Shown here piece after piece: positions 1 to 38,711 of a DNA stretch of 38,711 nucleotides. Position 1 is the first letter of the stretch. Every line of letters starts with the position of its first letter. The notes beneath the pieces were generated by a model. The model ran no database searches. It was given only the letters and a program-made list of their open reading frames with translations, and was not told where the DNA came from. The stretch lies in contig JACQHR010000004.1 of NCBI GenBank assembly GCA_016198905.1, positions 67,485 to 106,195 on the forward strand, in the 5' to 3' direction. This DNA is from Candidatus Omnitrophota bacterium. GTDB taxonomy: Bacteria; Omnitrophota; Gorgyraeia; Aquiviventales; Aquiviventaceae. The position numbers and the translations under genes were made by a program.

Positions 1-1
1 G

Positions 2-538
2 GGATTCGTTCAGACGAAGCTTAAAGGCGAGCGGGCGAAAGTCGCTCTCGCCAGACTCAAAACACAGCAGAAAGCCGAAGACCTCGCGGGTTATGATCGT
101 TTCCTCTTTGTCCGCGAGTCCTCGACGAAGGAGTCGCTTATGCCCTATTGGAAGCTGAGTGCGATGTACGTGCGGATGATCCGCGACCTGCTGGCCGAGC
201 GGCACATCCCCTTCGTGTTGGGCATCTACCCGTACGGAATGGTCGTCGGGCCACAGCAATGGGCGGATGGGCGGGTCTATTGGGGATTTGAAAAAGGCAA
301 GACGTACGATCCAAGTGCTGCCCTAGCCGTTTTTCGCTCGTTTGCAGAATCCGAGCACATCCCGCTGGTGGATACCTATGCGAGTTTTCGCACGGCTGCG
401 CGGTCGGAAAAATTGTTCTACGACTGGGATGGCCACATGACGCCTGCCGGCCATCGGGTCATCGCGCAGCATGTCGTCCACGATCCGCAGATGCTGGCAC
501 TTTTGCGCGAGCAGGCCGCGCGACTTCAGCGCAAGTAG
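2..538 (+). CDS. SGNH/GDSL-type hydrolase, C-terminal part (5' truncated)
   Basis: The frame is open from base 2, so the gene starts outside the window; the first internal ATG is at 140. The last third carries the block V signature of SGNH hydrolases, YDWDGHMTPAGH, where Asp and His of DxxH would be the catalytic acid and base. The catalytic Ser block is not in the window. Such domains hydrolyse or transfer acyl groups on sugars or lipids, and many sit beside MBOAT O-acyltransferases in exopolysaccharide loci, but that neighbour cannot be seen here. The gene ends 40 bp before the convergent GH94 gene. The family assignment rests on one motif plus its position near the C-terminus. Confidence 0.7.
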   Translation, partial: GFVQTKLKGERAKVALARLKTQQKAEDLAGYDRFLFVRESSTKESLMPYWKLSAMYVRMIRDLLAERHIPFVLGIYPYGMVVGPQQWADGRVYWGFEKGKTYDPSAALAVFRSFAESEHIPLVDTYASFRTAARSEKLFYDWDGHMTPAGHRVIAQHVVHDPQMLALLREQAARLQRK

Positions 539-578
539 CGTCCACCCCAGCACTGTCTCTGACGCGGGTCCTGCCGCG

Positions 579-3362
579 TCACCCGTGTCGAGCAAGAATA
601 ACATCCAAGCGGGTTGGTGTGCGTGGCGAGAGCCGCGCGATCACTCGGCGGGCGATCCGCACGCCTCCTTCCGGACGTTGCGCGCAGGGGAGTGACGTCG
701 TGCCGTGGCGCACATCGCTGACGAAGTAACGGCCGGCGTTGGCCCTGTGCGGATTGACGATCCGAATCTTCAGCGGCCGGTCGGCGAACGAAACGCTCAG
801 CGACACATCGCGACGCGTCCCAAAATCCTCCCGCGTCAACTGCGGATCGACGACCAGATCCCCCAGTTCTCCTCGAATCCCGTACGCTTGCGTCAGCAAC
901 AGATAGATCAGCCACGATGCTGATCCCGTCAAGTAGCAGTAGAGACCGCGTCCTTCCGCATTGAAGTATTCCGGCAGCCCAGGAAAGATTTTCGCGACGG
1001 GCTGATCGGTCGCCATCGCGTAGAGGGCGTGCCAAACCTTGCGACCGTCCTCAGGGCGACGCCTGACATACAGCGCATACGCGTACATGGTCGCCATGTG
1101 GCTGAAGACCGCACCGTTTTCCTTCTCTCCGTATGCAAATGAAAACGCCCGTCCGAGCGTGGGCTGCACGCCGACGAAATCCGTGTTCAGGCGGATCCCG
1201 CCACGCTGCGGATCGCGCAGCCACCGGTTGACCGCGCGTATCACGTCGTCGACTTGCGTATCGCTGGCGATGCCGCTCATCAAGGGAAAGACTTGCCCCG
1301 TGAGGGTCATGCGCAGGCCGCGCGGGTGAGGGCCTTCCACGCGTGCGCCACGGTCGTCGTAGTACCCGTTGAAGAACGCCCCTGCCGCCGACGCGATCCA
1401 TTCCTGTCGACGGATGCGACCGGCCAGGTCGTCATGTTTGGCCCGGAGGTCGCGGATGAGGTCCGCAAGCCGCACGCGCATCATGCGTCCTGAGAGATCC
1501 TTCGCGACGGTCGTCAGATACCGCTCGAGACGCGTCCGCTTCGCCGCCGCGGAGCGATAGTTCACGCGCGCCTGCCCGGGCACGCGATCCAGGAGCAAGC
1601 GCAGCTCTGCGGCAAGATCGACCGTCCGGTGGCCGCGCGAGATCAACAGGTCAGCGAGCTCAGCCAGACGTGCGAGGTTCCAGGCGTAGAACGCGCTGAA
1701 GGCGGCCGATTCGCCGCGGCGGCTAGCCATGTCGAGCCCGTCGTTCCAATCGGCTCCTTCGAGGCGGCAGACGTTGTGCTCACCCACGTTGAAAAACGCC
1801 GTGAGATTCTGCACGAGCAGATGCTCGAAGATCGAGCCGCGATAGATGCGGCCCTGCCGCGTCCGCAATCGAAAACCGTACGACTCATTCCAGTGAGGGT
1901 CGCGCCGGCGGCATCGGAAAAGTTGGGGATCGCGGAAATACGCTCGTTGACGCAGCAAGATATCCACGTCGCCGGTTTGGTCAAGATACAGCCGCGTCGT
2001 GTACAGCGGCCAGATGCCATGGTCCATCCACGTGCGCGGAATGTTGTTGCGGTCGGCGATGAATGCGCCATCCTTGCCGATGATCGTCGCGTTGGAGCCA
2101 TCGATGCGGATGCCGCCAAAGTTGTGCAACAGCAGCGGTCGCACGGATGTCGGATCGGACAGCAGTAAGGCGAGGCAGTCCTGCCACAGGTCGCGCCAGC
2201 CGCGTCCGCCCCGGCCATAATCAAACTGGGGCAGGTACGAATTGCCGTACAGACGGCGCAGCCTCGGCTGAAACATCACCCACGTCAGCCAGTGATCGAG
2301 GCTGCGATCGGCCGTGAAGAAGGCGACGCGATGGAGTTGTTGCTGCCAGAAGGTCTTCGTGCGGGCGAGCGAACGCGTCCAGTTCGTCGCGCGTCGCCCC
2401 CAGCGCACCCACCGTGCGATGTCACGCGAGTCACGTGTGATGCCGGAAAGCAACAGGTAGCTAGCACGCTGACCAGGGGCCAGTGTGCGTCGAGGAAAGC
2501 GAAAGCCTCCAATGGCTTCACAACCGGCGATCTTAACCTGTGACGTGGGAGGTGCCGTCTCGCGGTTCCAGACCGCGGCGGGTGCTGCGAAGTTGCCCCC
2601 CTCGCCCACAAACTGTTCTTCAACACCCCACACGCCTGACGGCGGACTCCCGCCGGGTCCGAAGGCCAACACCGCGTAGCGGGTTGCGTTCATCCGATGC
2701 CCGCGCTCATCGAACGACATCGTCGGGCAGACCATGACGCCGTGCGGCAGAATCGTGGTGCGATGCAAGAGTGCGGTGACATGGCGATGATCGCGCACAT
2801 TATCCGCCGAGCGTGCGAATATCGGCAGGGCGGCATACGGGTCAAACACGAGCGTCCGGCGCGAGACGTTGTGGACCTCCACCCACAGGCACTCAAGCGG
2901 GGCGTTGACATCAGCCGGACACCACAGCGTGGCCCGCACGCGGAAGTGCTTGCGCGCATCAGTAGTGGTGAGGCTGACCCATCCAGGCCCAGCGTCGAGC
3001 GATGGGGCCGCCGACGAGGTGTTGACGTGAGCGGTCAGTCCCTCAGGAGACAATCCGGCGACGGAGAAGGGGACGCTTCCGGGTTCGACGAGCCACAGAT
3101 CCCGATGGGCGAGCGCATGCGGAAGGTCTTCAGCCGTCAAGGGAGGAGCGAGGTATTCGTGATGGCTGATGGCGGGCCCACCCTGCAGCCGAGGCGACGT
3201 CCAGGAGAGCCCTCCGGCCTCATTCACAAGCGGAAGATACAGGCGATTGAGCTGCTGTGTCCGAGTCGCCTGGAAGATGCCGGTGGCCGGTGCGCGCGGG
3301 TCCTGATCGACAAAGCGCCACCAAGCCTGATCGTGCGTGTGGGTGGTTCGTCGCGTGGTCAT
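579..3362 (-). CDS. GH94-type glycoside phosphorylase (cellobiose/chitobiose phosphorylase-like)
   Basis: This is a protein of about 927 residues. The N-terminal half looks like the beta-sandwich of GH94 enzymes and the C-terminal half like the (alpha/alpha)6 barrel. Near residue 537 stands EGADWNDGLD, the GH94 DWND motif whose Asp is the catalytic acid. RDLWQDCLALLLSDP and TGSASWLIYLLL, further GH94-like barrel segments, are also present. Family members phosphorolyse beta-glucosidic bonds, releasing a sugar 1-phosphate; the same fold forms the chain-trimming end of cyclic beta-1,2-glucan synthases. No signal peptide is seen, so it is probably cytoplasmic. An in-frame ATG at 3425 lies upstream of the putative promoter, so the ATG at 3362 is preferred. 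Substrate is unknown. It is monocistronic as far as seen. Confidence 0.8.
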   Translation of the reverse strand: MTTRRTTHTHDQAWWRFVDQDPRAPATGIFQATRTQQLNRLYLPLVNEAGGLSWTSPRLQGGPAISHHEYLAPPLTAEDLPHALAHRDLWLVEPGSVPFSVAGLSPEGLTAHVNTSSAAPSLDAGPGWVSLTTTDARKHFRVRATLWCPADVNAPLECLWVEVHNVSRRTLVFDPYAALPIFARSADNVRDHRHVTALLHRTTILPHGVMVCPTMSFDERGHRMNATRYAVLAFGPGGSPPSGVWGVEEQFVGEGGNFAAPAAVWNRETAPPTSQVKIAGCEAIGGFRFPRRTLAPGQRASYLLLSGITRDSRDIARWVRWGRRATNWTRSLARTKTFWQQQLHRVAFFTADRSLDHWLTWVMFQPRLRRLYGNSYLPQFDYGRGGRGWRDLWQDCLALLLSDPTSVRPLLLHNFGGIRIDGSNATIIGKDGAFIADRNNIPRTWMDHGIWPLYTTRLYLDQTGDVDILLRQRAYFRDPQLFRCRRRDPHWNESYGFRLRTRQGRIYRGSIFEHLLVQNLTAFFNVGEHNVCRLEGADWNDGLDMASRRGESAAFSAFYAWNLARLAELADLLISRGHRTVDLAAELRLLLDRVPGQARVNYRSAAAKRTRLERYLTTVAKDLSGRMMRVRLADLIRDLRAKHDDLAGRIRRQEWIASAAGAFFNGYYDDRGARVEGPHPRGLRMTLTGQVFPLMSGIASDTQVDDVIRAVNRWLRDPQRGGIRLNTDFVGVQPTLGRAFSFAYGEKENGAVFSHMATMYAYALYVRRRPEDGRKVWHALYAMATDQPVAKIFPGLPEYFNAEGRGLYCYLTGSASWLIYLLLTQAYGIRGELGDLVVDPQLTREDFGTRRDVSLSVSFADRPLKIRIVNPHRANAGRYFVSDVRHGTTSLPCAQRPEGGVRIARRVIARLSPRTPTRLDVILARHG

Positions 3363-3378
3363 CGCCAAGATGCGCGTT

Positions 3379-3387
3379 ATTGTAACA
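3379..3387 (-). promoter_or_regulatory. Extended -10 promoter for the GH94 gene
   Basis: The minus strand reads TGTTACAAT, a TGn-extended -10 element, with no clear -35. A start site near 3372 would leave a leader of about 10 nt before the ATG at 3362. It lies 4 bp from an extended -10 in the other direction. Confidence 0.4.
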
Positions 3388-3391
3388 CAAC

Positions 3392-3400
3392 TGCTATAAT
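3392..3400 (+). promoter_or_regulatory. Extended -10 promoter for the crp-like operon
   Basis: TGCTATAAT is a perfect TATAAT preceded by TGn. No -35 hexamer is visible at 16-18 bp. The start site would fall near 3407, almost on an ATG (3408) that opens a 9-codon frame ending in TGA at 3435-3437, which overlaps the ATG of the next small gene. Confidence 0.45.
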
Positions 3401-3433
3401 GAGAAACATGCGACCCGGACCACACCGAACACC

Positions 3434-3595
3434 ATGAATCGCAAGCAAGACCTCTCGCTCGTCATCGGCATCGCGATTCCCCTCCTCATGATCCTCGTGG
3501 TCGCAGCCGGCTATGAAGCGATCTTGGCGTGCCTGGCGATCCTCCGATGTCGATACCCAGCACCGGATGCCCTTCAGCGGGCCCAACGACCATGA
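3434..3595 (+). CDS. Small single-pass membrane protein coupled to the Crp-like regulator
   Basis: A 53-codon frame starts MNRKQDLSLVIG and continues with a hydrophobic stretch at about residues 8-26, then a second weaker hydrophobic patch and a basic tail. Its TGA (3593-3595) overlaps the ATG of the crp-like gene (3592) as ATGA, a classic coupling arrangement, and it lies directly behind a good extended -10. No Shine-Dalgarno sequence is clear. I do not recognise the function. The N-terminus resembles other short anchored proteins that continue into a larger domain, so this could be a shortened relic. Its existence rests on the promoter and the coupling. Confidence 0.45.
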   Translation: MNRKQDLSLVIGIAIPLLMILVVAAGYEAILACLAILRCRYPAPDALQRAQRP

Positions 3596-4254
3596 CCCCC
3601 CAAGTGCGTAGCGGTGCGCTGGCGTGGTTGGGTACGCAGACCCTGCTGAGGGTGTTGCCCGCAGCGGCGTTGAAACGCCTCGGTAGTGCGATCAGCCAGG
3701 TGCGCTACGCCAAGGGCGAGACGATCTACAATGAGCTGGAACATCCCCGGCAGCTGTGGATCCTGAAGGAAGGGCGCGTGCGATTACTGCGTCATAGCTC
3801 GGCGGGGCGCGTGTTTGCGTTTCCAATCGCGACGCGTGGAAGCGTCTTTTGCATCGCCGGCCTCATGAACCAATGTCCGTACCCGTGTCGCGCGGTGGCG
3901 GATACGGATACCGTGCTCTTCAAGATCACCGCGTCGGCTTTCCACCAGCTCCTCAAATGCTATCCGGCGTTTGGATGCGAAGCGCTCAAGGTGGTCTGCC
4001 AGGAGTGTTGCCGGGCGCATGCGTTGTGCTCGTCCAGCCAGGAGCGCGTGGAGCAACGCCTCCTGGGAGCACTCGCGCAGTTGTTCGATGAGTTCGGACC
4101 GATGATCCCGTTGGGCCGTCAGCAGGTGGCGGAGCTGGTGGGGGTTTCCCGTGAGACGGCGAACCGGATTCTTTTGAAACTCCAAGCGCAGGGTGTCGTG
4201 AAGCTGGCCTTCCAGCGACTGGTTATCCGGAATCCTGCCAAGTTGCGATCGTAG
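3592..4254 (+). CDS. Crp/Fnr-family transcriptional regulator, cysteine-rich
   Basis: This is a 220-residue regulator with an N-terminal cyclic-nucleotide-binding-like barrel (about 20-125), a dimerisation helix (about 128-160) and a winged helix-turn-helix (about 170-215). The recognition helix VSRETANRIL keeps the Arg-Glu...Arg pattern that E. coli CRP uses to read TGTGA, so a TGTGA-N6-TCACA target is expected; a perfect one lies at 6369-6384. Nine cysteines are present (87, 95, 99, 123, 129, 136, 139, 140, 146), five of them in the dimerisation helix; the N-terminal cysteine cluster of FNR is absent. A cofactor or thiol sensor is therefore possible. The ATG at 3592 is chosen because of the ATGA overlap; an in-frame ATG at 3529 is less likely. 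Confidence 0.9.
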   Translation: MTPQVRSGALAWLGTQTLLRVLPAAALKRLGSAISQVRYAKGETIYNELEHPRQLWILKEGRVRLLRHSSAGRVFAFPIATRGSVFCIAGLMNQCPYPCRAVADTDTVLFKITASAFHQLLKCYPAFGCEALKVVCQECCRAHALCSSSQERVEQRLLGALAQLFDEFGPMIPLGRQQVAELVGVSRETANRILLKLQAQGVVKLAFQRLVIRNPAKLRS

Positions 4255-4265
4255 GCAGCGCTGCC
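4254..4265. other. 12-bp perfect palindrome between convergent genes
   Basis: GGCAGCGCTGCC starts on the last base of the crp-like stop codon and ends just before the end of the minus-strand HAMP gene. It could fold in both transcripts as a short bidirectional stop, but no T-run follows on either strand. Confidence 0.3.
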
Positions 4266-4266
4266 G

Positions 4267-4806
4267 CTATCCTGCAGAGGATTGCCGCAACTGATGCTGT
4301 AGGGTGCGTAGCTGAGCCAGCCGCGCCGGGTCCTCCGCGCCAGCGGTGGTGATGCCCGTCTTAATCAGCGCGCGCAGCGTGTCGGCGCGCTGCTGCATCG
4401 ATTCAGCCGCGCGGTTGAACGCCTGCACTAAGGTGCTGCCCCCCAAGATCCCTGCAGACCGAATGCGGTATGAGAACGCTCCAGAGGCCAAGCGCTCCAG
4501 TCCTGCGGACAGCGTTCGGAACAGCCGCTCCAGATACCAGAGAGCGCCGAGGAGCACGATCGCGCCAATGAAGAGGGTTGCTCCGGCGCTCAGGAGGGTC
4601 ACTTCAACGATGGCGCGCCACACCAAGGCCTCACTTGAAACGGCTGAGAGATGCGCGGAAAACACCTCCTGCTTGAAGATCGTCTCCAAGGCGCCATAGT
4701 TGAACCACGCGGCCGCCAAGAGTCCAAGGGCCACCACAATCACCAGTAGGAGCAACCACCCCAACTGAAGATTGCCTTGCCACACAAAGGGGACGCGCCG
4801 TCTCAT
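4267..4806 (-). CDS. Two-TM membrane protein with a degenerate HAMP-like segment
   Basis: This 179-residue protein has membrane segments at about 13-33 and 65-90 with a short external loop. A helical region from about 92 to 140 (RLASGAFSYRIR...LVQAFNRAAESM) is patterned like a HAMP linker, followed by a coiled-coil tail. No kinase, chemotaxis or cyclase output domain follows. It is the last gene of a three-gene minus-strand unit; its ATG comes 4 bp after the cytochrome stop, with GGAAG about 7 nt upstream. It may sense or anchor the heptaheme cytochrome, which is an inference from position only. Confidence 0.65.
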   Translation of the reverse strand: MRRRVPFVWQGNLQLGWLLLLVIVVALGLLAAAWFNYGALETIFKQEVFSAHLSAVSSEALVWRAIVEVTLLSAGATLFIGAIVLLGALWYLERLFRTLSAGLERLASGAFSYRIRSAGILGGSTLVQAFNRAAESMQQRADTLRALIKTGITTAGAEDPARLAQLRTLQHQLRQSSAG

Positions 4807-4810
4807 CGCA

Positions 4811-5626
4811 TTACTTCCGATGACACGCCAGGCACAAGGCGCTTCCCGTCATCTCCATGACGAGCAGCGCGGGACGCCGGCTATATGGACTGTGACAGGA
4901 CAAGCACCCGACACGGCCGTTGAACAACGGGATGCTGCCAGGCAGCGCCTCCGCAGGCGTATACGCGCTGGCCGCAGCGCCCCGTGGATAGTCGACGCCA
5001 ACCGGATGGCTCGGTCCGATCTGGCCATGCTGGAACGTTCCGGCCCGCACGTCCATAGCGCCACGTCGCGAAATCGTCCCATCATGGCAGCTCAGGCATT
5101 CCACAGAAAATGAATCGAGCGGTGCGCCGTCAGCCGCTTGCGTCAGCCTGCCGGAGGCATGCGCGTAAGAGACGCTGAACTGATGCCGCCATCCTGCGCC
5201 GAGCAATTCCTCTCGATGGCAGGTCGCGCAAAACGCCTCGCCGCGGACGTGCCCGCGCAACAGACCCGTCAGCTCCTCTGCGCCCACGGCGTGTTCCTCT
5301 TTATGCACATCATGGCACGTCACACAGGTCAGCCGACCGTCCGCATCCAGATACCGTTGCAGCGGGATGGGGAGGTGGGGTTTCACCCCCACAGGGTGCG
5401 AGGCGTCGGGATTCATACGATGGCAGCGTGAGCACAATTGATCGACCGGCTCCTTTAGGACAACCTCCTCAAACGGTGCGCCAAGATGCGGCATGCCCAC
5501 GTGACAGTCCTGGCAGCGGCCTTCGAACTGATGCCGTCTTGCCGTCCCGCCCAACAAACGACCTGCCACGATGATCCCCAACGCTGCCGCCAGAGCGCCT
5601 GCCCACGTCCAGCGGCCGACGCGCAT
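4811..5626 (-). CDS. Heptaheme c-type cytochrome, membrane anchored
   Basis: This 271-residue protein has seven CXXCH motifs (CQDCH, CSRCH, CVTCH, CATCH, CLSCH, CLSCH, CLACH), all followed by spacing typical of the cytochrome c3 / paired-CXXCH families. An N-terminal hydrophobic stretch (about 8-26) is either an uncleaved anchor or a signal peptide, so the heme domain is exported. The ATG overlaps the TAA of the upstream HAMP gene (TAATG). It probably shuttles electrons in the periplasm. Being sandwiched between two HAMP proteins is unusual and suggests that electron flow is linked to a membrane signal or to membrane docking. Confidence 0.9.
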   Translation of the reverse strand: MRVGRWTWAGALAAALGIIVAGRLLGGTARRHQFEGRCQDCHVGMPHLGAPFEEVVLKEPVDQLCSRCHRMNPDASHPVGVKPHLPIPLQRYLDADGRLTCVTCHDVHKEEHAVGAEELTGLLRGHVRGEAFCATCHREELLGAGWRHQFSVSYAHASGRLTQAADGAPLDSFSVECLSCHDGTISRRGAMDVRAGTFQHGQIGPSHPVGVDYPRGAAASAYTPAEALPGSIPLFNGRVGCLSCHSPYSRRPALLVMEMTGSALCLACHRK

Positions 5627-6183
5627 TAACGATCGTATCCGGAGGCATCGCCCTGAAAAAGCTGATGCATCTGCTCGTAAACGTCGTGTAGATCGCGCAG
5701 AGGCTGCCGGAGTCCTGACGGATCATCGGGATGCCGAGCACTCCAGTGCTCGCAGTCCTGGAGTAAGCGTTCTGCCCGCTCCAGAGAGGTGTCCCAGGCG
5801 GCTCGTCGTCGGCTCCGGGCGGCGATGAGGTGCTCGAACGCGTCGGCCAAGCGATGCAGTTGATCGGTCTTGCGAAACCGCACTTCCTCAATGGGCTGAT
5901 TCGTGGCGAGTTCCTGCAGGTACCGGCGTACGCGCACGAGCGGGCCCGACACCGCATGCGTCCAGCACAGCGAGAGGAACAATCCCATTCCCCCCACCAC
6001 CGTCACGGAGATCATCCCCGCCGCGAAGAGGGTCGTGGGCAGCCGTTCCTGCAGGGCGCTCAGCGCCGCGAGGTCCTTCGCATACCCCAGGCCCAGGCGC
6101 TGATGAAGCATCGCCAGGAGCCCTGCGCCAAAAAGGATAAACCCGACCCCCGCGAAGCCTGCGACTCGCGCAGCCAACGTCAT
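5626..6183 (-). CDS. Two-TM membrane protein with HAMP domain and no output domain
   Basis: This 185-residue protein starts at the ATG at 6183, which has GTGGAG about 7 nt upstream; an in-frame ATG at 6231 lacks a ribosome site. Membrane segments lie at about 3-28 and 50-75, separated by a short external loop. Then comes a recognisable HAMP domain (GPLVRVRRYLQEL...RKTDQLHRLADAFEHL) and a helical tail of about 60 residues. Sensor kinases and chemoreceptors have this layout before an output domain, but here the protein stops. It leads the minus-strand unit with the heptaheme cytochrome and a second HAMP-like protein. Confidence 0.75.
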   Translation of the reverse strand: MTLAARVAGFAGVGFILFGAGLLAMLHQRLGLGYAKDLAALSALQERLPTTLFAAGMISVTVVGGMGLFLSLCWTHAVSGPLVRVRRYLQELATNQPIEEVRFRKTDQLHRLADAFEHLIAARSRRRAAWDTSLERAERLLQDCEHWSARHPDDPSGLRQPLRDLHDVYEQMHQLFQGDASGYDR

Positions 6184-6368
6184 GCGGTATCTCCACGTGA
6201 TGCAGGTTGGCGGAAGATTGGTTGGGTTCATGAATGGCTTAGATGCAAATATCTCATGATATCATGGGAACTCGTCCAGCACACGTCTAGTTTCTGGTGG
6301 GGAGAAGCCTGCTGAAGAGTGCGCGTGGCCTCAAGGGAAGGTAAGGCGAGGGGTCTTTTTGCCGCAGA

Positions 6369-6384
6369 TGTGATCGCGATCACA
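6369..6384. promoter_or_regulatory. Crp/Fnr-type operator, perfect palindrome
   Basis: TGTGATCGCGATCACA is a perfect 16-bp palindrome and matches the CRP consensus TGTGA-N6-TCACA. The Crp-like protein encoded at 3592 carries a matching recognition helix (SRETANRIL). Its centre (6376.5) is 41.5 bp from a start site predicted from the -10 at 6406-6411. Confidence 0.75.
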
Positions 6385-6405
6385 GACTTGCGACCGATTA
6401 GTGAC

Positions 6406-6411
6406 TAGACT
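6406..6411 (+). promoter_or_regulatory. Putative class II Crp-dependent -10 element
   Basis: TAGACT matches TATAAT at four of six positions and is identical to the -10 of the strong hrcA promoter at 25192-25197. Counting 7 bp on gives a start near 6418, exactly 41.5 bp from the Crp palindrome centre. No -35 is needed in this geometry. Transcription would run toward hemA. Confidence 0.4.
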
Positions 6412-6417
6412 AACACC

Positions 6418-6493
6418 CTAAGATTGCAGTAAAATCATTAATAAACTCTCCCCAATCCGTCCATAGATGATGTAGAGATAGACGGTTTTTTTT
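6418..6493 (+). ncRNA. Candidate small RNA or attenuated leader upstream of hemA
   Basis: A predicted Crp-activated start (6418) and a hairpin with eight T (6457-6493) bound a transcript of about 76 nt that encodes no obvious peptide. It contains an unpaired pyrimidine-rich segment ACTCTCCCC (about 6445-6453), the type of sequence with which several sRNAs contact Shine-Dalgarno regions. It could equally be a hemA leader ending at an attenuator. Confidence 0.3.
6457..6493 (+). terminator. Intrinsic-terminator-like hairpin in the hemA leader
   Basis: CCGTC (6457-6461) pairs with GACGG (6481-6485) across a 19-nt loop whose ends can extend the stem by two pairs after a mismatch; eight T follow (6486-6493). 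The stem is short for a strong terminator, but the T8 tract is otherwise unexplained. Confidence 0.4.
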
Positions 6494-6506
6494 AAAGATT
6501 TACATT
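6479..6506 (+). promoter_or_regulatory. Possible hemA-proximal promoter overlapping the Rex operator
   Basis: TAGACG (6479-6484) and TACATT (6501-6506) are four-of-six matches to the -35 and -10 boxes with a 16-bp spacer. The start would be near 6513, inside the Rex-type operator, so a bound repressor would block it. The -35 overlaps the stem of the hairpin at 6457-6493. Confidence 0.3.
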
Positions 6507-6523
6507 GTGAAAAAGTTCACAAT
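6504..6523. promoter_or_regulatory. Rex-type redox operator
   Basis: ATTGTGAAAAAGTTCACAAT is a perfect inverted repeat with a 4-nt spacer and fits the Rex consensus TTGTGAA-N4-TTCACAA at every defined base. Rex is an NADH-sensing repressor of respiratory genes; in Streptomyces it controls a hem operon. It lies 39 bp before the hemA ATG. No rex gene is in the window. Confidence 0.7.
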
Positions 6524-6562
6524 CTTTCGGCAAGAAGACAATCGTGGGTTTCAACGCCTGTC

Positions 6563-7657
6563 ATGTCGCTTATCGTCGTCGGAGTGAATCATCGCACCGC
6601 CGCACTCGCCTTGCGCGATCGGCTGGCTGTTTCCTCGTGCGAGCTTCCCGCTACTCTCTTTGAGCTGCGGACGGCCGCAGACTTGGAGGAAGTGGTCATC
6701 CTGTCCACGTGTAATCGGTTAGAGTGCTACGGGGTGACCCAGGATCCCACCACGGCCTACCGGCACGTGGCAGCATTTCTCGCACGCCGAGCGGGTCTTG
6801 CCGTTGAACGCGTTCACGCGCGACTCTATGGTTTCACTGACGTCGATGCGGTGCAGCACGGCTTTCGTGTCGCTGCCGGGTTGGATTCCATGATCCTGGG
6901 CGAATCAGAGATTGCCGCGCAGGTCAAACAAGCCTACCACGTGGCGCATGCGGCGGGTGCCACCGGAGTGGTGCTCAATCGGCTCTTCCAGAAAGCCATC
7001 CACAGCGCGAAGGTGGTGCGTTTCCGGACGCGCATCGCCGAGGGCCAGGCGTCGATCGGCTCGGTAGTCGTCGCGCTTACCAGAAACCTGTTCGCGAATC
7101 GTTTGCAAGATCGTCAGGTGTTGCTCTGGGGTGCCGGTAAAGCCGCGGAGACGACCGCGCGCCATCTCATCAAGCAGGGCGTTCAAAAGCTGTGGATTGT
7201 CAATCGCACCGCCGGCAAAGCTCAGGAGTTGGCCGCGCTGTGTCAGGGTGGCTGGCTCTCGTGGGAGCAAGCACTGCGACATCTGGCCCACGTCGACGTC
7301 GCGATCGTCTGCACCCAGGCCCCGCACTACGTGATTGATGAAGCGGATCTTGCAGCCGTCTGGCCGCAGCGGGGCGGTCGGCCCCTCCTCATCGTGGACC
7401 TGGCGGTGCCGCGCAACGTTGATCCTATCCTGCGGCAGCACCCCGGGGTGCGGCTGTACAACATCGATGATCTACAGTCCATTGCCCAAATAGCGGTGGC
7501 GCAGCGTCAGGGTGAACTGATTTCCTGCGAAACACTCATTCACGAGCAAGTGGGGCAGTTTGTCAGATGGTGGAGCGGCGCATCACACAAGGAGCAGATG
7601 GCATGTCGCATCGCGGGTCAGGGTACAGAGGCTTTGTCGTTGTTGGTTTCAGCGTAG
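6563..7657 (+). CDS. hemA: Glutamyl-tRNA reductase, short C-terminus
   Basis: HemA reduces glutamyl-tRNA(Glu) to glutamate-1-semialdehyde, the first step of C5-pathway heme synthesis. The catalytic Cys50 sits in STCNRLE at the usual place; GLDSMILGESEIAAQVKQAY and the NADPH-domain LLWGAGKAAETTARHL are intact. At 364 residues it is roughly 50-60 residues shorter than most homologues: the C-terminal dimerisation helices are largely missing and the end overlaps the following cytochrome gene by 55 bp in another frame. It leads the cytochrome cluster, behind Rex-type and Crp-type sites, so its role here is probably to raise heme supply when the cytochromes are made. A second, full-length hemA elsewhere is possible. 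Confidence 0.92.
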   Translation: MSLIVVGVNHRTAALALRDRLAVSSCELPATLFELRTAADLEEVVILSTCNRLECYGVTQDPTTAYRHVAAFLARRAGLAVERVHARLYGFTDVDAVQHGFRVAAGLDSMILGESEIAAQVKQAYHVAHAAGATGVVLNRLFQKAIHSAKVVRFRTRIAEGQASIGSVVVALTRNLFANRLQDRQVLLWGAGKAAETTARHLIKQGVQKLWIVNRTAGKAQELAALCQGGWLSWEQALRHLAHVDVAIVCTQAPHYVIDEADLAAVWPQRGGRPLLIVDLAVPRNVDPILRQHPGVRLYNIDDLQSIAQIAVAQRQGELISCETLIHEQVGQFVRWWSGASHKEQMACRIAGQGTEALSLLVSA

Positions 7658-7977
7658 TGGTGGCGTGTAGTCTGGCGCGCCCTGCCTGGGCCACATTGGG
7701 TAACTTCAAGACGCTCAAAGAAGCCTACCCTGGCAAGGACGCCAAATCGTATTCATGCAAAATCTGCCACCTCAATGCGATTGGGAAGAAGGGCGAGCTC
7801 AACGCCTATGGCTTGGCGTTGCAGAAGCTTAAAGGTGAGGGGAATGCCAAGGTGCTGACGGCAGACGACCTGCGGGCCATTGAGAAGGACGATGCGGATG
7901 GCGACGGGATGTCCAACCTTGATGAGATCAATGCGGGAACAGCCCCAGGCGATCCCGCGTCGGTTCCACAACAGTGA
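7603..7977 (+). CDS. Exported monoheme c-type cytochrome with Ca-binding-like repeat
   Basis: The ATG at 7603 has GGAG 8 nt upstream and opens a clean signal peptide ending near PAWA (about residues 1-30); the mature protein is about 95 residues. It carries one heme motif, CKICH, and near the C-terminus DADGDGMSNLDEINAGTAPGD, the acidic pattern of thrombospondin type 3 or EF-hand-like calcium loops. The start lies inside hemA in a different frame. It is likely a small periplasmic electron carrier of the conduit. The heme motif and signal peptide are seen directly; calcium binding is inferred. Confidence 0.8.
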   Translation: MSHRGSGYRGFVVVGFSVVVACSLARPAWATLGNFKTLKEAYPGKDAKSYSCKICHLNAIGKKGELNAYGLALQKLKGEGNAKVLTADDLRAIEKDDADGDGMSNLDEINAGTAPGDPASVPQQ

Positions 7978-8019
7978 CGTCGGATCCTCGAAGATCGGAA
8001 AGAGGCGCTGGAGATTCGG

Positions 8020-9123
8020 ATGAGCGGTATCGGGCGGAAGGCGGCGAGCATCGTTAGCCTGCTGGTGCTGCTGTCGGGTTGCGCGACGACAGGCCCGCAA
8101 AAGGTCGCAGAGATCTTGTGGCCGCCGCCGCCGGAGACGCCACGTATTAAGTTTGTGGGGGTGCTCCGCAACCAAGAGGACCTGCGTGCCCTTCAGGGAG
8201 GCAAGAGCGGGCGCGAATGGTTTGAGGAGGCCCTGCTGGGTCCGAAAAAGGTGACCAGCGCTCTTCTGCAGCCGATGGGGCTGGCGTTGTCGCGGGACGG
8301 CACGCGATTATATCTCACCGACTACGCCAAGCCCGACGTGTTGGTCTTTGACTTCGCCACGAAACACGTCCGATCACTTGGTGGAAACGGGGGCGGCTGC
8401 CAAAGCCCCTTAGGGGTGGCGGTCGACGCGGCCGACAACCTCTATATCGTGGATTCAACGCCCAAACGGATTCGCGTGTTCAGCCCGAGCGGAGCTGCGC
8501 TGCGTACGATTAGCCATGAAAGCCTGGAGCGACCCACAGGGATTGCGGTGGATGCCGCGCGAGACCGGATCTACGTTGCCGATTCTGCCACAGCGTCGGC
8601 AAAGCAGCATGTGATCCGGGTATTCGACCTTGCCGGAACGTATCTTTACGCGTTAGGCGGTGAGGGAAGCGCCGGGGGTCCCCTTGCGTTTCCCACCTAT
8701 CTGACGGTAGACGGGCAGGGCCAGTTGTATGTGGCGGATACCGTCAACGGGCGAGTGCAGGTGTTTGACTCCGAAGGCCGCTATGTGAAGACCGTTGGCG
8801 AGCGCGGTGACGCCTTCGGAATGTTTGACAAGCCTAAGGGCATCGCATTGGATTCGTTTGGCAACCTCTATGTCGTCGATTCCTCCTGGAGCAACGTGCA
8901 GATTTTCAACCAACAAGGAGCAGTGCTCCTCTACTTCGGTGGGCGGGGCAAAGTCCCCGGCCTCTTGTTCAACCCCACAGGGATTGCGATCAGTCAGGAC
9001 AACCGCATCTTTGTGGCTGATGCATTCAATGCGCGGATCGCGATCTATCAGCTCATCAACACCAAGGCCGAGGACAGTTTCGCATCGCTGAAGCCGTCAG
9101 CGGCCGGCACGACGAAACCGTAG
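8020..9123 (+). CDS. NHL-repeat beta-propeller lipoprotein (first of two)
   Basis: This 367-residue protein starts with a lipoprotein signal (VLLSGC, Cys at about 21). After a Pro-rich linker (WPPPPETPRIKF) come about six NHL blades, seen as repeated GLALS.DGTRLYLTD, GVAVDAADNLYIVDS and GIALDSFGNLYVVDS units. No heme motif is present. NHL propellers bind proteins or sugars and often accompany porin-cytochrome genes; the lipid anchor places it at the outer membrane. It shares linker and layout with the protein at 13350-14399, so the two are paralogues. GGAG precedes the ATG by 6 nt. Confidence 0.85.
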   Translation: MSGIGRKAASIVSLLVLLSGCATTGPQKVAEILWPPPPETPRIKFVGVLRNQEDLRALQGGKSGREWFEEALLGPKKVTSALLQPMGLALSRDGTRLYLTDYAKPDVLVFDFATKHVRSLGGNGGGCQSPLGVAVDAADNLYIVDSTPKRIRVFSPSGAALRTISHESLERPTGIAVDAARDRIYVADSATASAKQHVIRVFDLAGTYLYALGGEGSAGGPLAFPTYLTVDGQGQLYVADTVNGRVQVFDSEGRYVKTVGERGDAFGMFDKPKGIALDSFGNLYVVDSSWSNVQIFNQQGAVLLYFGGRGKVPGLLFNPTGIAISQDNRIFVADAFNARIAIYQLINTKAEDSFASLKPSAAGTTKP

Positions 9124-9159
9124 CGAATGGGACACGAGCAGACGAGGAGGTGACACAGA

Positions 9160-9828
9160 ATGAACAGGAGATGGAGGTTGCAGCTTGGAGCGCTGGCTGT
9201 CGTAGGGGCTTGGGGGCTCTTGCCGTTGGTCGCAGAGGCGGTCACCGGCAGCCACAACATGAGCAGCAAGGCGCCGGGCGGCCAGGTGTGTATCGTCTGC
9301 CATGCGCCGCATGGCGTGCCCAAGAGCCCGCTGTTGTGGAACCACGTGTTATCCGCGAACAACTACAGCTGGAGCGATTGGGTTAAGACAACCGGCGATA
9401 CGACGCTGCCGACGAATATCCAAAGCTGGTCCGGCAGCACGAAGATGTGTTTGAGTTGTCATGATGGGACCGTGGCACTCGGCGCGCTGGCCGATGGCAC
9501 CGTGTTTGACACAAGGAAGATGACCGGCCACAATCTCATCACCACCCCCTCAGGCGACCTGAAGGGCAACCACCCGGTGGCGATCCCGTACCCCTATAAC
9601 AGGGTGAAGAACACGTACAACGGCATCACGACGGGCGATCTCGCGATGCAATCCGGTTGGGTCGCGACTCCCACCAAGGTGAAGATCTACATCGATGCGG
9701 CCGGTGGGGCGAACAACCGAGGCATTGAATGCGCCTCATGCCACGATCCGCACGGCACGGCGAACCCGAACTACCTTCGCGACAGCACGTCAGGCAGTGC
9801 TCTGTGTTTGGACTGCCACACCAAGTAG
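9160..9828 (+). CDS. Exported tetraheme c-type cytochrome, paired-CXXCH family
   Basis: This 222-residue protein has a signal peptide ending near AEA (about residue 27) and four heme motifs: CIVCH, CLSCH, CASCH, CLDCH. The segment GSHNMSS...VCIVCHAPHG...LLWN...CLSCHDGTVALG is the typical paired-CXXCH layout, also found at the N-terminus of the large cytochrome at 14371. Histidines in GHNL and GNHPV are likely distal ligands. A near-perfect Shine-Dalgarno, GAGGAGGTGA, suggests strong translation. It is probably an abundant periplasmic or surface carrier. Confidence 0.92.
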   Translation: MNRRWRLQLGALAVVGAWGLLPLVAEAVTGSHNMSSKAPGGQVCIVCHAPHGVPKSPLLWNHVLSANNYSWSDWVKTTGDTTLPTNIQSWSGSTKMCLSCHDGTVALGALADGTVFDTRKMTGHNLITTPSGDLKGNHPVAIPYPYNRVKNTYNGITTGDLAMQSGWVATPTKVKIYIDAAGGANNRGIECASCHDPHGTANPNYLRDSTSGSALCLDCHTK

Positions 9829-9850
9829 TGTCGCAGTAACCTTCGCATAC

Positions 9851-9880
9851 GGCCTGGACACCGGCTTTAACGTCCAGGCC
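9851..9880 (+). terminator. Hairpin after the tetraheme cytochrome gene
   Basis: GGCCTGGAC (9851-9859) pairs perfectly with GTCCAGGCC (9872-9880) across a 12-nt loop, 23 bp after the cytochrome stop. A T-rich stretch comes only about 12 nt later. It may be a partial terminator or an RNA stabiliser that separates expression of the first four genes from the rest. Confidence 0.4.
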
Positions 9881-9914
9881 GTTGCGCGGCCTATATTTTC
9901 CAGATTAGGGTGAT

Positions 9915-10331
9915 ATGATGCCTGATCCCACAGAGCTGTGGTGCTACGAGACGCTGCGACGTTTGCGCTGGCCTCACGGCATGACCTGCCCGCGGTGCAG
10001 CGAACGGAGGGTGACGATCCACTCGAAGTCGACGCAGTCGCCTCGACGGAAATATCTCTGCTTGCAGTGCCGGAGAACCTTCACGGATTTGACCGGCACG
10101 CCGTTTGCTCGGACGAATCTGCCGCTGCGCACGTGGGCGCTCTACCTGCGTTGGATGGAGCACGGGGGCAGGACGTCCGAGCTTGCAAAGGCGCTTGGCG
10201 TGAAGTGGGATACGGCCGCCCTGCTGCAGCGACGCATCGCCATGGCGCGAAGCGGCTCGGGACTCAGCCGTCAGCTCTGCGAGGTCTTGCAAGGCCCACA
10301 CAAGGGTGAATCGTGTGGAGGTGGGACGTGA
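9915..10331 (+). CDS. IS1595-type transposase zinc-ribbon protein without catalytic domain
   Basis: This 138-residue protein corresponds to the N-terminal part of IS1595-family transposases: a zinc ribbon with CPRC (near residue 25) and CLQC (near 50), followed by RRTFTDLTGTPFARTNLPLRTWALYL and a helix-turn-helix-like segment (TSELAKALGVKWDTAALLQRRI). The DDE nuclease that should follow is absent. It is not an obvious wreck: its TGA overlaps the GTG start of the next cytochrome gene (GTGA), and a Shine-Dalgarno for that gene lies in its last codons. I infer a DNA-binding remnant adopted into the operon, possibly as a regulator. An alternative is an insertion relic that happens to be coupled. 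Confidence 0.75.
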   Translation: MMPDPTELWCYETLRRLRWPHGMTCPRCSERRVTIHSKSTQSPRRKYLCLQCRRTFTDLTGTPFARTNLPLRTWALYLRWMEHGGRTSELAKALGVKWDTAALLQRRIAMARSGSGLSRQLCEVLQGPHKGESCGGGT

Positions 10332-11002
10332 CAGTGAAGCCCCGGCGCCCAATCGTCATGATGGTCGGCTGCTTGATGGTCATGCTGCTGACGGGCTGCC
10401 AGGCCGCCACCCGACAGAAAATGTTGTCTCTTGTCTTCGATGGGGCCACACCGACGCCGCCGCCGCCGACGCGTCGCCTGCGTCGGGATTTGCTCCGCGA
10501 AATCGAGACGCTGCAGGAGCAACTGCGCCAGGCGCGGGAAGAATCGGCACTCGCTCAACAGGGACCTGCTCGTGCGGCAGAGGCACAGACGCCCGCCGCG
10601 CCGGCACGGCCCATCGAACAGGCCCGCACGTGGGACGAGGCCGCCAAACTTCTTCCATCCAGTGACGACATGCCGGATTGGGTCAAGGCCGTTTCCGACG
10701 GCGTGATCGCGCCGAAGCCCGGGCTTGATCCACAGGCGGCTCGCGAGCCGGTGCTGCCGCTGGACGTGGAGCTGGTGCCGGCGGATGATCCGACGTACGC
10801 CGTACTCTTTCGCCATGAGCCCCACACGGCGTGGCTCTCGTGTGCGAACTGTCACCCGGCAATTTTTCAGATGAAGCGTGGCGCCGACACCATCACGATG
10901 GACAAGATTACCGAAGGGAAATACTGCGGAGTGTGCCACGGCAAGGTGGCGTTCTCCGCGGATGCGTGCGCGCGATGCCACCAAGCCATGGCGACACCGT
11001 GA
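10328..11002 (+). CDS. Triheme c7-type cytochrome lipoprotein with coiled-coil stalk
   Basis: The GTG at 10328 has GGAGGT 5 nt upstream and overlaps the stop of the zinc-ribbon gene. A lipoprotein signal (MLLTGC) is followed by a Pro-rich patch, a coiled coil (about 50-80) and an Ala/Pro linker. The C-terminal 70 residues hold CANCH, CGVCH and CARCH in the pattern of the c7-type triheme domain, with FQMKRG..TITMDKITEGKYCGVCH between hemes 1 and 2. The stalk would let the heme domain reach into the periplasm from the outer membrane, next to the barrel encoded downstream. Its TGA overlaps the next ATG. Confidence 0.88.
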   Translation: MTVKPRRPIVMMVGCLMVMLLTGCQAATRQKMLSLVFDGATPTPPPPTRRLRRDLLREIETLQEQLRQAREESALAQQGPARAAEAQTPAAPARPIEQARTWDEAAKLLPSSDDMPDWVKAVSDGVIAPKPGLDPQAAREPVLPLDVELVPADDPTYAVLFRHEPHTAWLSCANCHPAIFQMKRGADTITMDKITEGKYCGVCHGKVAFSADACARCHQAMATP

Positions 11003-11322
11003 TGTCGCTCAAACGATTCGTGCTGACACTCCTGCTGGCAAGTCTGTGGGCGGGCTGTGTCGTCGCGGCGGACGGAGATGTCGTGTTCAAACGTGAGGGC
11101 CAAGAGGGAACCACCCCGCCAGCCGTGTTCCCGCATTGGATCCATCGCATCCGCTATCGTTGCTACGCCTGCCACGCGTCCCTGTTTGAGATGAAGGCGG
11201 GTGCCGTTCGTATCACGATGGACGACATCATGGCCGGCAAGTTCTGCGGGGTCTGCCATAACGGCAAGACCGCGTGGGCGGTGACCTTTGAGACCTGCGC
11301 GCGATGCCACAAGGGACAATGA
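11002..11322 (+). CDS. Small exported triheme c7-type cytochrome
   Basis: This 106-residue protein starts at an ATG overlapping the previous stop (TGATG). It has a signal peptide ending near VVAA (about residue 23) and then a single triheme domain with CYACH, CGVCH and CARCH. The domain is a close paralogue of the C-terminal domain of the preceding lipoprotein (FEMKAGAVRITMDDIMAGKFCGVCH). It is likely a soluble periplasmic electron carrier feeding the conduit. Its TGA overlaps the ATG of the barrel gene, so three consecutive genes here are translationally coupled. Confidence 0.9.
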   Translation: MSLKRFVLTLLLASLWAGCVVAADGDVVFKREGQEGTTPPAVFPHWIHRIRYRCYACHASLFEMKAGAVRITMDDIMAGKFCGVCHNGKTAWAVTFETCARCHKGQ

Positions 11323-13343
11323 GACAGCAATGGCTTCGTCTGCTGTGGGCGGCAAGCTGGCTCGCGGCGCTAGCACTTGCGCCTGCTGAAACCGTGCACG
11401 CTCAGCTCATCGGAGCCGGAGAGCGGACCGCGGCCATTGAGATCGCGGTCGTCATGGCTCGCCAGAAGATCACCGCCACGAACGCGGAACGCACCCGCAC
11501 CAACAGCGCGCTCATCGAAGAGCGGCTCAAACTTGCGAGCACGAACATGTACGTGTTCGACCCTCGGCTGTTCAAGCTCTCGCTGGCCGGAGATTTCGGG
11601 CTATCCCAGGAGTGGCTGACAAGCCCGGGTAGTCAGGTTTCGCGCGAGGGGACTTTGCGGGGCTACGAAGCGGATCTAGCCGTGCTGGGGGAGCAGGCGA
11701 CGTCGTTGAACCTCTTTGCAAGCCGTGACCAATCGCTGCTGCTGCGGGAGCTTGCCGGCCGCAGTGAAGCCATCAACGAGGATCGGGGGATGACGCTCTT
11801 TGCCAGGCGCTTGCCTCTACCTTCGACGCTGACTTGGCGGCAGGAATTGCAGGAGGAAGAGTCCCGCACCGGGGACGTGTTTTCACGTCGCGACGATCGG
11901 CGCAACATCTTCACCTATGAAGGATCGCGCGGATGGGTGGATCGCGAGCTGAGCCTTCGGTACGAGTTCGTCGATCTCACCGCCGAGGTCCTGCCAAACC
12001 TCAGCTACAACAGTCACGAGGGCAGCGTGCTCTTCAGCTCCGATTTCGGGCCCGAGCTGAACCGGCACTGGGATTCCCAAGCGCGCTACTTCACCCGCGC
12101 CGGCCAGACTGATTTGACGACTCTCACCGTCGATGAGGGGCTGCGGTTCGAACACTCCGAGCAGTTTCAGACCGAGGGTCGGTACTTCCTGCTGTCGACC
12201 GAGACCGTGGGAGGCACCAGCACGACCCACACCGCGACCCTGCGGGCGCACCGGCAGTTCTATGACAACCTCCGCACGACACTCGGTGGGGATGCGAGCT
12301 TTCTGACGCTTCCCGGCGGCGATGAAGATATCTTCCGCAGCCAGCTCGATGCCGCGTACACCAAACGCCTGCCCGGGGCGGGCACGCTGAACGCCGGACT
12401 GGGCGGACGGATTGAATATCAGGACAACCGCTTTGAGGGGACCGAGAGCTTTGTGCCCCAGGAGACGCACACCTTTGCGACCCCCAACGCCGTGCCGGTG
12501 ACGTTGAGCAACCCGTTCATCGACACCTCCTCGCTCGTCGTGACCAAGGTGACGCTCGGCCCGCTGCCCCCCGGGTGTTTGACGCCGTCAGGCCCACCGG
12601 TGCCGCTGGTCCTCGGACGGGACTACACACTCTTGACGGTTGGCGATGTCATTCAAGTCGTGCCGGTCGCTTGCGTGGGAGCGACGCCGGGCATCAACCC
12701 GGGAGACACGATTGCGGTTGATTATCGTTTTAAAGTTTCGCCCGCGCTTGCGTTCAACACGGAGGGCTGGCGGGCAGATCTCAGCGTGGACTACCGGTGG
12801 GTGAGACCGTACGTGGCGTACCAGCAAACGGCGCAGCACCTGCGTTCCGGACGTGATGAGGGGTTGCTGGACGACCAACAATCGGATGCGGTGGGGATTG
12901 AGTTCCGCAAGGATGGCCAACGCGTCCATGCGAATCTCGTCGGTGAGCTCAGCCGGTTTACCTCCACCCGTCTCAACTATGACAGACTGCGCAGCACCCA
13001 ATTTCTCAGTTACTCGCCCCTACCTGAGGTGACCCTCAATGTCAGCGGGGAAGAGGGGCGGCTCAACTTCGACACTCCCGACCACCAGATCCACACCGTC
13101 ATGGGGCAGGTCAGCCTGACCTATGCCGCCTCAGCCAATCTTCTGGCGGAGGCCTCGGTCGGGACGCGCTGGCTCAACGATACCGTGCTGCCGGACGAGC
13201 GCCATGCGCAAGCCACCGCCAGACTGCGTTGGATACTCCGCGCGCTTGAGATCAGCCCGCGGTTCGACTGGTTCAACCGACGGCGAGGGGATACGCTGTC
13301 GGACGAGTACCGGCTGTTCTTGCACGTCATCCGTCGCTTCTAG
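11319..13343 (+). CDS. Large outer-membrane beta-barrel, putative porin of the cytochrome conduit
   Basis: This 674-residue protein has a signal peptide ending near VHA (about residue 30) and then long runs of alternating polar and hydrophobic strands separated by charged loops. It ends in Phe after LFLHVIRRF, a typical barrel-insertion signal. No heme motif is present. Around residues 395-475 a non-barrel stretch (VVTKVTLGPLPPG...GRDYTLLTVGDVIQVV) may form a loop or plug. Porins of this size next to multiheme cytochromes form trans-outer-membrane electron conduits in metal-respiring bacteria; that role is inferred from context, since barrel sequences diverge too far for recognition by eye. 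ATG at 11319 overlaps the previous TGA. Confidence 0.8.
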   Translation: MRQQWLRLLWAASWLAALALAPAETVHAQLIGAGERTAAIEIAVVMARQKITATNAERTRTNSALIEERLKLASTNMYVFDPRLFKLSLAGDFGLSQEWLTSPGSQVSREGTLRGYEADLAVLGEQATSLNLFASRDQSLLLRELAGRSEAINEDRGMTLFARRLPLPSTLTWRQELQEEESRTGDVFSRRDDRRNIFTYEGSRGWVDRELSLRYEFVDLTAEVLPNLSYNSHEGSVLFSSDFGPELNRHWDSQARYFTRAGQTDLTTLTVDEGLRFEHSEQFQTEGRYFLLSTETVGGTSTTHTATLRAHRQFYDNLRTTLGGDASFLTLPGGDEDIFRSQLDAAYTKRLPGAGTLNAGLGGRIEYQDNRFEGTESFVPQETHTFATPNAVPVTLSNPFIDTSSLVVTKVTLGPLPPGCLTPSGPPVPLVLGRDYTLLTVGDVIQVVPVACVGATPGINPGDTIAVDYRFKVSPALAFNTEGWRADLSVDYRWVRPYVAYQQTAQHLRSGRDEGLLDDQQSDAVGIEFRKDGQRVHANLVGELSRFTSTRLNYDRLRSTQFLSYSPLPEVTLNVSGEEGRLNFDTPDHQIHTVMGQVSLTYAASANLLAEASVGTRWLNDTVLPDERHAQATARLRWILRALEISPRFDWFNRRRGDTLSDEYRLFLHVIRRF

Positions 13344-13349
13344 CGTCAC

Positions 13350-14399
13350 ATGACCACAATGAAGAAAGTGCGCATCTTGAGTGTGTTGGTGATGGCTGTT
13401 GGAACCGTGTCCTGCGGGTTGACGGCGACCCAACACGTGCGCTCGCGCGAGACGTCGGTTGCGTCCTTGGTCTGGCCCGAGCCGCCGCAGCCTGCCCGCA
13501 TTCGCTTCAAACAATCCATCTCGCGTCCTGAAGATGCGGGGATCCGGCCGACGCTCTGGCAGCGCATGGTGGAGCGTGTGGCAGGCAAAGATCAAGAGGA
13601 GAGATTCATTCGCCCGACGGGGATCGCGGCAACCAATGAAGTCCTCTATGTGGCTGATCCGGGGGCGCAACAGGTGCGAGTGTTTGATCTGAAGGCGGGA
13701 CGGCGTCGACGGATCCGTCAGGCGGGACGGCAGCGCTTCGTCTCTCCCGTCGCTGTGGCCCTCGGCGCATCCGGAGGGGTCTACGTGGCGGACTCGTATC
13801 TTGCCAAGGTGTTTGCGTTTGACGCTCAGGGGCGCCTGATCGCCACGATAGCCCGCGAGGAATTCCGCCGACCATCCGGTGTCGCCTATGACGCCCTTCG
13901 AGATCGCCTCTATGTCGCCGACAGCGCAGCCCATCGGATCTGGGTATTCACCGGTGCCGGCAATCCCATAGGGAGCATCGGCCACCGAGGGACCGAGCCG
14001 GGCGCGTTCAATTTTCCGACGCATCTTGCGGTCGGTACGGATGGCCGCCTCTACGTGACGGATGCGCTGGGCTTTCGCGTGCAGATCTTCAACGCGGATG
14101 GGAGTGTGGCGGGGCAGTTCGGTCGGCACGGCGATGCCTCGGGAGATGTGGCGCGCCCCAAAGGGGTGGCTGTCGATCGCGACGGACACATCTACCTGGT
14201 GGACGCGCTGTTTGATGCGGTGCAGATCTTCGACCGGTCAGGTCGGTTGCTCTTGAGCTTCGGCCGATCGGGCACGGCCGAGGGAGAGTTTTGGCTGCCG
14301 AACGGCGTGTGTATTGACGCGCAGGATCGCATCTACGTCGCCGATTCGTACAACCGGAGGATCCAAATCTTTGAATATCTTCGGGAAGATAACCCTTAG
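13350..14399 (+). CDS. NHL-repeat beta-propeller lipoprotein (second of two)
   Basis: This protein of about 349 residues starts 6 bp after the barrel gene. A second ATG at 13359 (MKKVRIL) fits a signal peptide better. The signal ends at GTVSCG, a passable lipobox. NHL blades follow (GIAATNEVLYVADPGAQQ, GVAYDALRDRLYVADSAA, GVCIDAQDRIYVADSYNR). The linker WPEPPQPARIRF mirrors WPPPPETPRIKF in the paralogue at 8020. One NHL protein lies on each side of the triheme-barrel block, which suggests a paired scaffold at the outer membrane. The last 29 bp overlap the next gene. Confidence 0.85.
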   Translation: MTTMKKVRILSVLVMAVGTVSCGLTATQHVRSRETSVASLVWPEPPQPARIRFKQSISRPEDAGIRPTLWQRMVERVAGKDQEERFIRPTGIAATNEVLYVADPGAQQVRVFDLKAGRRRRIRQAGRQRFVSPVAVALGASGGVYVADSYLAKVFAFDAQGRLIATIAREEFRRPSGVAYDALRDRLYVADSAAHRIWVFTGAGNPIGSIGHRGTEPGAFNFPTHLAVGTDGRLYVTDALGFRVQIFNADGSVAGQFGRHGDASGDVARPKGVAVDRDGHIYLVDALFDAVQIFDRSGRLLLSFGRSGTAEGEFWLPNGVCIDAQDRIYVADSYNRRIQIFEYLREDNP

Positions 14400-16074
14400 C
14401 TTTTGGGGCGCTTGGCTGCTGGCCTGCGCGCTCGGGGTGTGCCCGGCGGCCGCGAGGGAAGGGATCGCCGGCACAAAGCACAACCTGTCCGCCTCCGGGC
14501 CTGGGAGCGTGAAAGCACCCGGCGCGTCGGATGACGTGTGCATCTTTTGTCATACGCCGCACAACGCCAACCCTTCACGGGCGTTGTGGAACCAGGCGTT
14601 GCCGGGTGCTGCGTACACGCTCTACACGAGTGTGACGCTCAAAGCGACGTTGCAGCAGCCGACCGGCAGCTCGCGGCTGTGTCTGTCCTGCCACGACGGA
14701 ACACTGGCCCTGGGCAATCTGCGCATGCCTCCGAGCGCCGGAGCCTCGACGTTCGGTCCGGTGACGGGCCGAGCCTCGTTAGGCACCGATCTTTCCGACG
14801 ACCATCCCATTTCATTTGTCTATGACACGGCCCTGGCCCTGAGGCGTGGCGAACTGGCCGATCCGGCCACACTCTCGACCGCCACACCCTTGGATGCCTC
14901 CCAGCAACTCCAATGCACGACCTGCCATGATCCGCACGATGCGAGGTACCGTCAGTTCCTCCGGATGGACGATCGCTTCGGGGCGTTGTGCACGTCGTGC
15001 CATCACCTGAAGAACTGGGCGGATTCCGCGCATGCGACCTCACGGGCTGCCTGGTCCCGCAGCGGGACGAATCCCTGGCCCACGGCCCCCGCCGCCACCG
15101 TCGCCGAGAACGCCTGCGAGAACTGCCACCGTCCGCATGCGGCACCGCGTCCAGCCGCCTTACTCGCGAGCGCCCAGGAGCGCGAGGTCTGTCTGGTGTG
15201 TCACAACGGCTCCGTGGCCGTGAAGAACGTGGAGCCTGAGCTGGTGAAGTTCAGCGCCCATCCGGTCGGCTCCAGCGACTGGGTCCATACGCCGCAGGAA
15301 AATCCATCGACAATGAGCCGGCATGTCTCCTGCGTGGATTGCCACAATCCGCATCAGGTCCTCGCCACAGCCGCCAATCCTCCGATGGTCTCCGGGAATC
15401 TCCAGGGGGTGTCAGGTGTAGATGTGTCGGGTGCGGCCATCCCTGAAGCGCGGTATGCGTACGAAGTTTGTTTGAAGTGCCACGGGATTTCCGATCAGAC
15501 GACACCGGGGATCGTCCGCCAGGACAACACGCGCAACATCCGCCTGGAGATCAATTCCAACAACGCCTCCTATCATCCGGTGACTGCGGTAGGCCGGAAC
15601 CCCACCATCCAAGGGCTTGAGCCGGGCCTGAGCGCGTCCAGCCTCATTGGCTGCACCGATTGTCACAACAACGATGACTGGACCAACGGGTCCGTCCGAC
15701 CGAACGGACCTCACGGATCACGGATTGGGCCGATTCTTACGCACGACTATCAACAGGGCGATCCGGTGACCGAGCCGTTGCAAAGCTACACGCTGTGCTA
15801 TACCTGCCATACGCGCGGCACGCTGATGGCGAGCGGCCGCTTTCCACACCAGAACCATGTTGAGAACGAACAGACCTCGTGCGCCGTCTGCCATGATGCG
15901 CATGGATCGCGCCAGAACCCGGCCCTGATCAACTTCATGCTCCGCGACGCCGCGGGGCAAGTCGTGGTCAGCCCGAATCGCAGCGGGCTGATCCAGTTCA
16001 CGTCAACCGGTGCCGGGCACGGGCAGTGTTCGTTGACATGCCACGGCAACGACCATGTCCGTCAACGGTACTGA
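14371..16074 (+). CDS. Exported 11- or 12-heme c-type cytochrome
   Basis: This is about 567 residues from a TTG start at 14371. GGAGG lies 10 nt upstream, and the product then begins with a good signal peptide (NIFGKITLSFWGAWLL...PAAA); an ATG at 14314 would put a charged, unlikely leader in front. Eleven CXXCH motifs follow (CIFCH, CLSCH, CTTCH, CTSCH, CENCH, CLVCH, CVDCH, CLKCH, CTDCH, CYTCH, CAVCH). The C-terminus has CSLTCH, a CX3CH motif that may bind a twelfth heme. The N-terminal third resembles the tetraheme protein at 9160. It is the likely main electron-transfer wire, periplasmic or on the cell surface. Confidence 0.92.
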   Translation: MNIFGKITLSFWGAWLLACALGVCPAAAREGIAGTKHNLSASGPGSVKAPGASDDVCIFCHTPHNANPSRALWNQALPGAAYTLYTSVTLKATLQQPTGSSRLCLSCHDGTLALGNLRMPPSAGASTFGPVTGRASLGTDLSDDHPISFVYDTALALRRGELADPATLSTATPLDASQQLQCTTCHDPHDARYRQFLRMDDRFGALCTSCHHLKNWADSAHATSRAAWSRSGTNPWPTAPAATVAENACENCHRPHAAPRPAALLASAQEREVCLVCHNGSVAVKNVEPELVKFSAHPVGSSDWVHTPQENPSTMSRHVSCVDCHNPHQVLATAANPPMVSGNLQGVSGVDVSGAAIPEARYAYEVCLKCHGISDQTTPGIVRQDNTRNIRLEINSNNASYHPVTAVGRNPTIQGLEPGLSASSLIGCTDCHNNDDWTNGSVRPNGPHGSRIGPILTHDYQQGDPVTEPLQSYTLCYTCHTRGTLMASGRFPHQNHVENEQTSCAVCHDAHGSRQNPALINFMLRDAAGQVVVSPNRSGLIQFTSTGAGHGQCSLTCHGNDHVRQRY

Positions 16075-16083
16075 TGTGATACT

Positions 16084-17871
16084 ATGTTTCCTCTGATGAG
16101 ACGCTGGATACGATTGCTGGGATCGTTGACCCTCGCGGTGCCGCTGCTGATCGCCATCGCCGCCGTCTTGGCTTGGGGGACCCTCTACGAAATGCGCTTC
16201 GGCACGGCGGCGGTGCAGCGCTTCATTTATCACGGCTGGTGGTTTCAAGCGCTCCTGGCGTTTCTGGCCGTCAACCTGGCCATCGCGGCGGCATCGCGCT
16301 ACCCATGGAAGCGCCATCAGCTGCCGTTTCTCCTGGCCCACCTGGGGATCATCCTCATCCTCGTCGGCGGCATCATCGGCGGCCGCTTCGGCGTCGAAGG
16401 CCAGCTCGTGATTCCGGAGGGGCAGGCCGAGCGCACCCTGGAGCTGCCGCAAAACGTCCTCGTCGTGCACCAACCCAACCCAGACCTTCAGCACGTCATT
16501 CCGATGCAGTTTGAGAGTCGGGCCTGGGTCCATGAACCCAACCTGACGATCCCCGTCTCGCTGGGCGGTCGGATGATCTCGCTGACCGTGGATCGGTATT
16601 ATCCTGATGCGGTGGCCGACGAAGAGATCACCGATGACGGGGCAAAGGAGTATCCCGCCGTTCAGGTTCGGCTGGCGCATGAGGAGCACCAGGATGTCAT
16701 CTGGTTCATGAGCCGGGATCCGGAGCGCTTCGGGGTCGGGTGGGGCGAGGCGCACGTCTTGTTCCTTGAGCCGCAGACTCCGGAACAATTCAAGCAGCTC
16801 CTCGGCAGCCCTGCTCAGGACGCCCATCCGCGAGGGGTCATTGCTCTGACGCTGCCCGGGATGACGCATCCGCGAGAGGTTCCGGTTCCCGACGAGCCCA
16901 ACCATGTCGTCGAGGTGAGCGGCACTCCCTATCGGATCACCTTCAAGGACTACTTTCCTGACTTCGCCATGACGGAGGAAGGGCCGAGGAGCCAATCGAC
17001 CCAGCCGAATAACCCCGCCGTCTCCTTCGTCCTCGCCGGGCCGGAGGGAGCGGATGCGTATATGCTCTTTGCGCTGCACCCGGACTTCCAGACGCTCCAC
17101 GGCTTCGCGCACCAAATCCCCGCGCACATCAGCTACACCCACCCCACGGCCGCCTCACTGCCGCCCAACTGCATCGGGTTGATCCGTGATCCATCGGGAA
17201 CGCTCGTGGCCGTGTTGACCGGCAGCGGAACCGAACGGTCCGTCGTGAATCCGGTGCGCATCGGAACTTCCTATACGCACCCGTCGTTGGGCTACCAGGT
17301 TGAAGTGGCCGCGTACTATCCACGGGCGAGGGTGACCCAGCGGATTACGAACCGGACAGATGAGATCCGTGCCGAGGCGATCCACGTCGTGGCGCGGGAA
17401 GGCGAGCAGTCGGCGGCGACGTGGCTGACTCTGCGCGGCAGCGCCCACCTGACGCTGGGAGCGGAGCCGATCCATCTCGAGTACCGGCCGGCGCAGCGTG
17501 AGCTTCCGATGACGATCAAGCTGCTCGACTTTCGCAAGATCGACTATCCAGGGACCGACATGGCCGCCGGATTTGAAAGCGATGTTGAGCTGACCGATCC
17601 GCAGCGGGGCATCATGGTGATGCGCAAGATCAGCATGAACAACCCGCTGCGCTACCGCGGGTTTAGTTTCTATCAGTCCAGCTACATCCCAGGCCGGACG
17701 GAGATGACCGTGCTCTCCGTCCGCAACGATCCCGGCACGCCGCTGGTCTATGCCGGCTTTCTCATTATCATCGCCGGCGTGGTGAGCCTGTTTGTGCTTC
17801 GGGCTCCTGCGACCGCCGCGGCAGCCCGACGCAAGGCCGGACACCCCCATCCAAGGAGCCGCTCAACATGA
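16084..17871 (+). CDS. resB: ResB-family (System II) cytochrome c maturation protein
   Basis: This is about 595 residues. N-terminal membrane segments lie at about 13-31, 50-70 and 82-100 (LAHLGIILILVGGIIGG), then a long periplasmic domain (about 105-550) and a final membrane helix (about 562-582, GFLIIIAGVVSLFVL) before a basic tail. This is the ResB/Ccs1 layout. ResB works with CcsA/ResC to deliver heme and keep apocytochromes reduced; no ccsA is in the window. Placement directly after a cluster with at least 22 heme sites suggests a dedicated maturation supply. The ATG at 16096 is an alternative start. The stop overlaps a 13-codon frame. Confidence 0.88.
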   Translation: MFPLMRRWIRLLGSLTLAVPLLIAIAAVLAWGTLYEMRFGTAAVQRFIYHGWWFQALLAFLAVNLAIAAASRYPWKRHQLPFLLAHLGIILILVGGIIGGRFGVEGQLVIPEGQAERTLELPQNVLVVHQPNPDLQHVIPMQFESRAWVHEPNLTIPVSLGGRMISLTVDRYYPDAVADEEITDDGAKEYPAVQVRLAHEEHQDVIWFMSRDPERFGVGWGEAHVLFLEPQTPEQFKQLLGSPAQDAHPRGVIALTLPGMTHPREVPVPDEPNHVVEVSGTPYRITFKDYFPDFAMTEEGPRSQSTQPNNPAVSFVLAGPEGADAYMLFALHPDFQTLHGFAHQIPAHISYTHPTAASLPPNCIGLIRDPSGTLVAVLTGSGTERSVVNPVRIGTSYTHPSLGYQVEVAAYYPRARVTQRITNRTDEIRAEAIHVVAREGEQSAATWLTLRGSAHLTLGAEPIHLEYRPAQRELPMTIKLLDFRKIDYPGTDMAAGFESDVELTDPQRGIMVMRKISMNNPLRYRGFSFYQSSYIPGRTEMTVLSVRNDPGTPLVYAGFLIIIAGVVSLFVLRAPATAAAARRKAGHPHPRSRST

Positions 17872-17909
17872 AACGTCTTCAGGGGAAATCTGTCCCGGAA
17901 ATCCCCTAG
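17868..17909 (+). other. 13-codon frame with strong ribosome site after resB
   Basis: ATG at 17868 overlaps the resB TGA (ATGA) and has AAGGAG 9 nt upstream, yet the frame MKRLQGKSVPEIP stops after 13 codons. AGGGGA and TCCCCT within it could pair. It may be the stub of a lost gene or a coupling leader for the gene at 17914. Confidence 0.25.
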
Positions 17910-17913
17910 GGCG

Positions 17914-18642
17914 ATGACACACAACGAGAGCGCGAGGGCAGAACCCGTCCTGATGTGTTGGAGTGGAGGCAAGGATAGCTCCCTGGCACTCCACGCCGTC
18001 CTGCAAGATCCAACCCTCCATGTGAAAGCCCTCCTGACCACGGTCACCGAAGGCTATGAGCGGATTAGCATGCACGGCGTCCGGCGCGCCCTCCTTGAAG
18101 CGCAGGGCCATGCGACCGGCCTGCCGTTGGAGCAAGTCCGCATTCCCATTCAGGCGTCCAATGCCATCTATGAATCGAGAATGCGCGACTGTTTGTTGCG
18201 CTACCATGCGCAGGGTGTTTCGCGCGTCGTCTTCGGCGATCTCTTCTTACAGGATATCCGCCGGTATCGGGAGGCGAACCTCGCCACACTGAACATGCGA
18301 GGCATCTTTCCGCTGTGGCTGAAGGATACGTGCCAGCTCGCGCATCAGTTCATCGCGGCGGGCTTTCGAGCGATCCTGGTCTGCATTGACCCGAAACAAA
18401 TCGACCCTGCCTTCTGTGGGCGGGCATTCGATCACCGCTTACTCGCCGAGCTGCCACCCACGGCCGATCCCTGCGGGGAGAATGGCGAGTTCCATACGTT
18501 TGTGTACGATGGCCCGATCTTTCACCAGCCAATCCCCATCATCAAGGGTGAGGTGGTCGAGCGGGATGGATTCTGGTTCTGTGACGTCATGCTGAATGAC
18601 AGAAAGGCCCAGGCCGGCCTTACGCGCGTCGACACCAGTTAG
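17914..18642 (+). CDS. ATP-pyrophosphatase of the diphthine-ammonia-ligase family
   Basis: This 242-residue protein has the PP-loop MCWSGGKDSSLAL near residue 14, where ATP is adenylated onto a substrate, and the C-terminal family signature CGENGEFHTFVYDGP (about 193-207). Archaeal and eukaryotic relatives (Dph6) amidate diphthine on elongation factor 2. Bacteria lack diphthamide, so the bacterial substrate is not known and the eukaryotic name should not be transferred. It begins 42 bp after resB and may belong to the same transcript, but nothing ties it to heme. Confidence 0.85.
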   Translation: MTHNESARAEPVLMCWSGGKDSSLALHAVLQDPTLHVKALLTTVTEGYERISMHGVRRALLEAQGHATGLPLEQVRIPIQASNAIYESRMRDCLLRYHAQGVSRVVFGDLFLQDIRRYREANLATLNMRGIFPLWLKDTCQLAHQFIAAGFRAILVCIDPKQIDPAFCGRAFDHRLLAELPPTADPCGENGEFHTFVYDGPIFHQPIPIIKGEVVERDGFWFCDVMLNDRKAQAGLTRVDTS

Positions 18643-18670
18643 CATGGCACCAAGTTTTCAGAAATAGGTC

Positions 18671-19486
18671 ATGTGTCCCCAGCATTCCCTCCAGTACGCT
18701 CAACAGGGAACAGGCACGCCGTTCGTGCTGCTGCACGCCTTTCCGTTGTCCAGCGTTATGTGGACGCGCGATGCCGGGCATTTCGCGCGCGTGGCCCGCG
18801 TCATCACGCCTGATCTGCCAGGATTCGGCGGCTCAGCGCGTCAGCCGCAGCCGTCGATCCCCGCCATGGCGCAGGCGGTCGCAGACCTGCTGGATGCGCT
18901 GGAGATTCACGAGCCGGTCATCCTTGCCGGGCTGTCGATGGGAGGGTACGTGGTCTTGGAGTGCATGAGGCAGTTTCCTCAACGGGTCAAGGCGCTGGGA
19001 CTCTTCTCCACGAAAGCCGCTGCGGATTCGCCGGAACAGCGCGAGGGGCGTGTCAAGCTCATCGAGCGCCTCCGCCGCGAAGGCCTTGAGGTCCTGCTGC
19101 AGACGACACTGCCCAAACTGGTGGGTGCTTCCACCACGGCCCGACGGCCGGCGGTCATCGCGGAGATTGAGCGGTCCATCCGCGCCGCCGACCGCGAGGG
19201 AGTGATCGATGCGGTGCGCGCGATGGCTGAACGAAGAGACGCGCAGCCGTTGTTGCCCACGATCTCCTGTCCGACGCTGGTTGTCTCAGGAGCTGAAGAT
19301 GCATTGATTCCCCCCAAGGAGAGCGAGGTGATGGCGCAGGCCATCCCGGGCGCACAGATCAAGGTCATCCCGGAGGCCGGGCATCTGGTCAATCTCGAAG
19401 TGCCGGGAGCCTTTCAAGACATCGTGGCATCGTGGGCGCGGCAGGTGATCGGAATCGGGGGACAGAATACGGTCACGAGACATTGA
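18671..19486 (+). CDS. Alpha/beta-hydrolase
   Basis: This 271-residue protein has the oxyanion segment HAFPLSS (about 19-25), the nucleophile elbow GLSMGGY (Ser about 93), an acid in SGAEDALIPP (about 217-226) and a catalytic His in PEAGHLVNLE (about 242). The PDLPGFGGS motif and full cap region are typical of the 3-oxoadipate enol-lactonase / esterase group. Substrate cannot be told from the sequence. No signal peptide is seen, so it is cytoplasmic. It starts 28 bp after the ATP-pyrophosphatase with no clear ribosome site. Confidence 0.85.
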   Translation: MCPQHSLQYAQQGTGTPFVLLHAFPLSSVMWTRDAGHFARVARVITPDLPGFGGSARQPQPSIPAMAQAVADLLDALEIHEPVILAGLSMGGYVVLECMRQFPQRVKALGLFSTKAAADSPEQREGRVKLIERLRREGLEVLLQTTLPKLVGASTTARRPAVIAEIERSIRAADREGVIDAVRAMAERRDAQPLLPTISCPTLVVSGAEDALIPPKESEVMAQAIPGAQIKVIPEAGHLVNLEVPGAFQDIVASWARQVIGIGGQNTVTRH

Positions 19487-19532
19487 TGCATCCTGTCCTC
19501 GGAAATCCACACGTCAACCCAGGAGGCAGTCG

Positions 19533-19922
19533 ATGAGCATGGAGCGGGCCAAGCAGGTCGCGTACGTCTTGCTTCGCGTGGTGGCGGGGTTGTTGTTCTT
19601 CCAGGTTGGGGCGATGAAGCTCTTCGGCTGGTTCGGTGGGATGCCCCCTGGGGCGTCCATGACGACCCAACTCTGGATCGGCGGAGCGCTCGAAGTCGTT
19701 GGAGGCCTTGCGATCATGCTCGGGCTCTTCACCCGGCCGGTTGCCTTCATCCTCTCCGGCGAGATGGCGGTCGCGTACTGGCAGTTTCACGCGCCGCACG
19801 GCGCGTGGCCGGTGCTGAACCACGGCGAGCCCGCGGTCCTGTTCTGCTTCATCTTCCTCTATATGGCCGCGCAGGGCGGCGGCGATTTCAGCCTCGACGC
19901 GCTGCTGTGGCGCAAACGTTAA
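19533..19922 (+). CDS. DoxX-family membrane protein
   Basis: This 129-residue protein has about four membrane segments (about 10-28, 48-66, 71-90, 98-118). The N-terminal LLRVVAGLLFFQVGAMKLFGWFGG and the GALEVVGGLAIMLGLFTRP core are typical of DoxX/YphA-like proteins. The family is named after a subunit of an archaeal quinol oxidase, but most bacterial members are of unknown function and some are linked to redox stress. AGGAGG 7 nt before the ATG supports the start. It is the last gene before the AT-rich SIR2-like gene. Confidence 0.85.
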   Translation: MSMERAKQVAYVLLRVVAGLLFFQVGAMKLFGWFGGMPPGASMTTQLWIGGALEVVGGLAIMLGLFTRPVAFILSGEMAVAYWQFHAPHGAWPVLNHGEPAVLFCFIFLYMAAQGGGDFSLDALLWRKR

Positions 19923-20029
19923 CGGTGCGGCGAGTACGGGAAAATGAACACCGAAGGTGTTTAGCATCGGATGGCCTCGGCTGGGTTATGAAGCGGAGGT
20001 GTCCTTGTGGGTGCCAGACTGAGTGAGCA

Positions 20030-21157
20030 ATGACCAGAGAGCATGGCACGTGCAGTAACGCCTCCGGATTTCCCAGTTTCGGGGATAGGTATGCCGCGTC
20101 ACTGCCGAGGATGCGTCCTAGTAAGCACGTGAATGAGTCTCCCCAGGTCGTGATTCTTGGTTCGGGTGCGAGCAAGGCGGCGTGTCCGCTTGGGGATAAG
20201 AGTGGAAGACAACTTCCGCTGATGCATGACTTGGTAAAAGTTATAAGACTTGAGGCGATGCTAGCAAAGGTTGGTATCGATCATGAAGGGAAGAACTTTG
20301 AGGAGCTATTTTCGGATCTCTATGAAGAAAGAGGACGTGCCGGAATCGTAATCGATTTAGAGAATGCCGTTCGGCGGTACTTTTCTTCGATGGCTCTTCC
20401 TGACGAAGTTACTGTCTACGACAAGCTTCTACTCTCTCTTCGGAAAAAGGACTTAATAGCGACTTTCAATTGGGATCCGTTCCTAGTTCAAGCATATGTT
20501 CGTAATCGAACGGCGTGTAAAGGGAACACTCCAGAAATCGTTCACCTACACGGAGACGTCGCAACGGGATATTGTGGAGCTGATCGGATCAGGGATTATG
20601 TTGGAACGCGGTGTCCAAAGTGCGGCGAGGCTCTTACCACCTCTCCACTTCTTTATCCGATCAAGAAGAAGAACTACGCAGAAGACCCTTTCATCAAGAA
20701 TCAGTGGGAAGGATTTCAGACGTACTTGGGAGCAGCGTATTTGGTGACTATCTTTGGCTACAGCGCTCCGGAAACAGATGTGGAAGCAGTGGAGGCTATG
20801 TACGGCGTTTGGCGAGATAATCCCCATAAAGAGTTAGCACAGATCGAGATCATAGACATTAGACCGTCAAGGGAATTACTGCCAAGATGGGAACGGTTCA
20901 TAGTTCGTGATCATGTGAGTCCTATGCGGCGATTTGAGGACAGCTGGCTTGCTCGCCATCCTAGACGTTCCTGTGACTCGTTTGCTGATGCCACACTGCA
21001 AAACGATCCCTGGAGGAACAACCCATTCCCTGACACCAAGGATCTGCATAGCTTGCAGACTTGGCTTTTACCTTTGATCGAAGAAGAGATTGGATATTCT
21101 GAGAGAGATGAGGCTTTTCGTACGTCTCCCCTTAGCCAGTCCGGTAAGATCCTGTAG
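20030..21157 (+). CDS. Stand-alone SIR2-like NAD-binding protein, probable defence gene
   Basis: This is 375 residues from the first ATG; an ATG at 20111 would remove 27 residues and leave the domain intact. SIR2 hallmarks are VVILGSGASKAA (NAD loop, from about residue 40), TFNWD (about 145, in place of TQNxD), HLHGD (about 172, with the catalytic-type His) and IFGYSAPETD (about 240). A CPKC pair (about 193-196) may be part of a zinc site. SIR2_2-type domains in several anti-phage systems degrade NAD+; a housekeeping deacylase is less likely given the diverged motifs. No partner gene (HerA, Argonaute, TIR or STAND) is adjacent. Codon use is visibly richer in A and T than in neighbours, a sign of transfer. 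Confidence 0.75.
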   Translation: MTREHGTCSNASGFPSFGDRYAASLPRMRPSKHVNESPQVVILGSGASKAACPLGDKSGRQLPLMHDLVKVIRLEAMLAKVGIDHEGKNFEELFSDLYEERGRAGIVIDLENAVRRYFSSMALPDEVTVYDKLLLSLRKKDLIATFNWDPFLVQAYVRNRTACKGNTPEIVHLHGDVATGYCGADRIRDYVGTRCPKCGEALTTSPLLYPIKKKNYAEDPFIKNQWEGFQTYLGAAYLVTIFGYSAPETDVEAVEAMYGVWRDNPHKELAQIEIIDIRPSRELLPRWERFIVRDHVSPMRRFEDSWLARHPRRSCDSFADATLQNDPWRNNPFPDTKDLHSLQTWLLPLIEEEIGYSERDEAFRTSPLSQSGKIL

Positions 21158-21240
21158 AGGGCCAGTGGAACCGATGAACGAGCGAGACGTTTTGAACCGT
21201 ACGTTATAAAAACTCGGGATGCATAAGCCTCTGTAACTGT

Positions 21241-22881
21241 ATGAGCAATAATTGGATGATAAGAAAGAGCGTTTTCCTCGCTACTTACGGATGCCAGATG
21301 AATGAGCGGGACTCGGAAGAGGTCCTGGGGATGCTGACGGCGCAGGGGTATGAGATTGCCGAGCAGCCGGAAGCGGCCGATGTCATTCTGCTGAATACCT
21401 GTTCGGTGAGGCAGCATGCCGAAGACCGAGCGATGGGAAAAATGTTCGAGCTCTCGGAGCTTAAAACAGAGCGGCCGGATCTGGTGCTGGGTATCATCGG
21501 CTGCATGGCGAAGCTGCGTCAGGATAAGATGTTCAAACGGTTGCCTCGTCTTGACCTCGTAGCGGGGCCTGCTGAGTTATACGATCTGCCGTATTTGTTG
21601 GCGGAGATTCAAGAGAAGAGGCAGCACCCAGCACTAAGCACCCAGCACTCAGAAAAAACACTGGTGGTGGGGCGGCAGTTCAGGCCGCTGGATCAGAAGC
21701 CGGCGGGGGATTATCGCAAGCCGGGCGTGAGAGCGTTTGTGGCGATCATGGAAGGCTGCGACAAAGCCTGCACCTACTGCATCGTGCCCAAGACGCGCGG
21801 GCAGGAAATCTCGCGCCCAGCCGAAGAAATTATCGCCGAGATTCAGGCGCTTCATCGCGCCGGCTATCAAGACGTGACGCTGCTCGGGCAGAACGTCAAC
21901 TCGTATGGCAAGCGATTTCCCGATGGCAGCGGCTATCGGGGACCGTTGGGACGGATGCGCCTATTAGAGGAAGACCCGGACAGCCTGCTTGATTTTCCGA
22001 CATTGCTGAGAATGATTGATCGCGAGATCCAATGCGGCGCGCCCGCAGCATCCGCTCGCTCAGATGCTCGCTCCGGGCGCTCGCCTTGCAGCGAAGCGGC
22101 CACCAACTCCGCGCCCGGCAGGGGCGCGATCGAACAGGTGGCCGCTGCTCAAGAACAATTCGCTGCCGGCTCGCTGAGCTCGCAATTCGCTCGCCGGTCG
22201 CTGGGGCGCTCCGCACGTTCGCCATCGCTGCGTATCCGCTTCACCACGAGCCACCCGTTCGATGCCAACGAGCGGCTGTTTCGCGCGATGGCTGAGTGTG
22301 GCTCAGTCTGCGAGCAGCTACATCTGCCGGTGCAGTCCGGCTCCAACCGCATTCTGCGAGCGATGCGCCGCGGTTACACCGCCGAGCAGTACCTGGCCAA
22401 AATCCGGCAGCTGCGCGCGCTGATACCCGACATTAGTCTATCCACCGACATCATCGTCGGGTTCCCAGGGGAGACCGACGAGGATTTCCAGGCCACCGCC
22501 CACCTCTTAGAGGAAGTGCGCTTCGAGAACGCCTACATCTTTAAGTATTCGCCGCGTCCAGGCACCGATGCCGCTGCCAGAGAAGATGATGTGCCGCAAG
22601 AGGTCAAGGAGCAGCGCAACCAAACCCTGCTGGCCCTCAAGGGGGAGATTGAAGCCAGGTACTACCGGGCGTTTGAGGGGCAGGTGGTCGAAATTCTTAT
22701 TGAAGAGCGGGGCCGATTTGCGCGACAATGGTTCGGTCGGACCCGGGGAAACCACGGCGTCATCGTAGAAAGCTCCCGGGAGTTGTTCGGTCAGGCGATT
22801 CTAGTGCGCATCACCCGCGCGACGGCGCACACGCTGTTCGGTACGCACGAGGCTGCAGCGTCCTGCGCAGTTGCCGCATAG
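21241..22881 (+). CDS. miaB: tRNA-2-methylthio-N6-dimethylallyladenosine synthase with a large in-frame insertion
   Basis: MiaB adds the methylthio group to A37 of UNN-reading tRNAs using two [4Fe-4S] clusters. The N-terminal cysteines (YGCQMN, NTCSV, GCMAK) and the radical-SAM CDKACTYC are intact, as are the GQNVNSYG, RFTTSHP, HLPVQSGS, DIIVGFPGET and C-terminal TRAM regions. At 546 residues it is about 90 longer than usual. Two insertions explain this: 7-bp repeats encode QHPALSTQHS near residue 130, and residues about 265-328 (Ser/Arg/Ala-rich) interrupt the barrel just before RFTTSHP. The reading frame survives both. The ATG at 21256 is an alternative start. miaA follows 12 bp downstream. 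Confidence 0.93.
   Translation: MSNNWMIRKSVFLATYGCQMNERDSEEVLGMLTAQGYEIAEQPEAADVILLNTCSVRQHAEDRAMGKMFELSELKTERPDLVLGIIGCMAKLRQDKMFKRLPRLDLVAGPAELYDLPYLLAEIQEKRQHPALSTQHSEKTLVVGRQFRPLDQKPAGDYRKPGVRAFVAIMEGCDKACTYCIVPKTRGQEISRPAEEIIAEIQALHRAGYQDVTLLGQNVNSYGKRFPDGSGYRGPLGRMRLLEEDPDSLLDFPTLLRMIDREIQCGAPAASARSDARSGRSPCSEAATNSAPGRGAIEQVAAAQEQFAAGSLSSQFARRSLGRSARSPSLRIRFTTSHPFDANERLFRAMAECGSVCEQLHLPVQSGSNRILRAMRRGYTAEQYLAKIRQLRALIPDISLSTDIIVGFPGETDEDFQATAHLLEEVRFENAYIFKYSPRPGTDAAAREDDVPQEVKEQRNQTLLALKGEIEARYYRAFEGQVVEILIEERGRFARQWFGRTRGNHGVIVESSRELFGQAILVRITRATAHTLFGTHEAAASCAVAA
21623..21650 (+). repeat. Heptad repeat A (four units) inside miaB
   Basis: Four exact-phase 7-bp units, AGCACCC, AGCACTA, AGCACCC, AGCACTC, then AGAAAA. 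In frame they add a short polar peptide in the linker between the MiaB N-terminal and radical-SAM domains. Unit style matches the elements in the heat-shock operon. Confidence 0.7.
22088..22170. repeat. Palindromic core of the in-frame miaB insertion
   Basis: AGCGGCCACC (22095-22104) pairs perfectly with GGTGGCCGCT (22137-22146). Within the loop CGCGCCC and GGGCGCG pair again. Outside, GCAGCGAA has its complement TTCGCTGC after a 12-13 nt bulge. The whole insertion (about 22033-22224) is richer in CGCTCGC-type words than the flanking gene. Confidence 0.6.
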
Positions 22882-22893
22882 CCCGAGCGGAGT

Positions 22894-23844
22894 ATGCAGC
22901 GCGTTATCGCTCTCGTCGGACCAACCGCCGTTGGCAAATCGGCCATTGCGGTGGAGCTTGCCCAGGCGCTGGGAGCCGAAATCGTCTCCTGCGACTCGAT
23001 GCAAGTCTACCGCCAGATGCCGATCCTCTCGCAAGCTCCCACGCACGCCCAGCGCGTCCAGATTCAGCACCACCTCATTGACTGCATCGAGCCTACGTCC
23101 ATGTGCAGCGCCGGCCAGTACCACAAGATGACCGTCCCAATCATTCAACACATCCTGTCGCACGGTAAGCGCGTGCTCATCGTCGGCGGCACCGGACTGT
23201 ACTTGAAGGCGCTGACGCAAGGCCTCTGCGATGCGCCGCCGGCGGACGTGCGCATCCGCGAGCAGCTCTGGAGCGAATGCCAGGGTGTGGGCAGCAAGCA
23301 GCTCTATAACCGGCTGCTGGGTGTGGATTCGCTTGCCGCTTCGCGCATCCATCCCAACGACGCGCGGCGCATCATCCGCGCGCTGGAAGTCTACGCGCTC
23401 ACCGGCAAGCCGATCTCGAGCTGGTGGCGGCAGGCGAGCGCCGAGCTCTTGCCGGGCCACGTGACCGTGATTGGGATCGATCGCGATCGTGACGAGCTGT
23501 ACGCCCGAATCGATGAGCGACTGCTCCATATGATTTACGAGCAGGGCGTCATCAATGAGGTGCGCAATTTGCTGAAGCTGCCGCTGTCGCGGACGGTGCG
23601 GCAGGTCCATGGGCTCGCCGATATCGAAGCGTATCTCAGTGGTCGCGTGAGCTTGAAGGATACGATTCAGGCGTGGCAGCAGCGGGTGCGCAACTACGCC
23701 AAACGACAACTCACGTGGTTTCGGCAAACCCCCAACATCCACTGGCGGCTGATCCCAGCGGAGGAGCACGCATGGGAGACTGCCGAACACTTGCTCGACA
23801 TCATCCGCCACGCGAGCCTGCAAACCGTCGAAGCGCGCAGTTAG
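22894..23844 (+). CDS. miaA: tRNA dimethylallyltransferase
   Basis: This 316-residue enzyme transfers dimethylallyl from DMAPP to N6 of A37, making the substrate for MiaB, whose gene is directly upstream. The P-loop GPTAVGKS (about 9-16), the substrate-binding DSMQVYRQM, GGTGLYLKAL and the C-terminal RNYAKRQLTWFR are all present. Length is normal for the family. The pairing of both A37 modification genes in one unit is functional and common. Confidence 0.95.
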   Translation: MQRVIALVGPTAVGKSAIAVELAQALGAEIVSCDSMQVYRQMPILSQAPTHAQRVQIQHHLIDCIEPTSMCSAGQYHKMTVPIIQHILSHGKRVLIVGGTGLYLKALTQGLCDAPPADVRIREQLWSECQGVGSKQLYNRLLGVDSLAASRIHPNDARRIIRALEVYALTGKPISSWWRQASAELLPGHVTVIGIDRDRDELYARIDERLLHMIYEQGVINEVRNLLKLPLSRTVRQVHGLADIEAYLSGRVSLKDTIQAWQQRVRNYAKRQLTWFRQTPNIHWRLIPAEEHAWETAEHLLDIIRHASLQTVEARS

Positions 23845-23900
23845 CTGACCCCCCCATCGCCTTCTGTCTCTCGATCCGCTATCTGATCTGAACCTCCAGC

Positions 23901-25172
23901 ATGTCGACTGAACGAGCCATCTTAGTCACGGTTCAATTGGATCCGCGCTTCTCCAAAGGCAGCGCGTCGTGGTCATTGGAGGATGAGGCGCAAGAACTCA
24001 AAGAGTTGGCAACGTCATCCGGATGCCGCATCGTCGGCGAAGTCCTCGCGCGAAGGCATCAGCCGATGGCGGGCACATTCCTAGGCAGCGGCAAGCTCGA
24101 GGAGATCGCGCAGACGGTCGCACAGTTGCAAGGGCAGGTCGTGGTCTTTAATCAGGAGCTCTCGCCGGCGCAGCAACGCAACATCGAAGAGGCGTTGCGC
24201 GTGAAGACGATCGACCGCACGCAGCTCATTCTCGATATCTTCGCGCAGCGTGCGAAGTCGCAGGAAGGGAAGATCCAAGTTGAATTGGCCCAGCTGCAGT
24301 ATCTGCTGCCGCGCTTGGTGGGCAAGGGCATCATGCTCTCGCGGTTGGGCGGTGGCATCGGCACGCGAGGCCCTGGGGAGCAGAAGCTCGAGCTCGACCG
24401 GCGGCGCATTCGCGCGCGCATCGGCCGTTTGAGCGATGAGCTCGAGAAGCTCGGCCGCCGCCGCCAAGCGATCCGCCAGCGTCGTCGAGAAACCGAGGTG
24501 CCGGTCGTAGCCCTTGTGGGCTACACCAACGCCGGCAAAACCACGCTGCTCAATCGTCTGACCGGTGCGGTGGGCGCCGCGCAGAATCAACTGTTTACAA
24601 CTCTTGATCCGCTCGCTCGACGCCTGCGCCTGCCAAACGGCGAAACGATTGTCCTCACCGATACCGTGGGATTTCTCCATCATCTGCCGCATGGGCTCAT
24701 CGAAGCCTTCAAGGCGACGCTGGAAGAAGCGCGCGACGCGGATCTGTTGCTCCACGTGCTCGATGCCAGCCACCCGATGCTCTCTGAGCACGCCAAGGCG
24801 GTCGATGATGTCCTCAAAGAGTTAAAGCTGCGCGACAAGCCCAATGTCGTCATCCTCAATAAACGCGATCAGCTGACGGATGCGCTGCAGCTGGCCGCCC
24901 TGGAGCGGGCGTATGATCCTGCCGTGGCGATCTCGGCGAAGACCGGGGAAGGAACCGATCGACTGCTGACCGTCATCGGCGCCCAACTCGACCTCCTGCT
25001 GGTTGAACCCACGCGTCTTCGTATGCCCGCCGAGCGCGCCGACCTCGTGGCGAGCATCTACCAATCAGGGCAGGTGCTCCAGCGCCGAGACATTGACGGC
25101 ATGACGGAGCTGGTGGCCCGGCTGCCAAGCAAGCTCAAATCCGACCTCTCCGGCTACACAATTCCCGCTTGA
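23901..25172 (+). CDS. hflX: HflX GTPase, ribosome-associated
   Basis: This 423-residue protein has an N-terminal HflX domain (about 1-110), the glycine-rich GGGIGTRGPGEQKLELDRRRIR hinge (about 150-172) and a G domain with GYTNAGKTTLLNRL (P-loop, about 208-221), DTVGF (G3) and NKRDQ (G4). HflX splits or rescues stalled 70S ribosomes under heat and antibiotic stress. It follows miaA by 56 bp. Its stop codon (25170-25172) lies inside the -35 box of the next promoter, so hrcA has its own start of transcription. Confidence 0.95.
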   Translation: MSTERAILVTVQLDPRFSKGSASWSLEDEAQELKELATSSGCRIVGEVLARRHQPMAGTFLGSGKLEEIAQTVAQLQGQVVVFNQELSPAQQRNIEEALRVKTIDRTQLILDIFAQRAKSQEGKIQVELAQLQYLLPRLVGKGIMLSRLGGGIGTRGPGEQKLELDRRRIRARIGRLSDELEKLGRRRQAIRQRRRETEVPVVALVGYTNAGKTTLLNRLTGAVGAAQNQLFTTLDPLARRLRLPNGETIVLTDTVGFLHHLPHGLIEAFKATLEEARDADLLLHVLDASHPMLSEHAKAVDDVLKELKLRDKPNVVILNKRDQLTDALQLAALERAYDPAVAISAKTGEGTDRLLTVIGAQLDLLLVEPTRLRMPAERADLVASIYQSGQVLQRRDIDGMTELVARLPSKLKSDLSGYTIPA

Positions 25173-25197
25173 CAAGTCCAGGCGTTTCGCATAGACT
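25169..25197 (+). promoter_or_regulatory. Sigma-70 promoter of the hrcA-grpE-dnaK operon
   Basis: TTGACA (25169-25174) and TAGACT (25192-25197) are separated by exactly 17 bp. The start would be near 25204, inside the CIRCE element. The -35 overlaps the hflX stop. Confidence 0.8.
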
Positions 25198-25201
25198 TGC
25201 G

Positions 25202-25228
25202 TTAGCACTCAACTATACAGAGTGCTAA
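25202..25228. promoter_or_regulatory. CIRCE operator
   Basis: TTAGCACTC, nine bases, GAGTGCTAA: a perfect match to the CIRCE consensus, the site of the HrcA repressor, whose gene begins 13 bp downstream. It covers the predicted start of transcription, so HrcA bound here would block the operon and its own gene. Confidence 0.97.
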
Positions 25229-25241
25229 CTCAGGATCTCAA

Positions 25242-26291
25242 ATGAACGTAAGTGACCTAGAACAAAGAAGAAACAAGATCCTTGGGCTCATCATCGAGGC
25301 GTACGTCGTCACCGCCTCGCCGGTGGGTTCGGAGTACGTGGCGAAGAAGCTGCGCTCAAGTCTCAGTTCCGCCACGATCCGCAATATCATGGTCGATCTG
25401 GAAGAGGCGGGGTTCTTGCATCAGCCGCACACGTCGGCCGGGCGCGTGCCCACCGATCGCGGCTACCGCTATTACGTGGATGCGGTGATGGATCCTCGGC
25501 ATCTTGGGCCGGAGCAGATGCGCCAGATGGAGCTGATGCTTCAGCCAACCGAGCTTGATGTGGACCAGTTGCTTGAGCGCGCCGGGGCGGCACTCTCCGA
25601 GCTGACGCAACAGGCGGCGTTTGTGGTGGCTCCGACCGTCAAGCAGAGCACCGTCAAGCAGATCGAGCTGGTGCCGCTGAGCGTGCGGCGCATCCTCTGC
25701 GTGTTGATCGCGAACGAAGAGATGATCGCCTCGCACGTCGTGGAGATTCAAGAGCCGATGACGAAAGACGAAGCCACGGCGCTGGCGCGGTTCATCAATA
25801 CGGAGATGGCGGGGCTGTCCTTCGGCGATCTGCTCGACTCGCTGGAGCGGCGCATGCTGGCCCAGAACGATTCGTTTTATCATCTCGTGAAGCGGTCATT
25901 GAATATTCTGCAGCACGCGCTCTCCACGGAGCCGAACGAGCGGCTGTTCGTGGAAGGTATGAACTACGTGGTGGCCCAACCGGAATTTCGCCGCGACTCG
26001 CGCAAAGCGCACACGCTGCTCAAGAGCCTGGACGAGGAGCACGAATTGCTCGCGCGCCTCCATCACGATCTCGGCGTGGGCGGGGTGCGGATGCGCATCG
26101 GCCGCGAGATTCAGATGCCGGGGCTTGAGGAGTGCAGTTACGTGACGACCCCGTTTGCCATCGGCGAGGACATGGTCGGCGGTGTGGGCGTCCTCGGGCC
26201 TAAGCGCATGGATTATCCGCATATTCGGTCCTGTGTCGAGGGGATGGCGCGCTGCATTACCGAGTTGCTGACGCGATGGGAAGGCAATTGA
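25242..26291 (+). CDS. hrcA: Heat-inducible transcription repressor HrcA
   Basis: This is a 349-residue repressor. The N-terminal winged helix (about 1-75) has the family segment SSATIRNIMVDLEEAGFLHQPHTSAGRVPTDRGYRYYVD with the expected AGRVPT. GAF-like and insertion domains follow, ending with GPKRMDYPHIRSCVE. HrcA needs GroEL to bind CIRCE; stress removes it. It is first in the operon and autoregulated through the CIRCE just upstream. AGGATC precedes the ATG by 6 nt. grpE begins 4 bp after the stop. Confidence 0.97.
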   Translation: MNVSDLEQRRNKILGLIIEAYVVTASPVGSEYVAKKLRSSLSSATIRNIMVDLEEAGFLHQPHTSAGRVPTDRGYRYYVDAVMDPRHLGPEQMRQMELMLQPTELDVDQLLERAGAALSELTQQAAFVVAPTVKQSTVKQIELVPLSVRRILCVLIANEEMIASHVVEIQEPMTKDEATALARFINTEMAGLSFGDLLDSLERRMLAQNDSFYHLVKRSLNILQHALSTEPNERLFVEGMNYVVAQPEFRRDSRKAHTLLKSLDEEHELLARLHHDLGVGGVRMRIGREIQMPGLEECSYVTTPFAIGEDMVGGVGVLGPKRMDYPHIRSCVEGMARCITELLTRWEGN

Positions 26292-26294
26292 GCG

Positions 26295-26960
26295 ATGCAC
26301 GAGAAGCCAAAGCCGGAACGTCACACCTCGACGAACGCTCAGCCTAAAGATGGGGAACATCAGGCATCGCGTCCATCAGGCGCGCCTGGGGCGGATGAGG
26401 CGCAGCGGCTGCGCGAAGAAGCTCAGCAGGCGAAGGATCAATACCTGCGCACGCTGGCCGACGTTGAGAATACGCGCAAGCGGTTTCAGCGCGAGAAGGA
26501 AGAGTTTGTGAAGTTCGCCGCGGAATCGATGGTGCGGGAGTTGCTGCCCATCGTGGACAGTTTGGATCAAGCGCTGGTGGCGGTCGATAAACAATCCGAT
26601 CCGCAGGCGATCATCAAAGGCGTGCACTTGATCTATCGGCAGCTGCTCGGCCTCTTGGATAAAGAAGGGGTCAAGCGCATCCCGACGGTGGGCGAGCCAT
26701 TTGATCCGCACAAGCATGAAGCGGTGGCCCAAATCGAGTGTACGGATGGCACGTCGGATGACACGATCGTCGAAGAAGTGCAAGTGGGCTATACCATGAA
26801 TGGGAAAGTGGTTCGGCCGGCGATGGTGAAAGTCGCGAAGAAAGCACACAGCACACAGCAGACAGCACAAAGTAGTGACCAGACATCAGACACCAGACCT
26901 CAGATATCAGGTGGAAAAAATGAGCAGACCGATTCATCCGCGTCAGGTGGTGAGGCTTGA
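26295..26960 (+). CDS. grpE: Nucleotide exchange factor GrpE with heptad-encoded C-terminal tail
   Basis: This 221-residue protein has a long N-terminal coiled coil (about 30-85), a four-helix segment (VRELLPIVDSLDQAL) and the C-terminal beta-wing (GVKRIPTVGEPFDPHKHEAVAQIE...EVQVGYTMNGKVVRPAMVKVAKK). GrpE releases ADP from DnaK. The last 38 residues (from AHSTQQTAQ) lie beyond the normal family end and are encoded by 7-bp-phased repeats (26843-26911), giving a Ser/Thr/Gln-rich disordered tail. The core should not be affected. Confidence 0.95.
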   Translation: MHEKPKPERHTSTNAQPKDGEHQASRPSGAPGADEAQRLREEAQQAKDQYLRTLADVENTRKRFQREKEEFVKFAAESMVRELLPIVDSLDQALVAVDKQSDPQAIIKGVHLIYRQLLGLLDKEGVKRIPTVGEPFDPHKHEAVAQIECTDGTSDDTIVEEVQVGYTMNGKVVRPAMVKVAKKAHSTQQTAQSSDQTSDTRPQISGGKNEQTDSSASGGEA

Positions 26961-27017
26961 ACTGATGTCTGACGTCTGTAGTCTGATGTCTAACGTCTGT
27001 AGTTTAAAGTCTGAACG
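26843..27017 (+). repeat. Heptad repeat element B, across the grpE end and the grpE-dnaK gap
   Basis: The left arm (26843-26911) runs in 7-bp steps such as AGCACAC, AGCAGAC, AGCACAA, then ACCAGAC, ATCAGAC, CTCAGAT. The right arm (26964-27012) runs GATGTCT, GACGTCT, GTAGTCT, GATGTCT, AACGTCT, GTAGTTT, AAAGTCT and ends GAACG. Units of the two arms are near-complements, so a long imperfect hairpin in heptad register can form just before the dnaK ribosome site. Confidence 0.8.
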
Positions 27018-27036
27018 ATAGAGTGAGGAGGACACA

Positions 27037-28911
<1,875 letters not shown>

Positions 28912-28920
28912 GCAACCGGC

Positions 28921-28989
28921 AGAAAGCACAAAGCAGAAAGCACACAGGAAGTTCGCGATCTTGTGCTTTGTGCTTTGTGCTGTGTGCTG
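28921..28989 (+). repeat. Heptad repeat element D: hairpin after dnaK
   Basis: The left arm (28921-28948) has AGCACAA, AGCAGAA, AGCACAC; the right arm (28961-28989) has TTGTGCT three times, then GTGTGCT. The arms pair over about 20 bp with one mismatch, around a 12-nt loop. It begins 9 bp after the dnaK stop and has no T-run. Confidence 0.85.
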
Positions 28990-29026
28990 AAGTTGTGTGG
29001 AGCGTCGCTCTAACCATGGGGGTGGG

Positions 29027-29446
29027 ATGAACACGAAGCGGCGGGTGTTGGCGATTTTGGGAGCGTTCATCGCGATTGTCGCGGTGGATTTCATGACGCA
29101 CGACGTGCTGCTCAGCGATTTCTACAACGCGCACCCGACGTGGTGGCTGCCTCCTGCGGTCATGCAGGCTCGGATGCCGTTCATGTTCGCCAGCCAAATG
29201 GTGTTGGCGATCCTGCTGACGGTCATTTATGCCAAAGGGTATGAATCGAAAAAGAAAGAGGGAATCGGCCAGGGCGTGCGATTCGGCGTGCTGATGGGCG
29301 TGCTCCTTCACTTGCCCAAGCAGCTGATGTTGTACTTCGTCTACCCCTACCCGGTTTCGGTGTTGATCGTCTGGGGGTTGGGCGGATTGCTTCAGACGGT
29401 GCTCGCCGGCGCCGCCATCGGCGCGATCTATAAGAAAAAAGATTGA
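29027..29446 (+). CDS. Small integral membrane protein inside the heat-shock operon
   Basis: This 139-residue protein starts at the ATG at 29027 (MNTKRRVLA), with a G-rich ribosome site just upstream. Four membrane segments lie at about 7-24, 45-65, 80-100 and 108-130, with a basic KKK end. The layout recalls DUF1761-like proteins, but I cannot confirm the family. It is an odd guest between dnaK and dnaJ, bracketed on both sides by heptad-repeat hairpins (28921-28989 and 29452-29545), so it may have been inserted between them or moved with them. Confidence 0.7.
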   Translation: MNTKRRVLAILGAFIAIVAVDFMTHDVLLSDFYNAHPTWWLPPAVMQARMPFMFASQMVLAILLTVIYAKGYESKKKEGIGQGVRFGVLMGVLLHLPKQLMLYFVYPYPVSVLIVWGLGGLLQTVLAGAAIGAIYKKKD

Positions 29447-29451
29447 GGACT

Positions 29452-29545
29452 AGACAGCAGACAACAGACCTCAGACTACAGGAAACACAACCACACGTCC
29501 CGTGTTTTACCTGAGGTCTGATGTCTGTTGTCTGACGTCTGAACG
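29452..29545 (+). repeat. Heptad repeat element E: hairpin before dnaJ
   Basis: The left arm AGACAGC, AGACAAC, AGACCTC, AGACTAC, AGG (29452-29482) faces CCT, GAGGTCT, GATGTCT, GTTGTCT, GACGTCT, GAACG (29510-29545). Most units pair in register with one mismatch each; AGACAAC with GTTGTCT is perfect. AAACAC and GTGTTT extend the stem inward. The dnaJ ATG is 3 bp after the element, so the hairpin would cover its ribosome site. Confidence 0.85.
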
Positions 29546-29547
29546 AG

Positions 29548-30690
29548 ATGCCGACCACAAAGCGTGATTATTACGAAATTTTAGGAATCCAGAAGTCGGC
29601 CACGACGGACGACATCAAGCGCGCCTACCGCGCGCTGGCGATGAAGCATCACCCGGATCGGGTGGAGGCGTCGCAGAAGAAGGATGCCGAGGAAAAGTTC
29701 AAGGAAATCTCCGAGGCCTACGCCGTGCTCTCCGATGCGCAGAAGCGCTCGGTCTACGATCAGTACGGCCACGCCGGCTTCGATCAGCGCTACTCCACCG
29801 AAGACATTTTCCGGGGTGCGGATTTCTCGAGCATCTTTCAAGATTTGGGTGTGGGCGGCTCCATCTTTGAGGATCTCTTCGGCGGTGGTGGATTCGACAT
29901 CTTTGGGGGCGGCGGAGGCGGGCGTCGCGGCAGCCGCGGCAGCGATCTCGAGATGGAACTGCCGCTGACGTTCGAAGAAGCGGCCAAGGGGATCACAAAG
30001 ACGGTGACCGTGCCGCGCCGCGAGCTCTGCACCGAATGCCGGGGCGAAGGCGGTGAGCGCGCGACGTGCTCGACCTGCCACGGCACGGGACAGATTCGTC
30101 AATCAGCGGGATTCATGGTGATCGCGCGCACGTGCCATCGCTGCGGCGGGCAGGGCAGCGCGGTGAAGAAAGCCTGCCCCAAGTGCCGCGGCGAAGGGCG
30201 CGTGGCGGTGGAGCGCAAGCTGCAAGTGACCGTGCCGCCCGGCGTCGAATCGGGGATGCGGTTGCGACTCTCCGGTGAAGGGGAAGCCGGCACACGGGGA
30301 CGCGGCGATTTGTACGTGCATCTGACCGTAAGCCCCCATCCGGTTTTTAAGCGCGAGGGACCGCACCTGCTCGTGGAGTATCCCGTGGATATCGCGCAGG
30401 CGACGCTGGGCGCCGAGGTCGAGGTGCCCACCATGAACGGGCGCGTCTCGATGAAGATTCCGGCGGGCACGCAGAGCGGGACCGTGTTTCGCGTGCGCGG
30501 CAAAGGGCTCGCCGATGTCAACGGGCGCGGCACCGGCGATCTGCTGGTGCGCGTCTCGCTGGAGACGCCCACGAACCTCAGCGGCAGTCAGCGCAAGCTG
30601 GTCGAGGAATTGGCCAGAAGCCTTGGCGAGCAAGCGCATCCCTCCCGTCGATCATTCCTTGAAAGAGTGAAGGGGCTCTTGAAAAAATGA
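29548..30690 (+). CDS. dnaJ: Chaperone DnaJ (Hsp40)
   Basis: This 380-residue type I Hsp40 has a J domain (about 3-70) with HPD in AMKHHPDR, a Gly/Phe-rich linker (GGGGFDIFGGGGGGRRG), four zinc-finger repeats (CTECRGEG, CSTCHGTG, CHRCGGQG, CPKCRGEG) and C-terminal peptide-binding domains. It delivers substrates to DnaK and stimulates its ATPase. The ATG sits at the very end of a heptad hairpin with no separate Shine-Dalgarno, so its translation may be controlled by that structure. Confidence 0.97.
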   Translation: MPTTKRDYYEILGIQKSATTDDIKRAYRALAMKHHPDRVEASQKKDAEEKFKEISEAYAVLSDAQKRSVYDQYGHAGFDQRYSTEDIFRGADFSSIFQDLGVGGSIFEDLFGGGGFDIFGGGGGGRRGSRGSDLEMELPLTFEEAAKGITKTVTVPRRELCTECRGEGGERATCSTCHGTGQIRQSAGFMVIARTCHRCGGQGSAVKKACPKCRGEGRVAVERKLQVTVPPGVESGMRLRLSGEGEAGTRGRGDLYVHLTVSPHPVFKREGPHLLVEYPVDIAQATLGAEVEVPTMNGRVSMKIPAGTQSGTVFRVRGKGLADVNGRGTGDLLVRVSLETPTNLSGSQRKLVEELARSLGEQAHPSRRSFLERVKGLLKK

Positions 30691-30704
30691 GAGCTCTGAT
30701 GTTT

Positions 30705-30785
30705 GGGGTAAGGGGCGGGAGACGAGGGGCAGGCGTGTTCAACACATCTCCGTACCCCACGCCCCCTGTCTCTTGCCCCGCGTCC
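30705..30785 (+). repeat. Heptad repeat element F: GC-rich hairpin after dnaJ
   Basis: The left arm GGGGTAA, GGGGCGG, GAGACGA, GGGGCAG (30705-30732) faces a right arm of about 30753-30785 with TACCCC, ACGCCCC, CTGTCTC, TTGCCCC words. GTGTTCAACAC closes the apex. The spacing is again 7 bp, but the word set differs from elements A-E. It may end the chaperone transcript, though no T-run follows. Confidence 0.7.
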
Positions 30786-30813
30786 AAGTTGCAAATGTCG
30801 ATGGGGGACGCGA

Positions 30814-31083
30814 ATGCCGACGTATGAGTATCGATGTCAAAAGTGCAAGAAGTCCCATGAAGCCTTTCAGTCGATCACGGCCAAGCCGCTGACGACATGC
30901 CCCCAGAAGAAGTGCGGCGGACGGCTCAAGCGATTGCTCGGCAGGGGGTCTGGCTTCATCTTTAAGGGGAGCGGCTTTTATATCACCGACTACCGTAGCA
31001 AAAAGTATCAGGATGCGAAAAAGAAAGACCAGCCTACCTCAAGCTCGTCTGGTTCCTCCTCTGGTGACAAAACTAAGACGTAG
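30814..31083 (+). CDS. FmdB-family zinc-ribbon protein
   Basis: This 89-residue protein starts MPTYEYRCQKCKKSHEAFQSI with the first CXXC (residues 8-11) and has a second pair CPQKKC near 30-35, then the family segment RLLGRGSGFIFKGSGFYITDYRS. The tail is Ser-rich and basic. FmdB relatives are common small proteins first linked to formamidase regulation; the real role is unsettled. GGGGGA precedes the ATG. The last 71 bp may overlap the VanZ-like gene. Confidence 0.9.
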   Translation: MPTYEYRCQKCKKSHEAFQSITAKPLTTCPQKKCGGRLKRLLGRGSGFIFKGSGFYITDYRSKKYQDAKKKDQPTSSSSGSSSGDKTKT

Positions 31084-31438
31084 TCGATGGTGGATCGCGG
31101 TCGGAACGTACGCCGCGCTCGTCTTGGTTCTCTCCGTGATGCCGACGAGGGAATGGCCCGGGGCGGATCTGCCGTACCTTGACAAGGTGGTCCATCTCTG
31201 CGAATATCTGCTCTTTGCGTGGATATTGGTGCAAGCGGTGCGAGCCAGTCGCATGCCCGAGCGAGACTATCTGTGGTGGGCTTGGATCTACGCCACCAGT
31301 TATGGCGTGTTGATGGAGTTGGTTCAACTGATGGTGCCGTGGCGCTCTGCCGAATGGCTGGATGTCGTGGCGAATACGGCGGGCGCGGCGATCGGCGTCT
31401 GGGTGGGGCAGCATGTTCCAAAGCGCGTGCCGAGTTAA
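31013..31438 (+). CDS. VanZ-like membrane protein
   Basis: This is 141 residues from the ATG at 31013, which lies inside the FmdB gene in another frame; a GTG at 31064 gives 124 residues and a more natural N-terminus. Membrane segments lie at about 28-46, 57-77, 88-108 and 115-133. The VanZ pattern LPYLDKVVHLCEYLLFAWIL...YGVLMELVQLMVPWRSAEWLDVVANTAGAAIGV is clear. VanZ proteins give low-level teicoplanin resistance in enterococci, but most homologues have no assigned function. Confidence 0.85.
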   Translation: MRKRKTSLPQARLVPPLVTKLRRSRWWIAVGTYAALVLVLSVMPTREWPGADLPYLDKVVHLCEYLLFAWILVQAVRASRMPERDYLWWAWIYATSYGVLMELVQLMVPWRSAEWLDVVANTAGAAIGVWVGQHVPKRVPS

Positions 31439-31441
31439 TTG

Positions 31442-32668
31442 ATGGTCGCGATCCGTCCCTTCAAGGCGCTGCGGTATAACCCCGAGACGATTCCGGATCT
31501 GACCGCGGTCATCTCGCCGCCCTACGATGTCATCGATCCGGATCAGCAAGAGCAACTCTACCGCGCCTCCCCCTACAACGTCATCCGCCTCATCCTCGGC
31601 AAGGAGTATCCCAACGACACCGCGCAGGAGAACCGCTATGCCCGCGCGCAACGGGATTTCACGGCCTGGCGCGACGCCCGGATTTTGTTGCGCGATGCGG
31701 CAGCCGCGCTCTACCTCATCGAGCACACGTTTGAGGATCAGGGACAGCCGCGCACGCGCCTAGGATTCATCGCGCTGCTCGAGCTGGTCGATGGGATCGA
31801 GCAGCACGTGTACCGTCACGAAGCCACCCTGGCCGCGCCGAAGGCCGACCGCACGCGGTTGCTGGAAGCGGTGCCGGCGAATCTGGAGCCGATCTTCTGC
31901 GTCTATCCGGATGAGGGGGGCGCGATTCAGGCCGCGCTGAAGCAGGTGACCGCGCAGCGCGATGGCGCGATGCGCGCGACGATCAATGGGGAATCGGTGC
32001 GGGTGTGGGCGATCACCGATCCGGCACTGATTGAACAGGTGAAGCGCCATCTTGCCTCGGTTGCGGTGCTCATTGCCGATGGGCATCACCGATTCGAAGT
32101 CGCCTACGGTCATCGCCGGCAGTACGGCGCGCTCATGAGCTACTTCGTCTCCATGGCTGAGCCGTCGCTCGTCGTGCGTCCCATCCATCGCATTGTGACG
32201 GCGCAAGCCACGAACGGGGATCGCGCTCTTCGTCAGCTGTGTCAGCTGGAACCCGCGCCACATCTGCCGGCGCTGCTGACGCAACTTGCACAGGAGACAG
32301 GTCAAGGGGTCTTCGGGTATACGGACGGTAAGCAGCTCTATAATGTCAAGGTGCGTTCTGATCAGCTGGCGCAATGGCTGATCGCTCCGGCGGTGCCGCT
32401 GCCTTTGGCGGCACTCGACGTGTCCTTGCTGCACGGCTTGATCCTGCCCGGCATGGGGCTCAACAATGATGCGGTCCGCTATACGGCCGATGCCGCAGGC
32501 GCCTTCGAAGCGGTGAAGACCGGCCAGGGACGCGCGGCCTGGTTGCTGCGCGGCATTCCGCTGACGCAAGTCTATGCACTTGCGGCTCAAGGGCTGCGTC
32601 TGGCGCCCAAATCGACCTACTTCTACCCGAAGGTCCCCTCAGGTCTGACGATCAACTCCTTCGCGTGA
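31442..32668 (+). CDS. DUF1015-family protein
   Basis: This protein of about 408 residues starts at the ATG at 31442, 3 bp after the VanZ stop. Family marks are IRPFKALRYNP at the start, ISPPYDVID (about 28-36), SPYNVIRL and IADGHHRFEVAYGHR (near 205-220), followed by the C-terminal YFYPKVPSGL. The family is widespread, often beside serine or glycolytic genes, and has no established activity; the ADGHHR motif looks catalytic or metal-binding. It is cytoplasmic with no signal peptide. Confidence 0.9.
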   Translation: MVAIRPFKALRYNPETIPDLTAVISPPYDVIDPDQQEQLYRASPYNVIRLILGKEYPNDTAQENRYARAQRDFTAWRDARILLRDAAAALYLIEHTFEDQGQPRTRLGFIALLELVDGIEQHVYRHEATLAAPKADRTRLLEAVPANLEPIFCVYPDEGGAIQAALKQVTAQRDGAMRATINGESVRVWAITDPALIEQVKRHLASVAVLIADGHHRFEVAYGHRRQYGALMSYFVSMAEPSLVVRPIHRIVTAQATNGDRALRQLCQLEPAPHLPALLTQLAQETGQGVFGYTDGKQLYNVKVRSDQLAQWLIAPAVPLPLAALDVSLLHGLILPGMGLNNDAVRYTADAAGAFEAVKTGQGRAAWLLRGIPLTQVYALAAQGLRLAPKSTYFYPKVPSGLTINSFA

Positions 32669-32689
32669 ATCGGCGCAGTGAAGGCTGCA

Positions 32690-32719
32690 TTGACGATCTA
32701 TTCAAGCCTGTGTTACCAT
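32690..32719 (+). promoter_or_regulatory. Putative accD promoter
   Basis: TTGACG (32690-32695) and TACCAT (32714-32719) with an 18-bp spacer. The start near 32726 gives a leader of about 165 nt before accD, containing two strong hairpins. Confidence 0.5.
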
Positions 32720-32758
32720 AACGCCCTGCGTTTTACAGGAGGTCCCTCCACCTGCGCC

Positions 32759-32800
32759 TCACGGTGGCCTGGAAGTTGTTACGCAAGCGAGCCACCGTGA
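32759..32800 (+). promoter_or_regulatory. Stem-loop 1 in the accD leader
   Basis: TCACGGTGGC (32759-32768) and GCCACCGTGA (32791-32800) are a perfect 10-bp inverted repeat with a 22-nt loop. No T-run follows, so it is not a standard terminator. Confidence 0.5.
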
Positions 32801-32855
32801 TCAACGCGTGTGGGGTGAAGAAAGTGTATAGATATCATACGAACCTTTGCGTTGA

Positions 32856-32876
32856 AGCTCCGCCCCTGGCGGAGCT
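32856..32876 (+). promoter_or_regulatory. Stem-loop 2 directly before the accD ribosome site
   Basis: AGCTCCGCC (32856-32864) and GGCGGAGCT (32868-32876) form a perfect 9-bp GC-rich stem with a 3-nt loop. It ends 15 nt before the ATG and about 5 nt before the GGTGGGGGG ribosome site, so it could gate ribosome access. Confidence 0.55.
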
Positions 32877-32891
32877 GGCGCAGGTGGGGGG

Positions 32892-33734
32892 ATGAAGCTC
32901 TTTAGCCGACGTCCGGCAACCTTGGCGCGCAAGTCCAGACGCGACATCCCAGCCGGCCTCTGGACGAAGTGTGAATCCTGCGGGCAACTCCTCTACCATA
33001 AGGCGCTGGAAGAAAACTTCCGCGTCTGTCCGAAGTGCGACTTCCATTTTCCCCTTACCGCCCGCCAACGCCTCGCCCTGACCCTTGATGAAGGCACCTT
33101 CGAAGAATGGGACGCGGAGCTGTCCCCGGTCGATCCGCTCCACTTCACGGTGCCTAAGCCCTACGCCGAGAAGATCGTGGAGGAACAGCGCCTCTGCGGG
33201 ATGGTTGACGCGTGCCTGACCGGCCGCGGGCGCTTGGAAGGGCGCGACGTGGTGCTCGGCGTGACGGATTCGCGGTTCATGATGGGCTCGATGGGTTCGG
33301 TGGTCGGCGAAAAGCTCACACGGGCCATCGAGCGGGCCACCGACACGCGGCTGCCGCTCATCATTATCTCCGGCTCCGGGGGAGGTGCCCGAATGCAGGA
33401 AGGGGTCTTAAGCCTCATGCAGATGGCGAAGACCTCCAGCGCGCTGATGCGATTGGATGAACAAGGCGGGCTCTTTCTCTCGATCCTCACGCACCCCACG
33501 ATGGCGGGCGTGCTGGCCAGCTTTGCCACGCTCGGCGACGTGATCATTGCCGAGCCGAAGGCGCTCATCGGGTTTACCGGTCCGCGGGTGATTGAGTCGA
33601 CGATTCGCCAAAAGCTGCCGGAAGGGTTCCAGCGCTCGGAGTTTCTGCTGGAGCACGGTCTCATCGACCTCATCGTCTCTCGACGCGAGATGAAAGCCAC
33701 CATCGCTCGGCTGATCGATCTCTTCCGCGTCTGA
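32892..33734 (+). CDS. accD: Acetyl-CoA carboxylase carboxyltransferase subunit beta
   Basis: This 280-residue protein has the AccD zinc finger CESCGQ...CPKCDFH (about 23-45) and the crotonase-type carboxyltransferase core with MGSMGSVVGEK, IIISGSGGGARMQEGVLSLMQM and GFTGPRVIEST. With AccA it moves the carboxyl group from biotin to acetyl-CoA in the first step of fatty acid synthesis; accA is not in the window. Zinc fingers of this type bind RNA in E. coli AccD, which makes the hairpins in its leader notable. Confidence 0.96.
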   Translation: MKLFSRRPATLARKSRRDIPAGLWTKCESCGQLLYHKALEENFRVCPKCDFHFPLTARQRLALTLDEGTFEEWDAELSPVDPLHFTVPKPYAEKIVEEQRLCGMVDACLTGRGRLEGRDVVLGVTDSRFMMGSMGSVVGEKLTRAIERATDTRLPLIIISGSGGGARMQEGVLSLMQMAKTSSALMRLDEQGGLFLSILTHPTMAGVLASFATLGDVIIAEPKALIGFTGPRVIESTIRQKLPEGFQRSEFLLEHGLIDLIVSRREMKATIARLIDLFRV

Positions 33735-33834
33735 CGAGCCCGCAGCATGATCCCTCGCGCGAGTGATCCACGAGCCTAGGACAGGATGGAAGATATGATC
33801 AGCAACGCATGTGACGGAACGCTCGGATAGCACG

Positions 33835-34938
33835 ATGGCGCAAGTCGTGCTGAAACACGTCTCCAAGAGCTACACCGACGATGTGTTGGCCGTGGAAGAG
33901 GCCAACCTCAGCGTGGAGAACCGCGAGTTTCTGGTGATCGTCGGTCCCTCAGGCTGCGGCAAGTCGACCCTCTTGCGGATGATCGCCGGGCTCGAGGAAG
34001 TCAGCAGCGGGGAGGTGTGGATCGGCGGCAAGTTGGTCAATCACATCCCGCCGAAAGACCGCGACATCGCCATGGTGTTCCAAAACTACGCGCTCTACCC
34101 GCACATGACGGTCTTCGACAACATGGCCTTTGGCCTGCGCCTGCGCAAGTACAGCCGGCGCGAGATCGATCAGCGCGTGCGCGATGCGGCCGGCACGTTG
34201 AGCATCGAAGCCCTTCTGCAACGCAAGCCCAAGGAGCTCTCCGGCGGGGAACGCCAGCGCGTCGCGGTGGGGCGCGCCATCGTGCGCAAGCCGCTCGTGT
34301 TTCTCTTCGACGAGCCGCTCTCCAACCTCGATGCCAAGATGCGCGTGCAGATGCGCACCGAGATTCGCAAGCTGCATCTGCGGCTGCAGTCGACGATGAT
34401 CTACGTGACCCACGATCAGACCGAAGCGATGACGATGGGCGACCGGATCGTCGTCATGAACAAGGCCATCATCCAGCAGGTCGACGATCCGCTGACCGTC
34501 TACGAGCATCCGGCCAACCGCTTCGTGGCCAGCTTCATCGGCTCGCCGCCCATGAATTTCCTCAATGGCAAGATCATCAAAGTTGCCGGGGAGCTCTTCT
34601 TCACGGAAGGCTCGTTCAAGCTGCGGGTGGTGGAAGAGATGACCAGCCCGCTGCTGGCCTATGGAAACAAACCCGTCATCTTCGGGATTCGTCCGGAGGA
34701 TCTGTACGACAAGCTCTTCATCACGGATGCGCCCTCCGATTGCATCGTCACCTCGACGGTCGAGCTCGTCGAGCCGCTCGGGGCCGAGGTGTACCTGCAC
34801 CTGCGGATCGGACAGCATGCGCTCATCGCGCGCGTGGGGCCGCATGACCGTCCCGAAGTGAACCAGGACATCGATCTGGTCTTCGACATGGGCAAAGCCC
34901 ATTTCTTCGATCCGGAGACCGAAGCGGCAATCGTCTAG
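33835..34938 (+). CDS. UgpC/MalK-type ABC transporter ATP-binding protein
   Basis: This is 367 residues from the ATG at 33835 (MAQVVLKHVSK, the usual family start); a GTG at 33811 is possible. Walker A GPSGCGKST, Q-loop FQNYALYPHM, signature LSGGERQRVA, Walker B VFLFDEPLSNLDAKM and the H-loop THDQTEA are complete, followed by a C-terminal TOBE/MalK-like domain (FGIRPEDLYD). Such ATPases power sugar or glycerol-3-phosphate importers. No permease or binding protein lies nearby, so it is an orphan that may serve several importers. Confidence 0.92.
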   Translation: MAQVVLKHVSKSYTDDVLAVEEANLSVENREFLVIVGPSGCGKSTLLRMIAGLEEVSSGEVWIGGKLVNHIPPKDRDIAMVFQNYALYPHMTVFDNMAFGLRLRKYSRREIDQRVRDAAGTLSIEALLQRKPKELSGGERQRVAVGRAIVRKPLVFLFDEPLSNLDAKMRVQMRTEIRKLHLRLQSTMIYVTHDQTEAMTMGDRIVVMNKAIIQQVDDPLTVYEHPANRFVASFIGSPPMNFLNGKIIKVAGELFFTEGSFKLRVVEEMTSPLLAYGNKPVIFGIRPEDLYDKLFITDAPSDCIVTSTVELVEPLGAEVYLHLRIGQHALIARVGPHDRPEVNQDIDLVFDMGKAHFFDPETEAAIV

Positions 34939-35049
34939 CGCGCGCCCGCACTCCCCTCCGGAAAGGGAGAGCGCACGGTTCTACTGCGAGGCTCCGTGCG
35001 TGATGTCGCAGCACATGTGTGAAGGACGTTCCACGAGAGAGGCCTGCCG

Positions 35050-35775
35050 ATGACATCCTGCGAGACCCGACGGGGGATTGTGTGCGGACTGTGCGCGGTG
35101 ACCTTGGTGCTGTTGTGCGAGCCTTCAAGAAGCGACGCGGAAGCCATTGGCGGTCCTGCCAAGGTCGAGAAAGGGCAATGGGTCCTGGGGCTCGGAGGCG
35201 GGGGGCTTCGGAAAAGGCGCATGAAGGGCGGGGCGGATGCCTCGCTCTACGAAGTCACGCACTTTCGAGGATACGGCCTGACAGACCGCCTCACGCTCTA
35301 TGGGGACATCGGCGCTGCGTACATCACCGTCAATGACAGCGCTGTTCCGAGCACTGTGGAGAAGGGTTTTGGGGCCAACCTGTTTGCCGCGGTGCAGCTG
35401 AAGCTGAAGCTGTGGGAGAATGTCCGTCACGGATTGGAATGGGATGGGAGCGCGCAGTATCTCTACGCGGGCGTGCCCCACAAACGCGACAATAATCAGG
35501 CGGGCTGGCATGAGGAGCGGTTGGCCACAACACTTGCAAAATCCTTTGGAGACTTCACGCCGTATCTGGGGGTCGAGCTCTCGGCCGTCCAGTTCGATTA
35601 TAAGTTCCGGAGTGATAAGTTCTCCAGCGACGGGACCTATAAGCCAAAAGGCGTCGTGGGCCCGGTGGCAGGGATGAGTTGGGATGTTGGCGAACATAAG
35701 GATACCGTCCTCGCTATCGAAGCGACGTATGTGAATGGCGCAGAAGTGATGGTGGGGCTCTCGAGGCGGTATTAA
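35050..35775 (+). CDS. Small outer-membrane beta-barrel protein
   Basis: This 241-residue protein has a signal peptide ending near SDA (about residue 30). The rest alternates polar and hydrophobic residues in about eight to ten strands, e.g. RLTLYGDIGAAYITV, GANLFAAVQLKLKLW and FTPYLGVELSAVQFDY, and ends with VMVGLSRRY, an aromatic barrel end. It looks like an eight- to ten-strand barrel of the OmpA/OmpW size class; substrate is unknown. It stands alone between an ABC ATPase and the diguanylate cyclases. Confidence 0.75.
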   Translation: MTSCETRRGIVCGLCAVTLVLLCEPSRSDAEAIGGPAKVEKGQWVLGLGGGGLRKRRMKGGADASLYEVTHFRGYGLTDRLTLYGDIGAAYITVNDSAVPSTVEKGFGANLFAAVQLKLKLWENVRHGLEWDGSAQYLYAGVPHKRDNNQAGWHEERLATTLAKSFGDFTPYLGVELSAVQFDYKFRSDKFSSDGTYKPKGVVGPVAGMSWDVGEHKDTVLAIEATYVNGAEVMVGLSRRY

Positions 35776-35844
35776 ATCTCTCCGAGGGATACGAAGCTGA
35801 CCCCCCCCACAGCCCTCCGTGCGACCGCTGCCCTCAGTCTTCTT

Positions 35845-37326
35845 GTGGTGTTGATCTCACTGCTTCGTCTTCTCGCCAGTGGTGCCGTTGCGTCCTCCGA
35901 GATCCTGCACACCTTGGCCCTCCTGATGCTGTCGCTGGCGGTGTATAGTTGGGTGCTCTATCCGTTCATCTGGAACGTCGTGATCAGCGTGTTGGCGGGA
36001 GCACTCTTGCTCTGGGTGTGGGCCGTGCGCCAAACGGCGATCCTTGGCGTGGAGCTGACAGCCTTCGCCGTCTTGCTGATCGCCGCCGGATGGCAGCGAC
36101 GCCTGCGCGACCGCCGCACGCAGCAGATGCAGCAGCGGTTGGAGGATGTGCGGGAAGAGCAGACCGTACAGGAGCAGGCGATCGCTCTCGCCCGGCAGGC
36201 GCATGACGCCCTTCAGAAAAAACTGGCGCGCTATGCGCAGCTCCAAATAATCGCTGAAGAACTCAGCAACATGACGGAGTTGAACTCCATCGCGCGCCTG
36301 GCCGTGACCCGGGCGTTGGCGCTGATCGGCAAGTCGGACGTGTGCCTGCTGTTCCTGCTTGATGCGGAGCGGCAGGAGCTCTCCTTGGTCGCCTCGGAGA
36401 AACACCAGACGATGACCAGCATCCGCGCCAAGCACGGCGATCAGTTCGATCGGTATGTCCTGCGCACGCATCGGCCGCTGCTGGTGAACGATATCCGGCG
36501 GGATTTTCGTTTTACGGTGACAGTCTCGACGGAGCGAACCATCAACTCCGTGATCGCGTGTCCGCTCCTATTGGACCAGAACCCCGAAGGCGTGTTGCGG
36601 CTTGACAGCGCGCAGGCCGGCGCCTACACGCAGGACGACCTGCGGCTGTTGGATATTCTCCTGGATCTCGTCTCCACCGCCGTGATGAACGCCAAGCTCT
36701 TTGCGCAGACGCAGCATTTGGCGATGACGGATGGCTTGACGGGCTTAACCCTGCGCCGTCCGTTTCTTGAACAGTTGGCGCGCGAGATCACCCGATCAGG
36801 ACGCAGCCGCGAGCCGGTGTCGGTGCTCATGCTCGATGTCGATCATTTCAAGGCGTATAACGATCAGTTCGGGCACAGCGCGGGCGACGTCGTCCTGAAA
36901 TCGGTGGCCGAGGTCCTGAAGGCCGTGGTGCCCTCCGAGGGCGTGAGCGCTCGCTACGGCGGGGAGGAGTTTGCGGTGCTGCTGCCGCGCATGGCGCGTC
37001 CGCAAGCCAATGACGCGGCCGAAACGATCCGCCGGTTGGTGGAAACGCAGGTCCGCAGCGAGCGGCACGGCGATTGGCAAGCCGCGACACCGCTCTCGGA
37101 CGAAATGGCGGCGTCCGGCCACGACGTGCAGGCGCGATCCGAACGCGCGTCGCCCAAAGAACCGAGCCGCAGGCGGCGCGTCGAGGCGGTGGGTGGTGTG
37201 ACCGTCTCCATTGGGGTGGCCGCCTTTCCCGATGACGCGCAGGCGGACGTGGAGCTCGTGCGCGTGGCCGATCAGCGGCTCTACCAAGCCAAGCGAGCGG
37301 GGAGGAATCTCGTATGCTGCTCGTGA
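35845..37326 (+). CDS. Membrane GAF-GGDEF diguanylate cyclase (first of two)
   Basis: This is about 493 residues from the GTG at 35845. The start is uncertain: the frame is open upstream to a CTG at 35797 with GAGGGA before it. N-terminal membrane segments (about 5-75) are followed by a coiled coil (about 85-135), a GAF domain (about 135-285) and a GGDEF domain with RYGGEEF (about 368-374), the signature of active c-di-GMP synthesis. The RxxD inhibitory site is missing. Residues about 400-450 (Arg/Ser-rich) interrupt the cyclase before VTVSIGVAAFP. It overlaps the second cyclase by 13 bp. Confidence 0.88.
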   Translation: MVLISLLRLLASGAVASSEILHTLALLMLSLAVYSWVLYPFIWNVVISVLAGALLLWVWAVRQTAILGVELTAFAVLLIAAGWQRRLRDRRTQQMQQRLEDVREEQTVQEQAIALARQAHDALQKKLARYAQLQIIAEELSNMTELNSIARLAVTRALALIGKSDVCLLFLLDAERQELSLVASEKHQTMTSIRAKHGDQFDRYVLRTHRPLLVNDIRRDFRFTVTVSTERTINSVIACPLLLDQNPEGVLRLDSAQAGAYTQDDLRLLDILLDLVSTAVMNAKLFAQTQHLAMTDGLTGLTLRRPFLEQLAREITRSGRSREPVSVLMLDVDHFKAYNDQFGHSAGDVVLKSVAEVLKAVVPSEGVSARYGGEEFAVLLPRMARPQANDAAETIRRLVETQVRSERHGDWQAATPLSDEMAASGHDVQARSERASPKEPSRRRRVEAVGGVTVSIGVAAFPDDAQADVELVRVADQRLYQAKRAGRNLVCCS

Positions 37327-38618
37327 TCGGCTGCTGGGCGCTGGCGATGATCTCTGCGCTGTCGTGGGAGCGGCGCTACACCATGGCTTGTGTCGCCGCG
37401 ACGCTCCTGTGTTTTCTCTTGATTCAAGGATCGAGTCTTGCGGGATGGACCGGCTGGGTACAGGTGGCGGCACTCGGCGTGACCCCCTGGTTGCTGGCGG
37501 CCCAGCGCACGCGCGATGCCGCGCAACGCGACCAGCTGCACGCCAACGAGGCAAAGCAGCTCGCCCAGATAGGCGAGGCGGCGCGATCCCTCCTCTCTTT
37601 GCAGACATCCAATCAACAGATGGAAGCGCAGATCACGGACATCAGCGATTTGTATCACGTCACGAAGGCGACCGTGAGAACGTTGCACCTGCCCGAACTC
37701 TTCAAGGCCTCGCTCGATATCGCGCCGAGGCTCATTGACGCCAAGACGCTGCGTTTGATCGACCTCTCCGAGTCGACCCCGCATGTCCTGCGGGCCAGCC
37801 GCGCCGGCGACGGCCAAATGGTCGTGCACGACGATCGCCGCCTGCTGGAGATGGAGGAGGCCCTTGTGCGCCTGTCGGCGATGACCCGGGAGCCGACACT
37901 CGTCACGAGCGAGACGCTCGCTTGCGCGTTGCCTGAGGGTGTCTCGCACGTGGCCTGGGCGCCGCTGTGGCGCAAGCAGCAGCGCGCGGGGCTCTTGGTG
38001 GCGGACGATCTGGCCGCCTCGCAAGTGAAGACGCTGTCGATCGTGGCCAACCAGCTCTCCCTGCAGCTGTCGCGGATTCAGCTCTATCAACAAGTGGAAG
38101 CGCTCGCGGTGACGGATGCGCTCACGGGCGTGTTCGTGCGCCGGCACTTCCTCGAGCTGGCCGTCGAGGAGCTCCTGCGGTCGAAGCGCCATGATCTCTC
38201 GTGCGCGCTGCTCATGATTGATCTGGATCGGTTCAAGGAAAAGAACGACACGTTCGGCCATCTCGTCGGCGATGTGGTGCTCAGGGATGTGGCCCGGCTG
38301 CTCACGCGCAATCTGCGCGAGGTGGATCTCATCGGCCGCTACGGCGGGGAAGAGTTCATCCTCTTACTGATCGAGCTCTCCGCTGAGCAGGCGATGCCCA
38401 TTGCGGATAGGCTCAGGCAGCTGGTGGAAGTGCATCCCATCCGCGCCTATGACGAGTTGTTGAGCCAGACGATCAGCGTGGGGGTTGCGGAGTTCCCGCA
38501 GGATGGAGAGACGGTGGAGGCGTTGATCGAGCGGGCGGACCAAGCCTTGTATGAAGCCAAGCGCCAGGGACGCGACCGCGTCGTGCGCTGGACAGACGCG
38601 ATTGAGAAACGCTCGTGA
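37314..38618 (+). CDS. Membrane GAF-like GGDEF diguanylate cyclase (second of two)
   Basis: This 434-residue protein has short N-terminal membrane segments (about 1-60), a coiled coil (about 65-110), a GAF-like region (about 115-250) and a GGDEF domain with RYGGEEF (near 343-349). Here REVD stands five residues before GGEEF, the canonical RxxD site through which c-di-GMP inhibits the enzyme; the upstream paralogue lacks it. The pair therefore looks like one feedback-controlled and one uncontrolled cyclase made from coupled genes. It ends 93 bp before the window edge. Confidence 0.9.
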   Translation: MLLVIGCWALAMISALSWERRYTMACVAATLLCFLLIQGSSLAGWTGWVQVAALGVTPWLLAAQRTRDAAQRDQLHANEAKQLAQIGEAARSLLSLQTSNQQMEAQITDISDLYHVTKATVRTLHLPELFKASLDIAPRLIDAKTLRLIDLSESTPHVLRASRAGDGQMVVHDDRRLLEMEEALVRLSAMTREPTLVTSETLACALPEGVSHVAWAPLWRKQQRAGLLVADDLAASQVKTLSIVANQLSLQLSRIQLYQQVEALAVTDALTGVFVRRHFLELAVEELLRSKRHDLSCALLMIDLDRFKEKNDTFGHLVGDVVLRDVARLLTRNLREVDLIGRYGGEEFILLLIELSAEQAMPIADRLRQLVEVHPIRAYDELLSQTISVGVAEFPQDGETVEALIERADQALYEAKRQGRDRVVRWTDAIEKRS

Positions 38619-38711
38619 GGAGGGAGTGGTCAAGTTTGGCGGGTGACGCGGAGCCAGGGCCCCTACCCCGCCCGGAGCCGACGACGGCGATAGTCCGGCG
38701 CGGCGAGGACG

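What the first reader, a model, noticed from the sequence alone, without database searches (positions are those of the whole stretch)
6563..17871. Compact electron-conduit cluster led by hemA and closed by resB
Heme synthesis entry enzyme, mono-, tetra-, two tri- and one 11/12-heme cytochromes, a 674-residue barrel, two NHL lipoproteins and a System II maturation protein lie on one strand with several overlapping start-stop pairs. Porin-cytochrome clusters are known from metal reducers, but one bundled with its own heme supply and maturation factor looks like a self-contained module for moving electrons across the outer membrane.
Basis: partly seen in the sequence, partly recalled or inferred. 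Interest (0 to 1): 0.7.

Follow-up and report, generated by a model that had tools for sequence, protein, structure and literature searches.

The report
Nanowire cytochrome locus with heme genes
An uncultured Omnitrophota bacterium carries a horizontally acquired gene set for moving electrons out of the cell, whose key protein is related to the one that forms Geobacter's OmcE cytochrome nanowires, and its own lineage's spare heme-making and heme-attaching genes have been placed at the two ends of it.

Summary
The genes are there as described, on one strand, tightly spaced or overlapping. The finding is really an OmcE-type cytochrome-filament ("nanowire") locus. The tetraheme protein (9160-9828) matches the solved OmcE filament (7tfs, E=2e-14) and keeps all four CxxCH motifs plus four further invariant histidines. 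The core order NHL1-OmcE-c7-c7-barrel-NHL2-11-heme recurs in Gammaproteobacteria and Myxococcota, mostly without hemA or ResB. The 11-heme tree nests this Omnitrophota core inside Gammaproteobacteria. hemA, monoheme and ResB are instead host-type: in this family a second hemA lineage, followed by a monoheme gene in 9 of 9 loci, is separate from the housekeeping hemA. All five Omnitrophota OmcE loci seen have heme-synthesis and/or System II genes nearby, as has a verrucomicrobial locus. Geobacter's omcE locus also carries ResB/CcsB, and dedicated ResB/ResC pairs were proposed in 2009. "Self-contained" is too strong: ResB has no adjacent CcsA, and one heme enzyme is not a pathway. The locus extends further: three divergent genes (4267-6231) belong to it, and two perfect CRP-type sites lie in the shared promoter region. 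New variant of a known kind. Filament formation and electron export remain inferred.

The parts
3529..4254 (+). CRP/FNR-family regulator with CRP-type recognition helix (SRETANR)
   Evidence: PF00027 + HTH_Crp; helix read; CRP-family regulators also lie upstream of hemA in L048, L204, L207, L152
4267..4806 (-). two-TM membrane protein, HAMP/sensor-like remnant (IMP179)
   Evidence: 48% identical gene in the G005 cluster, 24% in L151; weak sensor-kinase similarity
4811..5626 (-). N-terminally membrane-anchored heptaheme cytochrome (candidate inner-membrane electron entry)
   Evidence: 7 CxxCH; 63% in the G005 cluster, 47% in L151; weaker in L077, L090
5626..6231 (-). two-TM protein with HAMP-like stretch, no family match (HAMP201)
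   Evidence: 53% in the G005 cluster, 27% in L151; no Pfam/NCBIfam hit
6369..6384 (.). perfect CRP-type palindrome TGTGATCGCGATCACA in the divergent promoter region
   Evidence: only two in the window, 0.02 expected
6506..6521 (.). perfect CRP-type palindrome TGTGAAAAAGTTCACA, 57 nt before hemA
6563..7657 (+). hemA, glutamyl-tRNA reductase paralogue of the cytochrome-associated type A; no C-terminal dimerisation domain
   Evidence: TIGR01035; type A clade 100/100; no PF00745 match; STCNR motif kept
7603..7977 (+). monoheme cytochrome, always follows type A hemA
   Evidence: 1 CxxCH; neighbour of hemA in 9 of 9 type A loci
8020..9123 (+). NHL beta-propeller lipoprotein 1
   Evidence: PF01436; lipobox LSGC; conserved in other phyla
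9160..9828 (+). OmcE-type tetraheme cytochrome (candidate filament subunit)
   Evidence: 7tfs E=2e-14, 9yuq 1e-8; 4 CxxCH + 4 invariant His
9915..10331 (+). 138-aa IS1595-like zinc ribbon + HTH protein without transposase domain
   Evidence: PF12760; 55% identical and in the same place in G005
10313..11002 (+). c7-type triheme lipoprotein
   Evidence: TIGR04257; lipobox LTGC
11002..11322 (+). c7-type triheme periplasmic cytochrome
   Evidence: TIGR04257
11304..13343 (+). large outer-membrane beta-barrel
   Evidence: AlphaFold2 pLDDT 88.9, about 28-30 strands; C-terminal aromatic residue shared with most homologues
13350..14399 (+). NHL beta-propeller lipoprotein 2
   Evidence: PF01436; 51-60% to several gammaproteobacterial orthologues
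14371..16074 (+). 11-heme cytochrome with an N-terminal OmcE-like domain (start codon uncertain)
   Evidence: 7tfs E=7e-28 over residues 37-231; nested in gammaproteobacterial clade
16084..17871 (+). ResB/Ccs1-like System II protein, no adjacent CcsA
   Evidence: PF05140; host-family type; only CcsA hit at C27

Best explanation
The locus encodes an OmcE-type extracellular cytochrome filament and the envelope apparatus that feeds and exports it. Inferred path: quinol electrons enter the divergent membrane-anchored heptaheme cytochrome, pass through periplasmic c7 triheme cytochromes, cross the outer membrane in the wide barrel with its triheme lipoprotein and NHL lipoproteins, and leave through the 11-heme surface cytochrome to filaments of the tetraheme protein. 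The core came from outside the phylum (gammaproteobacterial type). In the Omnitrophota host it was set between host-type hemA-monoheme and resB copies, which raise heme precursor supply and apocytochrome heme attachment when the locus is switched on by a CRP-family regulator acting on the divergent promoter. Shown: gene content, homology, conservation, trees, site sequences. Inferred: filament formation, electron direction, regulation, heme-supply role.
For: OmcE match with all heme ligands conserved. Core order conserved in several phyla. Confident wide barrel. Divergent trio travels with the cluster. MHC11 tree places window and G005 within Gammaproteobacteria, while hemA and ResB are host-family type. 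hemA type A forms a clade separate from the housekeeping type B, which sits in the hem operon, and four relatives carry both. Heme-synthesis/System II genes at all five Omnitrophota OmcE loci seen and at a verrucomicrobial one. ResB/CcsB in the Geobacter omcE locus (PMC2700814). Two perfect CRP sites, 0.02 expected.
Against: ResB lacks an adjacent CcsA. No PPIase gene, unlike related Geobacter/SEEP-SRB operons. AlphaFold2 of the tetraheme protein was uninformative (pLDDT 48). Barrel has no sequence or specific fold match to MtrB-type porins. The CRP sites are not conserved before type A hemA in relatives. The ResB tree is weakly supported (92/93). MAG is 80% complete.
Confidence: 0.7

Rival explanations
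1. An ordinary porin-cytochrome conduit: the tetraheme protein is a soluble or surface-bound carrier, no filament is made, and OmcE similarity reflects only common descent.
For: NHL, c7, barrel and MHC11 suffice for a conduit; the N-terminal domain of MHC11 is itself OmcE-like, so the fold also occurs in non-filament proteins.
Against: Full-length match to OmcE with the four extra histidines invariant in 27 homologues; a separate tetraheme gene is kept at many of these loci.
Confidence: 0.3
2. hemA and resB are neighbours by genome history only: the core was inserted into, or recombined with, an existing hemA...resB cytochrome locus and the flanks have no functional tie to it.
For: In relatives hemA-monoheme...ResB-CcsA frames a Rieske/cytochrome b/multiheme cluster, so the frame could predate the core; ResB has no CcsA beside it.
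Against: Own genome keeps a separate hemA and ResB-CcsA locus on C27, so these are extra copies; gaps are tight; unrelated Omnitrophota and a verrucomicrobial OmcE locus have their own heme/System II genes.
Confidence: 0.25
3. The extra HemA makes tetrapyrrole for something else (siroheme, cobalamin) or is a degenerate copy.
For: All these HemA lack the dimerisation domain; only the first enzyme is present.
Against: The domain is missing in all copies tested across the lineage, in and out of this kind of locus; motif STCNR intact; next gene is a cytochrome in 9 of 9 loci.
Confidence: 0.1
4. Binning or assembly error joining a gammaproteobacterial core to Omnitrophota flanks.
For: Core is nested in Gammaproteobacteria.
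Against: Same core in an independent Omnitrophota MAG of another genus (G005/L066) with 53% identical barrel and shared zinc-ribbon gene; host-type genes on both sides; GC even across the locus.
Confidence: 0.03

Closest known systems
Geobacter omcE locus (ppcA-resB-resC-GSU0615-0616-GSU0617-omcE), OmcE filament PDB 7tfs
   Same: OmcE-type tetraheme, NHL protein, multiheme cytochromes and a System II gene together (PMC2700814, PMC7894505)
   Different: The Geobacter-type loci seen here have ResB (plus CcsB in L168) and no barrel homologue or hemA at the omcE gene; the window has barrel, two c7 proteins, two NHL, hemA, orphan ResB and a divergent heptaheme module
osc (OmcS companion) operon GSU2493-2500 and the SEEP-SRB1 beta-propeller/PPIase/16- and 26-heme operon
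   Same: beta-propeller protein(s) with several cytochromes; osc is proposed to fold and secrete cytochrome filaments (PMC13194489, PMC12977616, PMC5539420)
   Different: No PPIase and no 16- or 26-heme cytochrome in the window; filament candidate is OmcE-, not OmcS-like
Gammaproteobacterial/myxococcal NHL-OmcE-c7-c7-barrel-NHL-MHC clusters (L065, L067-L069, L071)
   Same: Same gene order and about 51-60% identical NHL2/MHC11
   Different: No hemA or ResB next to the core, no zinc-ribbon gene, no divergent heptaheme trio detected in the fetched stretch (L069 has ResB/CcsA about 8-9 kb away; L067 has a hemN about 8 kb away)
MtrCAB / Pcc porin-cytochrome conduits
   Same: wide barrel beside periplasmic and surface multiheme cytochromes
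   Different: no sequence or specific structural match of the barrel; periplasmic partner is c7 triheme, not decaheme MtrA

Membership tests
OmcE-type filament cytochromes | Full-length homology to OmcE | tested here: met
   7tfs E=2.1e-14 over residues 11-222
OmcE-type filament cytochromes | Four CxxCH and four distal His for bis-His ligation | tested here: met
   H32, H51, H138, H198 plus four CxxCH invariant in 27 homologues
OmcE-type filament cytochromes | Polymerises, with one heme ligated across subunits | not testable with these tools
   needs cryo-EM; the cross-subunit ligand is described in PMC12954529
MtrCAB/Pcc conduit | Large outer-membrane barrel wide enough for a heme protein | tested here: met
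   AF2 pLDDT 88.9, about 28-30 strands; MtrB-type barrels have 26 (own knowledge); width is inferred from strand number, not measured
MtrCAB/Pcc conduit | Barrel homologous to MtrB/OmbB | tested here: not met
   no Pfam or PDB sequence match; the best Foldseek matches listed are generic barrels, TM below 0.45
MtrCAB/Pcc conduit | Periplasmic and surface multiheme cytochromes encoded beside the barrel | tested here: met
   c7 triheme pair and 11-heme protein; cell location inferred
osc / beta-propeller-PPIase-cytochrome operon | PPIase gene in the block | tested here: not met
   no rotamase match among the cluster genes and the flanking genes scanned
osc / beta-propeller-PPIase-cytochrome operon | Beta-propeller proteins with multiheme cytochromes | tested here: met
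   two NHL lipoproteins
System II cytochrome c maturation (ResB-CcsA) | ResB/Ccs1 protein | tested here: met
   PF05140 4e-28
System II cytochrome c maturation (ResB-CcsA) | CcsA/ResC partner adjacent or fused | tested here: not met
   next genes are Dph-like and hydrolase; only CcsA hit at G000:C27
Glutamyl-tRNA reductase HemA | Catalytic and NADPH domains, STCNR motif | tested here: met
   PF05201, PF01488, TIGR01035 above cut-off
Glutamyl-tRNA reductase HemA | C-terminal dimerisation domain (PF00745) | tested here: not met
   absent, as in five other Omnitrophota/Verrucomicrobia copies: a lineage trait

The most novel reading that the evidence does not exclude
Omnitrophota (and some Verrucomicrobia) keep a glutamyl-tRNA reductase paralogue dedicated to cytochrome production and have recruited heme-synthesis and System II genes to OmcE-filament loci more than once, so that heme supply, heme attachment and nanowire are one co-regulated, transferable unit in otherwise small genomes.
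Probability: 0.4. Interest if true: 0.7.

Novelty: new variant of a known kind. Interest (0 to 1): 0.57.

Why it matters
It puts OmcE-type nanowire genes in a phylum of small, uncultured bacteria (no report found in the papers searched here). It shows the core moving between phyla. It also gives a testable case for an open point raised for Geobacter in 2009: whether heme-attachment genes, and here a separate heme-synthesis gene, are dedicated to the cytochromes encoded beside them.

Tried and rejected
(1) Barrel as genome-collection query found nothing; the NHL alignment was the hook that worked. (2) Barrel as MtrB family: rejected as a membership claim. (3) hemA/ResB unique to this locus: rejected, since the same frame surrounds a bc-type cluster in relatives and System II genes occur at 12 of 56 such loci versus 0 of 24 other NHL loci (p=0.009 by locus, about 0.02 by base pairs by my own estimate; the control loci are shorter and come from other taxa, so a weak control). 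(4) Zinc-ribbon gene as a transposon remnant: unlikely, since it is intact and in the same place in another genus. (5) AF2 of the tetraheme protein: low confidence, not used. (6) CRP sites as a conserved hemA operator: not found before type A hemA in relatives. (7) viral contigs and plasmid searches: nothing. (8) Key papers on OmcE (2022), ubiquitous cytochrome nanowires (2023) and the osc operon (2025) are not held; statements on osc come from citing papers.

Full report
WHAT IS THERE. The window lies in a 1.41-Mb, 80%-complete metagenome-assembled genome (G000:C7). Neighbouring gaps from hemA to resB run from -61 to +86 nt, with several overlaps. Two things were missed inside and beside the span: a 138-aa IS1595-like zinc-ribbon/HTH gene without a transposase domain (9915-10331), 55% identical and in the same place in G005; and a divergent minus-strand trio (4267-6231: two two-TM proteins and a membrane-anchored heptaheme cytochrome). 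In G005 the trio follows ResB on the same strand and in L151 it lies next to the cluster on the other strand, so it belongs to the system.

THE TETRAHEME PROTEIN IS OmcE-LIKE. Residues 11-222 of 222 match the chain of the Geobacter OmcE filament (7tfs, 2.1e-14) and 9yuq (1e-8). In 27 homologues the four CxxCH motifs and exactly four more histidines (H32, H51, H138, H198) are invariant, the number needed for bis-His ligation of four hemes. In OmcE one of those ligands comes from the next subunit (PMC12954529). The N-terminal domain of the 11-heme protein is also OmcE-like (7e-28). AlphaFold2 on the tetraheme protein was uninformative, so polymerisation is inferred from homology only.

THE CORE IS WIDESPREAD. 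The order NHL1, OmcE, c7, c7, barrel, NHL2, MHC11 recurs in Acidiferrobacterales (L065), other Gammaproteobacteria (L067, L068, L071) and Myxococcota (L069), with rearranged or reduced forms in Comamonadaceae (L112), Geobacter/Geotalea (L082, L086), Planctomycetota, Nitrospira, WOR-3 and others. Barrel homologues in the same slot end in an aromatic residue in most cases. The window barrel is predicted at pLDDT 88.9 with about 28-30 long strands and one inserted small domain; by comparison with 26-stranded MtrB (own knowledge) it is wide enough for a small heme protein. It has no sequence or specific structural match to known porins.

HISTORY. In the 11-heme tree the window and L066 sit together (100/97) inside a gammaproteobacterial/myxococcal clade (100/99, 96/90), away from two other Omnitrophota (L151, L152). 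So the core most likely crossed phyla. hemA and ResB tell a different story. ResB is 69% identical to G020's and groups with it (92/93, not starred). Family members have two hemA kinds. Type B sits in a sirC/hemX/hemA/hemC/cobA-hemD type operon (gene names there by inspection of the translations). Type A is followed by a monoheme cytochrome gene in 9 of 9 loci, and where the contig continues by Rieske, cytochrome b and multiheme genes, and in the longest ones ResB and CcsA. The two kinds form clades (A 100/100; B of the family 99/98), and G001, G018, G020 and G022 carry both. The window hemA is a type A copy; the same genome has another type A copy and a ResB-CcsA pair on C27. The locus therefore looks like an acquired core framed by host-type, cytochrome-dedicated copies.

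IS THE BUNDLING MEANINGFUL? In a sample of 384 Omnitrophota genomes only G000, G210, G291 and G303 have the OmcE protein, and G005 is a fifth. All five have heme or System II genes beside it: window hemA and ResB; G210 hemL, ResB, CcsB; G291 hemN, hemE, protoporphyrinogen oxidase, ResB; G303 hemA; G005 ResB (its other side is cut by the contig end). A verrucomicrobial locus has hemA next to OmcE (L084). Elsewhere System II genes lie in 12 of 56 cluster loci against 0 of 24 control NHL loci (weak control). The Geobacter-type omcE locus L168 reads triheme-ResB-CcsB-10-heme-8-heme-NHL-OmcE, matching GSU0612-0618, and a 2009 genome paper already proposed that such ResB/ResC pairs serve the neighbouring cytochromes (PMC2700814). 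The maturation half of the idea is thus known; the hemA half appears new in the literature I could search.

REGULATION. The 331-bp divergent intergenic region holds two perfect TGTGA-N6-TCACA palindromes (6369-6384, 6506-6521), the only ones in the window, 0.02 expected. A CRP/FNR-family gene with a CRP-type SRETANR helix lies at 3529-4254. This predicts joint control of both arms; the sites are not conserved in relatives.

LIMITS. ResB is an orphan; CcsA would have to come from C27. One heme enzyme does not make a supply, though GluTR is the committed step (own knowledge). The type A and B HemA tested all lack the dimerisation domain. The PPIase of osc-type operons (PMC5539420, PMC13194489) is absent. 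Nothing here shows expression, filaments or direction of electron flow.

Noticed in passing
window 6563-7657; L015, L048, L050, L084, L152: HemA proteins of Omnitrophota and a Verrucomicrobium all lack the C-terminal GlutR_dimer domain (PF00745) and end at about 340-365 residues; how such a GluTR dimerises is unclear.
   Followed up: partly
window 9915-10331; L014 about 426-779: A stand-alone IS1595-type zinc-ribbon + HTH protein conserved inside the cluster in two genera; possibly a domesticated regulator.
   Followed up: partly
G000:C27 (L015, L016): Same genome holds a second cytochrome region: type A hemA, monoheme and 8-heme proteins, molybdopterin oxidoreductase-like gene, Rieske/cytochrome b, several multiheme proteins, ResB-CcsA.
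   Followed up: partly
L014:6535-9693: G005 cluster has an extra 1052-aa multiheme protein with PKD and carboxypeptidase-regulatory domains, a possible surface adhesin-cytochrome.
   Followed up: no
L071:3091 and 3291, L074:4748, L078:5591, L079:5855 and 14280: Perfect FNR boxes (TTGAT-N4-ATCAA) within about 800 nt upstream of OmcE or NHL1 genes in proteobacterial versions of the cluster, suggesting anaerobic control.
   Followed up: no
window 11304-13343, residues about 390-480: Barrel family carries a conserved inserted small beta domain with a PPGCLTPSGPPVPL...GRDYTL motif; function unknown.
   Followed up: no
window 19501-21157: GC dip (0.54) over an ORF of 375 aa (20030-21157) with no Pfam match, next to a DoxX gene.
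   Followed up: no
window 35845-38618: Two adjacent diguanylate cyclase (GGDEF) genes.
   Followed up: no
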